Notes: generated by a model not told the origin, from the sequence alone. DNA of 58,331 nt from Zetaproteobacteria bacterium CG1_02_55_237 (GCA_001871195.1 MNXA01000045.1:45845-104175); one strand, 5' to 3'. Positions 1-58,331 are shown, counted from the stretch's first letter. Numbers and translations are program-made.

Positions 1-1072
1 GTTTGGCTCCGATCATGGCCGGCACACCTGTGGTGTATGAAACACCTTGGGCGTATGTCTCGGCATAGCAGGCCTCGTGATCGCATATATTATATATATA
101 ACGCGTGAACAGTTCGCCGCCATCCTTGCTGCCGGTGACGATGCAGCCGATATTGGTTTTGCCCTTGGTTCGTGGACCGAGGCTGGCCGGATCGGGCAGC
201 AGCGCCTTGAGGAACTGGATCGGCACAATCTCACGGCCTTCGAACATGATCGGTTCAATCGAATCCAGGCCGATATTGCGGAACACCTCAAGATGCTTGA
301 GATAGGCCTCGCCGAAGGTCATCCAGAAGCGCAGGCGTTTCACGCCCGGCAGGTTCTGGGCCAGCGATTCCATCTCCTCGTGGTAGAGCAGATACATATT
401 CTTCTCGCCGACCTGTTCAAAGTTGAAAGCCCGCTTGAACTGCATCGGCCTTGTTTCGATCCATTTGCCGTTCTCGAAGTAGCGGCCGTTGGAGGTCACT
501 TCGCGGATATTGATCTCCGGATTGAAGTTGGTGGCAAAGGCATAGCCATGATCGCCGCCGTTGCAGTCGAGAATGTCGACCGTCTCCACATGATCGAAAT
601 GATGTTTCACGGCATGGGCGCAATAGACATTGGTCACACCCGGATCGAAGCCCGAGCCAAGCAGGGCCATCAGGCCGGCATTTTTGAAGCGCTCCTGATA
701 GGCCCACTGCCAGCTGTATTCGAACTTGGCCTCATCCAGCGGCTCGTAGTTGGCCGTGTCCAGATAATGCACGCCGGTTTCAAGGCAGGCATCCATGATG
801 GTCAAATCCTGATAGGGCAGGGCCACATTGATGACCATGAAAGGTTTGACCCTGCGGATCAGCGCTACCAGTTCCGGCACCTTGTCGGCATCGACCGATG
901 CCGTTTGAATCGTGCGTCCGGTCTTCTCTTTTACCTCAGCAGCAATCTGCACGCACTTTGATTCGGTGCGGCTGGCCAGCGTTATATTGGAGAAAATCTC
1001 TGCCTGCTGTGCGCATTTATGAGCCACGACGCGGCCAACACCGCCAGCGCCGATAATCAGAATATCTGCCAT
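1..1072 (-). CDS. Saccharopine dehydrogenase-like carboxy(nor)spermidine synthase, partial
   Basis: The gene starts at an ATG (complement of 1070-1072) behind a perfect AGGAGG (complement of 1080-1085) and runs off the left edge, so about 357 codons of the N-terminal part are visible. The protein opens with an NAD(P)-binding Rossmann motif, ILIIGAGGVGRVVAH. Later segments such as NVALPYQDLTIMDACLE and LGSGFDPGVTNVYCAH are typical of the saccharopine dehydrogenase/LYS1 family in its carboxynorspermidine synthase branch. These cytosolic enzymes reductively condense aspartate semialdehyde with putrescine or diaminopropane, giving carboxyspermidine or carboxynorspermidine. Agmatinase, a source of putrescine, is encoded divergently 400 bases away, which supports a polyamine role over lysine metabolism. 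The partner decarboxylase is not in the window. Family membership is secure; the substrate is inferred. Confidence 0.8.
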   Translation of the reverse strand, partial: MADILIIGAGGVGRVVAHKCAQQAEIFSNITLASRTESKCVQIAAEVKEKTGRTIQTASVDADKVPELVALIRRVKPFMVINVALPYQDLTIMDACLETGVHYLDTANYEPLDEAKFEYSWQWAYQERFKNAGLMALLGSGFDPGVTNVYCAHAVKHHFDHVETVDILDCNGGDHGYAFATNFNPEINIREVTSNGRYFENGKWIETRPMQFKRAFNFEQVGEKNMYLLYHEEMESLAQNLPGVKRLRFWMTFGEAYLKHLEVFRNIGLDSIEPIMFEGREIVPIQFLKALLPDPASLGPRTKGKTNIGCIVTGSKDGGELFTRYIYNICDHEACYAETYAQGVSYTTGVPAMIGAK

Positions 1073-1181
1073 CAATGAACCTCCTGAATAAGGCAAGTTT
1101 ACTCCCCCCCATCGGTCCCGTCATTGTAAAAAACAATATGCCACCTATCCCTTTGTGCCGGTTCGTGCTACAAATAAAAGC

Positions 1182-1418
1182 ATGAACTCGAAGCGCGACT
1201 GGAAGCATCAACTGGCCAAGACAGGTGGCATGCTGCTGCTGGCCCTGCTGGCTATCTTCAGCCTGCAGAACCTCGGCATGGCCCGCATCGAGTTTCTTGT
1301 GTGGAGTATCGAGGCGCCCAGAGGCTTGATCTATGTCATGCTATTTCTGCTCGGAGGACTTGGCGGCATGTTGCTGCGCCGGCGTGGCTGTGCGAAGCGA
1401 TCTGATGCGGACCTGTAG
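1182..1418 (+). CDS. Small LapA-domain (DUF1049) membrane protein
   Basis: A 78-residue protein from ATG 1182; an in-frame GTG at 1155 would add nine residues, and neither start has a strong ribosome-binding site. It has two hydrophobic segments, about residues 12-30 and 46-65. Between them lies QNLGMARIEFLVWSIEAP, the pattern of the lipopolysaccharide assembly protein A (LapA/YciS) domain, where a short periplasmic loop joins two inner-membrane helices. A basic tail (RRRGCAKR) follows. In enterobacteria LapA works with LapB in LPS assembly and quality control; no LapB is seen here, so only a membrane protein of this domain family can be claimed. It lies between the divergent polyamine gene and speB. 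Confidence 0.65.
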   Translation: MNSKRDWKHQLAKTGGMLLLALLAIFSLQNLGMARIEFLVWSIEAPRGLIYVMLFLLGGLGGMLLRRRGCAKRSDADL

Positions 1419-1466
1419 CTAATCAGCCATATTGTTGCTATCCCGCTTCGCAAGTAAGGTTCGACG

Positions 1467-2309
1467 ATGTACTACGGCACTGAAACCCAATTGACCGACC
1501 CCCATTCCATCCGTCTGATCGGCGCGCCATTCGATGGCACCGTGTCGTTCCGGCCGGGAACCCGCTTCGGGCCTGCCGGCATTCGCGCAGCCGCCGATGG
1601 TCTGGAAAGCTATTCGCCACTGATTGATGCCGATCTGGAAAGCGTCAGCTATGCCGATGCCGGCGATCTGTTTCTTCCCATGGGAAATACCGAAATTGCG
1701 CTGAGCATGATTCGCGAGGCGATCGAAGAGTGTCTGGACGATGGCGCACTACCCTTTCTGCTGGGCGGCGAGCATCTGGTGAGCCTGCCGGCTATCCAGG
1801 CGGTGCATGCCAGATATCCCGGTCTGGTGGTGGTGCAGCTCGATGCCCATGCCGACCAGCGCGAGGATTATCTTGGCATCAAGTTGTCGCATGCCAGCGT
1901 GATACGCCGCGTGTCCGAGTTCACTGGACAGGATCACATTCGCCAGATCGGTATCCGCTCAGGTACGCAGGAGGAATACCGCCTGATGCGTGAGCACGGC
2001 ACCCTGACCACCTTCCGCGAAGAAGACCTTGCAGCGCTCAAGGACTGGATCGGCGAGCGTCCGCTTTATCTGACAGTGGATCTTGATGTGTTCGATCCGG
2101 CCTACCTGCCGGGCACCGGCACGCCGGAGCCGGGCGGTATCGACTGGTGGACCTTCCAGCGCTTCCTCAAATGGATGCAGGGCTGCCATATTGTCGGCAT
2201 GGATGCCGTGGAGCTGGCCCCGCAACTCGATGCATCGGGTTGTTCATCGGTGCTGGCCGCCAAAGTGGTGCGCGAAATGTTGCTTGTAGCCGGAGCCGGT
2301 CGGGACTGA
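1467..2309 (+). CDS. speB: Agmatinase (ureohydrolase family)
   Basis: A 280-residue cytosolic enzyme of the arginase/agmatinase family, predicted to hydrolyse agmatine to putrescine and urea. The binuclear Mn ligands are visible: H103 in GGEHLV, D126/H128/D130 in DAHAD, and D205/D207 in TVDLDVFDPAYLPGTGTPEP. The GTGTPEPGG stretch is typical of agmatinases, although family members can also act on guanidinobutyrate or other guanidino compounds. The length is slightly shorter than the E. coli enzyme (about 306). Its position opposite a carboxyspermidine-type dehydrogenase fits a pathway in which the putrescine made here is extended to spermidine or norspermidine. Confidence 0.88.
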   Translation: MYYGTETQLTDPHSIRLIGAPFDGTVSFRPGTRFGPAGIRAAADGLESYSPLIDADLESVSYADAGDLFLPMGNTEIALSMIREAIEECLDDGALPFLLGGEHLVSLPAIQAVHARYPGLVVVQLDAHADQREDYLGIKLSHASVIRRVSEFTGQDHIRQIGIRSGTQEEYRLMREHGTLTTFREEDLAALKDWIGERPLYLTVDLDVFDPAYLPGTGTPEPGGIDWWTFQRFLKWMQGCHIVGMDAVELAPQLDASGCSSVLAAKVVREMLLVAGAGRD

Positions 2310-2445
2310 TCTGAATGCCCAGGGGTCGGGTGCCTGAAACAGGCAAAAACGGCCCCTGCTTGATGCCCACGTGTTTCGCTTTCATACTCAGCTGCTATGG
2401 ATGGCATGGGAGAGAGGAACAGGGCATGAGTTCATCTGATACAGT

Positions 2446-3756
2446 GTGAGTGGCGGTATGATGCAGGCCGCACAGCATGGGAAGGAAGAGCCGCGTGCAT
2501 ATAGCGGGCTGATTGCCTGCCATGAGTGCGATGCCCTGCACCGTACGGAGAGCCTGCCGGAGAACAGTTCAGCACATTGCGGGCGCTGCGATGCAAGGCT
2601 TTACCGGCACATCCCCGCCGCACTGGAACGCAGCCTTGCCCTGCATCTGACAGCACTCTTGCTGTTCATTATCGCCAACACATTCCCCTTTATGTCGCTT
2701 AAGATCGGTGGCCGCGTGGAAACGGATATACTGCTTTCCGGCCCCATGGCGCTGATCGAGCTGGGCATGAGTGATATCGGCCTGCTGGTTCTGTTGACCA
2801 GTATCGTGTTCCCCCTGCTTGTCCTGCTTGGCTCCCTCTACCTGCTCGGCTGTCTCCGCCTCGGCATCGAAGCCCCCGGTCTCGGTAGCGTATTTCGCAT
2901 GGTGCAGCATCTGCGACCATGGAGCCTGATCGGCGTGTTCATGCTTGCCGTGCTGATAGCCATTGTGAAGCTGCTCGATATGGCACAGGTCGAAGCCGGC
3001 ACATCCCTGTTTGCCTTTGCTGCCCTGTTGCCCGTGATGACACTGGCACAGCAGGGCTTCGATCGCTCCCTGTTCTGGCCGCAGGAGGCGGTGGGGAGTG
3101 AGTCCGCATGGTTGCCCACGGGTGCTGCCCAGCAGTATGGTCTGGCTCATTGCCATACCTGTGCGCTATTGGTGCAGGTGTCGCAGGGGCACTGCCCGCG
3201 CTGCGGCGATCATCTGCATTTGCGCAAACCCGAGAGCCTGACGCGGACCTGGGCACTGCTGGCCTCGGCGACTCTGTTATTTTTCCCGGCCAATATGCTG
3301 CCCATCATGACGGTGACCCGTTTCGGCCAGGGCGAGCCGAGCACCATCCTCTCCGGTGTCGAGCATCTGATTGCAGCCGGGATGTGGCCGCTCGGGCTGA
3401 TTGTTTTCTTTGCCAGTATCGTGGTGCCGATCAGCAAGCTTGTGGCCCTGATCTTTCTGCTTCTTTCCATACAGCAGCGTTCGACATGGCGCCCTGAGGA
3501 CAGAACACGCCTTTACCGGGTGACTGAGGTCATCGGTTCATGGTCGATGGTCGATATTTTTATTATCGCCCTGCTGACCTCGTTGGTCAGCTTTGATGCA
3601 CTGGCCACTATCCGGCCAGGCATCGCAGCCAGTTTTTTTGCCGGCATGGTGGTGCTGACCATGATTGCCGCCCGCAGCTTTGATTCCCGCCTGATCTGGG
3701 ATGCCATGGAGCAAAATGCGGCGGAAGTAGGGAGCATGGAGCAAGAGCATGGCTGA
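2446..3756 (+). CDS. pqiA: PqiA-like intermembrane transport membrane protein
   Basis: A 436-residue polytopic inner-membrane protein, the PqiA component of the PqiABC lipid-trafficking system. The protein is a tandem of two PqiA domains. Each begins with a paired CxxC zinc-ribbon-like motif (C25/C28 with C45/C48; a second set near residues 235-255, CHTC...CPRC) followed by about four transmembrane helices. The length matches E. coli PqiA (417). The start could be GTG 2446 or the ATG codons at 2458 or 2461, which would remove four or five residues. The stop overlaps the start of pqiB by eight bases, so the two are almost certainly translationally coupled. Confidence 0.92.
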   Translation: MSGGMMQAAQHGKEEPRAYSGLIACHECDALHRTESLPENSSAHCGRCDARLYRHIPAALERSLALHLTALLLFIIANTFPFMSLKIGGRVETDILLSGPMALIELGMSDIGLLVLLTSIVFPLLVLLGSLYLLGCLRLGIEAPGLGSVFRMVQHLRPWSLIGVFMLAVLIAIVKLLDMAQVEAGTSLFAFAALLPVMTLAQQGFDRSLFWPQEAVGSESAWLPTGAAQQYGLAHCHTCALLVQVSQGHCPRCGDHLHLRKPESLTRTWALLASATLLFFPANMLPIMTVTRFGQGEPSTILSGVEHLIAAGMWPLGLIVFFASIVVPISKLVALIFLLLSIQQRSTWRPEDRTRLYRVTEVIGSWSMVDIFIIALLTSLVSFDALATIRPGIAASFFAGMVVLTMIAARSFDSRLIWDAMEQNAAEVGSMEQEHG

Positions 3757-5353
3757 GCAAGGAAAGCCGGGCAGCGGCGAGCCGATGTCGCCTATCGTCA
3801 AAAAGCGGCGCGGGCCCTCTGTGGTATGGCTTATTCCATTGCTCACGCTGTGTATCGGCCTGTGGTTGGTGGCCAAAACCGTGGCCGAGAAAGGGCCGGA
3901 AATCACGATCACCTTCCGCACAGCGGAAGGAGTCGAGGCGGGTAAAACACCGATCAAGTATAAGGATGTGAAAATCGGTGTCGTTGAGGCGGTGCGCTTC
4001 AATAGCAGCTTTGATCAGGTTGTGTTGACGGTGCGTCTGGATCCGACAGCCAAGACCTTTCTGCATCGCGACACCCGTTTCTGGGTGGTACGACCCAAGC
4101 TGAGTCTGCGCGGCATTTCCGGGCTGGATACGCTGATCAGCGGCTCCTATATCGAGATCGATCCCGGTCACGGTTCGCCGCAGTATCACTTTATCGGTCT
4201 GGACGAGGCACCGGTTATTAAATCCGACGTGGATGGTGTGCGCATTTCGCTGCTGTCCGACAAGCTGGGTTCGCTGGATATCGGTTCACCGGTATTCTAT
4301 CGGGGCATCCGGGCCGGCGAAGTGCTGGGTTACGAACTGGCTAACGATCAGCACAGTGTATTTATTCATGCCTTTATCAAGGCGCCATATGACGAATTGG
4401 TGCACGGTAACAGCCACTTCTGGAATGTCAGCGGTATTGATCTTTCTGTCGGGGCAGACGGGTTCAGGTTGCGGACCAAGTCGTTGCTGTCGATGGTGTA
4501 CGGCAGCATCGCCTTCGATTCGCAGGCTTCGGCTGATAGTCCGGATGAGGATGTCAGCGCTTTGGTCTATACGCTGTATTCCAGTTACGACGAAATCATC
4601 GAGAAGGCCTATAGCCGCAAGTTGCGCTTTGTGGTGTTTTTCGACAGCTCGGTGCGAGGCCTGGAAGCCGGCGCACCGGTCGAGTTCAAGGGGATCAAGG
4701 TGGGTAGTGTTGCCGAGGTTCGTCTGGAGTTCGATAGCCGGGATACCAGCTTCCGCATCCCGGTAATCGTCGAGATCGAGCCGGAGCGCATTATCGATCG
4801 GGCGAATGGCGAAGGAAAAAATGCCTATCAGACATTGCAGACCCTGGTGGAGCGTGGCTTGCGCGCCCAGTTGCAGACAGGGAGTCTGTTAACCGGCAAG
4901 TTGTTTGTGGCTCTGGATATGCACCCGGACACACCGCTTAAGCTTGTCAGCGACAGTCGCAATGTGTTGCCGGAAATCCCCTCGATACCAGGCGGCATTG
5001 GTCAGATTACTACTTCACTGAGTAATGTTTTGGCCAAGCTGGAAAAGGTGCCGACCGACGAGATTGGCGAAGAATTACAGGCCTCACTGAAAGCCTTCCG
5101 GCATGTCATAGAGGCGCTGGATCAGCGAGCCGAGCCGATGGCCGAGAATCTCGATAAGGCCCTGCTTTACGGTCAGCAATCACTGGATGGCCTGAACAAG
5201 GTTCTTGATCCGGCCTCGCCGGCCCAGTTCCAGCTCAATCGTATGAGCAAGGATCTGTCGGACATGGCGCGCGCCATCCGTTCCTTTGTCGATGTGCTGG
5301 AGCGCAACCCGAATGCTGTGATCTTCGGTAAGCCGGAATCAGGAGAGCCTTGA
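3749..5353 (+). CDS. pqiB: PqiB-like MCE-domain protein
   Basis: A 534-residue protein with one N-terminal transmembrane helix (about residues 25-42) and three MlaD/MCE domains in series (roughly 48-140, 165-255 and 290-395). Each domain shows the family pattern around G-x-PV-x-Y/F-K/R-G, for example GSPVFYRGIRAGEV and GAPVEFKGIKVGSV. A helical C-terminal tail follows, as in E. coli PqiB (546). In E. coli, PqiB hexamers stack into a periplasm-spanning channel that carries lipids between inner and outer membranes. The gene is coupled to pqiA upstream and to pqiC downstream. Confidence 0.93.
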   Translation: MAEQGKPGSGEPMSPIVKKRRGPSVVWLIPLLTLCIGLWLVAKTVAEKGPEITITFRTAEGVEAGKTPIKYKDVKIGVVEAVRFNSSFDQVVLTVRLDPTAKTFLHRDTRFWVVRPKLSLRGISGLDTLISGSYIEIDPGHGSPQYHFIGLDEAPVIKSDVDGVRISLLSDKLGSLDIGSPVFYRGIRAGEVLGYELANDQHSVFIHAFIKAPYDELVHGNSHFWNVSGIDLSVGADGFRLRTKSLLSMVYGSIAFDSQASADSPDEDVSALVYTLYSSYDEIIEKAYSRKLRFVVFFDSSVRGLEAGAPVEFKGIKVGSVAEVRLEFDSRDTSFRIPVIVEIEPERIIDRANGEGKNAYQTLQTLVERGLRAQLQTGSLLTGKLFVALDMHPDTPLKLVSDSRNVLPEIPSIPGGIGQITTSLSNVLAKLEKVPTDEIGEELQASLKAFRHVIEALDQRAEPMAENLDKALLYGQQSLDGLNKVLDPASPAQFQLNRMSKDLSDMARAIRSFVDVLERNPNAVIFGKPESGEP

Positions 5354-6018
5354 TGACAGATAAACCGCAAGTATTGCGAACATATTTTCCCCATTCCCTG
5401 TGCGATGTGCTGTTGTTGAGTATCGCCCTGATTCTCATCCTTCTGATGGCCGGCTGTGGCGGCCGATCTACGGCATATTATGTGCTCAACAGCGTTCCCG
5501 CAGCGCAGAAACCCGATGTATCGGCGGAAAAAAAGCCGGTAGCCGGGGCCTTGACCACGGTATCCATCCGCCAGATTGATATTCCGCAGTATCTGGATAA
5601 ACCGAGGATGGTCAGCCGTGATGCCGGCAATCGTTTGAAGATTGCCGAATACCATCAGTGGGGTGGACAACTGCGCGATAATATTGCGCGCAGCATGGCG
5701 GACAATCTTGCCGACAGGCTGGGTTCCGCCACAGTCAGCATGGCGCCGTTTCCAGGTTCGGTGCGGGCAGACATTGCCGTGCTGCTTGATATCCGGCAAT
5801 TCGAGCGTATGCCGGATGGTTATATACATATGCAGGTGCAGTGGCATGTGCAGGGTAGGGATGGCGCGGTATTCAGTCGCCTTGAGCATCTGAAAAGCGC
5901 GTCCCGCGTGGGCGAGGATGATTATGCCGGCATGGCGGCTGCGATGAGCGGCCTGCTGGGGCAGCTGTCCGATCATCTTGCAGAGGTGATTGCTGGAATG
6001 AAAGGGGTAAGGGGGTGA
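5353..6018 (+). CDS. pqiC: PqiC-like outer-membrane lipoprotein
   Basis: The ATG at 5353 shares its A with the pqiB stop (TGATG), behind AGGAGAG; a TTG at 5350 is a less likely start. The 221-residue product has an unusually long N-terminal extension before the hydrophobic segment and lipobox LMAGC (Cys near residue 34). The mature part (ABC-type transport auxiliary / PqiC family) begins STAYYVLNSVP and contains LGSATVSMAPFPGS, matching the DUF330 fold. In E. coli PqiC anchors the PqiB tunnel at the outer membrane. Operon position directly after pqiB supports the assignment despite low sequence conservation in this family. Confidence 0.85.
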   Translation: MTDKPQVLRTYFPHSLCDVLLLSIALILILLMAGCGGRSTAYYVLNSVPAAQKPDVSAEKKPVAGALTTVSIRQIDIPQYLDKPRMVSRDAGNRLKIAEYHQWGGQLRDNIARSMADNLADRLGSATVSMAPFPGSVRADIAVLLDIRQFERMPDGYIHMQVQWHVQGRDGAVFSRLEHLKSASRVGEDDYAGMAAAMSGLLGQLSDHLAEVIAGMKGVRG

Positions 6019-6935
6019 GGTGGACCTTGTCTGCGCTGCCAGCAGCTGCGTTGCTGCTGGGCTTCGTGGTGGCCCCCGCGCAGGCGCATGACGCCGCGGT
6101 GCAGAGCGAAAACGCCATGCCGCAATTCACGGGTGAGGGGGTTGTGCACGAAACCATGCGCCGGCATGAATTGTTTCCTTATGTTTATGAGGAACAGACG
6201 CTGGTGTTGATGGATGGCAGCAGGCAGCGCGATGTCCGGCGTATCCACAGCTATTCGCGTCTGGAGGATGATGGAACCATCAGGGCGCTGCTCGAATTCT
6301 CATATCCGGAGAGTGTCGCCGGTACTTCCTTGCTGTTTGTGCGCAATCCGGACGAGACCCACAGCAGTCACATTTTTCTGCCGGCACTGGGCGTGATGAC
6401 CGATTATGTCGGCGGTATGGCCGGCGGTCAGCTACTGGGCAGCGAGTTTTCCATGGACGATTTGATGCCCGAGGATACGGCTGCTTTTGTCTATCGCCGT
6501 GAGGCGGATGTGGTGGATGATGAAGTCCCCTATTTTGTGGTGCTCGCCTCCACCCGTCCCGAAAGGCAGGCCGCTTACGATGCACGGCGTCTGTTTATCC
6601 GGCAGGACAACTTTTTTATCACGCGCATTGATTATCTCGATGCTGCGGGTCGCCTTTTAAAAAGGCAGACAAGCCACGATTTCCGTCGCATCGGTGGCGA
6701 GATGTGGAGCGCCGATATGATCAGTGTGGAAAACATGCTGAACCGGCATCGTTCCATTCTCAAAATTGATCGCCGTATTTACTCACGTGATTATGTACCG
6801 CTGACCATATTCAGCGAGGCGCGCATTCTGGCTGCTGCTTCACCGCCTGCCGCCGAGCTTGAGGCGGGTTCGGCGACAGATGTTGATGAGCCGGCAGGCC
6901 CGGCAGGATATCCGGCGGGAGGGAAGAGGCCATGA
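6015..6935 (+). CDS. LolA-like outer membrane lipoprotein-sorting protein
   Basis: The GTG start at 6015 overlaps the pqiC stop by four bases. The 306-residue product has a Sec signal peptide (SALPAAALLLGFVVAPAQA, then cleavage). It continues into a LolA/LppX-type beta fold with the segments RIHSYSRLEDDGTIRALLEF, PDETHSSHIFLPALG and LGSEFSMDDLM, which typify the outer membrane lipoprotein-sorting family found beside MMPL/RND transporters. A proline-glycine-rich tail (PAGPAGYPAG) is peculiar to this copy. It is probably a periplasmic lipid- or lipoprotein-binding partner of the transporter that follows, whose start overlaps its stop by four bases. Confidence 0.8.
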   Translation: MRWTLSALPAAALLLGFVVAPAQAHDAAVQSENAMPQFTGEGVVHETMRRHELFPYVYEEQTLVLMDGSRQRDVRRIHSYSRLEDDGTIRALLEFSYPESVAGTSLLFVRNPDETHSSHIFLPALGVMTDYVGGMAGGQLLGSEFSMDDLMPEDTAAFVYRREADVVDDEVPYFVVLASTRPERQAAYDARRLFIRQDNFFITRIDYLDAAGRLLKRQTSHDFRRIGGEMWSADMISVENMLNRHRSILKIDRRIYSRDYVPLTIFSEARILAAASPPAAELEAGSATDVDEPAGPAGYPAGGKRP

Positions 6936-9649
6936 ACTGGTTTTTCATGCTGGGTCTCAGACATCGCTTGCCGGTGCTGGCTGTGCTGCTCGGATTGACT
7001 GCGCTGGCTGCGACCGGTTTGCCGCGTCTGCATATCGATACCGGTATCGAAAGCATGATTGCCGATGGCGATCCCAATCGGCTGATGTACGAGGCCGTGA
7101 CCGAGGAGTTCGGCTCGGATAATCAGACCATGGTATTCGTTCGCGACAAGGCCTTGTGGACGCCGGCCAAGCTGCGCGCGCTCAGGGAATTGCATCTGCG
7201 CCTTGCCGCACTGGAGGCGGTGGAGAGCGTCGACGATATCTTTACCTTGCGCAGCCTGCGTGGCGGGCAGGGTAGTATTCGTTCGCAGGTGTTCGTCGAT
7301 CATATTCCGGACGATCAGCAAGCCCTGAATCAGCTGCGCGCCGATGTGCTTTATAACCCGCTGGTCAGTGGCAATCTGGTTGCGCCGGATGGCGAAGCGC
7401 TTGCCCTGATGGTGGTGGTGCGTGCCGATGCCATGAAGAAAATGGGCTCTGCACAGGTGTATGCCACCCTGCAGGCGGCGCTGGATCGCTCCGCAGGCCA
7501 GTTCGAACGTGTTTTCCAGATTGGTTCGCCACGCATTCAGACGGAAATGGAAGACACCCTGTTCAGGGATATGCGCATGCTTGCGCCGCTTTCGGCAGTG
7601 ATCCTGCTGCTGGTGATTCTGGTTTTTCTGCGCAGTCTGGTGGCCGGGCTGATTCCGCTGATTACCGCAGGCCTCAGCCTTGTCTGGACGCTCGGCATGA
7701 TGGCCTGGGCCGGGATTCCCCTCAATATTCTCAGTGCGATGCTGCCGACGCTGATTATCGTCATCGGCTCGACCGAGGATACGCATCTGGTGTCAGCCTT
7801 TCTGCACGAGGCCGCGCATCATCCGGATCGCGAACGCGAGTTTTGCATCCGCCGCATGATCCGCCGGCTTGGTGTCCCCCTGCTGCTGACCATTGCCACT
7901 ACGGCGCTGGGCTTTGCCAGTAATATATTCAGCAGCATTGAATTGATCCGCGATTTTGCCCTGGCATCGACCTTTGCCATGCTGGCCAATGGTCTGATCA
8001 CTATTCTGCTTGTGCCCATCCTGCTCAGCCTGCTTGGAGCCGGACGATTTGTCGCAAAAGGGGACTCATCCAGGAAAGGCTTGTCCGGTCTTATTCTTGA
8101 GCTCAACAAGAAATCACACCTGACTTTGCAGCGCATGGTGCTGGTGGGAACGGCGCTGTTGTGTGCCTTCTTCCTTTATCAGGCCTCCAATCTGTACGTC
8201 ACCAACGATCCGATGTCCTATTTCAAGGAAGACAAGGCGCTGATTAAGGATGCGGCCGAGGTGCATGAGTATCTGGCCGGCATCAAGGTGTTTTTCATCA
8301 CCCTGCAATCGAATCGGGAGCAGGCATTCATGCATCCGGAACATCTGCGCCGCCTTGCCGAGATTCAGGATTTTATCGTCAAGCAGGGGGTGTTTGATCG
8401 CAGTATTTCGCTGGCTGATTTTCTTAAATTGCTGAATCGTGAATTCCATGGCGGTCAGACTGGCTGGTATCAGGTGCCGTCCAGTCGCCAGCTGGTATCG
8501 CAGTACCTGTTGTTCATGCACCGTCAGGATTTAAACCGCTATGTCAGCCACGATTTCCGTCGTGCCACGATTGTCGTGCGCCACAACATCAGTGATTCGA
8601 ATATCCTGAACCGGAACATTGCTGAATTGCGCGAGGTGGCGCAGGAGATAGCCGGCTCCGATATGCAGGCCTTTGTGCTTGGCGAGAACCTGATGGTCAA
8701 TGAAGCGGCCGAAAGCCTGTTGCTGGCGCAGGTACGCTCACTCGGTCTGTTGCTGTTGATTATCTTCCTGCTGATGTCGGTCATGTTCACCTCCTTCAAG
8801 GGAGGGGTGATTTCCATGGTGCCCAGCTTGATCCCGATTATCCTGATGTTCGGGGTGATGGGGCTGTTGAATATTCCGCTCAATCCCGGCACGGCTATGG
8901 TGGCGGTAATTGCCATCGGTATCGGTATCGATAGCACCATTCATTTGTTGTCGCGCTATAACAAGCTCAGCCGCAAGCTGGGCAATGCCGAGCAGGCGGC
9001 ACGGCAGACGGTACGCGAGGAATCACTGCCCATGATTTCCACCAGCGTGGCTTTGGCGCTTGGCTTCGGCATTCTGTTGCTCTCGGATTTCACCATTATC
9101 GGCCAGTTCGGGGCGCTCTCTGCGGCTACCATGCTGTTTGCCCTGTTTGCCAATCTGATCGTTACGCCGCTGATTATATCACGCGTTCGTCTGGTCGGTC
9201 TGTACGATATTCTGGCCCTGGATATAAACAAAGAAACCTTGCACGCATGCCGTCTGTTTCAGGGTATGTCCGGTTATCAGATTCGCAAGGCTATGCTGAT
9301 CTCCGAGATGTATGAGTACACCAAGGGTGCAAAGGTCATCGAGCAGGGCAATACCGATCGCAGCATGTACCTGATTGTCGGCGGTGAAATGGAGGTTGTG
9401 CATCACGCTGATACAGGCGACATGAAATTGGCTACACTGAAGGCCGGTGATGTCTTCGGCGAAATCGGCTTTGTGCGTGAAATCGAGCGCACCGCTGATG
9501 TGGTGGCGACCAGTGCGGTGAAGGTGTTAAAATTCGATTTCGAAAGGCTGGCACATGATCTGCGCTATTTCCCGCGCATCGTCGCCAAGCTGAATTTCAA
9601 TATCAGTTATATTCTTGGCGAGCGTCTGGCTGATAGTATTAAAAGATAA
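6932..9649 (+). CDS. RND/MMPL-family transporter with C-terminal cyclic-nucleotide-binding domain
   Basis: A 905-residue inner-membrane protein. Two RND/sterol-sensing-type halves are visible: TM1 near residues 12-28, a periplasmic loop, five helices about 210-370 (LIIVIGSTEDTHLVSAFLHE), a second loop, and five helices about 590-745 (VIAIGIGIDSTIHLLSRY). This is the layout of MMPL/HpnN-type lipid exporters. After the last helix, residues about 775-895 form a cNMP-binding beta-barrel with EQGNTDRSMYLIVGGEMEVV and the phosphate-binding cassette FGEIGFVREIERTADVVA (near residue 840), including the expected Glu and Arg. Transport may therefore be gated by cyclic nucleotide or another small ligand. 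Coupling to the LolA-like gene and the pqi genes implies lipid or lipoprotein export. No nucleotide cyclase is nearby. Confidence 0.88.
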   Translation: MNWFFMLGLRHRLPVLAVLLGLTALAATGLPRLHIDTGIESMIADGDPNRLMYEAVTEEFGSDNQTMVFVRDKALWTPAKLRALRELHLRLAALEAVESVDDIFTLRSLRGGQGSIRSQVFVDHIPDDQQALNQLRADVLYNPLVSGNLVAPDGEALALMVVVRADAMKKMGSAQVYATLQAALDRSAGQFERVFQIGSPRIQTEMEDTLFRDMRMLAPLSAVILLLVILVFLRSLVAGLIPLITAGLSLVWTLGMMAWAGIPLNILSAMLPTLIIVIGSTEDTHLVSAFLHEAAHHPDREREFCIRRMIRRLGVPLLLTIATTALGFASNIFSSIELIRDFALASTFAMLANGLITILLVPILLSLLGAGRFVAKGDSSRKGLSGLILELNKKSHLTLQRMVLVGTALLCAFFLYQASNLYVTNDPMSYFKEDKALIKDAAEVHEYLAGIKVFFITLQSNREQAFMHPEHLRRLAEIQDFIVKQGVFDRSISLADFLKLLNREFHGGQTGWYQVPSSRQLVSQYLLFMHRQDLNRYVSHDFRRATIVVRHNISDSNILNRNIAELREVAQEIAGSDMQAFVLGENLMVNEAAESLLLAQVRSLGLLLLIIFLLMSVMFTSFKGGVISMVPSLIPIILMFGVMGLLNIPLNPGTAMVAVIAIGIGIDSTIHLLSRYNKLSRKLGNAEQAARQTVREESLPMISTSVALALGFGILLLSDFTIIGQFGALSAATMLFALFANLIVTPLIISRVRLVGLYDILALDINKETLHACRLFQGMSGYQIRKAMLISEMYEYTKGAKVIEQGNTDRSMYLIVGGEMEVVHHADTGDMKLATLKAGDVFGEIGFVREIERTADVVATSAVKVLKFDFERLAHDLRYFPRIVAKLNFNISYILGERLADSIKR

Positions 9650-9673
9650 GCGTCAGGAGAAGGAAGTGTTCCC

Positions 9674-11689
9674 ATGATTTATCATATGACGCGGGGTTTG
9701 AAGTATGCCGCTTATGCGCTGGCTGTCTTGTTCGTGCTGGCAGCGGGTTTGGTGCTGTACCTTAAGAGCCTCGATTTCAACGATTACAAACCGCAGATTC
9801 AGGAAGCGGTGCAACAGGCTACCGGGCGGGCCCTGATCATTGACGGGCGGATGAACCTGTCCATTTTTTCCATGCATCCGACCCTGGTGCTTGATGGTGT
9901 TCATCTGGCCAATATGCAGGGCGGAAGCCGACCCAATATGCTGGATGTAGAGCGCCTGGAGCTTGAACTAAGCCTGTGGCCGCTGCTCTCCGGCGAGGTG
10001 TACGTCGAAAAACTGGTGTTGCTTCGCCCGGATATCCTGCTCGAAAGACTGGCCGATGGCAGTGCCAACTGGATATTCGACCAGATCGCCTCCGGGGCTG
10101 CACTGGACTCGCTTGTATCCGAGTCTGTTACACTCGACGCATCCGCGCCGCTCAGCCTGCCGTTGGTACATCATGTGCTGATCAGTCAGGCCATGGTTAG
10201 CTATCGCGACGCGATGAATGGGCAAACAGAGAGTCTGAGTATCCCCGAGCTTGAGGTGTGGCAGAAGGGTGAGGGGCTCGATGAGCCGCTACACCTGCTT
10301 GTCAGTGGGGAATACAGAAGTTTTCCACTGAAAATTCAGGGTACGCTCGGCTCGGTGCGTCTGCTGGCGGCCAATCAACCGCTTGATATAGCCCTGAATA
10401 TTGCGATGGCCGGCGCCGAACTGCAGATGGCGGGTAGTGTGGCACGGCCGCTGGATGGCAGCGGCATGGTGCTGGGTGTTGAACTGTCTGCGCCGGGCCT
10501 GGGCGGGTTGGCGAAGCTTGTGGGCATGCCGGTCGCACTTGATCTTCCACTGCATGTGAAGACAGCACTGAAGGACAATGATGATGGCTTCGAGCTGCAC
10601 GGCATGCAGGCCAGCCTCGGGGCTAACGATCTGGCGGGGGATGTCCTTCTTGGCCTGAGCAAGGCGCGTCCGGTAATTAGCGCGACCTTGCAATCAGGGC
10701 GCTTTTCCCTGAACGAACTGCTGCCCGAAGGGAAAGCCGATGCTGTTCAGGGAGGCTCGGGCAAGACGGGTGGGCAGACTGAGCAGCCGAAACGAGTGCT
10801 TCCGGCAGAGCCCCTTGATGTGCAGTCCTTGCGGCTGGTGGATGTCGATATTGCCTACAAGGCCAAGTTGTTCGTTGTGTCGGGTATGCAGTTGACGGAT
10901 ATGGATGTGAAACTGCGTCTTTCCGGCGGGGTGTTGAGCATTTCTCCCTTCAAGGCCCGGCTCGGTGGAGGGACAATTAACTCGACCATCTCCCTGCGCG
11001 GGGACAGGTTGCCTGCAACGTTCGATCTTGCAGTCACCGGGCGCAATATCATTGCCGCACAATTGGTTGAACAGGGTAGCAAGAAGGGTGAAAAACCGAT
11101 GATGGAAGGCGGCAGCACGAATATCGATATAAATCTGAAGGGAACGGGCAAATCGATTGCTGAAATTATGGGGCACAGCAACGGGCGAATCAAGCTGAGC
11201 CTGGGTAAGGCGAAGGTGAAAAGCGATGCCCTGAATCTGGTTGGCGGTGATGTGGTGATGGGCTTGGTTGATAAGCTCAACCCCTTTGCCGAAAGCAAGG
11301 ACTATACGGCTGTGCAATGCGGCGTGGTGCATTTCCGCGTGCAGGATGGCTTGATGGTTTCGGAGGACGGGATTGCCATTGAAACCGACCGCATGAATAT
11401 TCTCAGCGAGGGGGAAATCAATCTGCAGGATGAAACCCTCGATTTGAGCGTTGGTACCGAGCCGCGCGAGGGTATCGGCGTCAATGTTTCCAATATGGTC
11501 AATGTGGTGCGTCTGGGCGGCACGCTGGCCGAACCCGGTATCCGGATGGATGTTGCGAAAAGCGGCAAGGCAGTGGCGCGGGTAGCCGGTGCCGTGATGA
11601 CAGGCGGCCTCTCCCTGCTTGGCGAAGGCCTGTTCAACCGTGTTACAGCGGATAGCAGCCCATGCAAAACCGCACTTGAGATGAAGTGA
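9674..11689 (+). CDS. AsmA-family protein
   Basis: A 671-residue protein with an N-terminal inner-membrane anchor (about residues 9-30). It is followed by the AsmA start pattern LDFNDYKPQIQEAVQQATGR and a long beta-rich periplasmic part. The C-terminal region (NLVGGDVVMGLVDKLNPFAES, then the segment near 575-600) is the AsmA-2-like domain. AsmA-like proteins are thought to form periplasm-spanning grooves for phospholipid transport. Following pqiABC and the RND gene in the same direction, it completes what looks like a lipid-homeostasis operon. The downstream gene starts within its stop codon (four-base overlap). Confidence 0.87.
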   Translation: MIYHMTRGLKYAAYALAVLFVLAAGLVLYLKSLDFNDYKPQIQEAVQQATGRALIIDGRMNLSIFSMHPTLVLDGVHLANMQGGSRPNMLDVERLELELSLWPLLSGEVYVEKLVLLRPDILLERLADGSANWIFDQIASGAALDSLVSESVTLDASAPLSLPLVHHVLISQAMVSYRDAMNGQTESLSIPELEVWQKGEGLDEPLHLLVSGEYRSFPLKIQGTLGSVRLLAANQPLDIALNIAMAGAELQMAGSVARPLDGSGMVLGVELSAPGLGGLAKLVGMPVALDLPLHVKTALKDNDDGFELHGMQASLGANDLAGDVLLGLSKARPVISATLQSGRFSLNELLPEGKADAVQGGSGKTGGQTEQPKRVLPAEPLDVQSLRLVDVDIAYKAKLFVVSGMQLTDMDVKLRLSGGVLSISPFKARLGGGTINSTISLRGDRLPATFDLAVTGRNIIAAQLVEQGSKKGEKPMMEGGSTNIDINLKGTGKSIAEIMGHSNGRIKLSLGKAKVKSDALNLVGGDVVMGLVDKLNPFAESKDYTAVQCGVVHFRVQDGLMVSEDGIAIETDRMNILSEGEINLQDETLDLSVGTEPREGIGVNVSNMVNVVRLGGTLAEPGIRMDVAKSGKAVARVAGAVMTGGLSLLGEGLFNRVTADSSPCKTALEMK

Positions 11690-12231
11690 GCCGGTCTGGT
11701 GATCTTGCCGTAGCGCTGGTGCACCATCCGGTGCTTAATCGCCTAGGCGAGGCTTCGACCACGGCGATCACCTCGATGGATGTGCATGATTTTGCCCGTA
11801 CCTGTGCTTTTTATGATGTGGCGCCCGTGTATCTGGTGCATCCGGCCGAGGGTATGCATGCCATGGTGCATGATATCTGTGCTTACTGGCTGGAGGGCTC
11901 AGGCGGGAAGCGAAACCCGGGGCGGCGCGAGGTGCTATCCCAGATTCGAGTGGTGAATACGCTTGATCAGGTGCAGGGGGATGCGCCGTACAAACTGTGG
12001 TACACATCGGCAGCGCCTCCGCAGAAAGTGTTGCAGGATAGCGAAACCCTGCATGACGAGCCCGGACCGCACCTGATTGTTTTCGGTACAGGATCGGGTC
12101 TGGATGCCTCGAAATTGCCACCCCCAAATGGATGGTTGCGGCCCATCGAAGGTATCGGTAAAGTGCGCCACCTTTCGGTACGAGCAGCGCTTGCCATCTA
12201 TTTGGATCGCTGCCGCCGAGGTGATAGGTAG
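11686..12231 (+). CDS. SPOUT-type RNA methyltransferase (Methyltrn_RNA_4 family)
   Basis: A 181-residue protein from GTG 11686, overlapping the AsmA stop. The opening (VALVHHPVLNRLGEASTTAITSMDVHDFARTCAFYDVAPVYLVHP) and the glycine-rich knot region FGTGSGLDASKLPP match the SAM-dependent RNA methyltransferase family that usually accompanies trmD and rplS. The fold is a SPOUT knot; the RNA substrate is not established. It lies directly before rplS with a 12-base gap, so it is probably co-transcribed. No trmD, rimM or rpsP is present upstream, which departs from the usual ribosomal operon. Confidence 0.78.
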   Translation: MSRSGDLAVALVHHPVLNRLGEASTTAITSMDVHDFARTCAFYDVAPVYLVHPAEGMHAMVHDICAYWLEGSGGKRNPGRREVLSQIRVVNTLDQVQGDAPYKLWYTSAAPPQKVLQDSETLHDEPGPHLIVFGTGSGLDASKLPPPNGWLRPIEGIGKVRHLSVRAALAIYLDRCRRGDR

Positions 12232-12243
12232 TTGGAGGCTTAA

Positions 12244-12615
12244 ATGCGTGCATTGGATGATGTAACCAAGGATCAGATTCGTGACGATATCCCGGCATTC
12301 CGCGAGGGTGATACCGTCCGCGTTAATGTTCGCGTGGTTGATTTCAAGGATACAAAGAAGGGTGTGGAGCGCCGCGAGCGCCTGCAGGCCTATGAAGGCG
12401 TGGTGATTGCGCGTCACAACAAGGGCATTTCCAGCTCTTTCACCGTGCGTAAAATTTCCGGCGGCATTGGTGTGGAGCGTGTGTTCCCGCTGCATTCGCC
12501 GATGCTTGAGAGTATTGCCGTGGTGCGTCATGGCCGCGTGCGTCGTGCCAAGCTGTACTACCTGCGCCAGTTGGCTGGTAAGGCTGCACGTATCCGCGAG
12601 CGTCGTATCCGCTAG
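12244..12615 (+). CDS. rplS: 50S ribosomal protein L19
   Basis: A 123-residue protein with the full L19 pattern: [20 protein letters not shown] at residues about 14-34, then [38 protein letters not shown], and the basic [20 protein letters not shown] near the C-terminus. L19 sits at the interface between the 30S and 50S subunits. The length is slightly above the E. coli protein (115) because of a short basic C-terminal extension. A strong hairpin terminator follows 31 bases after the stop. Confidence 0.98.
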
Positions 12616-12646
12616 TCTTGCGGTGTGCCCGTCGAATATAATCTTG

Positions 12647-12682
12647 CAAGGGGCCCGTTTGGGCCCCTTGTTGTTTCAATTT
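12647..12682 (+). terminator. Rho-independent terminator after rplS
   Basis: A perfect 10-base-pair GC-rich stem (CAAGGGGCCC at 12647-12656 and GGGCCCCTTG at 12661-12670) with a four-base loop GTTT is followed by a T-rich tract (TTGTTTCAATTTT). It should end the transcript carrying the RNA methyltransferase gene and rplS. Confidence 0.93.
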
Positions 12683-12743
12683 TAACCTTGTTTTACCTTT
12701 GATGTTTCAGCCCGTATTGTTGCAAGCCAAGGAGAAGATATAA

Positions 12744-14000
12744 ATGAGTGAGCGTTCCGATTTCTTTCATGCCGATCTGGCCGATACCGTTGTAGCCGAG
12801 GCAATTGCCGCCGAGCTTGGCCGCCAGCAGCATACGCTGGAGCTGATTGCCAGTGAAAACATTGTGTCCAAGGCTGTGATGCAGGCGCAGGGCTCAGTGA
12901 TGACCAATAAGTATGCCGAAGGCTATCCCGGCCGCCGCTATTACGGGGGCTGTGAGCATGTGGATGTGGTCGAGGCTCTGGCTCAGGAGCGCGCCAAGGA
13001 AATTTTCGGCGTCAAGCATGCCAATGTGCAGCCGCATTCGGGGTCGCAGGCCAATATGGCTGTGTATATGGCCGCATTGAATACCGGCGACACCATTATG
13101 GGTATGGACCTGTCGCATGGCGGACACCTGACCCATGGCTCGCCGGTCAATTTTTCCGGCCGCCTGTACAATGTGGTGGCCTATGGCGTGCGTGAGTCTG
13201 ATGAGCGTATTGATTACGATGTCATGCAAGAGTTGGCCCTTGAGCACAGGCCGAAGATGATTATCGGCGGCGCATCCGCCTATGAGCGTGAAATCGATTT
13301 CGCCCGTATGCGCCAGATTGCCGACTCGATTGATGCCATCCTGTTTGTGGATATGGCGCATTATGCCGGCCTGATTGCCGCGGGTGCCTATCCAAGTCCT
13401 GTCGGACATGCACATGTGATTACCACGACCACACACAAAACCCTGCGCGGACCGCGTGGCGGCATGATTTTGACCGATGACGACGAGCTGGCCAAGAAGA
13501 TCAATTCGCGCATCTTCCCGGGTATTCAGGGCGGGCCGCTGATGCATGTGATCGCCGCCAAGGCTGTGGCCTTCGGCGAAGCGCTGGGCGCACAGTTCAA
13601 GGCCGACCAGAAGCAGGTTGTGGTCAATGCGCGCGCATTGGCTGACACGCTGACCAAGGGCGGGCTGCGTATTGTTTCCGGCGGTACCGATTGCCACATG
13701 TTCCGCGTCGACGTACGACCTCAGGGCATCACCGGTAAGGTTGCCGAGCATGCGCTGGAGGCGGCAGGCATTACGGTCAACAAGAACACTATTCCGTTCG
13801 ATCCGGAAAGCCCGTTCGTGACCAGTGGCGTGCGTATTGGCACCTCGGCAATCACCACGCGCGGCATGGGCGAGGCCGAAAGCCGGCAGATCGGCGAGAT
13901 GATACTCAAGGTGCTGGCGGCACCGGAGAATGCTGCGTTGCACGCAGGCGTGCATGCTGAAGTACGGGCACTGACCGATCGTTTTCCGATTTACGACTGA
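12744..14000 (+). CDS. glyA: Serine hydroxymethyltransferase
   Basis: A 418-residue PLP enzyme interconverting serine and glycine with transfer of a one-carbon unit to tetrahydrofolate. AAGGAGAAG lies just before the ATG. Motifs are textbook: [42 protein letters not shown], and the PLP lysine K232 in [14 protein letters not shown]. The length equals that of most bacterial enzymes (about 417). It follows the rplS terminator, so it probably has its own promoter in the short gap. Confidence 0.98.
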
Positions 14001-14030
14001 TCTGTACAGAACTGAACAGGAAGTGCACTG

Positions 14031-14498
14031 ATGCATTGTCCCTTTTGCGGTAACGATGATACGCGCGTGATTGACTCGCGCGTTGCCGAAGATGGTGCTG
14101 CGGTGCGCCGTAGACGCGAGTGTGAGGTGTGCGGCAAGCGCTTCTCAAGCTATGAGCGCGCCGAGCTGCGCCTGCCGATGGTGATCAAGAAGGACGGGAC
14201 ACGGCAAAGTTTCGATACGCAGAAGATACGTGGCGGTATGCAGAAGGCGCTGGAAAAGCGCCCGGTGAGTGCCGACGCTCTGGAGCAGGGTGTGCAGGCT
14301 GTGTTGCGTGCGGCTCAGGAAAGCAGCGAATCCGAGATTCCGGCCGGTGTGATCGGCGATTTTGTGATGGAACAGTTGCGCCAGCTCGACGGCGTGGCCT
14401 ACATACGATTTGCTTCGGTGTATCGTGAATTTAAGGATGTGGATGAATTTGTGGCCGCAGTGAAGTCGGCTATGCGGGGTAAGGGAGAAACATCATGA
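14031..14498 (+). CDS. nrdR: Transcriptional repressor NrdR
   Basis: A 155-residue regulator of ribonucleotide reductase genes. The zinc ribbon cysteines C3, C6, C31 and C34 (MHCPFC and CEVCGKRF) are followed by the ATP-cone domain, which opens [19 protein letters not shown]. Length and order are standard. The gene follows glyA by 30 bases and its stop overlaps the ATG of leuB (ATGA). glyA-nrdR is a common bacterial pairing. Confidence 0.97.
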
Positions 14499-15577
14499 GT
14501 GTAAACATTACAGTTTTGCCGGGCGATGGCATCGGTCAGGAGATTGTGCGCGAAGCACTGAAGGTGCTTGATGTGCTCAATCGCGGTTTCGATCTGAAAG
14601 CCGAATGGGAAGAGGCTGCCATCGGCGGCGACGGCTATGACCGGGCCGGCGATCCCTATCCAGAGGAAACACGCAAGCTGGCGCATGCCAGCGATGCGGT
14701 GCTGCTTGGTGCAGTAGGCGGAGCCAAATGGGAAGGGCTGGCCAAGCCGCTACGCCCAGAGGCCGGCTTGCTCGGCATTCGCGCTGATCTGGGTCTGTTT
14801 GCCAACTATCGTCCGGCCAAGGTGTATGATCAGTTGCTGGAAGCATCAACGCTGAAGCCTGAAGTGGTGCAGGGTGTGGATATTCTGGTGGTTCGCGAAC
14901 TGGTTTCCGGTGTGTATTTCGGTCAGCCGCGTGGCATTGTACAGGAAGGCGGGCAGCGCCGCGGCATCAACACCATGAGCTATACCGAATCCGAGGTGGA
15001 GCGTATTGCGCGTACTGCTTTTGCTGCGGCGCGCCTGCGTTCAAACCGGGTGTGCAGTGTGGATAAGGCCAATGTGCTGGAAGTATCCGAGCTTTGGCGC
15101 GAAACTGTGATCCGCATCAAAGAAACCGAGTTCCCGGATGTCGAGCTTACCCACATGTATGTCGACAACGCTGCTATGCAGCTGATCCGCAATCCGAAAC
15201 AATTCGATGTGATGGTCACGGGCAATTTGTTCGGTGATATCCTGTCCGACGAGGCCTCCATGTTGACCGGCTCCATCGGCATGCTGCCATCCGCCTCCAT
15301 CGGCGATAAATATGCTATGTACGAACCGATTCATGGTTCGGCGCCCGACATTGCCGGGCAGAACAAGGCAAATCCGTTGGCAACGATTCTTTCCGTTGCC
15401 ATGATGTTGCGCTATTCGCTCGATCAGGCCGGTTTGGCGGATAAGGTGGAAGCAGCGGTTGAGGCAGTGCTGGATGATGGCTTGCGCACGCCCGATCTGG
15501 CTGGCGGCAGCAAGGTAGTCTCATGCTCCGGCATGGGTGATGCAGTGTGTGAAAAATTACAGGTCATGGCGGGTTGA
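14495..15577 (+). CDS. leuB: 3-isopropylmalate dehydrogenase
   Basis: A 360-residue NAD-dependent decarboxylating dehydrogenase of leucine synthesis. The opening [19 protein letters not shown], the [12 protein letters not shown] segment and the metal-binding [25 protein letters not shown] region are typical. FGQPRG, with a preceding [11 protein letters not shown], separates it from isocitrate dehydrogenase. It overlaps nrdR by four bases and asd by one, so nrdR-leuB-asd form a tightly coupled unit. leuC and leuD are not in the window. Confidence 0.96.
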
Positions 15578-16608
15578 TGATGAGCGAGTTTCTTGCCCAT
15601 AAGGAAGCTTATAATGTTGCTGTGGTCGGAGCGACCGGCGCGGTCGGTCAGACCATGCTTGAGGTTCTTGCCGAGCGAAATTTCCCGGTGGCTAACCTGG
15701 TGCCGCTGGCCTCCAGTCGCAGCGCCGGCTCCAAGATTGAGTTCAAGGGACAGGACTATGTGGTGCAGGATCTGGAACAGTTCGATCCAGCCGGCCTCGA
15801 TATCGCGCTGTTTTCAGCAGGAGGCGGTACCTCGCTGCAGCATGCGCCGCGTTTTGCCGAAGCCGGTTGCTATGTGATCGACAACTCCAGCGCCTGGCGC
15901 ATGCATGATGATGTATGTCTGGTTGTGCCGGAGGTTAATCTGCATGCGCTGGAGATGGCCAAGGTGAACCGTATCATCGCCAATCCCAATTGCTCCACCA
16001 TCCAGATGGTGGTGGCATTGAAGCCGTTGCACGATGCTGTGCCTATCAAGCGCGTTATCGTATCCACCTATCAGGCTGTGTCCGGCGCCGGGAGCCGGGC
16101 GATTCAGGAGCTGGCCGAGCAGACTCGCAATCTGCTTTCAGGGATTGAGGCCGAAGTGAATGTGTTGCCGGCACGCATTGCTTTCAATGTGGTTCCGCAA
16201 ATCGATGTGTTCATGGACGATGGTTACACCAAGGAAGAGCGCAAGATGATCGATGAAACGCGCAAGATTATGGAGGCGGACATCGCTGTGACCGCCACGA
16301 CGGTGCGCGTGCCGGTTTTTTACGCCCATTCGGAATCAGTTAATGTCACCTTTGAGGGGCCTATGAGTCCGGATATGGCGCGTAATTTGCTTGCTGATGC
16401 CGAGGGTGTTTGCGTGGTGGATGATCCGGGAACGGCTGATTATCCCATGCCCAGCGAGGCTGCGGGCACCGATCCGGTTTGGGTAGGCCGCATTCGCGAG
16501 GACAAGTCTTGCGCGAACTCTTTGAGTTTATGGGTTGTTGCTGATAATATACGTAAGGGTGCGGCTCTAAATGCCGTTCAGATTGCGGAAAAGCTGATTT
16601 GCGATTGA
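15577..16608 (+). CDS. asd: Aspartate-semialdehyde dehydrogenase
   Basis: The ATG at 15577 shares its A with the leuB stop; another ATG follows at 15580. The product (343 residues) reduces aspartyl phosphate to aspartate semialdehyde, the branch point for lysine, threonine and methionine. It also supplies the semialdehyde needed by the carboxyspermidine-type synthase at the left edge. Visible motifs are the Rossmann VVGATGAVGQTMLE, the catalytic cysteine C139 in NPNCSTIQM, and VSTYQAVSGAGSRAIQEL. The length fits the family. Confidence 0.96.
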   Translation: MMSEFLAHKEAYNVAVVGATGAVGQTMLEVLAERNFPVANLVPLASSRSAGSKIEFKGQDYVVQDLEQFDPAGLDIALFSAGGGTSLQHAPRFAEAGCYVIDNSSAWRMHDDVCLVVPEVNLHALEMAKVNRIIANPNCSTIQMVVALKPLHDAVPIKRVIVSTYQAVSGAGSRAIQELAEQTRNLLSGIEAEVNVLPARIAFNVVPQIDVFMDDGYTKEERKMIDETRKIMEADIAVTATTVRVPVFYAHSESVNVTFEGPMSPDMARNLLADAEGVCVVDDPGTADYPMPSEAAGTDPVWVGRIREDKSCANSLSLWVVADNIRKGAALNAVQIAEKLICD

Positions 16609-16670
16609 TGGACTCGGTCTGATGTTGACCGCATGTTAAGCAAAGCGAACGGCTACAAGGAGAACACCGT

Positions 16671-19600
16671 ATGGTAGTTCATTTACGGAATATGCTGCTG
16701 CTTTCTGTGTGTATGCTTTTCTTTATGGGGCAGGCATGGGCTGTTGCACTTGGCAAGATTGAAGTGACCAGTCATCTGGGCGAGGTCTTTTTCGCAGAGG
16801 CTCCCCTGCAGCTTGATGCGGGTGAGAAACTTTCTGACTTATCCGTTGAGCTGGCGACGGCTTCCGATTATCAGATTCTCGAAGTGTTTCGTGATGCTGC
16901 CCTGAATCAACTGAGCGTTGAGATTGTAGACGATGAGCGAGGCACGCGTGCGGTCATTGCCTCGGCCGAGGCAATGGATACGCCTTATTTCAATCTGGTG
17001 CTTAAATTGCGCCATGGCCATGCGACCAATTTCAAGAAATTTCCGGTATTTCTCGACCTGCCCGATCAGGTTCGTCCGGTAGTAGAGGCGATTGCTCCTG
17101 TTGCTGAATCAATGCCGGCAGTTCAGGAAAAAGAACCTGTATCCGTTGTTGCGCCTATGGATGATGCTGTTTCGGCAGCGGAATCAGCAAGCGATCAGCT
17201 TGATACTGCTGAAGTAGCCAGCTCCGGTTTCAAGCCCTATGAGGGCTGGGCTCGCACCAACCGCTATGGCCCGATGGTGCGCGGCGATACGCTTTCTACG
17301 GTAGCCCAACGCCTACCTGTGGATGGGCGTTTTACACGCAGCCAGATTATGGTCGGGCTCTTTAACAAGAATAAAGACAAATTCAAGGAAGGTAATATCA
17401 ATCTCATTAATGCCGGAACCTACCTTGATGTTCCGACTTCTGATGAGGTGGCGGCCGTCCAGGAGAGTGATGCAAGGCGTATTTTCAAGGAGCACGAACA
17501 GCGCTGGAAGGATTTGAAGGATCAGCCGGTCTATGCGGCTGAGGCGGAGGCGCAGGAGAATCGTTATCGCACTCGCGTGCATGTTGGTCAGACTGCATCC
17601 GGAGTTGCTGCGGCACCTGTGCAGGGCGATCAGGCAAGTGCCGACAAGTCATCTCAGGAAAATAAGGTGCCGCAGAGTCAAGCCGCTGCGGATGTTCCGG
17701 CTGCGGGAGCTGCAGCACAGTTGCGCGCCCTAGAGGAAGAGAACCTTCGTCTGAAGCAGGCCTTGCAGGAATCGGAAGCAAAAGCAGCTGGTTCGAAACC
17801 GGCAACGGCTGATGCAGCCAGCGCCGAAGAGCAGGTTAAGAGACTTGAGCTGACTGTGGCCCGTCTGCAACGGCAGCTAAACCAAGTCAATCAGCAGATG
17901 CAGGAGGTGCAGTCGCAGGATTTGAATGCCCTGACCTTGGCGCTCGGTGGCATCATCATCTTGCTGCTTGCCTTTGCCGGTTATCTGCTCTTCCTGCTGC
18001 GCCGCGACCGGCCTCACCCGGCAGTCAGGTCTTCAAGTGATGCTGAAATTGCGCCAGGGGCAGCAGCGATGCTTGCTTCCGGGTTTGATGCAGGCACTGG
18101 CGAATCGGCACCGGATGACGGCGACAGTGAAGATGTGGATCACGAGGCCTTAATGGCGTCGCTGGATAGCGAGCTGCAGGAAGATGCAGCTGCCGGCATG
18201 CAGGCGGATGATGCGCTGCCAGGAAACAAGAGAGCTGTGCCGCAAGCTGGGATCGATTATCTGGCCGAAGCTGATGTCTATCTGCGCTATGGCATGGAAG
18301 ACGAGGCATTGCAGCAGATGCATATGGCCATTGAACAAAGGCCGGATCATCTGGAGGCACATAGCAAACTGGTCGAGCTCTTGCAGTCGCGCAAGGACCA
18401 AGAAGCTGTCGATGCAGCGATTTATGCGGCGCGTTCCATGCTCAGCGCCGGGGATTTGAAAACCTTTGAAGATTCATTGATTCGCCCGCAAGGCGATGAA
18501 ATCGAGGCCCTAAATGCCGATGAACCAGTGGCAGTTGCGGCTGAGGATGCAATATCCGACCAGATGGATGATATCGACCTGGATATGAGCGATGGCGCTG
18601 AAACAGACGATATTGGCGAGCTGGTGAACCTGGAAGACACCCCACAGGATATGGCTTTTGAATCCGGCATTGAAACGGATGTTTCGGCAGATCTGGATAC
18701 GGATCATTTGGCTGATCTGTCAGGAGAGACTGAGCTTGATGCAGTGGGTGATGAGCCAACAGTAGATTCTGATGTCGTTGAAGAGTCTTCTGATGTTAAA
18801 AAGGAATCAGACGATGGCCTGGATTTCGTCGCATTTACACAGGATGCCGAACCCGCTGAAGAGAAGCCGGAAGAGGTTGCGCCAGTAGCGGAAGAGGCCG
18901 ATGGTCTGGATTTTAGCTTGGACGATATGGACCTTGATGCCGCTCAGGCTGAGGTTCCGGACTCAACGGCTTTGGATAATGCACAGGCATATGGTGACGA
19001 GGGGCTTTCCTTTGAATCATCAGAAGAAAACATAGGGGTGGATGGAGAGGAAGCTTCTGAAGCTGCGGATACTGACACGGATAGCGAGACTGAGGTCGAT
19101 TTCGCATCTGTAGCAAAAGTGGTCACTCCTTTGCGAGATCCGGATGCCGATACCGTTGAGGAAACGGTGCTCGAGGCTGAATCCGGAGACGATGGGCTTG
19201 ACCTTGATGACATTCTGGGTGAGTTGAGCAGTGGTGATGCTGAGGATGCACCCGATGGGGATTTGTCCGACAGCGACGAACAGAATGAATCAGTGCCGGA
19301 TGCCGACATTGATGCTGCTTCAGCAGATGATTTGGGCCTTGATGATATCCTTGGGGAGCTTGGCAGTGATGATGCAAGTCCCGATGCGGATGCAAGGAAA
19401 GATGCTTCTGATATTGCCGACATGCCCGAAATGGATATCAGTGGTGAACTTGACGACCTGCTCGCAGAGTGGGGTGATGATAGCGTGGATGTAGCTTTAG
19501 ATGCCGGGCCGGAGAGTCTTGATGTGGATCGGGCTCGCAGTCTATTGGCCGAAGGTTCACTGGATGAGGCTGAAGCTGCATTGCAGTCAGCGCTTGAGGG

Positions 19601-19754
19601 TGATCGACGGGGTGATGCGCTCATCGGTCTGGCAGAATTGGCAGCAAAGCGCGGTGATGAAAGCCGAAAAGCCGAACTGCTTGCCGAGGCCGAGGACCTG
19701 GTCGACGCCAACAATCAGGACTGGTTCGATTCGGTTAAAAACCTGCCATCCTGA
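16671..19754 (+). CDS. fimV: FimV-like peptidoglycan-associated hub protein
   Basis: A 1027-residue protein. The signal peptide (VCMLFFMGQAWAVALGKIEV) leads into the FimV N-terminal beta domain, a LysM-like peptidoglycan-binding part near residues 198-262 (VRGDTLSTVAQRL...INAGTYLDVP) and a coiled coil about 345-415. One transmembrane helix (about 424-445) follows. The cytoplasmic half is very acidic, with a TPR-like segment (YLAEADVYLRYGMEDEALQQ) and recurring D-L-D-D-I-L-G-E-L units. It ends in the conserved FimV C-terminal domain (LAEGSLDEAEAALQSALE to DWFDSVKNL). FimV organises type IV pili and polar proteins in Pseudomonas and Vibrio. The asd-fimV-truA order matches Pseudomonas. Orthology is good; the pilus role here is inferred. 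Confidence 0.9.
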   Translation: MVVHLRNMLLLSVCMLFFMGQAWAVALGKIEVTSHLGEVFFAEAPLQLDAGEKLSDLSVELATASDYQILEVFRDAALNQLSVEIVDDERGTRAVIASAEAMDTPYFNLVLKLRHGHATNFKKFPVFLDLPDQVRPVVEAIAPVAESMPAVQEKEPVSVVAPMDDAVSAAESASDQLDTAEVASSGFKPYEGWARTNRYGPMVRGDTLSTVAQRLPVDGRFTRSQIMVGLFNKNKDKFKEGNINLINAGTYLDVPTSDEVAAVQESDARRIFKEHEQRWKDLKDQPVYAAEAEAQENRYRTRVHVGQTASGVAAAPVQGDQASADKSSQENKVPQSQAAADVPAAGAAAQLRALEEENLRLKQALQESEAKAAGSKPATADAASAEEQVKRLELTVARLQRQLNQVNQQMQEVQSQDLNALTLALGGIIILLLAFAGYLLFLLRRDRPHPAVRSSSDAEIAPGAAAMLASGFDAGTGESAPDDGDSEDVDHEALMASLDSELQEDAAAGMQADDALPGNKRAVPQAGIDYLAEADVYLRYGMEDEALQQMHMAIEQRPDHLEAHSKLVELLQSRKDQEAVDAAIYAARSMLSAGDLKTFEDSLIRPQGDEIEALNADEPVAVAAEDAISDQMDDIDLDMSDGAETDDIGELVNLEDTPQDMAFESGIETDVSADLDTDHLADLSGETELDAVGDEPTVDSDVVEESSDVKKESDDGLDFVAFTQDAEPAEEKPEEVAPVAEEADGLDFSLDDMDLDAAQAEVPDSTALDNAQAYGDEGLSFESSEENIGVDGEEASEAADTDTDSETEVDFASVAKVVTPLRDPDADTVEETVLEAESGDDGLDLDDILGELSSGDAEDAPDGDLSDSDEQNESVPDADIDAASADDLGLDDILGELGSDDASPDADARKDASDIADMPEMDISGELDDLLAEWGDDSVDVALDAGPESLDVDRARSLLAEGSLDEAEAALQSALEGDRRGDALIGLAELAAKRGDESRKAELLAEAEDLVDANNQDWFDSVKNLPS

Positions 19755-19800
19755 GCCCGGTTTCAGCGGGTATAGCTGAAGTCCACATCATTTTGTTGCT

Positions 19801-20529
19801 GTGAAAGCTTCTGTTTTCTCTCATGTCATTCTTGTCAGCAGACAGGCGCATCCGCTTGGCCGTTTTTGCTTCGCTCTGGGCTTGTTTGCAGCAGTGCTGC
19901 TGATAAACAGGGATGTTCCGTTCCTGCTGGCTGCTCTCGGCTGTATCGTTCTTCTTCTACAACAGACATGTGCGTCGTGGCAGCCTTTGCTTCGTGCAGC
20001 CCGATTGCTTCTATGGCTGTTACTCCCCATTCTACTATTGCACCTGTTGTTTACCCCGGGCCAGTTACTGTGGCCGGGAAGCGGGATTCCGTTAACACGG
20101 GAAGGCCTGTATGAAGGTTGCTGGCTGGCTTTGCGCCTGTGTACCCTGTTTTATGCAGGTATGCTGTTGTCGCGTTCGCTACGCCGGGAGGAATGGGCTT
20201 TCTATAGTCTGAGCTTGCCATATATCGGCTCCCGACTGCTTCCTTATGTGAAATTGGCATCTCCGATGCGCGCCTTGGTCAGCAGTTGTATGGCCGAGGC
20301 TAGGCAGCAGATGCATGCCTCGGGAGGGGTGCGCAATCTGCCGAAGATGTTGCAGGCCCTCACTACTTTGATTGTCAGGGTATGGCATGGAACAGCCAGT
20401 GAGGCGGAATCCGTATGGCATAACTGGGATGAATGCGCTCCTGCACGACACGCGCAGGGAGGGATGACATCCGGTTTGCTCCTCGCTTTGGGCGGCCTGC
20501 TCATACCGCTTGCTGTGTGGATGGGCTGA
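19801..20529 (+). CDS. EcfT/CbiQ-like energy-coupling membrane protein
   Basis: A 242-residue membrane protein from GTG 19801. Hydrophobic helices occupy about residues 20-60, 70-90 and 110-125. After these comes a cytoplasmic stretch with RSLRREEWAFYSLSLPYIGS and YVKLASPMRALVSSCMAEARQQM, resembling the coupling helices of EcfT/CbiQ transmembrane components, and a last helix closes the C-terminus. Canonical EcfT proteins pair with an EcfA ATPase and a substrate-binding S component; neither is encoded nearby, so the substrate is unknown. Its stop overlaps the truA start (TGATG). Confidence 0.55.
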   Translation: MKASVFSHVILVSRQAHPLGRFCFALGLFAAVLLINRDVPFLLAALGCIVLLLQQTCASWQPLLRAARLLLWLLLPILLLHLLFTPGQLLWPGSGIPLTREGLYEGCWLALRLCTLFYAGMLLSRSLRREEWAFYSLSLPYIGSRLLPYVKLASPMRALVSSCMAEARQQMHASGGVRNLPKMLQALTTLIVRVWHGTASEAESVWHNWDECAPARHAQGGMTSGLLLALGGLLIPLAVWMG

Positions 20530-21317
20530 TGGAAAACAATACAAAGCAACGCATTGCACTTGCACTTGAATTCGACGGGCGTGGCTTATGCGGTTGGCAG
20601 CGACAGGATAATGGACCGTCAGTGCAGCAGCATCTTGAGGAGGCGCTGACAGCCATCGATGGTCAGCCTGTTTCCTGTATCGCGGCTGGGCGTACCGATG
20701 CCGGTGTGCATGCCGAGGCAATGGCAGTGCATGCCGATGTGCAGCAGTCCCGTTTTGTCCGCTCGCCATTGGCCTACCTGCACGGTGTGAACCAAGGGTT
20801 GCCGGAGCAGATCAGGGTGATCGGGGTGCGTGCAGTGGCTGCTGATTTTCATGCCCGCTTCGATTGCCGCGAGCGGGCCTATCGCTATCAAATCTGGAAC
20901 AGGGGGACCGCTCCTGCCATTGAGCGCTGGCGCCATTGGTGGATGCCCAGAAAGCTGGATATTGCAGCTATGCAGGAGGCGGGCCATCACCTGATGGGCA
21001 GGCAAGATTTTTCCTGCTTTCGCGCCAGCGGCTGCCAGGCCTCATCACCGCTGCGCGAAGTGCGTGAAGTACGCATTGTGCAGCATGGTCATTGTCTTTC
21101 GATTGAGGTGCGTGCGGATGCCTTCCTCTACCACATGGTGCGCAATATGGTTGGCTCGCTGGTGCGCGTGGGTGTGGGTAAATGGAAGCCCGAATACATG
21201 GCAGAATTGCTTGCCGGGCGCGACCGCCTGCTGGCTGGCGAAACCGCTCCGGCACACGGCCTGTATTTTACCAATGCTGTGTATGATGACTTTAATTCGA
21301 AGGGCATAATCGGCTGA
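20529..21317 (+). CDS. truA: tRNA pseudouridine(38-40) synthase
   Basis: The ATG at 20529, coupled to the preceding stop, gives 262 residues, the usual TruA length. The longer open frame upstream reads through the neighbouring gene and is not the start. It contains RIALALEFDGRGLCGWQRQ, the catalytic aspartate D57 in AAGRTDAGVHA, RAYRYQIWN, and the C-terminal FLYHMVRNMVGSLVRVG. The enzyme modifies uridines in the tRNA anticodon arm. It converges with hemW across a 27-base gap. Confidence 0.97.
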   Translation: MENNTKQRIALALEFDGRGLCGWQRQDNGPSVQQHLEEALTAIDGQPVSCIAAGRTDAGVHAEAMAVHADVQQSRFVRSPLAYLHGVNQGLPEQIRVIGVRAVAADFHARFDCRERAYRYQIWNRGTAPAIERWRHWWMPRKLDIAAMQEAGHHLMGRQDFSCFRASGCQASSPLREVREVRIVQHGHCLSIEVRADAFLYHMVRNMVGSLVRVGVGKWKPEYMAELLAGRDRLLAGETAPAHGLYFTNAVYDDFNSKGIIG

Positions 21318-21344
21318 CGTTTTCCGGGTAGGCTGCTTGCTGCC

Positions 21345-22544
21345 TCAATCGGTAAGCACGGAAACCGCGATGCTATCGGCCATGCCCAGGCCTTTCTCAG
21401 TAAGCTGAACATATTCGGGCGTGATGTGCAGGTGTCCGCTTGCCTCCCATGGCTGCAGTGCCGCAGCGAACAGGTCGTTTACGCCTCTTCCAAAGCGATG
21501 CCTGAAATACTCCTGCGACACACCAGCGCTGCGTCGCAGGCCGAGCCATACAGCTTCGCCTGCTGCTTTCTCCCGGGGGAGCGTTTCACTGGTGTTGATG
21601 GCTTCGGCTCTGTCTAGGGAAGAGCGCATATAAGCTTCGGGTGAGCGGATATTGCTGTAGCGGGTGATGCCGCCGTCGGCTGTGTCCCATTTGCCTGCCG
21701 CACCTGCGCCGATGCCGATGTAGTCGTGATATAACCAGTAGGCGTCGTTATGCCGGCAATACCGGTCGGGTCGTGCGAAATTAGATACTTCATAGGCATG
21801 ATAGCCAGCCTCGGACAGACGGCTGCGTGTTCGCAGGAGAAATTCCAGCGCCTCATCCTCCTCCGGCAGGGAGAGTGGCGAACGTTGATGGCGCAGGGCT
21901 AGTTCGGTATGCGCTTCGACTGTCAGCTGGTAACAGGAAAGGTGTTCAGGTGCCAGCGCAATGGCTGTGTCGAGGTTTTTCAGCCAGTCAGACAAGCTTT
22001 GTCCGGGCAGTCCGTACATCAAATCAATACTGATGTTGTCGAACCCGGCGCTGCGCGCGCTGGCGAATGCCTGTGTCGCCTGTTGCGCGCTATGGATGCG
22101 CTCCAGCCATTGCAGTTCGGCATCATTGAAGCTCTGCACACCGATGGACAGGCGGTTGACGCCGGCGCCACGAAATGCGGCAAAGCGACCGGCCTCTACC
22201 GTGCCGGGATTGGCCTCCATGCTGATCTCGGCATCTGCATCGAAACCAAAGAGCTTCCCCGCCTGCTGTAATACCTCGGATATCAGTCCGGCGGGCGAAA
22301 GCGATGGTGTGCCGCCACCGAAGAAGACGGTAGCAATACGTCGCCCGGAAAACTGTGCCTGCCTTGACCAGTGAGTGAGTTCAGCCAGCAATGCCCGCCT
22401 GTATTCATCCCATGGCGGCGTCTCACGCACATGGGAATTGAAATCGCAGTAGGCACATTTGTGAATACAAAACGGGATGTGCACATACAGGTGCAATGGG
22501 CTATCCGATGATGCCTGCAGGGGAAGGCGAGATTTGGAATGCAT
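21345..22544 (-). CDS. hemW: HemW-like radical SAM heme chaperone
   Basis: A 399-residue radical SAM protein. The 4Fe-4S/SAM motif is C26, C30, C33 (HIPFCIHKCAYCDFNSH). It also shows FFGGGTPSLSP, SIEMANPGT-like ISMEANPGTVEAG, and RLSIGVQSFND. It has the CxxxCxxC followed by D rather than the extra conserved cysteine of HemN, and lies in the HemW (YggW) size class. HemW inserts heme into proteins rather than oxidising coproporphyrinogen. It follows rng on the minus strand with a two-base gap. Confidence 0.92.
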   Translation of the reverse strand: MHSKSRLPLQASSDSPLHLYVHIPFCIHKCAYCDFNSHVRETPPWDEYRRALLAELTHWSRQAQFSGRRIATVFFGGGTPSLSPAGLISEVLQQAGKLFGFDADAEISMEANPGTVEAGRFAAFRGAGVNRLSIGVQSFNDAELQWLERIHSAQQATQAFASARSAGFDNISIDLMYGLPGQSLSDWLKNLDTAIALAPEHLSCYQLTVEAHTELALRHQRSPLSLPEEDEALEFLLRTRSRLSEAGYHAYEVSNFARPDRYCRHNDAYWLYHDYIGIGAGAAGKWDTADGGITRYSNIRSPEAYMRSSLDRAEAINTSETLPREKAAGEAVWLGLRRSAGVSQEYFRHRFGRGVNDLFAAALQPWEASGHLHITPEYVQLTEKGLGMADSIAVSVLTD

Positions 22545-22546
22545 AG

Positions 22547-24067
22547 CTACTGCAGGACGATTTCGTAGCGTTCCTCATCGAGTTTTTCGTCGCTTTTGAG
22601 AATAATCTCCTTCTTCAGGAAACGCTCCAGTCCGCTGACACTGTCGCTCTCCTCGCCAAGCAGGCGATCGATAATGCTCGGATGAGCCACCACCATCAGG
22701 CGATCGCAGGGGTAGGCGCGCGCTTCGGCGACAACCTCACGGAAAATCTGGTGGCAGATGGTGATTTCACTGCGCACATGGCCGGTTGCATTGCAGTGCG
22801 GGCACACCGACAGCAGCGTGCGGCCAAGCGATTCGCGAGTCCGCTTGCGGGTCATTTCGACCAGGCCGAGCTCGGAGAGGTGTACAATATGAGTCTTGGC
22901 ATGGTCGCGGGACAGGGCTTCTTCCAGCACTTCCATCAGGCGGCGTTTGTTTTCATCTTCCTGCATATCGATGAAATCGACAACGATGATGCCGCCCAGA
23001 TTGCGCAGGCGGAGCTGGTGCACGATTTCATTCACGGCCTCAAGATTGGTCTTGAAGCTTGTTTCCTCCATGGTGCGCGAAGCAGTAAAGGAACCTGAAT
23101 TGACGTCGATGGCGATCAGCGCTTCAGTCTGGTCGATGACAATATGGCCACCGGATTTCAGCTCCACCCGGCGTTTGAGGGCACGATTGATTTCCTCTTC
23201 AACGCCGTAGACATCGAAGATCGGGCGCTCTCCGGGGTAGTAATACAGCCGGTCGGCAACCTCAGGCATGAAGCGCCGGGCAAAGGACAGCATGCGCTCA
23301 TAGGCATCGCGTGAATCGACATGAATCTTTTCTACATCGGCATCGACAAAATCGCGCATCATGCGCAGATAAAGATTCAGTTCCTTGTGGACCAGCGAGG
23401 CAGGGCCGGCGTGCTTCAGGCGATCTTCAATGTCGGCCCACAGGCGTAGCAGATAATCCAGATCCTGCTTAAGCTCAGCCTGCTCTCTACCTTCGGCAAC
23501 GGTCCGTACAATCAATCCGCCGCCCTCCGGTTTGATCTCGCTAACCAGGTCCATCAGGCGGTTGCGCTCGGCACTGTCCTCAATGCGATGGGCGATGCCG
23601 ATGTGATCATGTCCTGGCAGATAAACCAGATAACGGCCGGCCAGGCTGACCAGCGACGTAAGCCGAGGCCCCTTGGAGGCGATGGGTTCCTTGGATACCT
23701 GAACCATTAATTGCTGGTTCTCGCGGATCAGTGTGGATATATCGGGAAATTGTCTCTGCACAGAAGCTGTTTCTGTACTCTCTACATCGCCTGACTCCTC
23801 GGATTCCTGCGATGCCTGCTCTTCGGCGACATGGGTTCCGGGTTGAGCGATATCACCGGCATAGAGAAAGCCAGCGCGTGACAGGCCGATATCGACAAAA
23901 GAAGCCTGAATACCCGGCAGTACGCGTTGCACGCGGCCATTATAGATATTACCGCGCAGGCCGCGTTCGCGTTCACGCTCAATATACACTTCTTCGGCTA
24001 GACCATTCTCAACGCGAGCCACGCGCGTTTCAAAGGGGGTTACGTTAACCAGTAGCTCTACACTCAT
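22547..24067 (-). CDS. rng: Ribonuclease G
   Basis: A 506-residue endoribonuclease of the RNase E/G family. The N-terminal S1 domain (GNIYNGRVQRVLPGIQASFVDIG) is interrupted by an acidic insert near residues 83-105 (EEQASQESEESGDVESTE). The catalytic aspartates lie in LIAIDVNSGSFTASR and GGIIVVDFIDM, and the zinc-link cysteines in CPHCNATG. It lacks the long C-terminal scaffold of RNase E, so RNase G is the better name. Roles are 16S rRNA 5' maturation and mRNA decay. Its start overlaps the maf stop by four bases. Confidence 0.94.
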   Translation of the reverse strand: MSVELLVNVTPFETRVARVENGLAEEVYIERERERGLRGNIYNGRVQRVLPGIQASFVDIGLSRAGFLYAGDIAQPGTHVAEEQASQESEESGDVESTETASVQRQFPDISTLIRENQQLMVQVSKEPIASKGPRLTSLVSLAGRYLVYLPGHDHIGIAHRIEDSAERNRLMDLVSEIKPEGGGLIVRTVAEGREQAELKQDLDYLLRLWADIEDRLKHAGPASLVHKELNLYLRMMRDFVDADVEKIHVDSRDAYERMLSFARRFMPEVADRLYYYPGERPIFDVYGVEEEINRALKRRVELKSGGHIVIDQTEALIAIDVNSGSFTASRTMEETSFKTNLEAVNEIVHQLRLRNLGGIIVVDFIDMQEDENKRRLMEVLEEALSRDHAKTHIVHLSELGLVEMTRKRTRESLGRTLLSVCPHCNATGHVRSEITICHQIFREVVAEARAYPCDRLMVVAHPSIIDRLLGEESDSVSGLERFLKKEIILKSDEKLDEERYEIVLQ

Positions 24068-24618
24068 GGGGTATTTACCTCTTTCAGCATACTTAAGGTC
24101 AGGCGAACAGGCAGGCCAATAACGTTGTCTAAGGGGCCATTTACTGCTCGTACAAAACTCGCCGCGCCGCCTTGGATCTCATAGGCGCCAGCTTTATCCA
24201 GTACTTCGTTGTGTTGTAAGTAGGTGTCAATTTGATGCTCTGAAAGTGGATAAAAGCAGACCTCGGAACACATCAATTGATGCAGGGATTGGCCCCGGTG
24301 CGCAACGCAAACGCCGGTGTACACCTGATGCGTGCTCCCCGAAAGTGCGATGAGCATATCGCGGGCTTCCTGCAGGTTTGCAGGCTGTCCGAGTGGACTT
24401 CCATCCAATGCTACAAGCGTGTCTGCGGCAATCACCGGCACATCGCCCGGGCCGGTGGCGGCAGCCTTGGCGATAGCCAGACGCTGCACAGCACTGGGTA
24501 CATCCTCATCGGTAAGCAGCGTCTCATCAATATGCGATGGACGCACTTCAACGGCGAGTCCTGCAGCCTGCAACAGAAGCCGTCGGCGTGGAGATTTGGA
24601 AGCGAGAATAACCTGCAT
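24064..24618 (-). CDS. maf: Maf-family nucleotide pyrophosphatase
   Basis: A 184-residue Maf/HAM1-like enzyme with the N-terminal VILASKSPRRRLLL, the S-HIDET motif (PSHIDETLL) and the catalytic VIAADTLVALDG. Family members hydrolyse non-canonical or methylated nucleoside triphosphates, preventing their incorporation. The HIDET and DTLV variants do not by themselves settle whether it is YhdE-like (dTTP/UTP) or YceF-like (m7GTP). It is the first gene of maf-rng-hemW on the minus strand, divergent from ispB. Confidence 0.92.
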   Translation of the reverse strand: MQVILASKSPRRRLLLQAAGLAVEVRPSHIDETLLTDEDVPSAVQRLAIAKAAATGPGDVPVIAADTLVALDGSPLGQPANLQEARDMLIALSGSTHQVYTGVCVAHRGQSLHQLMCSEVCFYPLSEHQIDTYLQHNEVLDKAGAYEIQGGAASFVRAVNGPLDNVIGLPVRLTLSMLKEVNTP

Positions 24619-24774
24619 GCCGGGATGTTAGCCCTTTTGTCTTCATGTGTTGAGTGAATAATCACGGCTAACTCGCATAGGAGGCGTTATTCGGCATGGT
24701 TTGGATAGGGTCAGAGCATTATTTTCCCTGCGTTTTCTTGACGCTCGCGTCAGGACATTTACGATGCGCGAATC

Positions 24775-25764
24775 GTGACAACTTCAATCGACAATCCTCT
24801 GAATCAAGCGACGGTCCTTTGCCGCGAAGATATGCACAAGGTGGATGCCTGTATCCGCCGCGAACTGGATTCGGATGTGTTGATGATTCCTGCCATCGGT
24901 AACTATATCGTCGATAGTGGCGGTAAACGGCTGCGGCCCCTGCTGTGCATCCTGTCTTCGCGCTTGTTCTCCTATGCCGGAGAGCGGCATATTCCGCTTT
25001 CTGTCGTCGTTGAGTTCCTGCATACAGCTTCGCTCTTGCACGATGATGTGGTTGATTCCTCCGAGGTTCGTCGTGGCACGCCGTCTGCCAACGGGGTGTG
25101 GGGCAATCAGGCCAGTGTGCTGGTCGGCGATTTCCTTTTTTCAAGAGCGTTCGAGATGTTGGTGGCCGATGGGGAAATGAGTGTTCTGGCGCTGCTGTCC
25201 AAGGTGTCGAATACCCTTGCCGAGGGCGAGGTGCTGCAACTGGTGCGCACCTTCCATCTGGGGATGACCGAGGCGGAATATCTTGAAGTGGTTGAAAGCA
25301 AGACGGCGATTCTCTTTTCAGCCGCCGCCGAGATCGGTGCGCGTGTCAGCGCGCAGGATGATGAAATCATCCGGCGCATGGCCGAGTACGGCATGTGTCT
25401 AGGCGTGGCCTTCCAGTTGATGGATGATGTGCTGGATTATGTCGCCGATGCCCAGGATGTTGGCAAGCCGGTGGGGCACGACCTCGAAGAGGGTAAGATT
25501 ACCCTGCCGTTGATTCATGCCATGCAGAGAGATGACGGTCTGTATGCCATGGTTGAGGCCATTGCCGAGCGAGATGGCTATGCAGATGGGGAGCGAGAGG
25601 CAGTGCGCGATGCCGTGCATTCAGCAGGTGGTGTGGAGCGCTGTCTTGAGGCAGCACAGGAATATGCCGAGCGTGCCAAGGCCTGCCTGCCTGATTCAGG
25701 CGGCCCCGCAATCCGACAGTTGATGGCCGATCTGGCCGATTTCTCAGCTCGAAGAACCCACTGA
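24775..25764 (+). CDS. ispB: Long-chain polyprenyl diphosphate synthase
   Basis: A 329-residue trans-prenyltransferase starting at GTG 24775. It carries the first aspartate-rich motif D90-D91-x-x-D94 (LLHDDVVDSSEVRRG), the second one in FQLMDDVLDY, and the GGKRLRPLL substrate motif. It should make the C40-like side chain of ubiquinone or menaquinone. The product chain length cannot be read from sequence with certainty. It stands alone between the maf group and the glycan locus. Confidence 0.93.
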   Translation: MTTSIDNPLNQATVLCREDMHKVDACIRRELDSDVLMIPAIGNYIVDSGGKRLRPLLCILSSRLFSYAGERHIPLSVVVEFLHTASLLHDDVVDSSEVRRGTPSANGVWGNQASVLVGDFLFSRAFEMLVADGEMSVLALLSKVSNTLAEGEVLQLVRTFHLGMTEAEYLEVVESKTAILFSAAAEIGARVSAQDDEIIRRMAEYGMCLGVAFQLMDDVLDYVADAQDVGKPVGHDLEEGKITLPLIHAMQRDDGLYAMVEAIAERDGYADGEREAVRDAVHSAGGVERCLEAAQEYAERAKACLPDSGGPAIRQLMADLADFSARRTH

Positions 25765-26135
25765 TTTAGTATCAGCCAATCTTGTAAGGGCGTCGTATTA
25801 AACTTAAAATTGTAGTAACGCGGTTAAACTGAGATGTCTATTCATAAGGGATGGGCTGCATCTGTACTCATCTGAAATATGGTGGAAGAGACTGCCATCA
25901 TTGGATAACTCGCCATTTCCAGATCAATCTGTGAGTATGCGCTTTAGATTATGAGGGAAGTGAGAGGGTTTGTTTGTCTGCTTTGAAGGTGACGTATCCA
26001 TCAAGTTTATAGGTTTACGATTCTGCCATAGCAGGTAGGGTGTCCTGCCGCTTGGTGGTTGTTGCATGCTTGAGGGGGTGGCGAAAATAACAAAGTGTCC
26101 AAGCTTATTGCTTGGCACATCGAGTGGAGTTAAGT
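25765..26135. other. 371-base non-coding boundary before the glycan locus
   Basis: No convincing gene is present on either strand. The sequence changes here from the GC-rich core style to AT-richer DNA. A 64-codon minus-strand frame inside has no recognisable protein features. The only clear structure is a hairpin near the right end (26095-26118). The operon promoter for the legionaminic acid genes presumably lies here, but I do not see a consensus -35/-10 pair that I would defend. No JUMPstart/ops-like element was recognised. Confidence 0.6.
26095..26118 (+). promoter_or_regulatory. Leader hairpin upstream of legB
   Basis: GTGTCCAAGC (26095-26104) and GCTTGGCAC (26110-26118) pair over nine bases with one bulged T, around a TTATT loop. 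No T-tract follows, so it is not a standard terminator. It ends 17 bases before the GTG start of legB and just before the GTGGAG ribosome-binding site, where it could affect mRNA stability or translation. Function is inference. Confidence 0.4.
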
Positions 26136-27137
26136 GTGAATAGTAAAGTTCTTGTGACCGGTGCCGATGGCTTTATAGGTTCTCATTTGGTTGAGTCATT
26201 GGTGCGTAGTGGCCACGATGTGAGAGCTTTTGTGTTGTATAATTCATTCAGCTCTTGGGGTTGGCTGGATCGTTGCGAAGAGGAAGTGAAGGGAAAATTT
26301 GAAGTTTTTTCCGGGGATGTTCGTGATCCCTATGGTGTGAAAAAAGCCATGCAAGGTTGCGATACAGTCATGCATTTGGCTGCCTTGATCGCGATTCCCT
26401 ACTCATACCATTCGCCCGACACCTACGTGGATACAAATGTAAAGGGCACCTTGAATGTTGTTCAAGCGGCCCGTGAGCTTGGCGTGAGAAAAGTGGTCCA
26501 CACCTCTACCAGCGAAGTCTATGGCACTGCGCGGTTCGTTCCTATTACCGAGGAGCATCCTTTGCAGGGTCAATCGCCTTACTCAGCCACAAAAATTGGC
26601 GCTGACCAGATTGCCATGTCGTTCTACAATGCCTTCGATACGCCGGTTTCAATCATTCGACCCTTCAACACCTATGGTCCCAGGCAGTCCGCGCGTGCGG
26701 TGATTCCTACCGTCATCACACAGATTGCGAATGGTGAGCGTAAAATAAAACTTGGGGCCCTACATCCTACTCGTGACTTCAATTTTGTTTTGGACACTGT
26801 GCGCGGCTTTATCGCCGTCGCCAATTCGGATAATTCCGTGGGTGAAGTGATTAATATCGGCAGTAACTTCGAGGTGTCCATCGGTGATACGGTGCGAATG
26901 ATAGCCGAGGTCATGGGTGTTGATATTGAAATCGAAACCGATGAGGTTCGTTTGCGCCCGGAGAAAAGCGAAGTGGACCGACTTTGGGCGGATAACAGCA
27001 AGGCAAAATTGCTTGCTGGGTGGGAACCGGAATATGGCGGCAAGGAGGGGTTCAGGCGCGGTCTTGAAAAAACCGTTGCATGGTTCACTAACCCACGGAA
27101 TCTAGAAAGCTATAAGGCTGGCATTTACAATGTATAA
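26136..27137 (+). CDS. legB: NAD-dependent 4,6-dehydratase LegB
   Basis: From GTG 26136 (GTGGAG upstream) the protein has 333 residues; a TTG at 26112 would add eight. It is an extended SDR with the nucleotide-binding GADGFIG (residues 9-15), the STSEVYG active-site segment, and the catalytic YSATK. It closely follows the LegB pattern (HSPDTYVDTNVKGTLNVV, RPFNTYGPRQSARAVIPT). LegB starts legionaminic acid synthesis by converting GDP- or UDP-GlcNAc to the 4-keto-6-deoxy sugar. The whole Leg pathway follows in order, which supports the name. Confidence 0.9.
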   Translation: MNSKVLVTGADGFIGSHLVESLVRSGHDVRAFVLYNSFSSWGWLDRCEEEVKGKFEVFSGDVRDPYGVKKAMQGCDTVMHLAALIAIPYSYHSPDTYVDTNVKGTLNVVQAARELGVRKVVHTSTSEVYGTARFVPITEEHPLQGQSPYSATKIGADQIAMSFYNAFDTPVSIIRPFNTYGPRQSARAVIPTVITQIANGERKIKLGALHPTRDFNFVLDTVRGFIAVANSDNSVGEVINIGSNFEVSIGDTVRMIAEVMGVDIEIETDEVRLRPEKSEVDRLWADNSKAKLLAGWEPEYGGKEGFRRGLEKTVAWFTNPRNLESYKAGIYNV

Positions 27138-27155
27138 GTTCGTTGGCAGGTGCGT

Positions 27156-28337
27156 GTGAATAATTTCGATCCGGCCGATGTTCTTAAAGCTCTGCACTCG
27201 GTGTTGCCGAGGCAGGGCGGCCATATCCCTTTGCACGAGCCGGACTTTTCGGGTAGCGAGTGGGCATATGTAAAGGAATGCCTCGATACTGGATGGGTAT
27301 CTTCGGTGGGGAAATTTGTCGACCGTTTTGAACAGCAATTGGCAGATTTTACCGGAGCAAAATATGTTGTGGCCGTGGTAAATGGGACAGCTGCTCTACA
27401 TGTGGCGCTGAAGCTGGTGGGCGTTGAGCCGGGGGATGAGGTGTTGGTGCCAACCTTGACCTTTGTGGCTACGGCAAATGCCGTGAGCTACTGTGGCGCG
27501 CACCCGCATTTTGTTGATAGTGAATTTACGACTCTCGGTTTGGATCCCTGCAAGCTGGCGACATACCTTGAGGATATTGCTGAAGTAAAGGAGCAAGGCT
27601 GTTTCAATAAGAATACGGGACGCCGTATAAAGGCCGTGATTCCAGTGCATATTTTCGGGCATCCTGTAGACCTTGATCCTCTCGTTGACGTTTGCCAGCG
27701 ATTTGGAATTGAGCTTGTTGAGGATGCTGCCGAGTCGCTGGGCTCGTACTACAAAGGCAGGCATACAGGGAATTGGGGCAAGGTTTCTACACTAAGTTTC
27801 AATGGCAATAAAGTAATCACCACCGGTGGTGGTGGGGCCATCCTGACCAATGATGAGGAAATGGGAAAACTGGCAAAACATCTGACTACCACTGCCAGAG
27901 TCCCGCACCAATGGTCTTTTATTCATGACAAGATAGGTTTTAACTATCGCCTGCCGAATATCAATGCCGCATTAGGGTGCGCACAACTGGAACAATTGCC
28001 GGACTTGATAAAGTGGAAGCGCAGGCTGGCGGAAAAATACCAAGAGGCATTTGCTGGGGTTGCTGGGGTGAGGTTCTTTGTCGAACCCGCTTTTGCGAAG
28101 AGTAATTACTGGCTGAATGCATTGCTCCTTGATGATTGTTTTGCGGGTCAGCGCAACATCCTTCTTGCCGAAACTAACACTCAGGGAATGATGACGCGCC
28201 CTGTATGGACTCTGATGCACGAACTTGAAATGTATCGGTCATGTCCGAGGATGGATAATTTGAGCGTAGCTAAAAGCATTGAGCGAAGATTGATCAATAT
28301 CCCCAGTAGTGCGCGTTTGGGAGGGGTGAATGTCTAA
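27156..28337 (+). CDS. legC: LegC-family aminotransferase
   Basis: A 393-residue DegT/DnrJ/EryC1-type PLP aminotransferase. GTG 27156 has GGCAGG at a good distance; GTG 27150 is an alternative. Visible features are VVAVVNGTAALHVALKLVG, PTLTFVATANAVSYCGAHPHFVD, LVEDAAESLGS and the PLP-binding lysine in SFNGNKVITTGGGG. It should install the 4-amino group on the keto sugar made by LegB. The stop overlaps the next start by eight bases. Confidence 0.9.
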   Translation: MNNFDPADVLKALHSVLPRQGGHIPLHEPDFSGSEWAYVKECLDTGWVSSVGKFVDRFEQQLADFTGAKYVVAVVNGTAALHVALKLVGVEPGDEVLVPTLTFVATANAVSYCGAHPHFVDSEFTTLGLDPCKLATYLEDIAEVKEQGCFNKNTGRRIKAVIPVHIFGHPVDLDPLVDVCQRFGIELVEDAAESLGSYYKGRHTGNWGKVSTLSFNGNKVITTGGGGAILTNDEEMGKLAKHLTTTARVPHQWSFIHDKIGFNYRLPNINAALGCAQLEQLPDLIKWKRRLAEKYQEAFAGVAGVRFFVEPAFAKSNYWLNALLLDDCFAGQRNILLAETNTQGMMTRPVWTLMHELEMYRSCPRMDNLSVAKSIERRLINIPSSARLGGVNV

Positions 28338-29496
28338 GCGAAGAATCTGTGTTGTTACAGGGAGCCGTGCAGATTACGGCTTGCTGTATTGGCTTATGAA
28401 GGAAATTCAAAGCGACCCTGATATGCAGCTGCAAGTAGTGGCGACTGGGATGCATTTAGCACCTGGATTCGGTTTGACATATAAACTTGTAGAGGCAGAT
28501 GGGTTTTTAATTGATGCCAAAGTGGAAATGCTTCTTTCCAGTGACACTTCAGTAGGGGTTTCAAAATCTATAGGGCTTGGGGTGATTGGATTTGCCGATG
28601 TATTGGAAGTCTTGAGTCCGGAAATCCTAGTTTTGCTTGGAGATCGCTTTGAGATAATTGCTGCGGCTCAGGCTGCCATGGTGGCGTCTATTCCTATTGC
28701 GCATATCGCAGGAGGCGATGTTACAGAAGGAGCCTTTGATGAGGCCATACGGCATAGTATCACAAAAATGGCGCATCTTCATTTTGTAACTAATAGAATT
28801 GCTGCTCGAAGAGTTAGGCAACTGGGAGAAAACCCAGACTATGTTTATAATGTTGGAAGCCCTGGTGTTGATTTTATTAAACGTATGAAAATGACTGACC
28901 GTGGCGATTTGGAAAGGATTCTGGGGTTTTCTTTTAAGAAGAAAAACATTTTGGTTACCTTTCATCCTGCGACTCTGGATAATGAGCTTTCAGATAGGCA
29001 GTTTCGCGAACTCCTTGATGTGCTCGATAGCTATGGGGAGAAAATTGGTATTATTATCACAATGCCTAATTCAGATACAGGGAGAAGTTCAATTTCTGTT
29101 CTGATAGATGATTTTATCGCTGGTCATCCTAATGCGAAGTCTTATGTCTCATTGGGGCAGGCCCTCTATTTGAGCGTCATGGCACAGGTGGATGCAGTGG
29201 TGGGGAATTCATCGAGCGGATTGTACGAAGCTCCATCGTTTGGTAAGCCGACTGTCAATATAGGGGATCGGCAAAAAGGCAGATTGATGGCTGCCTCGGT
29301 GATTAACTGTGGTGCTGATGCAAATTCCATTTCCCTGGCGCTTGCTGATGCTCTAAAGATGGATTGCTCTGGCGTGATCAATCCTTATGGCGATGGTAAT
29401 AGCTCTGTTCGTATAAAGGATGTACTGAAGAAGATAACTGAGCCGAGGAGTTTGTTGAAAAAACATTTCTTTGACTTGGCGTTTGGTTATGAATAA
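28330..29496 (+). CDS. legG: Hydrolysing UDP/GDP-sugar 2-epimerase LegG (NeuC-like)
   Basis: A 388-residue GT-B-fold 2-epimerase of the NeuC/LegG type. Markers are VVTGSRADYGLLYWLM, LVLLGDRFEIIAAAQAA, IAHIAGGDVTEGAFDEAIRH, and the C-terminal VVGNSSSGLYEAPSFGKPTVNIGDRQKGR. It removes the nucleotide and inverts C2, giving 2,4-diacetamido-2,4,6-trideoxymannose, the substrate of LegI. DNA here is distinctly AT-rich. It overlaps legC upstream and legI downstream. Confidence 0.93.
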   Translation: MSKRRICVVTGSRADYGLLYWLMKEIQSDPDMQLQVVATGMHLAPGFGLTYKLVEADGFLIDAKVEMLLSSDTSVGVSKSIGLGVIGFADVLEVLSPEILVLLGDRFEIIAAAQAAMVASIPIAHIAGGDVTEGAFDEAIRHSITKMAHLHFVTNRIAARRVRQLGENPDYVYNVGSPGVDFIKRMKMTDRGDLERILGFSFKKKNILVTFHPATLDNELSDRQFRELLDVLDSYGEKIGIIITMPNSDTGRSSISVLIDDFIAGHPNAKSYVSLGQALYLSVMAQVDAVVGNSSSGLYEAPSFGKPTVNIGDRQKGRLMAASVINCGADANSISLALADALKMDCSGVINPYGDGNSSVRIKDVLKKITEPRSLLKKHFFDLAFGYE

Positions 29497-30568
29497 TCGC
29501 GTTCAAATAATTGCCGAGGCCGGCGTGAACCACAATGGTTCACTAGAAAAGGCGCTTGCATTGATTGATGCGGCAGCGGATGCGGGGGCGGATGTAGTCA
29601 AGTTTCAGACATTTAAGTCCGAAGCTATTATTAGTCGTTTTGCATCAAAGGCGGATTATCAAGTAAGATCTACTGGAAACGACGAATCTCAATTGGAAAT
29701 GGTTAGAAAGCTTGAGCTTGATGAGTTCTCGCACAGTATGCTTGTGGCGCATTGTGCTAAGCGAGCCATTCAATTCATGTCTACTCCTTTCGATTTAAAG
29801 AGCGTCGATTTTCTTGTGAACGAGCTCAATGTAGCGAAACTAAAAGTTCCATCTGGAGAAATCACCAACGGGCCATTGCTTCTTAAAGTTGCGAGAAGTG
29901 CTAAGCCCGTAATTCTTTCGACTGGTATGTGTAACTTGGGAGAAATCGAGATGGCTTTGGGTGTTCTTGCTTTTGGATATACTGAACACGAAGTGCCTCC
30001 ATCTATTCAAGCTTTCGAGAAAGCTTATGGTTCATCGGCAGGGCAAAGCGCACTGAAAAATCATGTGGAGCTTTTGCACTGTACGACTGAATACCCTGCA
30101 CCTATTTCAGATATTAATCTCCGTGCGATAGAAACGATGAAGAGTGCTTTCGGATTACCTGTAGGGTACTCCGACCATACTGCAGGGATTGTCATTTCAT
30201 TAGCAGCCGTTGCTCTGGGGGCAGAGACAATAGAAAAACATTTTACGTTGGATCGCAATCTTCCAGGTCCAGATCACAGAGCCAGCCTTGAGCCAGATGA
30301 ATTGAAACAGATGGTCAAATCTATCCGCGAAGTTGAATTGGCGTTGGGTTCTGCTGTCAAGCGCTCTACGGAGGTAGAGTATAGAAATAGATTGGTGGCG
30401 CGAAAGAGCTTGGTCGCAGCTCATGATATATGTAAAGGTGAATTTTTTACGCAAGTCAATCTTGCAGCTAAGCGTCCTGGAGATGGGATAACTCCTATTC
30501 ATTATTGGGAATGGCTAGGGAAAGTTGCCGACAGGGATTACAAGCAAGATGAGGAAATTAAGTCGTGA
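29489..30568 (+). CDS. legI: N,N'-diacetyllegionaminate synthase LegI (NeuB-like)
   Basis: From ATG 29489 the protein has 359 residues; an upstream TTG is unlikely. It is a NeuB-type PEP-dependent synthase: IIAEAGVNHNGSLEKA, KFQTFKSEAII, MSTPFDLKSVDFL, KVPSGEITNGPLL, and LGYSDHT-type PVGYSDHTAGI, then EKHFTLDRNLPGPDHRASL. A C-terminal SAF (antifreeze-like) domain follows (RKSLVAAHDICKGE). It condenses the LegG product with phosphoenolpyruvate to give legionaminic acid. NeuB relatives make sialic or pseudaminic acid; the legB/legC context favours legionaminic acid. Confidence 0.93.
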   Translation: MNNRVQIIAEAGVNHNGSLEKALALIDAAADAGADVVKFQTFKSEAIISRFASKADYQVRSTGNDESQLEMVRKLELDEFSHSMLVAHCAKRAIQFMSTPFDLKSVDFLVNELNVAKLKVPSGEITNGPLLLKVARSAKPVILSTGMCNLGEIEMALGVLAFGYTEHEVPPSIQAFEKAYGSSAGQSALKNHVELLHCTTEYPAPISDINLRAIETMKSAFGLPVGYSDHTAGIVISLAAVALGAETIEKHFTLDRNLPGPDHRASLEPDELKQMVKSIREVELALGSAVKRSTEVEYRNRLVARKSLVAAHDICKGEFFTQVNLAAKRPGDGITPIHYWEWLGKVADRDYKQDEEIKS

Positions 30569-31200
30569 ATTTTCATGTTATTGTTCTAGGGGCTGGTGGG
30601 CATTCTAAGGTTTTGATCGATTCTTTGAGCCTAAGCTCAATAGAGGTGCTAGGTATTGCTGATGTGAACCCTCTGACTAAAGGCTCTTCGTTTATGGGGT
30701 TGCCAGTAATCGGTGGTGACGAAGAGGTTATGAAATACTCTGCTGAGAATACAGGGCTGGTGAATGGGGTTGGTTCCGTTCGCGTAATTACGAAGCGCAG
30801 GCTATTGTTTGAGCAATTCAAACGAATGGGGTACCAGTTTTTTAGCGTGGTTCACCCATCGGCAGTTATCGCATTCGATGCTGTTTTGTCTGAAGGTGTA
30901 CAAATAATGGCCGGTGTCGTTATTCAGTCTGGCTGCCACATTGGTATTAATGCTATCATTAACACTCACGCTTCAATTGATCACGATTGTTTCATTGGCG
31001 CTCATGCGCATATTTCCCCTGGTGTAACTCTTTCCGGGGGGGTTAGTGTTGGAGATGGCGCTTATATAGGGGCTGGGGCTACTGTCATTCAAGGAATTAA
31101 AGTCGGGCGAGAAAGTCTTGTTGCTGCAGGGGCCGTGGTCGTACGCGATGTTCGGGATGGTGCAAAAGTATTTGGTGTCCCAGCTAAGGAAGGTTTGTAG
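30565..31200 (+). CDS. legH: PglD/NeuD-type sugar O/N-acyltransferase (LegH role)
   Basis: A 211-residue protein starting at GTG 30565, inside the legI stop. The N-terminal Rossmann-like part (VIVLGAGGHSKVLIDSL) and the C-terminal left-handed beta-helix of hexapeptide repeats are the layout of PglD/NeuD. The repeats include VVIQSGCHIGINAIINTHAS and IDHDCFIGAHAHISPGVTLSGG, with the catalytic histidine in IDHD. In this locus it most likely acetylates the 4-amino group after LegC. NeuD-like O-acetylation of the finished sugar is the alternative. Confidence 0.85.
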   Translation: MNFHVIVLGAGGHSKVLIDSLSLSSIEVLGIADVNPLTKGSSFMGLPVIGGDEEVMKYSAENTGLVNGVGSVRVITKRRLLFEQFKRMGYQFFSVVHPSAVIAFDAVLSEGVQIMAGVVIQSGCHIGINAIINTHASIDHDCFIGAHAHISPGVTLSGGVSVGDGAYIGAGATVIQGIKVGRESLVAAGAVVVRDVRDGAKVFGVPAKEGL

Positions 31201-31230
31201 GAGAATGAATCATGCTGGATGATGCTTGTA

Positions 31231-32289
31231 ATGTTTGACACTTCTCTTTCTGTTTGGCGTAAAGCGCTACTTCCAGCTAGAGCTACTTTGCAACAGGCTA
31301 TTAGTAACTTGGAAGAATCTGCACTGCAGATTGCTCTAGTAGTCTCTGTAGATGAGACATTGATTGGCACCATCACTGATGGTGACGTTCGTCGAGGGTT
31401 ATTGCGCGGGCTGGATATGAAGAGTTCTATTGATTCGATTATCCACCGCGAAGCGGTAGTGGTTCCACCTCAAATGGAACGTGACATGGTGCTGCACATG
31501 ATGCATGCGAATTCCATCAATGCACTTCCCGTGGTTGATGAGTCACGGCGTGTAATTGGGCTGCATGTAATGAATCAGTTAATGGCGCCGACTGAAAGAA
31601 CCAATTTGATGGTAATTATGGCGGGAGGGCAAGGGACCAGGTTACGCCCATATACTAAAAACTGCCCCAAGCCTTTGCTTTTAGTAAGGGGGAAGCCGAT
31701 ATTAGAGCATATCATCGAGCGGGCTAAAGCAGAAGGTATCCAGCATTTTGTATTGGCTATCCATTATCTTGGGCACATGGTCCAAGAATATTTCGGAGAT
31801 GGTAGCCGTTGGCAGGTGCATATTGATTACCTGCATGAAGATACCCCATTAGGGACAGCTGGCGCAATTGGACTCTTAACTCCGCGGCCAACTGCGCCAT
31901 TCTTGGTTGCCAATGGTGATGTGTTAACCGATATTCGTTATTCTGAAATGTTGGATTTTCATTGTCGTTACGATGCATCTGCCACAATGGCGGTGCGTGT
32001 CCACGAGTGGGCAAACCCTTTTGGTGTTGTTCGCACCAAGGGTGTCGATATTATCGGTTTCGAAGAAAAGCCTGTCGTTTACAGTCATGTAAACGCGGGT
32101 ATTTATGTGTTGAACCCCAGTGCACTCGATGCGCTTCATGTCAACGAGTATTGTGACATGCCAACCCTTTTTGGTAATTTGAGGGAAATGGGAGCTCGTA
32201 CCATCGTTTACCCAATGCACGAACCCTGGCTGGATGTAGGGCGGGAAGAGGATCTTAATAAGGCGAATTATCTTCAAGAGATAAACTAA
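31231..32289 (+). CDS. ptmE: CBS-domain sugar nucleotidyltransferase (PtmE-like)
   Basis: The natural N-terminus (MFDTSLSVWRKALL) starts at ATG 31231, giving 352 residues; ATGs at 31219 and 31222 are also in frame. Two CBS motifs fill about residues 1-120 (GTITDGDVRRGLLRG, NALPVVDESRRVIG). A nucleotidyltransferase domain follows (IMAGGQGTRLRPYTKNCPKP, then VANGDVLTDI and the C-terminal WLDVGREEDL). Campylobacter PtmE of this architecture makes the GDP-hexosamine that feeds legionaminic acid synthesis. A nine-codon frame with a better ribosome-binding site (ATG 31212, stop 31236-31238) overlaps the start and may couple translation. Confidence 0.85.
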   Translation: MFDTSLSVWRKALLPARATLQQAISNLEESALQIALVVSVDETLIGTITDGDVRRGLLRGLDMKSSIDSIIHREAVVVPPQMERDMVLHMMHANSINALPVVDESRRVIGLHVMNQLMAPTERTNLMVIMAGGQGTRLRPYTKNCPKPLLLVRGKPILEHIIERAKAEGIQHFVLAIHYLGHMVQEYFGDGSRWQVHIDYLHEDTPLGTAGAIGLLTPRPTAPFLVANGDVLTDIRYSEMLDFHCRYDASATMAVRVHEWANPFGVVRTKGVDIIGFEEKPVVYSHVNAGIYVLNPSALDALHVNEYCDMPTLFGNLREMGARTIVYPMHEPWLDVGREEDLNKANYLQEIN

Positions 32290-32298
32290 GGATGAAAA

Positions 32299-33459
32299 AT
32301 GAAAAAAAAAGATGTAATCGGCCTGTATAGCTTGCCGACTGACATTAAGTTTTGTAAAAAATGCACTGTCTCGAATCAGCGGCCACGCATAACATTCGAT
32401 GAGAATGGTGTGTGTTCGGCATGCAATTTTGCTGAGTATAAGCGGAGTCATATTGACTGGGGCGAACGAGAAAATGAACTAATAGAATTATGCAAACGCT
32501 ATAGAAAAGGCAATGGCGAGTACGATGTTATAGTTCCATGCAGTGGTGGTAAGGATGGGGGGTTTGTTGCGCATCAACTCAAATATAAATATGGAATGAA
32601 TCCCCTCACAGTAACGTGGGCTCCACTTAAGGCTACTGAGTTAGGCAGGGCTAATCTGGATGCTTTTATTGCCTCTGGATTTGATAATATTCTAGGAACT
32701 CCTAATGGTAAGGTTACACGTAGACTTACCCATTTGGCATTTAAGCACTTGGGAGACCCATTTCAGCCATTTATATATGGGCAAACAAACTTTCCATTGC
32801 ATATGGCGGTCAAGTATGGCGTATCGTTAATTATGTACGGTGAAAATGGTGAAGTCGAGTATGGTGGCGATATGAGAAATGCTTTTCGTCCGGATAGGAA
32901 AATTGAAGATCATGATGAGCATTATTTTTCTGGATTGCCTCCTGAGTTCTGGACAGAGCATGGAGTCAGTGCGGCTGATCTCAAGCCGTTTTCTGCTCCT
33001 TGTTATGATGATGTGGTTCGCAATCAAACCACTATTCAGTTTTTTGGATACTATAAGTCTTGGGATCCACAAGAGAATTTTTATTACTGCAAAGAGCATA
33101 CTGGCTTTTTGCCTAACTCGAAGCGGTCCGAAGGTACGTATTCAAAATACGCCAGTTTAGATGATTGCATTGATGGTTTTCATTATTATCTTGCGTACAT
33201 TAAGTTCGGAATTGGTAGGACGACTTCCGATACGGCTCATGAAATCCGAGATGGGAAAATTAACCGTGAAGAAGGTATTGCGCTGGTTAGGCGATATGAT
33301 GGAGAGTTTCCTAGGAAGTACTTTAAAGAGTTTCTAGAGTATTGTGACGTCACAGAAGAAGAAGTGCATGAAGTCATTGATAGTTGGCGGTCAGATCATC
33401 TTTGGGAGTTTTCAAATGGTGTATGGCAGTTGAGATATCCTATTTGGGAGAGTAATTGA
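32299..33459 (+). CDS. N-acetyl sugar amidotransferase (PseA/WbpG-like)
   Basis: A 386-residue PP-loop ATPase: S82-GGKDG in VPCSGGKDGGF, with N-terminal cysteine pairs C19xxC22 and C39xxC42 that could bind zinc. Tracts such as WAPLKATELGRANLDAFIASGFDN and MYGENGEVEYGG are typical of the N-acetyl sugar amidotransferase family (WbpG, PseA, PtmG). These enzymes convert an acetamido group to an acetamidino group using ammonia supplied by HisH/HisF partners. Both partners follow directly. The likely substrate is CMP-legionaminic acid or an intermediate. The codon use is AT-rich. Confidence 0.88.
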   Translation: MKKKDVIGLYSLPTDIKFCKKCTVSNQRPRITFDENGVCSACNFAEYKRSHIDWGERENELIELCKRYRKGNGEYDVIVPCSGGKDGGFVAHQLKYKYGMNPLTVTWAPLKATELGRANLDAFIASGFDNILGTPNGKVTRRLTHLAFKHLGDPFQPFIYGQTNFPLHMAVKYGVSLIMYGENGEVEYGGDMRNAFRPDRKIEDHDEHYFSGLPPEFWTEHGVSAADLKPFSAPCYDDVVRNQTTIQFFGYYKSWDPQENFYYCKEHTGFLPNSKRSEGTYSKYASLDDCIDGFHYYLAYIKFGIGRTTSDTAHEIRDGKINREEGIALVRRYDGEFPRKYFKEFLEYCDVTEEEVHEVIDSWRSDHLWEFSNGVWQLRYPIWESN

Positions 33460-33475
33460 ATTTCACTTTACTTTT

Positions 33476-34246
33476 ATGAGGAAAACGCGACTTATAGCTC
33501 GACTCGACATCAAGGGTCCGAACCTAATTAAGGGCATCCATCTTGAAGGGCTCCGAGTAATTGGTTCACCCAATGAATATGCACTCCGTTATTATCAGCA
33601 GGGTGCCGATGAGTTGCTCTACATGGACTGTGTTGCCAGCCTTTACGGGCGAAATAATATAGGTGAAATTGTCCGTGATGCAGTGAAAGATGTTTTCGTT
33701 CCTTTGACAGTAGGCGGTGGCATTCGTTCAGTGAATGATGCTAACGAGCTTCTGCGTTGTGGGGCTGATAAGGTGGCCATAAACACTGCAGCTGTCTCTA
33801 ATCCAGAGCTTATCTCTGAGGTGGCTCGGCGTTTTGGCAGTCAGTGTATGGTGCTTTCCATTGAGGCCATGCAAGTGGGGGTCGGAAAATGGGAAGTGTT
33901 TACCGATAACGGACGCGAGAGTACTGGGCTGGATGTGATTGACTGGGTAAAACGTGGTGTTGACCTAGGAGCAGGAGAGATTCTTTTGACCTCTGTAGAT
34001 AGGGAGGGGACGCGAAAGGGCTTTGATATTGATTTGGTGCAGGCAGTAACTCAGGAGGTAACAGTTCCGGTGATTGCCAGTGGAGGGATGGGGAAGCCGG
34101 AAGACATGGTTGACGCTGTCCAGAAAGGAGGGGCGGATGCTGTTGCTATGGCCGATATCTTACATTACAACCGCGCCACTGTGGGTGATATCCGTCGAGT
34201 TGCTAAATTGGCCGGTCTCGATGTGAGAAATTATGAAGCCGCTTGA
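33476..34246 (+). CDS. HisF-like cyclase subunit for sugar amidation
   Basis: A 256-residue (beta-alpha)8 protein of the HisF family (RLIARLDIKGPNLIKGIHLEG, LTVGGGIRSVNDANELL, EILLTSVDREGTRKGFD, VIASGGMGKPEDMV). The first catalytic aspartate is present as D11. The position of the second, D130 in histidine-pathway HisF, is glutamate here (LSIEA, E130). It is therefore probably a paralogue that channels ammonia from HisH to the amidotransferase, not a histidine enzyme. It overlaps hisH by 14 bases. The absence of other his genes supports this. Confidence 0.87.
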   Translation: MRKTRLIARLDIKGPNLIKGIHLEGLRVIGSPNEYALRYYQQGADELLYMDCVASLYGRNNIGEIVRDAVKDVFVPLTVGGGIRSVNDANELLRCGADKVAINTAAVSNPELISEVARRFGSQCMVLSIEAMQVGVGKWEVFTDNGRESTGLDVIDWVKRGVDLGAGEILLTSVDREGTRKGFDIDLVQAVTQEVTVPVIASGGMGKPEDMVDAVQKGGADAVAMADILHYNRATVGDIRRVAKLAGLDVRNYEAA

Positions 34247-34883
34247 AGTTACCCTTATCGATTATGGGATGGGTAATCTACTTAGCGTTCGTAGGGCCAT
34301 GGAACACTGTGGCGCGACGGTGACCGTAACTGCTGAAGTCGATGCTATTCTTACTGCACCGCGGGTAGTATTGCCAGGGGTAGGGGCTTTTGCTGATGGT
34401 ATGGCTGAATTGCGAACCCTTGGGCTTGACGCCACAGTGCGCCAAGTCGCTGCAAAAGGAACTCCTCTCCTTGGGATTTGCTTGGGTATGCAGATGTTGC
34501 TCGACGAAAGTGAAGAGTTTGGGATCACTGATGGCCTTGGCCTGATACCGGGGCGGGTTGTTCCTGTTCCTAGAATATCTACGCAAGGAAAGCCCCAGAG
34601 GATTCCGCATATTGGCTGGAATGAGTTGGTTGTTCCTCCTCAAGGGTGTGTTGATTGGGTGGGGACAGTGCTTCACGAGGTCAGGCCAAATGATGCAGTT
34701 TACTTTGTTCACTCATTTATGGCTTGCCCAAGCAATCCTGCCCATCGTATTGCTGATTGTCTCTACGGAGGGCATCCAATAGCAGCAGCTATTGGAAAAG
34801 GGAATGTTTTTGGATGTCAGTTTCATCCTGAGAAGAGTGGCGAGATTGGGCTGAAAGTTTTGATGAGCTTTTTGTCACAGTGA
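34233..34883 (+). CDS. HisH-like glutamine amidotransferase subunit
   Basis: A 216-residue class I glutaminase with the complete triad: C83 (LLGICLGMQMLL), H198 and E200 (GCQFHPEKSG). The opening VTLIDYGMGNLLSVRRAM and VLPGVGAFADGM are HisH signatures. It should release ammonia from glutamine to the HisF-like partner, and through it to the sugar amidotransferase, as in the WbpG/HisH2/HisF2 sets of surface-glycan loci. It overlaps hisF and legF. Confidence 0.9.
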   Translation: MKPLEVTLIDYGMGNLLSVRRAMEHCGATVTVTAEVDAILTAPRVVLPGVGAFADGMAELRTLGLDATVRQVAAKGTPLLGICLGMQMLLDESEEFGITDGLGLIPGRVVPVPRISTQGKPQRIPHIGWNELVVPPQGCVDWVGTVLHEVRPNDAVYFVHSFMACPSNPAHRIADCLYGGHPIAAAIGKGNVFGCQFHPEKSGEIGLKVLMSFLSQ

Positions 34884-35587
34884 AGATATTGGCCCTTATT
34901 CCCGCTCGTGGTGGTTCTAAACGGATACCTAGGAAAAATATCAGACCCCTGTGTGGGAAGCCCTTGATTGCATGGAGCATCGATGTCGCCATGGATATTC
35001 CCGATATTTGTGATGTTCTGGTTTCGACTGATGATGCGGCCATAGCTAAGGTTGCCCAAGATGCTGGTGCCCTGTTGCCTTGGTTGCGTCCGGCTGAGCT
35101 TTCAACAGATACAGCTACCTCGGTGGATGTGGCACTACATGCTCTTGATTGGTATGAAGGGGAGAAGGGTGATGTGGATGGGGTGCTCTTGCTGCAGCCT
35201 ACTTCGCCATTTCGTAGCCGTGAAACAATTGTTCGTGGCATTAATCTTTTCCGGCAACATGATTATAGGTCAGTGGTCGGGGTTTCCCCTGCAGCATCAC
35301 ATCCAATGTGGTGTTTCAATATCGAGGATTCGGCGCTTAAGCCATACATGCCGGGTGGGCTGCATCTGCGATCCCAGGACCTGCCGCCCGCGTATGTGAT
35401 CAATGGGGCATTTTATTTACTTGCGCCTAGCGAGTTGCGCCGGAATCGATCATTCAATGCCGATAATACGCAGCCTCTTATTATCGATGGGCTGGAAGAA
35501 AGTATGGATATCGATACAGAACAGGACTGGAGAATTGCGGAGGTAATATGTCGGAGCCTGGGTGATCAAGACAGGTATTCGCGTTAA
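34880..35587 (+). CDS. legF: CMP-legionaminic acid synthase
   Basis: A 235-residue cytidylyltransferase from GTG 34880, overlapping the hisH stop by four bases. It shows the NeuA/LegF pattern ALIPARGGSKRIPRKNIRPLCGKPLIAWSID, then LLQPTSPFRSRETI, INGAFYLLAPSEL, and the C-terminal ESMDIDTEQDWRIAE. It activates the nonulosonic acid as the CMP sugar for transfer. It lacks the extra C-terminal domain of some NeuA proteins. This is the last Leg-pathway enzyme in the locus. Confidence 0.92.
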   Translation: MKILALIPARGGSKRIPRKNIRPLCGKPLIAWSIDVAMDIPDICDVLVSTDDAAIAKVAQDAGALLPWLRPAELSTDTATSVDVALHALDWYEGEKGDVDGVLLLQPTSPFRSRETIVRGINLFRQHDYRSVVGVSPAASHPMWCFNIEDSALKPYMPGGLHLRSQDLPPAYVINGAFYLLAPSELRRNRSFNADNTQPLIIDGLEESMDIDTEQDWRIAEVICRSLGDQDRYSR

Positions 35588-35608
35588 TAATTGGAGAGAG
35601 CACTGAAA

Positions 35609-37429
35609 TTGGAAGGGAAATCTCTTTTTTACCTATTACGTCAGCTCTGGGGGTACCTGAGTATTCGCAGGCAGCGTCAGTTCTATATGTTTTTTGTCTT
35701 GATGTTGGTCAGTGCCTTGCTTGAAGTGGTGAGTCTTGGCGCGGTACTTCCTTTCCTGGGGGTTTTGACCTCTCCGGAAAGGGTTTTTGAGCATCCAATT
35801 GTAAAGGTATGTGCGTCATTTCTGAATATTACAGGGGCATCTCAGTTGATTCTCCCAATCACTGTTCTTTTTATTTCTGCGGTGTTAATCGCAGGTGCGG
35901 TGCGAACATTGTTGTTATGGGTTACTACGCGTCTAACCTTTGTGAGTGGCGCCGATTTGAGTATTGAGGTTTATCGGAAAACGCTCTACCAGCCCTACAA
36001 GGTACATGTGGCCAGAAACAGCAGTGAGGTAATCAGTGGTATCACCATCAAGGTAAGTGGCGTGGTCGAGGTTCTTAAGCAACTTCTAACGTTGATGAGT
36101 GGGGTGGTTCTGATCATTTCTATTCTTTTCGCATTGCTTGCAGTTGATGTCACTACAGCCTTATCGGCGATCTTTGGCTTCGGAATATTTTATGGAATGG
36201 TATCATTATTCGTTCGCAATCATTTGAAGAAGAATAGTATCGCAATTGCTGAGGAACAGACGAAGGTATTCAAGGTGTTGCAAGAAGGTTTGGGCGGCAT
36301 TCGCGATGTTTTGCTCGATGGCACTCAGGCATTCTATTGCGATGTATATAGGAGGGCTGACACAATACTTCGCAGGGCGTTGGGAAATAACATCTTTATC
36401 GGTGGAAGTCCGCGTTTTGTGATGGAGACCATTGGCATGGTGTTGATAGGCGGGCTGGCATATTGGTTGAGTTCTCAGGAAGGAGGGGTTGCTTCCGCAC
36501 TGCCGATATTGGGGGCGCTGGCATTTGGTGCCCAGCGCATGCTTCCCGCTTTGCAGCAAAGCTATGCGGCATGGGCTAGTATTGCAGGCAATCAGGAGGC
36601 TCTCGTTGACACCATTAACCTTCTCAAGCAGCCGATTGCAGAAGAATTATTGAATGATGTCATGGAAACACTTGCGTTTGAGAAATCGATTCAACTCCGC
36701 GATGTAAGTTTTCGTTATGGAGATAACTACCCCATGGTCCTTGAGCGTTTAAATCTTGAGATCAGGAAGGGGTCTCGGGTTGGTTTTGTCGGAGGGACAG
36801 GTAGCGGTAAAAGTACGCTTCTTGACTTGTTCATGGGGTTGCTGACTCCTGTGAGTGGAGAAATCAGTATCGATGGTAGAAAGCTTGATGAGAAGTCGAT
36901 GCGCGCATGGCAGAGAAATATTGCCCACGTTCCCCAGCATATCTATCTGACAGATGCAACAATCGCAGAAAATATTGCATTCGGAATTCCTTTCGAAGCT
37001 ATCGATATGAACAGGGTGGCGGAGGCGGCGAGTCAAGCTCAGATTGCTTCCCATGTTGAGTCCATGCCGCGAGGTTATTTAGAGGTGGTTGGAGAACATG
37101 GGGTGAGGCTCAGTGGTGGACAGCGCCAACGCATCGGAATTGCCCGGGCCCTTTACAAGCGGGCAAGGGTTCTTGTGTTCGATGAGGCAACAAGTGCCTT
37201 GGATAATGCGACTGAGCAGGCCGTCATAGAGTCGATTGATCTTCTTTCAAGCGAGTTGACAATTCTTATCATTGCGCACCGACTTAGTACAGTTCGCCAC
37301 TGCGACAAAATTGTCGAATTGTCTTCGGGGAAGGTCGTTGCAGAAGGCCGTTATGACAGTCTTCTGGAGCAGAGTAGCAGCTTCAGAAAGTTGGTTGGGG
37401 GACAACCCTCTTTATCGAATAATGACTAA
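35609..37429 (+). CDS. PglK-like ABC flippase for lipid-linked glycan
   Basis: A fused ABC exporter (606 residues from TTG 35609, which has GGAGAG eight bases upstream; TTG 35591 is the alternative). Six helices fill about residues 25-320. The nucleotide-binding domain has Walker A (GGTGSGKST), Q-loop, signature LSGGQRQRIGIARAL, Walker B (RVLVFDEATSALD) and H-loop (IIAHRLS). The transmembrane part aligns by eye with Campylobacter PglK: LVSALLEVVSLGAVLPFLGVL, a conserved R-x-LL segment, and SSEVISGITIKVSG. MsbA is the other main possibility. It directly follows the Leg genes, and its stop overlaps the next start by eight bases. Confidence 0.75.
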   Translation: MEGKSLFYLLRQLWGYLSIRRQRQFYMFFVLMLVSALLEVVSLGAVLPFLGVLTSPERVFEHPIVKVCASFLNITGASQLILPITVLFISAVLIAGAVRTLLLWVTTRLTFVSGADLSIEVYRKTLYQPYKVHVARNSSEVISGITIKVSGVVEVLKQLLTLMSGVVLIISILFALLAVDVTTALSAIFGFGIFYGMVSLFVRNHLKKNSIAIAEEQTKVFKVLQEGLGGIRDVLLDGTQAFYCDVYRRADTILRRALGNNIFIGGSPRFVMETIGMVLIGGLAYWLSSQEGGVASALPILGALAFGAQRMLPALQQSYAAWASIAGNQEALVDTINLLKQPIAEELLNDVMETLAFEKSIQLRDVSFRYGDNYPMVLERLNLEIRKGSRVGFVGGTGSGKSTLLDLFMGLLTPVSGEISIDGRKLDEKSMRAWQRNIAHVPQHIYLTDATIAENIAFGIPFEAIDMNRVAEAASQAQIASHVESMPRGYLEVVGEHGVRLSGGQRQRIGIARALYKRARVLVFDEATSALDNATEQAVIESIDLLSSELTILIIAHRLSTVRHCDKIVELSSGKVVAEGRYDSLLEQSSSFRKLVGGQPSLSNND

Positions 37430-38597
37430 GTTTGTTTCAATTATAATTCTAACTGAGGTTCCTCTCAGTCGCCGAGATTATGAACGTTTTGGAATCGAAA
37501 TTCTTTCCCGGCATTTTTTTGTGAGAGTGTTGGATTGTACGGCATGGATTAACCCTAGCTTTTGGGGCGAGAATGCTACGATTGGCTATGAATGCCCTGA
37601 GCGCTTGAAGATAACTGCTTGGGATGAGTTGGAGGGTCAACTGACTCGGCTATCAGGGCAGTACATTGTGATTGATTATTTGGGGGACTGTTCGACAGCC
37701 TTGTATGTCAGGCAATATTTGAAAAAAAAGCGTGTTCTCCGTGTTCTTGTTCGCTGTGGTTTAATTCCCGAACCCAATAGTCTGGAAAGAATTCGTCGGG
37801 CCTCTCGTCAGGGAAGTTTTGTTATGCGGGGAATTAGAAAGGTGCTCCGAGACGGTTTGTCTTTGATAAGACCGAAATTGCCTCAAGCCGATATGGCCGT
37901 TGTTGCCGGAGAGGCGGCATTAAGAGACCGCCGTGTTCAGAAGGCAGAACACATATGGGTGCATAGCTTTGATTTTGACGTTTACTTGCGTTGTAGGGGT
38001 AAGGGTAAAGAAACTGATGTTCCTTATGCTGTGTTCCTAGATAGTGATCTGGCTTTTCATGCTGACTTTGAATTGGGTGGTGAAAATCCAATGGTCACAG
38101 CTGAACGCTATTATCCGGCTATTAACCATTTTTTTGATAGGTTTGAATTGCTGACAGGGCTGAAGGTTGTTATTGCCGCCCATCCGCGGTCCAGATATGA
38201 CCTTAGGCCTGATCTGTACGGGCATAGGATTCCTGTTTTGCATAAAACCTGTGAATTGGTGAAGGATGCAAGCCTTGTTATGACTACCCAGTCAACAGCT
38301 ATCTCGCTTGCTGTTATGTGCAATAAACCTATATTATATCTGAATACAGATGAACATGAAAATTGTGATTATATTGGATATATGTATGAGGCGGCCTCTG
38401 CTTTAAAGTCAAATATTATCAATATTGATCACTTCTCCGATGCAGAGCTTAATTTGGTTGATCTGATGGAGGTCTCAGATGATGCGTATCGGTATTATAT
38501 GAATACATATATCAAGCACCCTGGGACCCCGGATGCCCCAATATGGGAAATTTTTTCGGCTTATATTCAAAGAAAATTTTGTGTACCTTCTGATTGA
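37422..38597 (+). CDS. Uncharacterised GT-B-like protein, candidate legionaminyltransferase
   Basis: From ATG 37422 the protein has 391 residues. A longer frame that begins inside the ABC gene is spurious. I do not recognise a named family. The C-terminal half contains VVIAAHPRSRYDLRPDLYG, then about 37 residues later TTQSTAISLAVMCNKPILYL. This HP...QST layout is seen in bacterial sialyltransferase-like and CDP-glycerol-type GT-B enzymes. It is soluble by eye. It follows the Leg enzymes and the flippase directly, so transfer of legionaminic acid is a reasonable but untested guess. Confidence 0.5.
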   Translation: MTKFVSIIILTEVPLSRRDYERFGIEILSRHFFVRVLDCTAWINPSFWGENATIGYECPERLKITAWDELEGQLTRLSGQYIVIDYLGDCSTALYVRQYLKKKRVLRVLVRCGLIPEPNSLERIRRASRQGSFVMRGIRKVLRDGLSLIRPKLPQADMAVVAGEAALRDRRVQKAEHIWVHSFDFDVYLRCRGKGKETDVPYAVFLDSDLAFHADFELGGENPMVTAERYYPAINHFFDRFELLTGLKVVIAAHPRSRYDLRPDLYGHRIPVLHKTCELVKDASLVMTTQSTAISLAVMCNKPILYLNTDEHENCDYIGYMYEAASALKSNIINIDHFSDAELNLVDLMEVSDDAYRYYMNTYIKHPGTPDAPIWEIFSAYIQRKFCVPSD

Positions 38598-38659
38598 GGT
38601 AAGGGGTATGTTGGTGGCTCAAACGCATATGTGCGATATTCTTCTTCTTAAATTATTTC

Positions 38660-41557
38660 ATGTTGAAGCATAAGGGTTTGGATTTTCTTCGAAGAGGCAT
38701 CCGTGGTCAGGTGCTTACCGATAAAGTTTCCCTTGGTGTTTATGCTACAGATGCAAGCATTTATCAGTTCATGCCTTTGGCCGTTGTGCTTCCTCTCGAT
38801 CAGGATGATGTGATTCAGGTTGTTCGTTTATGTTCTGAGTACGGGCTTCCCATGCTTGCCAGAGGGGCGGGAACCAGCCTGACGGGCCAGTCCATTGGTG
38901 AAGCTGTGATTGTTGATATGTCAAAGTATCTTACCCGGATTGTAGAGTTGGATGTGGAGCATCGTTGGGTTCGTGTGGAACCCGGCGTTGTGTGCCAGGA
39001 GTTGAATGCCAGCCTACATGGCTCGGGGCTACATTTTGCGCCCGATCCGGCAACGGCAAACAGAGCCAATATCGGTGGGATGATTGCGAACAATGCTGCC
39101 GGCATGCGTTCGGTTATTTATGGCATGACAATAGATCATGTTCTGGAGCTAAAGCTTGTTCTTTCGACAGGCGAGGTTGTTGTTCTAGGGCCTCTTGAAA
39201 CAGATGAAGATCACGCCCTTCTTGCCAAAGATAATGGAAAATGCGGTGATATTTATCGTTCTCTAAAATGCGTAATTGAAAAGCATGGGGGCGAAATCGC
39301 GCGTCGATTCCCAAAGGTTACAAGGCGTTCTGGCGGGTATGCTCTGGATGCTTTTCTTGATCTATCATCTTGGAACATGGCAAAGATTATTGTTGGTAGT
39401 GAAGGGTCTCTTGGAATTGTTCTGGAGGCCAAGCTGAGGCTTGAGCCGCTGCCTAGAAAGAGAGCGCTTTGCATGGCCCATTTTGCCACTCTTCAGGGGG
39501 CTCTTTTGGCTGCAGAGCCTGTCGTGAGCCAAAATCCTTCGGCGGTGGAGTTGATAGATGGCTTGGTTCTGGGACAGGCAAAAGCGCATCCTCTGACTCG
39601 GCAGGCTTGCAATATCGTTGAAGGAGAACCTGCGGCCGTTCTGGTTGTTGAGGTTCAAGGAGCTGATGTCTCAGAAGTTGAGGCTCATGTGGCCAAAATT
39701 TCGAAAATGCTCGTCACTGATTGTGCCGCATATTCAGCGCCATTTGTCAGCGATGAAGAGGCCATGCGAAAAGTCTGGGAGATGCGATCAAGTGCTTTGG
39801 GCCTAATGACCACATTGCTCGGCACCAGAAAGCCCATACCTTATATTGAGGATGCTGCAGTTCCTTTGGGCTCTCTGGCAAATTATGTGGAAGATGTCCT
39901 GGCTGTGTGTGATCGATATGATCAGCCGGTATCCATGTTTGGTCACGTCAGTGTCGGATTAATGCACATCCGCCCATTGCACGATTTACATCGTCCCGAA
40001 GATATTTCAATGCTTCTGCGCATTCAGGAAGAGGTGTTTGAGCTTGTTGTGAAATATGGGGGCTCGTGGAGTGGCGAGCATGGCGACGGAATTGTACGGG
40101 GCGGATTCAATCAACGTTTCTTTGGTGAGGAGATATATTCTTCTTTTAAGGATATTAAGCATTTGTTCGATCCCAAAGGATTGATGAATCCCGGGAAAGT
40201 CATTGCCATATATCCGGTGGATGGGCACCTGCGCTTTGCTTATCAGGATTCGTTACAGGCGGAATTTAGAAGTAAATATAAATTCCGCCGTCAAGGAGGC
40301 TTGCTGAGCGCTGCAGAGCAATGTACCGGTGTCGGGGCCTGTCGTAAGCTGGGTAGTGGAACGATGTGCCCTTCCTATATGGTAACCAGAGATGAAGGGC
40401 ATAGTACCCGTGCCCGAGCCAATGCCGTGCGTTTGGCGATTACCGGACAGCTTGGGCATCATAGGCATGGTTTCACCAGCGATGCGTTGCTTAAGGTCTT
40501 CGATCTATGCCTGAGCTGTAAGGGATGTAATAGCGAGTGCCCCAACGGCATTGATATGAGCCGTATAAAATCAGAAGTTCTTTACCAGCATCAGGTATTG
40601 CATGGAAAGCGTATCCGCACCTTGCTCTTCGGGTCTATGGATTGGCTGGCGCCGAAATTGTCGGGTTATGGTGCATGGGCCGCAAACGGCTTGCTTCAAA
40701 GTGCGAGTATTCGTGCTGTGCTGGATCGATATTTAGGGATAGATAAGCGTCGTCATCTTCCCGTGTTTGCAAGTAAGTCACTGAGTAAATGGTTTGCTAA
40801 CAGGAAGCACAAGCGGGCAACCGGGCCCAAGGTTATCCTTTTTAACGATACATATCTTGAAGCTTTTCAGCCGCAGATTGGACGCGCAGCTGTTGAGGTG
40901 CTTGAAGCAGGCGGTTATCAGGTTGTGCTGGCGACTGTGGGTGGCAGCCAACGTTCCGCACTTTCTCTTGGCCTTCTCGATCAGGCAGTACATCGAGGTG
41001 CAGCCGCGTTCCGGGCATTGGCAAGTCTGTTGAACGATGGCGTACCAATACTGGTTTGTGAGCCAAGTTGTACAACGGCGCTTAAGGATGACCTTCCTGA
41101 TTTGTTGGAGGATGCCAGTTTAGCCAGTCGTGTTGCAGACAGTGTGGTTACCATTGAGCAGTTTCTTGAAAATGAATTATCTCAAGGCTCCTGTTCGCTT
41201 CCTTGGGTTGACCTGATAGATTCTCCGAGGTTTCTTGTTCACCATCATTGCCATCAGGCTAGCTTGGGAGGGGGAGGGGCGCTTCTTAAGCTCCTTTCTA
41301 ATATTCCCGGCGCAGTTGTTGAAGAGAGCAAAGCCGGTTGTTGTGGTATGGCAGGATCTTTTGGTTATGAGAAGGAGCATTATGATTTTTCTGTTGCAGT
41401 GGCAGAAAGAAAGTTAATCTCGAGACTGCGCAAGCTTGAAAGTGAAGTGCAAATTATTGCGAACGGGTTTTCTTGCAGGCATCAAATTCAGGATTTATCA
41501 GGAAGATTCGCCTCTCATGCAATAGAAGTTATTCGTAAGTATATAAAAACGAGCTAA
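38660..41557 (+). CDS. Fused FAD / Fe-S D-2-hydroxyacid dehydrogenase (YdiJ/GlcD-GlpC-like)
   Basis: A 965-residue protein. The N-terminal FAD_binding_4 domain (LARGAGTSLTGQSIG near residue 67; NIGGMIANNAAGMRS) and a FAD-oxidase C-terminal domain (about 265-530, with SGEHGDGIVRGGF) are followed by a ferredoxin-like part. Its clusters are C-x5-C...CPS near 555 and CLSCKGCNSECPNGID near 616. Two CCG domains end the protein (CEPSCTT, HHHCHQ, GCCGMAGSFGYE). This is the architecture of E. coli YdiJ-type D-2-hydroxyglutarate or D-lactate dehydrogenases. It is unusual in a glycan locus. It may recycle a 2-hydroxyacid made by the dehydrogenases downstream. Confidence 0.85.
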   Translation: MLKHKGLDFLRRGIRGQVLTDKVSLGVYATDASIYQFMPLAVVLPLDQDDVIQVVRLCSEYGLPMLARGAGTSLTGQSIGEAVIVDMSKYLTRIVELDVEHRWVRVEPGVVCQELNASLHGSGLHFAPDPATANRANIGGMIANNAAGMRSVIYGMTIDHVLELKLVLSTGEVVVLGPLETDEDHALLAKDNGKCGDIYRSLKCVIEKHGGEIARRFPKVTRRSGGYALDAFLDLSSWNMAKIIVGSEGSLGIVLEAKLRLEPLPRKRALCMAHFATLQGALLAAEPVVSQNPSAVELIDGLVLGQAKAHPLTRQACNIVEGEPAAVLVVEVQGADVSEVEAHVAKISKMLVTDCAAYSAPFVSDEEAMRKVWEMRSSALGLMTTLLGTRKPIPYIEDAAVPLGSLANYVEDVLAVCDRYDQPVSMFGHVSVGLMHIRPLHDLHRPEDISMLLRIQEEVFELVVKYGGSWSGEHGDGIVRGGFNQRFFGEEIYSSFKDIKHLFDPKGLMNPGKVIAIYPVDGHLRFAYQDSLQAEFRSKYKFRRQGGLLSAAEQCTGVGACRKLGSGTMCPSYMVTRDEGHSTRARANAVRLAITGQLGHHRHGFTSDALLKVFDLCLSCKGCNSECPNGIDMSRIKSEVLYQHQVLHGKRIRTLLFGSMDWLAPKLSGYGAWAANGLLQSASIRAVLDRYLGIDKRRHLPVFASKSLSKWFANRKHKRATGPKVILFNDTYLEAFQPQIGRAAVEVLEAGGYQVVLATVGGSQRSALSLGLLDQAVHRGAAAFRALASLLNDGVPILVCEPSCTTALKDDLPDLLEDASLASRVADSVVTIEQFLENELSQGSCSLPWVDLIDSPRFLVHHHCHQASLGGGGALLKLLSNIPGAVVEESKAGCCGMAGSFGYEKEHYDFSVAVAERKLISRLRKLESEVQIIANGFSCRHQIQDLSGRFASHAIEVIRKYIKTS

Positions 41558-41674
41558 TAATTATTAGGCTCGCCCCATTCTGGATATGATTGTCGAGAGA
41601 CATGGATCAGCATGGCATGTTGGGGAGGGGCTCGCTCCGGCATTCAACAGCAGTAGACAATACAGGTGGTAGAT

Positions 41675-42523
41675 ATGTTAGGACTCAGAACAAAAATTAT
41701 TAATATAGTAACGGCACTTCTCAAGGGATCTATAAGGCTGTTTGGTTTTGGAAGGGCCTCCCAGATTTCCGCACATCTTTCGCAGCAACTTGCGGCTGTG
41801 GTTGAGGTTCCTGCCAATGGGGGAAGTGTAAAGTTCTTCTGCCCGGCCCCCATGCCTGTCTGGAGAGCTCAAACCATGGTGACCAAGGAACCTGAAACCA
41901 TCGAGTGGATTGAGCAAATTCAAAAGGGCGAGGTTCTCTGGGATGTTGGTGCCAATGTCGGCGTTTTTTCTCTTTATGCCGCTTCGCGTGGGAAGCATGT
42001 GCTGGCTTTCGAACCTTCTCCAGCAAACTGTTATTTGCTTAGTCGCAATGTTGAGATTAATGGTTTTGACGATCTGGTATCATCCTATTGCATTGCATTC
42101 AATGATGAGACCTGTCTCGATTCTTTTTATATGAGCAATACAGAGTTGGGAGGAGCCCTGAGTAGTTTCGGCGAGGTCGTTGACTGGAAAGGTGAAAGCT
42201 ATGATGTGCAGTTTCGTCAAGCTATGTTGGGATTTGCGGTTGATGATTTTATCAAGCAGTTTAAGCCTCCTTTTCCTAACCATCTAAAAATTGATGTGGA
42301 TGGTATTGAGAAGAAAATTGTGTTGGGGGCTGAGAAAACCCTATCTGATAAGCGGTTGAAATCAGTGCTGATAGAGTTGAATATCAATCTGGATGAATGT
42401 GAGGAGATTGTGGCAATGATGAAGCAGCATGGGTTGATGCTGTTCAAACGAGCACATGAAGACACTTTCTACAGTGAGAATATGTCTTGCATTTATAACC
42501 ATATTTTTGTTCGTGAGTCTTGA
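41675..42523 (+). CDS. FkbM-family methyltransferase (first copy)
   Basis: From ATG 41675 (AGGTGG upstream) 282 residues; GTG 41666 is also possible. The SAM-binding motif I is VLWDVGANVGVFSLYAASRG and the acidic second motif is LAFEPSP, with NHLKIDVDGIEKKIVLGAEK as the FkbM C-terminal signature. An N-terminal extension of about 85 residues precedes the catalytic domain. FkbM enzymes O-methylate sugars and polyketides; here the substrate is presumably a glycan residue. Confidence 0.83.
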   Translation: MLGLRTKIINIVTALLKGSIRLFGFGRASQISAHLSQQLAAVVEVPANGGSVKFFCPAPMPVWRAQTMVTKEPETIEWIEQIQKGEVLWDVGANVGVFSLYAASRGKHVLAFEPSPANCYLLSRNVEINGFDDLVSSYCIAFNDETCLDSFYMSNTELGGALSSFGEVVDWKGESYDVQFRQAMLGFAVDDFIKQFKPPFPNHLKIDVDGIEKKIVLGAEKTLSDKRLKSVLIELNINLDECEEIVAMMKQHGLMLFKRAHEDTFYSENMSCIYNHIFVRES

Positions 42524-42535
42524 GGGATTCTGAAC

Positions 42536-43297
42536 ATGGTCTTCGATAATTTGGCATATTCCACTGAAGAGTTGGAGAGGTTTTTTAGTAAGAATAGGGT
42601 GGCTTGGAATCAGTTCTATGAGTCGGAGCGGGTTGTCCTTGAGCGTATTGCACCAGCATCTTGCTCAAGGGTGCTGGATGTCGGTTGTGGATGTGGGGGG
42701 CTTGGGCTTGCGCTGAAGGAGCGGTTTTCCGTCTCCGACTACACTGGTATAGAGATCAATCAAAAGGCTGTTGCCACGGCTCGAAAAATGAATCCTCATG
42801 CAAGGTTTCTTGAGGGGGATTTTCTTGCGATGAAGGATGAATTTTTAATTGGGGGGGCATTTGATCTGGTCTTTTCCCTGAGTTGCATCGATTGGAACAT
42901 CTCATTTGATGCGATGCTGCAGAAAGCTTGGTCAATGGTGAAACCCGGAGGTTCCTTTATTGCCAGTTTTAGGTTGACCTGCGAAGCAGGTGTGGATGAC
43001 ATCAATCGCTCTTATCAGTATATCAATTATGATGGCAAGATGGAGGGGGAGCTTGCATCTTATGTGGTTGTTAATGCAAGCAAAATACTAAGTAAATTTT
43101 TCTCTTTGGATGCTGATAAAATAACCGGTTACGGCTACAACGGTACCCCTGGTAAAACTGCTGTGACGCCTTATGGTGAACTGTGCTTTGCTGTTTTTGC
43201 CATTAGAAAAAAGATGGATGGAGATTTCATGGAGGTGGACCTGAGGCTTCCGAACGAAATTTTGCGATCTGTAGTGTGCGCTACCAAGGAGCACTGA
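42536..43297 (+). CDS. Class I SAM-dependent methyltransferase
   Basis: A 253-residue protein with motif I VLDVGCGCGGLGLALKE, an acidic motif II in YTGIEINQKAV, and FDLVFSLSCIDWNISFDAML, followed by WSMVKPGGSFIASF. These are typical of the Methyltransf_11/25 group. The substrate cannot be told. It sits 12 bases after the FkbM gene and one base before the radical SAM gene, so all three probably act on the same glycan. Confidence 0.82.
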   Translation: MVFDNLAYSTEELERFFSKNRVAWNQFYESERVVLERIAPASCSRVLDVGCGCGGLGLALKERFSVSDYTGIEINQKAVATARKMNPHARFLEGDFLAMKDEFLIGGAFDLVFSLSCIDWNISFDAMLQKAWSMVKPGGSFIASFRLTCEAGVDDINRSYQYINYDGKMEGELASYVVVNASKILSKFFSLDADKITGYGYNGTPGKTAVTPYGELCFAVFAIRKKMDGDFMEVDLRLPNEILRSVVCATKEH

Positions 43298-43298
43298 A

Positions 43299-45104
43299 AT
43301 GAAGATTTGTATAGCAACAACACCGATTCGGCCCGTGCCTACATACTTTCCGCCTTTTGGAAGTTTGGCAATTATTCAATCATTAAGAGGGATCGGTGAA
43401 GATGCTGAGTTTTATAATATTGATTACCACCGCTATGCCGAATCCGAGATTGAAAGTTATTTTAAGGAAAAACAGTTTGATGTGGTAGGAATCAGCTCTG
43501 TTGTCTCTACAGCTTATGCGTATACAAAATTTCTCGCAGGATTGATTCGCCGGGTTTCGCCGAATACGGTAATTGTTGTAGGGGGAAATCTGGCGGCAAG
43601 CGCCGAGATTCTGTTGCGAAAAAGTAGTGTTGATTTCTGTATGACAGGTGATGGTGAAATTATTATCCGCGAGTTGATAACGGCGCTTCGTGAGGGGAAG
43701 CTGGATGATGAGCACCTGAGAAAGATTAAGGGGATCTGCTTTCTGGAGAGCGATGGGTCCTTTAATTTTACCGGTTACGGGGCCAAGCCAACAGCTGCGG
43801 AGGTTGAAGACCCTGATTATACCATTCTTGAGAAGGATGGATCGATCTCTCACTATCTTCCTGAAGTTGCTGACAATCGATTTGATTCGATTGAGGGGAA
43901 AAGTTTTGGTAAGGGAGTATCAGCAACTGTTGTAATGACAAAGGGTTGTGTAAGCCGTTGCACTTTTTGTCATCGGTGGGAGAAGGGCTATAGAGCTCTT
44001 CCTCCGGCCAATGTTGTTAATCATGTGAAGTTTCTTATTGAGCGATACAATATTCGTTATATTGATTTGGCCGATGAGAATTTCGGGTCTGATCGTGCAC
44101 AGGCGATGGAGCTCGCAAGGTGTATGGGTGAGCTAGGGCTTAGGTGGCGAGCTGGTGGTGTCAGGTCATCAACAGTGAATCCTGAAACCTTAAAGCACTG
44201 GAAAGAGAATGGGTGCGTCAATGTAACCTATGGTACGGAGTCCGGTAGCCGGGCCATGCTGAAGATTATGGAGAAAAAGATTACCGTCGAACAGAATATG
44301 AATGCTCTGAAGTGGACTTATGAAGCAGGCATGAGGTCGGTAATTCAGATAATTCTAGGAATGCCGGGGGAAACTGATGAGACGGTGCAGGAGTCCATTG
44401 AGTTTCTTAATGAGGCTTCGAACTATTTATATCTGGGGGATAATTTTCCGAGCAGTATGATCAGCCTTAATTATGCACAGGCTCTCCCAGGCACGCCGCT
44501 TTATGAATACGCCCGTCAACACGGGTTTATTGGCAAAAGCATGGATGAAGAGGAGCAATACCTTTTGCGCATCAGTGATACAGATGCGTACAAGGAGGAT
44601 CATTTTGTCAATTATACCGGATTTCCACTTCTCAAGGTGTTAATGTGGCAGCAGGATATTCTGGCCAAGGTTGATGCAAATTATCTCCAGCGAAAATATA
44701 ACTACCAACTTTCTTTATTGGGGGTTATTAAGTTCTATTTTCAGCTTATTGTCTCCCGGTTACGTAAGCAAACAGTTCAGGCTTCCTCCGGAAAAGGGTA
44801 TACCGAAGAGTCAGGCTATTATAATTTTCGTGAGGCTGGGAAGTTTACATCATTACTCCTGAATCCAGTGACGAAGTTTCTTTTCCATCCGTTTCTTGCT
44901 TTGGGGATGGCTTTCGGGCGAAAACACGAAAGATCAGGCTTTGTGCTCATTGCGGACTATTTGTGGTGGTCTGTGAAGCATTTGTTTGTTTCGTCCAGGA
45001 ATGATGCTCTTCCCACGGAGTCACTTAGAAAGGTGACAACAATCAAGTCTTCAATGGAAGATTCTAAGAGTGACAAGATGATCCCTCTTCGCCAGGGAAG
45101 ATAA
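43299..45104 (+). CDS. B12-binding-type radical SAM protein
   Basis: A 601-residue protein. The N-terminus (about 1-150) has a cobalamin-binding-like Rossmann fold (VVGISSVVSTAYAYTKFL, VIVVGGNLAASAEILL, FCMTGDGE) but no evident DxHxxG ligand motif. The radical SAM core has C217, C221 and C224 (KGCVSRCTFCHRW), GTESGSRAMLKIMEKK and ILGMPGETDETVQES. A C-terminal region of about 150 residues with short hydrophobic stretches follows. Relatives carry out methylations, rearrangements or C-C bond chemistry. The clustered methyltransferases suggest glycan tailoring, but the reaction is unknown. Confidence 0.82.
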   Translation: MKICIATTPIRPVPTYFPPFGSLAIIQSLRGIGEDAEFYNIDYHRYAESEIESYFKEKQFDVVGISSVVSTAYAYTKFLAGLIRRVSPNTVIVVGGNLAASAEILLRKSSVDFCMTGDGEIIIRELITALREGKLDDEHLRKIKGICFLESDGSFNFTGYGAKPTAAEVEDPDYTILEKDGSISHYLPEVADNRFDSIEGKSFGKGVSATVVMTKGCVSRCTFCHRWEKGYRALPPANVVNHVKFLIERYNIRYIDLADENFGSDRAQAMELARCMGELGLRWRAGGVRSSTVNPETLKHWKENGCVNVTYGTESGSRAMLKIMEKKITVEQNMNALKWTYEAGMRSVIQIILGMPGETDETVQESIEFLNEASNYLYLGDNFPSSMISLNYAQALPGTPLYEYARQHGFIGKSMDEEEQYLLRISDTDAYKEDHFVNYTGFPLLKVLMWQQDILAKVDANYLQRKYNYQLSLLGVIKFYFQLIVSRLRKQTVQASSGKGYTEESGYYNFREAGKFTSLLLNPVTKFLFHPFLALGMAFGRKHERSGFVLIADYLWWSVKHLFVSSRNDALPTESLRKVTTIKSSMEDSKSDKMIPLRQGR

Positions 45105-45139
45105 GCTTTGTATGTATTGACGATGAAAAGGAGTTTTCT

Positions 45140-46144
45140 GTGCTATCTCTCTTGAAGCAGCCGTTCAGGGCAATATTCCATCGAAATCAGCAACAGTATG
45201 AGCAAGGATGTGCTGCTGATGTGCATTCCATACTTGATGGGGCAACTGTTAGGATGGTCGATGTTGGTGCCTCCGGTGGTGTATTGCCAAGATGGCACCC
45301 GTTGAGGGGAGATGTCTCGTTTATCGGGATTGAGCCGGATGCGCGGTCTACTGAAGAATTGTTGAATTCTCAGGAGGCTAAAGAGTTCCACAGTTACAAG
45401 GTGATTCCGCATGGCGCATGGGATGTGGATGGCAAGGTGTCCATTTCTTTTACACGCAAGCCAATGTGTTCATCTCATTATCAACCCAACATGGAGCTGC
45501 TTGGCCGTTTTCCTGATGCTGATCGTTTTGATATTGCAGGTTCAGGGGATGTTGAATGTAAAACCCTTGATGCGTTGATTTCAGATTCGGCTGACGCTCC
45601 GGATTTCATGAAGCTTGACCTTGAAGGTGGTGAGTTGGCCGTACTTCGCGGAGCTCCGAACATCCTGAAAAGTTGCATGGCCCTTCATGTTGAAGTTGGG
45701 TTCCAGCATTTGCGCAAAGGACAGCCGCTGTTTGGAGATGTTTGTGCGTACCTGACAGGCAAGGGGATTGAGTTCAATGACTTTCTGTATATTTGTCGTT
45801 GGGAACGTTCCGCATACCGCGAAGCGGGGCAGTGTTTTTTTGGGGATGCGTTGTTTTTGAGGTCGCCTGAGAATGTGCTGGGTCTTTTTCAGAGTCGTAC
45901 GATTGACTTCAAACGGGTCAAATCCTATCTCGCCATTCTTGTGGTTTACGAAAGGTATGATCTTGGTCTGAAGCTGCTGAATATGATGATGGATCAGGGT
46001 ATTGAGTCTGGATATGTGCGCCTAGCAATAACCCTGATGGAGAAGCGGAAGAAGTCTTTTGATTCCCGTTTCCGTATGCTGAAACGACTGAATCTTCTTA
46101 TGCAGTACAGGAATCCAAATACTCAACTTCACTGTTTCTACTGA
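45140..46144 (+). CDS. FkbM-family methyltransferase (second copy)
   Basis: A 334-residue protein from GTG 45140, with AAGGAG upstream. Motif I is MVDVGASGGVLPRWHPL and motif II SFIGIEPDA. CKTLDALISDS and DFMKLDLEGGELAVLRGAP are the FkbM C-terminal signatures. A helical tail of about 70 residues (KSYLAILVVYERYDLGLKLL onward) extends beyond the catalytic domain. It differs clearly from the copies at 41675 and 57244, so this is not a recent duplication. Confidence 0.82.
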   Translation: MLSLLKQPFRAIFHRNQQQYEQGCAADVHSILDGATVRMVDVGASGGVLPRWHPLRGDVSFIGIEPDARSTEELLNSQEAKEFHSYKVIPHGAWDVDGKVSISFTRKPMCSSHYQPNMELLGRFPDADRFDIAGSGDVECKTLDALISDSADAPDFMKLDLEGGELAVLRGAPNILKSCMALHVEVGFQHLRKGQPLFGDVCAYLTGKGIEFNDFLYICRWERSAYREAGQCFFGDALFLRSPENVLGLFQSRTIDFKRVKSYLAILVVYERYDLGLKLLNMMMDQGIESGYVRLAITLMEKRKKSFDSRFRMLKRLNLLMQYRNPNTQLHCFY

Positions 46145-46200
46145 TAGTGATTGTGCGACCGAGTAGGTTTTTTTCGAGATGGACAGGGGAAGGGCAATAG

Positions 46201-47283
46201 ATGGATAGAGTATTAATCCGGGCATCAATTTCTGAGCAATTGACTCGCCCCTTATGGGGAACTTCGGTACGTGCCGAGGATCGTCTTTGGCTGGATAAAA
46301 ATGAAAACATAGATTCTGATCTTTCTCAGGTGATCCGGGATGTTGTTCAAGGGCTGCCGAGCTACGCTTTTTCAACCTACCCCGAGATGGGTGTTTTGTA
46401 TGACAAGCTTTCCAACTTTCTGGGTGTGCCTGCGAATTTCCTGCTGGTATCTGCCGGCTCCGATGGGGTCATCCGTTCTGCATTTGAGGCATTTGTGGAT
46501 CCCGGGGACGTTGTTCTGTATGCAGGGCCGACCTTCGCCATGTACGAGGTTTATTGCAAGATATACGGGGCTGTCGAGTTGGTGCAGGAATATACGGCAT
46601 CGCAGGATGGCCCTTTGCTTGATATGGGCGCTTTCTTATCTTTAGTTAGAACCCATAGGCCAAAGATGGTCTGTCTTCCGAATCCGAACAGTCCGACAGG
46701 CACTGTCATTTCTGACGCAGAAATGAAACGGTTGCTTGATTGTACGCGTGATTCAGGCTCTTTGTTGATGATTGATGAGGCTTACTATCCCTTCTATGAG
46801 AATACGGTTCTTCAATACGTGAACGATTATGACAATCTGCTGGTGATAAGAAGTACTGGGAAAGCATGGGGTATGGCCGGTTTTAGAATTGGCTATGGTG
46901 TGGCAGATGCGAAGGTTGCAGAGGCCCTTCACAAGGTAAGGCCCATGTATGAGGCTAATACCGTTGGCGTGATGGTGCTTGGAGAAATGATTGATCGGTA
47001 TGACGAGGTGCTGAAGTCTGTTGATCGGTTGAATCAGGCGAAGAAAGCTTTTCTTTCTTTCGCTGATCGGCATGATTTCAAGTGGTTCCCAACCTATGGG
47101 AATTTTGTCCATATCAACTTGGGGCCACGTGGTGATAAAATTGATGCTGCGCTGCAGACCTGTGTTTATTACAGGCGGGCTATAAATCATCCGAGCCTGT
47201 TAGGTTATAGCCGATTTTCATTGGCTCCGACTGTCGAAATGGAACGTATTATGAAAGTAATCGAGGGTGAACTGAATGACTAG
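46201..47283 (+). CDS. HisC-like PLP aminotransferase
   Basis: A 360-residue fold-type I aminotransferase resembling histidinol-phosphate aminotransferase. Visible are LWLDKNENIDSDLS, FLLVSAGSDGVIRSAFEAF, CLPNPNSPTGTVIS, LMIDEAYYPFY, and the PLP lysine in RSTGKAWGMAGFRIGYG. No other histidine genes surround it. It opens a run of eight overlapping or closely spaced sugar/cyclitol-type genes, so it probably aminates a keto intermediate of that pathway. Its stop overlaps the next start by eight bases. Confidence 0.83.
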   Translation: MDRVLIRASISEQLTRPLWGTSVRAEDRLWLDKNENIDSDLSQVIRDVVQGLPSYAFSTYPEMGVLYDKLSNFLGVPANFLLVSAGSDGVIRSAFEAFVDPGDVVLYAGPTFAMYEVYCKIYGAVELVQEYTASQDGPLLDMGAFLSLVRTHRPKMVCLPNPNSPTGTVISDAEMKRLLDCTRDSGSLLMIDEAYYPFYENTVLQYVNDYDNLLVIRSTGKAWGMAGFRIGYGVADAKVAEALHKVRPMYEANTVGVMVLGEMIDRYDEVLKSVDRLNQAKKAFLSFADRHDFKWFPTYGNFVHINLGPRGDKIDAALQTCVYYRRAINHPSLLGYSRFSLAPTVEMERIMKVIEGELND

Positions 47284-48382
47284 CAATACGGTTGAGAGCC
47301 CAATACGCATTGCTGTAATCGGCTGTGGAAGGATAGCCGGGCATCATTGCCGCTCTATCAGCATCAATTCCGAGCTTGAATTGACATCTGTCTGCGATTT
47401 GGATGAAGCCAAGGCGGCAGCCTATGGCGTCGAGTTTAACGTCCCGTATTTCACCAGTTATCACGAAATGCTTCGGCAGTGTCAGGTTGATGTCGTGGCT
47501 GTTATCACACCTTCCGGTATGCACTTTGAGCATGCAATGGATGTGCTTGAAACGTATGGTAAGCACATCATTGTTGAGAAGCCGACCTTTATGCGCCTGA
47601 GCCATTTGGATGAAGTATATGCCCTGGCTGAAGAGAAGGGTGTTAAGGTGTTTCCTGTGTTTCAGAATAGGTACAACAAGGCTGTCCAGCGGGTAAAAAA
47701 AGGCATTGAGAGAGATGAATTGGGATCTCCGCGAGTCGTCAGCATTCGAGTGCGGTGGTGCAGGCCACAAAGGTATTACGATCTCTCCGCATGGCGCGGG
47801 ACTTTTTCGCATGATGGCGGTGCGTTGACCAATCAGGGTATTCACCATCTTGATTTGTTGCGGTATCTGTTTGGCGAAGTAAAGGGTGTTTGTACCAAGA
47901 TGGCCACGCTTGGCGCTGATATCGAGGTGGAAGATGCCGCTGTCGGTGTTTTTAACTTTGCTTCAGGTGCGGTTGGTACGCTGGAAGTGACGACCTCTGC
48001 AAGACCTGATGATTTTGAAGCCTCTATTTCGATTGTGGGTTCGAAAGGGTTGGCTCAGATTGGCGGCATTGCGGTCAATGAACTGCAAATATATACGCCG
48101 GATCCTCAAGCCTGTGCTGTCAGCAGCGAAGATTTCTCCGGTTGTGTCTATGGACACGGGCATGAGAATATATACAGGAATCTGGCCGATGTGATTCTTA
48201 GGGGCGGAGGGCATCTTGTCAGGCAGAAGGATTGCGCAAGCAGTCTTGCTTTGTTGCACGCGGCCTATCTTTCCGATGAGGTTGTTGGTTGGGTGGATGT
48301 AGGGGCATTTGGAGAATCAACTCGTTTGGGGCGGCCGGATGATCTGATATCCGACCTCTACAGAACAGCAAAAAGTGGGTAA
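47276..48382 (+). CDS. Gfo/Idh/MocA-family oxidoreductase (first copy)
   Basis: A 368-residue NAD(P)-dependent oxidoreductase: Rossmann motif IRIAVIGCGRIAGHHC, the EKP motif in HIIVEKPTFMRLS, and GGALTNQGIHHLDLLRYLFG with the catalytic-type histidine pair. Members include inositol dehydrogenases and WbpB-type nucleotide-sugar 3-dehydrogenases. The C-terminal half is long and ends beyond the usual beta-sheet domain. It is flanked by an aminotransferase and a cytidylyltransferase, consistent with a 3-keto intermediate that is then aminated. Confidence 0.85.
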   Translation: MTSNTVESPIRIAVIGCGRIAGHHCRSISINSELELTSVCDLDEAKAAAYGVEFNVPYFTSYHEMLRQCQVDVVAVITPSGMHFEHAMDVLETYGKHIIVEKPTFMRLSHLDEVYALAEEKGVKVFPVFQNRYNKAVQRVKKGIERDELGSPRVVSIRVRWCRPQRYYDLSAWRGTFSHDGGALTNQGIHHLDLLRYLFGEVKGVCTKMATLGADIEVEDAAVGVFNFASGAVGTLEVTTSARPDDFEASISIVGSKGLAQIGGIAVNELQIYTPDPQACAVSSEDFSGCVYGHGHENIYRNLADVILRGGGHLVRQKDCASSLALLHAAYLSDEVVGWVDVGAFGESTRLGRPDDLISDLYRTAKSG

Positions 48383-49177
48383 ATGGGTGAGGCAAACGTG
48401 ACTAAAATCATTGGTATAATACCGGCGCGAATGGGCTCCAGCAGATTTTACGGAAAGCCACTACACCCAATCCTTGGGATGCCTATGCTGGAGCATGTGT
48501 ATAGAAGGGCTTCCATGTATGAAGGTTGGGCTGCGCTTTGTATCGCAACCTGCGATCAGGAAATTTTTGATTTTTGCGAGAAGAAAGGTTTCCCGTGTGT
48601 CATGACCTCATCAACTCATACAAGGGCGCTGGAGAGGGTCCATGAAGCCGTCCTTAATTTGGGACTGAACCCGGCGGAAGATGATCTAGTTCTGAACGTA
48701 CAGGGCGATGAGCCCATGATGCTTCCTGAGATGATTGATGTAACGACACGACCGATGCTTGACCACAAGGATGTCGGCGGCACTGTTTTGGCGATGGATA
48801 TTGTTGATGAAGTTCAATACCGTGATCCGAATTCGCTGAAGATCATTCATGACCTGAATGGTGATATCCTCTATACATCGCGCAGCCCCATTCCGTATGC
48901 CAAAAAGTTTTCAAGGGAAATAGGTGCAAAAAGAATCTATGGGATTTTTGGGTTCAAATGGCATTTCCTGAAAAAGTTCAATGAGCTTCCGGAATCGCCT
49001 TTGGAACTTGTGGAGTCCTGTGACAGCAACCGTCTTTATGACAACGGGTTGACCCAGAGGGTCGCTCCATACCCATACATGCTTTCATTTGCGGTTGATT
49101 GCCCGGAAGATATCAAGCTTGTTGAAGAGCATATGGTGAATGACCCACTGTACAAGCTTTACGCAAGAGCAGCGTAA
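48383..49177 (+). CDS. KdsB-like CMP-sugar cytidylyltransferase
   Basis: A 264-residue protein directly after the preceding stop. GTG 48398, with GGTGAGG upstream, is an alternative start. It follows 3-deoxy-manno-octulosonate cytidylyltransferase closely in plan: IIGIIPARMGSSRFYGKPLH, LVLNVQGDEPMMLPEMI, YTSRSPIPYAKK, and YGIFGFKWHFLKKF. KdsB normally has R-Y-A-S-T-R-L-P-G-K-P-L, so the SRFYGKPL variant and the altered C-terminal ESCDSNRLYDNG point to another substrate. It is probably specific to a locus-encoded ulosonic acid or related sugar. Confidence 0.82.
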   Translation: MGEANVTKIIGIIPARMGSSRFYGKPLHPILGMPMLEHVYRRASMYEGWAALCIATCDQEIFDFCEKKGFPCVMTSSTHTRALERVHEAVLNLGLNPAEDDLVLNVQGDEPMMLPEMIDVTTRPMLDHKDVGGTVLAMDIVDEVQYRDPNSLKIIHDLNGDILYTSRSPIPYAKKFSREIGAKRIYGIFGFKWHFLKKFNELPESPLELVESCDSNRLYDNGLTQRVAPYPYMLSFAVDCPEDIKLVEEHMVNDPLYKLYARAA

Positions 49178-49178
49178 T

Positions 49179-50225
49179 ATGAGCACATTGCGTGTCGGGA
49201 TAGCTGGCTATGGGGTTGTAGGAAAGCGCCGCAGAGCTGTTGTCGATAGCCGTCCGGACATGAAAACAGTAGCTGTATGCGATCGTTTTTTTGAATCGGG
49301 CGGGAGAATGGATGATGGTATAGTATTCCATTCGGATTATCGCACTTTGCTTGAGGAGAATCTGGATGTGCTTTTCGTCTGTCTCACAAATGATGTGGCT
49401 GCTGAGGTTACCATTGCCGGATTGAGGAAAGGGCTGCACGTGTTTTGCGAGAAGCCTCCAGGTCGTGATTTGGCTGATATTCAGGCTGTTGTTCAGACAG
49501 AAAAGGAATGTCCGGGCCTTAAGTTGATGTATGGTTTTAATCATCGCCATCATGAATCGGTCAGGGATGCCCTTGAGATTGTCCAATCCGGTGAGCTCGG
49601 ACATATCATCAATCTGAAGGGTGTCTATGGGAAATCGAAGTTGATTACATTCAATCAACCCGATTGGCGTACCAAAAGGAGCATCGCCGGTGGCGGGGTT
49701 CTGCTTGATCAGGGAATTCATCTTGTGGATTTGATGCGCCTGTTCTCCGGTGGCGATTTTGAGGAAGTGCACAGCTTTATTTCCAATAGCTACTGGAACT
49801 ATGATATTGAAGACAATGCGTATGCTTTGATGAAGACAAAATGCGGTGTTGTCGGAATGCTGCATTCGTCTGCGACACAATGGAGACACAGGTTTCACTT
49901 GGATATCACTCTTGAAAGGGGGGGGGTTATTCTGAGCGGCATACTTTCTGGATCAAAGAGCTACGGTGCCGAGACACTTGCTGTGATCAGAGCCAATCCC
50001 GATGACAACGGTGACCCAAAGGAGCAAATTACCCGATATAACAATGATCCATCTTGGGAAAATGAGATTTCCGTGTTTGCTGATGCAATCAAGCATGGCA
50101 GGGTGATTCATTCGGGATCTTCTCTGGAGGCGCTGAAAACCATGCAGTTGGTGTATAAAATTTATTGTGCTGACGCCCAATGGAAGGAAACATATAAATT
50201 GACGGATTGCGTTGAAGAGTTATGA
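49179..50225 (+). CDS. Gfo/Idh/MocA-family oxidoreductase (second copy)
   Basis: From ATG 49179, one base after the preceding stop, 348 residues. An upstream in-frame TTG/GTG extension into the cytidylyltransferase gene is unlikely. Motifs are LRVGIAGYGVVGKRRRAV, HVFCEKPPGRDLAD and GGGVLLDQGIHLVDLMRLF. It is only distantly similar to the copy at 47276, so the two probably catalyse different redox steps. It overlaps the SIS isomerase gene by four bases. Confidence 0.84.
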   Translation: MSTLRVGIAGYGVVGKRRRAVVDSRPDMKTVAVCDRFFESGGRMDDGIVFHSDYRTLLEENLDVLFVCLTNDVAAEVTIAGLRKGLHVFCEKPPGRDLADIQAVVQTEKECPGLKLMYGFNHRHHESVRDALEIVQSGELGHIINLKGVYGKSKLITFNQPDWRTKRSIAGGGVLLDQGIHLVDLMRLFSGGDFEEVHSFISNSYWNYDIEDNAYALMKTKCGVVGMLHSSATQWRHRFHLDITLERGGVILSGILSGSKSYGAETLAVIRANPDDNGDPKEQITRYNNDPSWENEISVFADAIKHGRVIHSGSSLEALKTMQLVYKIYCADAQWKETYKLTDCVEEL

Positions 50226-50857
50226 ATAATATCAATGAAATGCTGAATGCAAGTTGTGGTGTAGGCGCATTTTCTAAACGTTATTTTTCCTATCTCTCCA
50301 AAGTGCTGGATGCCATTGATGTGTCCAGTATTGAGGAGTTCGTTGAAATCCTGCTGGATGCCAGAGAGCGAGGGGCAAGTGTGTTTTTCATTGGAAATGG
50401 TGGCAGTGCATCTACAGCCAGTCATTTTGTGAATGATATTGGTGTCGGAACCCGTTCCTGGGATAAACCTTTCTGTGTCATGAGCCTGAGCGATAATAGT
50501 TCTGTTGTAACAGCTATAGGTAACGACAGGGGATATGAGAATATCTTTGTTGAACAGTTAAGGCTCTATCTGAAACCCGCGGATGTGGTGGTCATGATTT
50601 CAGCATCTGGTAATTCGCCAAATCTTATAAAAGCTCTGGATTATGCAAACGATATCGGAGCAATGACGGTTGGTTTGACCTCGTTTGATGGTGGGGTGGT
50701 AAAGAGCCGATCAAAATGCAATATCCACGTTCCTGCCGAAAAGGGTGAATATGGTCCTGCAGAAGATGCTCATCTGATTATTGATCATCTTGTCAGCGCC
50801 TATTTGATGCATCATGTGAAAAACGAGCTTCTTCAGGGCGGGAAGGAAGGCGCTTGA
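50222..50857 (+). CDS. SIS-domain sugar isomerase (GmhA-like)
   Basis: A 211-residue sugar-isomerase-domain protein: FFIGNGGSASTASHFVNDIG, VVMISASGNSPNLIKALDYA, and the GmhA-type histidine in EDAHLIIDHLVSAYL. GmhA converts sedoheptulose 7-phosphate to D-glycero-D-manno-heptose 7-phosphate. The catalytic glutamate of E. coli GmhA (HFAEEL) is replaced here by aspartate (HFVNDI). Whether it acts on sedoheptulose 7-phosphate, or holds it for the downstream cyclase, is open. No heptose kinase or epimerase gene is nearby. Confidence 0.78.
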   Translation: MNNINEMLNASCGVGAFSKRYFSYLSKVLDAIDVSSIEEFVEILLDARERGASVFFIGNGGSASTASHFVNDIGVGTRSWDKPFCVMSLSDNSSVVTAIGNDRGYENIFVEQLRLYLKPADVVVMISASGNSPNLIKALDYANDIGAMTVGLTSFDGGVVKSRSKCNIHVPAEKGEYGPAEDAHLIIDHLVSAYLMHHVKNELLQGGKEGA

Positions 50858-50866
50858 GGAATTGCC

Positions 50867-51586
50867 GTGATTGAATTATCTGGCAGAAAGGTTCTGGTTA
50901 CGGGGGGGAGCAGAGGGATTGGTTTCTCGATTGCCCGAAAGTTCGTCGAATCAGCAGCCGATGTTGTCGTAACTGGAACGCGCGTTGATGGGAAGGGTCC
51001 CTTGGGTGCGGAATACCGGATGTTTAATTTTTCAGATTACGATTCCCTGAATGCGTGTGCAGAGTTTGTTGCAGACTGGTCTCCCGATATCCTGATCAAC
51101 AACGCCGGAATCAATAAGATTTCTCCATTTGAAAAAATAGCTGTGCAGGAATTCGAGATCATTCAACAGGTGAATCTGGAGGCTCCGTTCCGATTGAGCC
51201 AAGCTGCTGTTAACGGGATGAAAACCAGAGGATGGGGGCGAATTGTCAATGTGTCCTCAATATGGGGGAAGATCAGCAGGGAATTTCGTGCTTCATATTC
51301 TGCATCCAAATTTGCGCTCGACGGGATGAGTGCTGCGCTTGCTGCTGAAGTCACCCGGTATGGGGTTCTGGTGAACTGTGTGGCACCCGGCTTTATAGAT
51401 ACCGAATTGACACGCAGGGTGCTTGGTGATGATGGCGTCGTTAAACAGACTGAGGCAATTCCAGCCCGTCGTCTTGGTACTCCGGATGAAGTGGCAACGT
51501 TTGTTGTCTGGCTAGCAGGGCCCGATAATACATACATCAGTGGCCAGAATATTGCGATTGATGGGGGATTTACCAGTGCCGGATAA
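50867..51586 (+). CDS. Short-chain dehydrogenase/reductase
   Basis: A 239-residue classical SDR with VLVTGGSRGIGFSIARKF at the N-terminus, NNAGINKISPFEKI, the serine of VNVSSIWG, and the catalytic YSASK. It ends GQNIAIDGGFTSAG as FabG-like enzymes do. It lies between the isomerase and the cyclase, so reduction or oxidation of a sugar or cyclitol is more likely than fatty-acid synthesis. It ends one base before the cyclase start. Confidence 0.83.
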   Translation: MIELSGRKVLVTGGSRGIGFSIARKFVESAADVVVTGTRVDGKGPLGAEYRMFNFSDYDSLNACAEFVADWSPDILINNAGINKISPFEKIAVQEFEIIQQVNLEAPFRLSQAAVNGMKTRGWGRIVNVSSIWGKISREFRASYSASKFALDGMSAALAAEVTRYGVLVNCVAPGFIDTELTRRVLGDDGVVKQTEAIPARRLGTPDEVATFVVWLAGPDNTYISGQNIAIDGGFTSAG

Positions 51587-51587
51587 A

Positions 51588-52652
51588 ATGATGGAAATTC
51601 AATCGCATAAAGGCCCATATCGGGTTTATTTTGATGATAATGCGCTTGAAAAGCTTGATTCAGCAAATCATCAGGGTTTGCATTATATCATCGATCGAAA
51701 GGTGGCCGCGCTTTATCGTGAACAGATGGAACATATCCTTTCATCCGAATCTGTCTTATTGATAGATGCAACGGAAGATAACAAGGCGCTGGATGTGTTT
51801 CCTGCGTATGTGCAACACCTAGTTGCAAAACGAATCAGGAAGGATCATCGGCTTTGTGCAATCGGTGGAGGGGTTACTCAGGATATCACCTGCTTTCTGG
51901 CTGCGACGATGCTTCGCGGGGTTGAATGGGTTTTCTATCCTACAACTCTTCTGGCTCAAACAGATTCATGTATCGGTTCCAAAAGCTCTATCAATGCAGG
52001 ATCTGCAAAAAACATTCTTGGAACATTTACACCACCGGAAAAGGTGTTCATCAGTACCAGATTCTTATCCACCCTTGATCCTGTCGATGTTCGCTCAGGT
52101 GTTGGTGAGATGGTGAAAGTTCATGTAATTGATGGACCCGCATCGTTTGATTCCTTGGCATCCAGTTTCGACAACTTATTTGAAGACCCGCTGGTGATGA
52201 TGCGGTTTATCATGAAGTCCCTTGAGATTAAGCAGGCGTATATTGAAAAAGATGAATTCGATATCGGTCCGCGGCGGGTGTTTAACTATGGGCACAGTTT
52301 TGGTCATGCGATAGAGGCCGCGACGCACTTTGCTGTACCTCATGGGATTGCCGTCACAATCGGTGCCGATATGGCGAACTATGTTGCCTGGAAGTTAGGG
52401 GTGGGAAGTGAGGCCAATTTTCACCGCATGCACCTTGTGCTGAAACGGAATTATTGTGGTTTCGAGTCTATTGAAATTCCGTTTGAACCATTCATTACTG
52501 CCATCGGAAAGGATAAGAAGAATGTAGGAATGAATCATCTGACATTGATTCTCCCTGATCACGATGGGCGGGTGGGAATTTCACAATATGAGAATAACGA
52601 ACAGTTTCGTGAGATCTGTGTGTCATATCTGGATGGGCAGCGCTTTCAATGA
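51588..52652 (+). CDS. Dehydroquinate-synthase-like sugar phosphate cyclase
   Basis: Tandem ATGs at 51588 and 51591 begin a protein of 354 or 353 residues. Family hallmarks are AIGGGVTQDITCFLAATMLRG, FYPTTLLAQTDSCIGSKSSI, SAKNILGTFTPPEKVF, and the zinc-site FNYGHSFGHAIEAATH and VPHGIAVTIG. AroB normally reads GGGVVGD and GGKTGVN; the GVTQD and GSKSSIN variants put it outside true AroB. Known relatives make valiolones, 2-deoxy-scyllo-inosose or gadusol precursors, some from sedoheptulose 7-phosphate. It should cyclise a sugar phosphate in this pathway; product unknown. Confidence 0.8.
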   Translation: MMEIQSHKGPYRVYFDDNALEKLDSANHQGLHYIIDRKVAALYREQMEHILSSESVLLIDATEDNKALDVFPAYVQHLVAKRIRKDHRLCAIGGGVTQDITCFLAATMLRGVEWVFYPTTLLAQTDSCIGSKSSINAGSAKNILGTFTPPEKVFISTRFLSTLDPVDVRSGVGEMVKVHVIDGPASFDSLASSFDNLFEDPLVMMRFIMKSLEIKQAYIEKDEFDIGPRRVFNYGHSFGHAIEAATHFAVPHGIAVTIGADMANYVAWKLGVGSEANFHRMHLVLKRNYCGFESIEIPFEPFITAIGKDKKNVGMNHLTLILPDHDGRVGISQYENNEQFREICVSYLDGQRFQ

Positions 52653-53581
52653 TCTCCAATTGTAAGGTCGCGGTAACGTCGCGTTCATTTTCTTTGAATC
52701 CTGTATTAAGAGAAGAGCTTCTTGAACGTTATCCCAACACAAAATTCAACGATGAAGGCCGTTCGCTGTCTGGAAAAGACCTGATCGAATTTCTTTGGGG
52801 GGCCGAGAAGGCGATTACCGCTCTGGAGCGTATTGATGAGGATGTAGTTGCGGCGCTTCCTGAGCTTAAGGTGATTGGCAAATACGGTGTCGGCACCGAT
52901 ATGATTGACAAGGCGGCGCTACGAAAACATGGCGTCCGCTTTGGCTGGACTGGCGGAGTGAACCGGCGGTCAGTTGCCGAGCTGACCATAGCTATGATGA
53001 TTTCTTTGCTAAGGCATCTTCCTTATGCTCGTGACGAGGTTCTAGCCGGGCGCTGGAGACAGATTTGGGGGCACGAGCTCGGTCAGCAACAGGTGGGCAT
53101 ACTGGGTTGCGGCCATGTAGGGAAGGAGGTTGCGCGCCTGTTGAAAGCGTTCGGGTGCGAAGTGATTGCTCATGATCTGCTCGATTTCCCCGAGTTTTAT
53201 GCCCAACATCAAATCAGGCCAGTGTCTTTTGATGAGTTGGTGACGGAGTCTGATATTCTTACAGTTCATGTGCCTCTGGACGCATCGACCCGCGGGATGT
53301 TGGGTGAAGAACAGTTGCGACGGATGAAGCCCGGGGCCATGCTTATTAATGTTGCCCGCGGTGGCATCGTGGATGAAAGGGTTCTGAAACAGCTGTTGCA
53401 GGATGGGCATATCGGTGGCGCAGCTTTTGATGTTTTCGAGGTTGAACCTCCCGATGATATGGAATTACTCAGCCTCCCCAATTTCATGGTAACTCCCCAT
53501 ATCGGTGGAAGTTCGAAAGAAGCTATCCTAGCCATGGGGCGGGCTGCCATCGACGGCCTGGACCATAATGAAATCCCCTGA
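52649..53581 (+). CDS. D-isomer-specific 2-hydroxyacid dehydrogenase (SerA-like)
   Basis: A 310-residue protein whose ATG overlaps the cyclase stop. The NAD-binding motif is VGILGCGHVGKEVARLL. The catalytic Arg, Glu and His are in NVARGGIVDE, VFEVEPPDD and TPHIGGSSKEA. It resembles the catalytic part of phosphoglycerate dehydrogenase without the ACT domain. Serine synthesis is unlikely at this position. Reduction of a 2-keto acid such as 2-oxoglutarate, or a sugar-acid step, fits better, but the substrate is not known. Confidence 0.84.
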   Translation: MISNCKVAVTSRSFSLNPVLREELLERYPNTKFNDEGRSLSGKDLIEFLWGAEKAITALERIDEDVVAALPELKVIGKYGVGTDMIDKAALRKHGVRFGWTGGVNRRSVAELTIAMMISLLRHLPYARDEVLAGRWRQIWGHELGQQQVGILGCGHVGKEVARLLKAFGCEVIAHDLLDFPEFYAQHQIRPVSFDELVTESDILTVHVPLDASTRGMLGEEQLRRMKPGAMLINVARGGIVDERVLKQLLQDGHIGGAAFDVFEVEPPDDMELLSLPNFMVTPHIGGSSKEAILAMGRAAIDGLDHNEIP

Positions 53582-53666
53582 TGCGGGCCGGGAAGGCGTA
53601 AGCATATCCGGACTCGACAATAGATATGCATACCATTGGTAGCGTCCCGTGGCGGGTAAGAAGGCT

Positions 53667-55565
53667 ATGACGCGTTGTCACGTGCTTTGGTCAGTCGCCG
53701 AATCGGTTCCCGATGATGCATCCCTGATTCTCAGTTTTCTCAATCCGATGGATGAGCATGAGCTGTCGCAACAGCTCTATTCCTGCGATTTGATATCGAT
53801 GGCCAAGGTGATGGATGGGGTGAAGGATAAGGCCTATGAGCATTATCTGGAGATTGTTGCCGATATCGGCATGTTCCCCTTGTCGGATGGCAGAAGCTTG
53901 CGTTCGCATATGCATGGCAGCGGAAAGGTCAGCCAATGGTGGTATCATCCCGTGGCATTCAGGAATTCGGAAAGCGATCCGACCTATACCCACCTGCTTG
54001 CAGTATTGGCCATAGCGAAGGTTGCCAATGAGCGCGGTGTGAAGGTCCTGAATCTGCATCAACCGCCGCATGGTGTGGCGGAAGTGTTGCAGTCGTGTTT
54101 CACTGTCGTGGCACATGGTAGTGTAAGGAGTGGCTCTTGGGCCGGGACGGTCCGCAGGGTTCTCGGGCGTATCCGCTATTCCCTGAGAGTTGTTCAGGAG
54201 AAGCGGGCTTGCGATAAAATCAGGAAAAAGGCCACGCCGGGATGCTTTGATGTGGCGCTTCAGGGGTTCTGGGATTGGAGTGTACTGCCTGATCCAAAAG
54301 ATTCCGGAAGGTTTGTCGACAAGTATTTCGGCGCACTGCCGGCACAGCTCGAGGCCCACGGGAAAAAAGTGGGGTACTGGTGCTGGTACGATCCCTGGAC
54401 AGGCGCTACGGAGCAACCACGTAGCCATCACGAGGTGCTTGCTCCTGTGTGCGGGCGACAGGATATCGTATTGCTGCAATCCCTGTTGAGATATCGTGAT
54501 ATTCTCAGCGCCTTCATGGATGCGAGAGCAATAGTGAATGTACTTCGTGCGGTGCGGGATAAATCTTTTCGTGCCCTCTTTAAAGCCGGAAAACTTGATT
54601 TGTTTCCGCTTTTCAGGACGGCTCTTATCGAGGGCTCGGTGGGTATGGCCATCGTGCAGTGCCAGCTATTCGAGAGGGCAACCGCCAGAGCCAGCGAACA
54701 AACGCAAAGTCGCCTGTTAATCACCTTTCTTGAACACTTTCCCCAGTCCAGAGCGATGTATGCGGCGTTGCAGGGAAGTGAAACGCGTGTCTGGAATGTG
54801 CAACACGGTTGCTACAATCAGGGAAAGACATACGGAGCCCTGCATCCAACAAAAGAATTTGCCATTCAAGCCGATGGTGAATCAGTGCCGCATGTGGACC
54901 GTATCTGCGTGATGGGGGAGTTGGGAGCCAAGGTTTTCGGTGGTTGCGGATATGACGCGAGCCAGGTGCTGGCGACAGGATCATGCCGGTATGACCATGT
55001 CAAAGTGACTGCTTCCGGCGATTTGAAAGATGTCGTGTCCGGATTACGGGCGGGCTCCAAGCTTAGAATTCTGGTTGCGACAAGTGTGCCGGCACATTCG
55101 GATTTTGCTCTGGTACAGGCTGCCGTTGCTGCGATTCACCCACTAGCCGATCAGGTAAGTTTACGACTTCGAACACATCCCTTTGGGCGTATGGATTCGC
55201 TTGCCGAATTCGCTTCAGTTGCTGGCAGTTTTGAGCTTAGTCGAGGTGATTTGGCAGGGGATATTGTCTGGGCTGACCTGGTGCTGATCAGTCAGTCTAC
55301 AGTCGGTGAAGAGGCGCTTCTGGCCGGAAAGGACGTATGGCAATTCCGCTTTCCGAACCCCGACCAGTCATCGCTTGCCGAAGTGGTCCGTATTCCGCGT
55401 TTCTATTCTGTTACGGAATTGCGCCAGGGGATTGAGCAACTCCTGTTCGGGGAGGTGCAGACTCCCAAGCCTAGTCCACAACAAGTGTATCGGGCGCTTT
55501 TTCAGGTGGGCGATGAACTTCCTTCAAAAGCGATTGCTAATAAAGTATGTCTTGAATTCCGTTGA
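53667..55565 (+). CDS. Uncharacterised large surface-carbohydrate protein, GT-B-like C-terminus
   Basis: ATG 53667 gives 632 residues; GTG 53649 would add six. I do not recognise the family with certainty. No signal peptide or clear transmembrane helix is visible. The N-terminal half (RCHVLWSVAESVPDD, CWYDPWTG near 240) is unlike common enzymes. The second half has RVWNVQHGCYNQGKTYGALH, then LRLRTHPFGRMDSL, then LVLISQSTVGEEALLAGKDVW. This HP...QST pattern resembles the protein at 37422 and GT-B transferases. A role in glycan assembly is inferred from that and from the locus. Confidence 0.5.
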   Translation: MTRCHVLWSVAESVPDDASLILSFLNPMDEHELSQQLYSCDLISMAKVMDGVKDKAYEHYLEIVADIGMFPLSDGRSLRSHMHGSGKVSQWWYHPVAFRNSESDPTYTHLLAVLAIAKVANERGVKVLNLHQPPHGVAEVLQSCFTVVAHGSVRSGSWAGTVRRVLGRIRYSLRVVQEKRACDKIRKKATPGCFDVALQGFWDWSVLPDPKDSGRFVDKYFGALPAQLEAHGKKVGYWCWYDPWTGATEQPRSHHEVLAPVCGRQDIVLLQSLLRYRDILSAFMDARAIVNVLRAVRDKSFRALFKAGKLDLFPLFRTALIEGSVGMAIVQCQLFERATARASEQTQSRLLITFLEHFPQSRAMYAALQGSETRVWNVQHGCYNQGKTYGALHPTKEFAIQADGESVPHVDRICVMGELGAKVFGGCGYDASQVLATGSCRYDHVKVTASGDLKDVVSGLRAGSKLRILVATSVPAHSDFALVQAAVAAIHPLADQVSLRLRTHPFGRMDSLAEFASVAGSFELSRGDLAGDIVWADLVLISQSTVGEEALLAGKDVWQFRFPNPDQSSLAEVVRIPRFYSVTELRQGIEQLLFGEVQTPKPSPQQVYRALFQVGDELPSKAIANKVCLEFR

Positions 55566-55738
55566 TGCATTACTTCGGCTGACCTACTATCGCTGCTCGG
55601 CCATGCAATATGGGTTTGCCTCTGAGTTGTGCCTAGTCTGGGACGGGCGTTACATGCATAGACTTGTGATGGCATCTGGCTTCGACCGAGACGCAGATAT
55701 CCGATAAGATGAAATAGCGACGGATAAGAGGGGATTGG

Positions 55739-57169
55739 ATGCAAATCAGCGAAAGAAAATCCCGAATAAGGGAATTGGCAGACATGACTGGTCAGAAGAG
55801 GCTGGAGTGGCTGGAGAAGAACAGGTTCTTTTATAGGGAAGACAGGAACTACATGCGATTTCTCATCCCGGAAGGGTTGAGGGTGTTGGATCTCGGGTGC
55901 GGTACGGGAGACCTGCTTGCTGAGTTGAGGCCTTCTTACGGTGTGGGGGTGGATTTCAGCCAGTCCATGCTCAAGGTTGCAGAAGACCAGTATCCTGACC
56001 TTCACTTTGTTTGCGGTGATGTTGAGGAGAAGAAGACATTTGAGGGGTTTGATGCCCCTTTTGATGTCATCGTTATGTCAGACACCATTGGATCACTGGA
56101 TGATTGTGAGCAAACCCTTAGGAATCTACATAATCTTTGCCATGATGATACACGCATTGTTATCTGTTATTACAACACCATGTGGGGGCCGATTTACAAT
56201 GCTGCGGGCTGGTTCGGCCTAAAGGCTCCCAGTGTTGAACAGAACTGGCTGACTACGGGGGACATAGAAAACCTTCTTGATCTGGCCGACTTCGAGGTTG
56301 TCAAACGCGAGTGGCGACAGTTACTGCCAAGAAAGCTTCTGGGCATCGGCACTTTGTTCAACCGCTTCCTGGCGCCATTTCCACTGATTCGCAGGCTATG
56401 CCTCAGGAATTATATCGTTGCCCGTCCTGTGCTGCAGAAAAAAAAGGATGCCCTTTCATGCACCGTGCTTGTGCCTTGCCGTAACGAGCGGGGTAATATC
56501 GAGGAGGCAGTCAAACGTATCCCGCAATTCTGCGATGATATGGAAATCATCTATGTGGAAGGGCACAGTAGTGATGGAACGCTGGATGAGATCCATCGTG
56601 TGATCGAGGCATATCCTCAACATGACATCAAGGTCCTGGTTCAGCCGGGGAAGGGAAAAGGCGATGCAGTCCGTGCCGGATTCTCCATGGCAAGGGGTGA
56701 CATCCTGATGATACTCGATGCAGACCTGACTATGCCCCCCGAGGCGTTGCCAAAGTTCTATCGGGCACTGGCCAGTGGCAAAGGAGAGTTCATCAACGGT
56801 TCGCGCTTGGTGTATCCGATGGAAAAGGATGCTATGCGGTTTCTCAACCATATGGCCAATCATGTATTTTCGTGGTTATTCACCTGGCTGCTGAATCAAC
56901 GTTATACCGATACCCTGTGCGGAACCAAGGTGTTGTCCCGCAAGCATTATCTGAGCATTGTAGAAAACCGTTTCTACTTTGGAGATTTTGATCCTTTTGG
57001 CGATTTCGATCTTATTTTTGGAGCATCCAAGCTTAACCTGAAGGTGGTCGAGGTTCCTGTTCGCTACGCGAGCCGGGAGTATGGTGAGACCCAGATTTCC
57101 CGTTTTCGACACGGGGTGTTGTTGTTGCGGATGGTGGTTTTTGCATTCAGGAAACTGAAGGCCTTCTAG
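55739..57169 (+). CDS. Methyltransferase-glycosyltransferase (GT2) fusion
   Basis: A 476-residue two-domain protein. Residues about 25-200 form a SAM methyltransferase (RVLDLGCGTGDLLAEL near 45; GVGVDFSQSMLKVAEDQYPD). From about residue 238 a GT2/DPM1-type transferase follows (CTVLVPCRNERGNIEEAV, YVEGHSSDGTLDEI, MARGDILMILDADLTMPPEA, DTLCGTKVLSRKHY). Its final helices (about 370-390, 455-475) may touch the membrane. DPM1-like GT2 enzymes usually transfer to polyprenyl phosphate. The fusion suggests methylation and transfer on the same lipid-linked intermediate. Confidence 0.85.
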   Translation: MQISERKSRIRELADMTGQKRLEWLEKNRFFYREDRNYMRFLIPEGLRVLDLGCGTGDLLAELRPSYGVGVDFSQSMLKVAEDQYPDLHFVCGDVEEKKTFEGFDAPFDVIVMSDTIGSLDDCEQTLRNLHNLCHDDTRIVICYYNTMWGPIYNAAGWFGLKAPSVEQNWLTTGDIENLLDLADFEVVKREWRQLLPRKLLGIGTLFNRFLAPFPLIRRLCLRNYIVARPVLQKKKDALSCTVLVPCRNERGNIEEAVKRIPQFCDDMEIIYVEGHSSDGTLDEIHRVIEAYPQHDIKVLVQPGKGKGDAVRAGFSMARGDILMILDADLTMPPEALPKFYRALASGKGEFINGSRLVYPMEKDAMRFLNHMANHVFSWLFTWLLNQRYTDTLCGTKVLSRKHYLSIVENRFYFGDFDPFGDFDLIFGASKLNLKVVEVPVRYASREYGETQISRFRHGVLLLRMVVFAFRKLKAF

Positions 57170-57243
57170 ATGGGTTTGTTCAGCGTGCTTTTCCTTTTAA
57201 TTAGCCTGATAATTAAACCTGACAATAATTTAGGATGTTATAT

Positions 57244-57969
57244 ATGAATTCAACATTGATGGGTATGGGGAACTCTTTATTTAAGCATGCTCCTTTAATC
57301 TATCGGCCTTTATACTCTGTTTACAAAGCGATATCAGACAGGCCAGAGCTGCGTATTCTAAGAGAGCACATTCTTCCAGGAATGACGGTTGTTGATATAG
57401 GGGCAAATATTGGTGAGTACTCCCGAAGATTTTCGGGCATGGTTGGAGCTGAAGGGAGGGTAATTGCCTTTGAACCCGAACAACGAAACTTTGAGCTTTT
57501 GCAGGACTTAGCCAAATCAAAAACTAATGTTGAAGCCTTCAATTCTGCTATTGGGAGCAGTGTCGGACAGCTGAAGCTGTATCTTTCAGATTCTCTGAAC
57601 GTTGATCACCATACGTATGACGATGGCGAAGGCCGTGATTTCCGTATGATTCCTGTTTTGACACTAGATGAATTCTTTTCCTCTAGGCCACCACCTGATT
57701 TCATTAAGATGGACATTCAAGGTTACGAATATGAGGCTTTGAAAGGAGCTAAAGAGATCATGAGTAGCTCTCAGGCCCCAATGCTATTGTTCGAGTATTG
57801 GCCTTTTGGGTTGGAGCGAGCAGGTTGTAATCCGTCAGATCTAATCGGGATGGTCTGCGATTTTGGGTATCGGGTTAATATTGTGGGAAAGGACTGCCAG
57901 AAAAATATTGCTGATGTAATCGTAGACCCAGATGTTTATGTCAATGTTTTTGCAACAAAACATGGTTGA
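57244..57969 (+). CDS. FkbM-family methyltransferase (third copy)
   Basis: From ATG 57244 (AGGA upstream) 241 residues; ATG 57235 is in frame and would add three. Motif I is TVVDIGANIGEYSRRFSG and motif II IAFEPEQRNFELL. The C-terminal FkbM signature is PDFIKMDIQGYEYEALKGAK. The DNA is AT-richer than the gene before it. This is the last complete gene before the insertion sequence and a further candidate glycan O-methyltransferase. Confidence 0.84.
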   Translation: MNSTLMGMGNSLFKHAPLIYRPLYSVYKAISDRPELRILREHILPGMTVVDIGANIGEYSRRFSGMVGAEGRVIAFEPEQRNFELLQDLAKSKTNVEAFNSAIGSSVGQLKLYLSDSLNVDHHTYDDGEGRDFRMIPVLTLDEFFSSRPPPDFIKMDIQGYEYEALKGAKEIMSSSQAPMLLFEYWPFGLERAGCNPSDLIGMVCDFGYRVNIVGKDCQKNIADVIVDPDVYVNVFATKHG

Positions 57970-58044
57970 TACCATAAAGTAAGTAACCAAATGGCTTGGC
58001 TCTTTCGTGCCTTGTTTAAGTACCGCCTGTTGGCAACAAATAGA

Positions 58045-58080
58045 GTTGTCCGGTTTTAGAGCACAAGGGTTGTCCGGTTT
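58045..58080 (+). repeat. Direct repeat of GTTGTCCGGTTT near the insertion sequence end
   Basis: GTTGTCCGGTTT occurs at 58045-58056 and again at 58069-58080, 24 bases apart. Repeated short motifs of this kind at an element end are usually transposase-binding sites. The outer copy may form the terminal inverted repeat. Confidence 0.65.
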
Positions 58081-58089
58081 GGTTTTGGT

Positions 58090-58331
58090 TCATATTGCTG
58101 CCTTCAGCCTTGGTAGTGGTAGTTCCGGCTTGCTGGCCTTGGGCTTCAGAAGAGGCTGAAACTCGGCGAGTTTTCTTGGCCCGTGGAAGATGGCCATGCT
58201 GCCATCGGTATAGCAGTGAACACGCACTCTGGCTTTGACATAATGGTGTCGGTATTCATTGCTGGGGATTTGCAGGGTTCTGCCCTCAAAGCTGACGGTG
58301 TTGTCTTTGTTGACTGTGCGTTCGTGCTTCT
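58090..58331 (-). CDS. Transposase C-terminal fragment, ISNCY/IS481-like
   Basis: The frame is open from the right edge to a TGA at 58090-58092, giving 79 codons without the N-terminal part. The peptide includes HERTVNKDNTVSFEGRTLQI, then HYVKARVRVHCYTDGSMAIFHGPRKLAEF, which is the C-terminal beta region found after the DDE integrase core of ISNCY-type transposases. The tail is lysine- and proline-rich (LLKPKASKPELPLPRLK). Whether the full gene is intact cannot be judged. Confidence 0.72.
   Translation of the reverse strand, partial: KHERTVNKDNTVSFEGRTLQIPSNEYRHHYVKARVRVHCYTDGSMAIFHGPRKLAEFQPLLKPKASKPELPLPRLKAAI

What the first reader, a model, noticed from the sequence alone, without database searches (positions are those of the whole stretch)
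46201..53581. Eight-gene module that may make a CMP-activated amino-cyclitol or unusual ulosonic acid
Eight genes run in one direction with overlaps or gaps mostly under ten bases: HisC-like aminotransferase, Gfo/Idh, KdsB-like cytidylyltransferase, second Gfo/Idh, GmhA-like isomerase, SDR, AroB-like cyclase and SerA-like dehydrogenase. GmhA acts on sedoheptulose 7-phosphate, and several AroB-like cyclases (2-epi-5-epi-valiolone synthase type) use the same compound. Cyclisation, oxidation, transamination and CMP activation would then give a CMP-amino-cyclitol. I know of no described pathway with this gene set. An alternative is an amino-Kdo-like sugar, as in Shewanella Kdo8N synthesis. The product is inference; the gene content is read from sequence.
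Basis: partly seen in the sequence, partly recalled or inferred. Interest (0 to 1): 0.82.

Follow-up and report, generated by a model that had tools for sequence, protein, structure and literature searches.

The report
CMP-activated carbocyclic acid gene module
Eight adjacent surface-glycan genes recur together in unrelated bacteria and probably make an unusual ring-shaped, amino-bearing acid building block, using a distinct relative of the shikimate-pathway enzyme AroB in the place where sister gene clusters use a phosphatase.

Summary
In detail: eight same-strand genes lie at 46201-53581, and they recur as a set. Seven other loci (Alpha-, Beta- and unclassified Proteobacteria, Bacteroidota) have all eight and three more have seven. 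The cyclase is not DHQS: it scores over the cut-off for TIGR04425 and forms its own clade (100/100), and a separate AroB exists in this genome and in all 20 other carrier genomes tested. It is not an EEVS either. It keeps all 11 DAHP-pocket residues of S. aureus DHQS, four of which are changed in the sedoheptulose-7-phosphate cyclases examined. The substrate is therefore more likely a carboxylated, DAHP-like 2-ulosonate phosphate than sedoheptulose 7-phosphate. New finding: in 40 loci with the same KdsB clade, cyclase and HAD phosphatase never co-occur (11 cyclase, 25 HAD, 0 both). Across cyclase loci, HisC+GfoA never meets an HpcH aldolase. This suggests a GfoB-SerA-cytidylyltransferase core with exchangeable parts. 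Best reading: SIS, Gfo/Idh and SerA build an ulosonate phosphate; the cyclase closes a carbocycle instead of simple dephosphorylation; SDR, GfoA and HisC tailor it; KdsB adds CMP. The conserved module is near certain. The product is inference.

The parts
46201..47283 (+). HisC-like PLP aminotransferase (360 aa); tailoring cassette with GfoA and KdsB(h)
   Evidence: Pfam Aminotran_1_2, TIGR01141 hisC only 196.8 of 276.6 bits; found together with GfoA in 10 of 11 HisC-bearing loci that have GfoB and SerA, never with HpcH
47276..48382 (+). GfoA: Gfo/Idh dehydrogenase, nearest solved structures 3q2k/3q2i (210 bits; from my own knowledge WlbA, a nucleotide-sugar-acid 3-dehydrogenase)
   Evidence: linked to KdsB(h) in both cyclase and HAD variants
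48383..49177 (+). KdsB-like cytidylyltransferase of a separate clade (h), second copy beside a canonical KdsB
   Evidence: metal/CTP motifs kept, canonical LEQLR replaced by CDSNR in 54 of 54
49140..50225 (+). GfoB: Gfo/Idh dehydrogenase, part of the near-invariant core (likely start 49179)
50222..50857 (+). SIS phosphosugar isomerase, GmhA-like but with Zn ligand E65 changed to Asp
50867..51586 (+). SDR reductase, constant partner of the cyclase (74 of 79 bacterial and 76 of 79 viral loci)
51540..52652 (+). Sugar phosphate cyclase of TIGR04425 (likely start 51588)
   Evidence: TIGR04425 472.9 bits (cut-off 400), aroB 242 (cut-off 305); tree; DAHP pocket kept; AF2 pLDDT 95.3, nearest folds DHQS
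52649..53581 (+). SerA-like D-2-hydroxyacid dehydrogenase, part of the core; catalytic Arg237/Glu266/His284
   Evidence: triad conserved in 65 of 65; fused to HAD in L221
42536..43297 (+). SAM methyltransferase: likely ninth partner of the HisC variant
   Evidence: 42-59% relatives mostly in HisC-variant loci; 7 of 12 HisC-variant loci against 0 of 67 others
41666..42523 (+). FkbM-type methyltransferase; relatives (67% in L054, 44-49% in L228/L229/L232) sit in module loci
53649..55565 (+). Surface-carbohydrate protein weakly matching TIGR04326 (O-antigen); 48% relative near the module in L054

Best explanation
The module is a mobile surface-glycan cassette that makes a CMP-activated carboxylated ring compound. 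Proposed route (order and substrates inferred): the SIS isomerase supplies an aldose phosphate, plausibly a heptose 7-phosphate; a Gfo/Idh enzyme oxidises C1 to an aldonate phosphate; the SerA-like enzyme oxidises the 2-hydroxy group, giving a 2-ulosonate phosphate, that is a 3-hydroxy relative of DAHP. In sister clusters a HAD phosphatase then removes the phosphate. Here the AroB-like cyclase instead eliminates it and closes a carbocycle, and the adjacent SDR reduces the ketone, giving a quinate-like 'carba-ulosonic' acid. GfoA (WlbA-like) and HisC oxidise and transaminate one ring position. The dedicated KdsB couples CMP to the carbon that bears the hydroxyl and carboxylate, for transfer into the polysaccharide. 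Shown by computation: gene set, conservation, distinct cyclase clade, DAHP-type pocket, cyclase/HAD exclusion, HisC-GfoA/HpcH exclusion, dedicated KdsB clade. Inferred: every substrate and the product.
For: Conserved gene set across phyla. Cyclase in its own 63-row clade apart from DHQS and S7P cyclases, with another AroB-family gene elsewhere in all 20 carrier genomes tested and in this genome. All 11 DAHP-pocket residues listed for S. aureus DHQS in PMC6262012 are present in the window enzyme; 10 of 11 are kept in essentially all of 160 relatives (the eleventh is mostly Lys or His), whereas four S7P cyclases have M, D/A, P and V/A/S at four of these sites. SerA triad in 65 of 65, which implies a 2-hydroxy/2-keto acid step. 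In 40 loci fetched only through KdsB(h): 11 cyclase without HAD, 25 HAD without cyclase, 0 both, 4 neither; none of the 79 cyclase loci has that HAD. In simple cases HAD sits exactly between KdsB and SerA, where SDR-cyclase sits in related loci. L221 keeps HisC-GfoA-GfoB-KdsB and has a HAD-SerA fusion in place of SDR-cyclase. KdsB(h) is a separate clade with an altered motif, present beside a canonical KdsB.
Against: No enzyme of this cyclase clade has a known activity, and no product is known. CMP transfer of a true carbocycle lacks the usual anomeric activation. The Rhodospirillales loci closest to the window mostly lack SIS, so SIS is not essential or is supplied elsewhere. GfoA occurs without HisC in HAD loci, so its role is not only amination. 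The HpcH variant keeps SIS, GfoB and SerA, which is hard to explain if these alone make the keto acid. The cyclase/HAD exclusion rests on only two or three independent switches on the KdsB tree. The canonical KdsB comparison used three sequences.
Confidence: 0.38

Rival explanations
1. Two products from one locus: HisC-GfoA-KdsB makes a CMP-amino-ulosonic acid (amino-Kdo-like, as in Shewanella Kdo8N) from an ordinary ulosonic acid, while GfoB-SIS-SDR-cyclase-SerA makes a separate cyclitol.
For: HisC-GfoA-KdsB and the cyclase core can sit in swapped order (L047, L048, L052, L062); the cyclase core occurs with HpcH-KdsB(p) or NeuA-like enzymes instead; L221 shows HisC-GfoA-GfoB-KdsB-SerA without cyclase.
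Against: GfoB and SerA stay with KdsB(h) in loci without the cyclase, so the proposed split of the genes does not hold. If the cyclase arm were independent, the HAD should coexist with it, but 0 of 36 informative loci have both.
Confidence: 0.27
2. One reading: an EEVS-type cyclase turns sedoheptulose 7-phosphate into a valiolone-like C7 cyclitol, which becomes a CMP-aminocyclitol.
For: A GmhA-like SIS gene is in the module; DHQS homologues that use S7P exist; HisC and dehydrogenases could aminate a cyclitol.
Against: The cyclase is outside the S7P-cyclase clade and keeps Lys, Asn, His and Lys where EEVS/DDGS have Met, Asp/Ala, Pro and small residues. SIS has E65 changed to Asp in 51 of 51. 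The SerA step has no obvious role on a neutral cyclitol.
Confidence: 0.12
3. The cyclase is a DAHP cyclase (a DHQS in activity) recruited to make a quinate- or shikimate-like residue: DAHP to dehydroquinate, then SDR to quinate, with the other genes decorating it.
For: All 11 DAHP-pocket residues kept; nearest folds are DHQS; the SDR is nearly always adjacent, even in viruses that lack the other partners, so a common host metabolite such as DAHP could suffice.
Against: Another AroB-family gene is present in every carrier genome tested, so a second enzyme of identical activity would be redundant. TIGR04425 members differ consistently from DHQS and are monophyletic. It leaves SIS, GfoB and SerA unexplained.
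Confidence: 0.17

Closest known systems
TIGR04425, AroB-related putative sugar phosphate phospholyase (cyclizing), NCBIfam hypothetical equivalog
   Same: The window cyclase is a clear member (472.9 bits, cut-off 400).
   Different: The family has only a hypothetical name; I found no described substrate, product or pathway, and the identifier occurs in no paper of the library searched.
Kdo pathway KdsA-KdsC(HAD)-KdsB and CMP-Kdo synthetases
   Same: Sister clusters have a HAD phosphatase plus a KdsB-like enzyme; catalytic CTP/metal motifs are kept.
   Different: Separate KdsB clade with an altered motif; no KdsA-like synthase in the module; cyclase and SDR replace the HAD.
[quoted passage not shown]
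   Same: Sugar phosphate cyclase superfamily and zinc ligands.
   Different: Different clade and a different set of pocket residues.
3-dehydroquinate synthase (AroB)
   Same: Fold (TM about 0.85) and the whole DAHP pocket.
   Different: Monophyletic outside DHQS, below the aroB cut-off, an extra copy in every genome tested, in glycan loci.
Shewanella 8-amino-Kdo (KdnA/KdnB) synthesis (own knowledge)
   Same: Dehydrogenase, aminotransferase and KdsB relative acting together on an ulosonic acid.
   Different: Dehydrogenase is Gfo/Idh and aminotransferase is HisC-like here, with a cyclase, SIS, SDR and SerA in addition.

Membership tests
TIGR04425 cyclase family | Whole-protein score over the curated cut-off of 400 bits | tested here: met
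   472.9 bits
TIGR04425 cyclase family | SDR partner gene as in most relatives found here | tested here: met
   74 of 79 bacterial, 76 of 79 viral loci; present in the window
3-dehydroquinate synthase (AroB) | Score over the TIGR01357 cut-off and grouping with DHQS | tested here: not met
   242 of 305 bits; separate clade, 100/100
3-dehydroquinate synthase (AroB) | DAHP-binding pocket residues | tested here: met
   11 of 11 in the window enzyme (residues from PMC6262012)
3-dehydroquinate synthase (AroB) | Turnover of DAHP to dehydroquinate | not testable with these tools
   Needs enzyme assay
Sedoheptulose 7-phosphate cyclases (EEVS type) | Grouping with EEVS/DDGS in a superfamily tree | tested here: not met
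   three reference sequences only
Sedoheptulose 7-phosphate cyclases (EEVS type) | Pocket residues Met, Asp/Ala, Pro, Val/Ala/Ser at four sites | tested here: not met
   Window has Lys, Asn, His, Lys
CMP-Kdo synthetase KdsB | CTP_transf_3 domain with metal and CTP motifs | tested here: met
   141.6 bits; QGDEP, GKP and SR motifs kept
CMP-Kdo synthetase KdsB | Score over the TIGR00466 equivalog cut-off | tested here: not met
   141.1 of 155.2 bits, although the looser subfamily PRK05450.1-5 is passed (214.6 of 193)
GmhA heptose isomerase | Zinc ligands H61, E65, H183 and phosphate-binding serines | tested here: not met
   E65 is Asp in 51 of 51 relatives; His and serines kept; residue roles from PMC5387315
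D-2-hydroxyacid dehydrogenases | Catalytic Arg, Glu, His triad | tested here: met
   65 of 65
Kdo8N pathway | KdnA/KdnB orthologues | not tested
   No KdnA/KdnB sequence was compared directly

The most novel reading that the evidence does not exclude
A previously undescribed biosynthetic logic in which a dehydroquinate-synthase-like cyclase replaces the phosphatase of a CMP-ulosonic-acid pathway, so that bacteria (and, through a cyclase-SDR pair, phages) put true carbocyclic sugar-acid analogues into surface glycans.
Probability: 0.33. Interest if true: 0.85.

Novelty: new variant of a known kind. Interest (0 to 1): 0.62.

Why it matters
Sugar phosphate cyclases are known from the shikimate pathway and antibiotics. 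This clade sits in cell-surface glycan loci of many bacterial phyla and in viral contigs, with no assigned reaction. If the cyclase substitutes for a phosphatase in a CMP-ulosonic acid pathway, there is a widespread class of carbocyclic or amino-carbocyclic acids in bacterial surface polysaccharides that glycan analysis may have missed, and a cytidylyltransferase activity that has not been described. The cyclase/HAD and HisC-GfoA/HpcH swaps give a direct, testable gene-to-chemistry map.

Tried and rejected
Single-sequence scan of genome contigs with the cyclase found nothing because its peptide patterns were poor; the alignment A1 solved this. K250 of A. nidulans DHQS was first taken to be the Lys of the DEKE motif, which suggested a Lys-to-Phe change; the S. 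aureus numbering (K221 lies before that motif) showed the pocket Lys is kept. An apparent cyclase-SerA fusion in L217 was a frame artefact. The idea that HisC-GfoA-KdsB is an independent three-gene cassette was dropped after one search showed GfoB and SerA staying with KdsB(h) without HisC. Bradyrhizose as product was considered and dropped: its genes are reported as largely unknown and centre on a dTDP-glucose dehydratase (PMC4743980). The Ebo operon cyclase EboD is a similar case of an orphan cyclase but was not compared by sequence. Plasmid and phage record searches gave only AroB-level hits. Paper searches for this pathway found nothing.

Full report
OBSERVATION. The eight genes are real, at the stated coordinates and on one strand, and Pfam supports each description. 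The window lies at G000:C17:45845-104175 of a 2.33-Mb genome of 54 contigs. The eight genes stand in a long surface-glycan locus. From translated ORFs and Pfam, upstream genes 26112-35587 look like a legionaminic-acid-type set with NeuB and a NeuA-like cytidylyltransferase, followed by an ABC transporter, methyltransferases and a radical-SAM protein; downstream genes include a weak TIGR04326 surface-carbohydrate match and a glycosyltransferase.

CONSERVATION. An alignment of four cyclases found 79 bacterial loci in named genomes and 79 viral contigs. In the bacterial loci an SDR accompanies the cyclase in 74, SerA is present in 67, GfoB in 65, SIS in 51. All eight genes occur in seven loci, including Pedobacter yonginense and a SAR116 genome, and seven of eight in three Rhodospirillales. 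Gene order differs between these, so selection and not mere ancestry keeps them together.

THE CYCLASE. It scores 472.9 bits against TIGR04425 (cut-off 400) and 242 against aroB (cut-off 305). In a maximum-likelihood tree the 63 module and viral cyclases form one side of a 100/100 branch, apart from eight DHQS and three S7P cyclases. This genome has a separate AroB, and all 20 other carrier genomes tested have a second AroB-family gene. The AlphaFold model has mean pLDDT 95.3 and its nearest solved folds are DHQS, with 2-deoxy-scyllo-inosose synthase close behind. PMC6262012 lists eleven S. aureus DHQS residues of the DAHP pocket. All eleven are present in the window enzyme; ten are kept in essentially all 81 bacterial and 79 viral relatives and the eleventh (K181) is mostly Lys or His. 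Four S7P cyclases have Met at K221, Asp or Ala at N239, Pro at H246 and Val, Ala or Ser at K314. I infer a DAHP-like, carboxylated substrate. This is a sequence argument, not an assay.

EXCHANGEABLE CASSETTES. Among 61 loci with GfoB and SerA, HisC occurs in 11, ten of them with GfoA, and none of the 11 has the HpcH/HpaI aldolase that 31 of the other 50 have (Fisher p = 1.3e-4; family check). On the cyclase tree the label changes seven times, at least four forced by well-supported branches, so the swap has happened repeatedly. The KdsB of HisC-GfoA loci is 50-63% identical to the window protein and that of HpcH loci 35-43%. The two form separate groups on the KdsB tree (the canonical references are long branches, so their place is unsure). 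Most carriers tested also have a second KdsB (17 of 20; this genome).

CYCLASE VERSUS PHOSPHATASE. To avoid selecting on the cyclase I searched the order of Magnetospirillum with the window KdsB: 59 of 317 genomes have this clade. Forty loci were read. Eleven have the cyclase without the HAD phosphatase, 25 the HAD without the cyclase, none both, four neither; the four include short contigs (Fisher p = 6e-7). In simple cases the HAD lies between KdsB and SerA, the place of SDR-cyclase. In L221 HisC-GfoA-GfoB-KdsB are kept and a 557-residue HAD-SerA protein replaces SDR-cyclase and SerA. Because neighbours share history, the KdsB tree shows only two or three independent switches, so the p-value overstates the evidence; the nested L221 case is the most telling.

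OTHER ENZYMES. SerA keeps its Arg-Glu-His triad in 65 of 65, so a 2-hydroxy/2-keto acid step is likely. GfoA is closest to 3q2k/3q2i (210 and 207 bits, next best 86), which from my own knowledge are WlbA, a 3-dehydrogenase of a nucleotide sugar acid that works ahead of an aminotransferase. GfoB has only weak structural relatives. SIS keeps the phosphate-binding serines but has Asp for the GmhA zinc ligand E65 in all 51 (role from PMC5387315). KdsB(h) keeps the metal and CTP motifs but reads CDSNR where three canonical sequences read LEQLR. A methyltransferase at 42536-43297 has relatives in 7 of 12 HisC-variant loci and none of the 67 others.

INTERPRETATION. The constant GfoB-SerA-cytidylyltransferase set, the SerA chemistry, the DAHP-type pocket and the cyclase/HAD replacement fit one scheme: a 2-ulosonate phosphate is made, then either dephosphorylated or cyclised with loss of phosphate, tailored and CMP-activated. 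In the second case the product would be a carba-analogue of an ulosonic acid. With HisC present, an amino derivative is likely. The least certain points are the identity of the sugar phosphate, the role of HpcH in the alternative cassette, and whether KdsB(h) truly acts on a carbocycle. Rivals are given with their probabilities.

Noticed in passing
L100-L178 (viral contigs, IMG/VR): 79 viral contigs carry this cyclase clade, 76 with an SDR and 63 with a thiamine-diphosphate enzyme, mostly without GfoB, SIS or SerA: a virus-borne minimal cyclase-SDR pair.
   Followed up: partly
L221:6716-8386: A HAD phosphatase and the SerA-like dehydrogenase are one 557-residue ORF, in a locus that otherwise has HisC, GfoA, GfoB and KdsB but no cyclase.
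   Followed up: yes
window 42536-43297: A SAM methyltransferase whose relatives occur only in HisC-variant loci among the 79 cyclase loci.
   Followed up: partly
window 26112-35587: A legionaminic-acid-type gene set (NeuB, NeuC-like, NeuD-like, HisH/HisF-like and NeuA-like genes) in the same glycan locus, so the glycan may hold two kinds of CMP-activated acids.
   Followed up: no
window 38660-41557: A 965-residue FAD-linked oxidase with 4Fe-4S domain (glycolate or D-2-hydroxyacid oxidase type) lies inside the polysaccharide locus; 35% and 29% relatives lie in L041 and L065.
   Followed up: partly
L067, L070, L089-L092 and similar: Bacteroidota versions of the cyclase core carry a NeuA-like enzyme, an HpcH aldolase, a PF04199 'putative cyclase' and YhcH/DUF386, a different product branch.
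   Followed up: partly
L233-L254: HAD-variant KdsB(h) loci often hold a NodU-type carbamoyltransferase-like protein, an SGNH-type protein and MBOAT proteins between GfoB and KdsB, named by eye from sequence.
   Followed up: no
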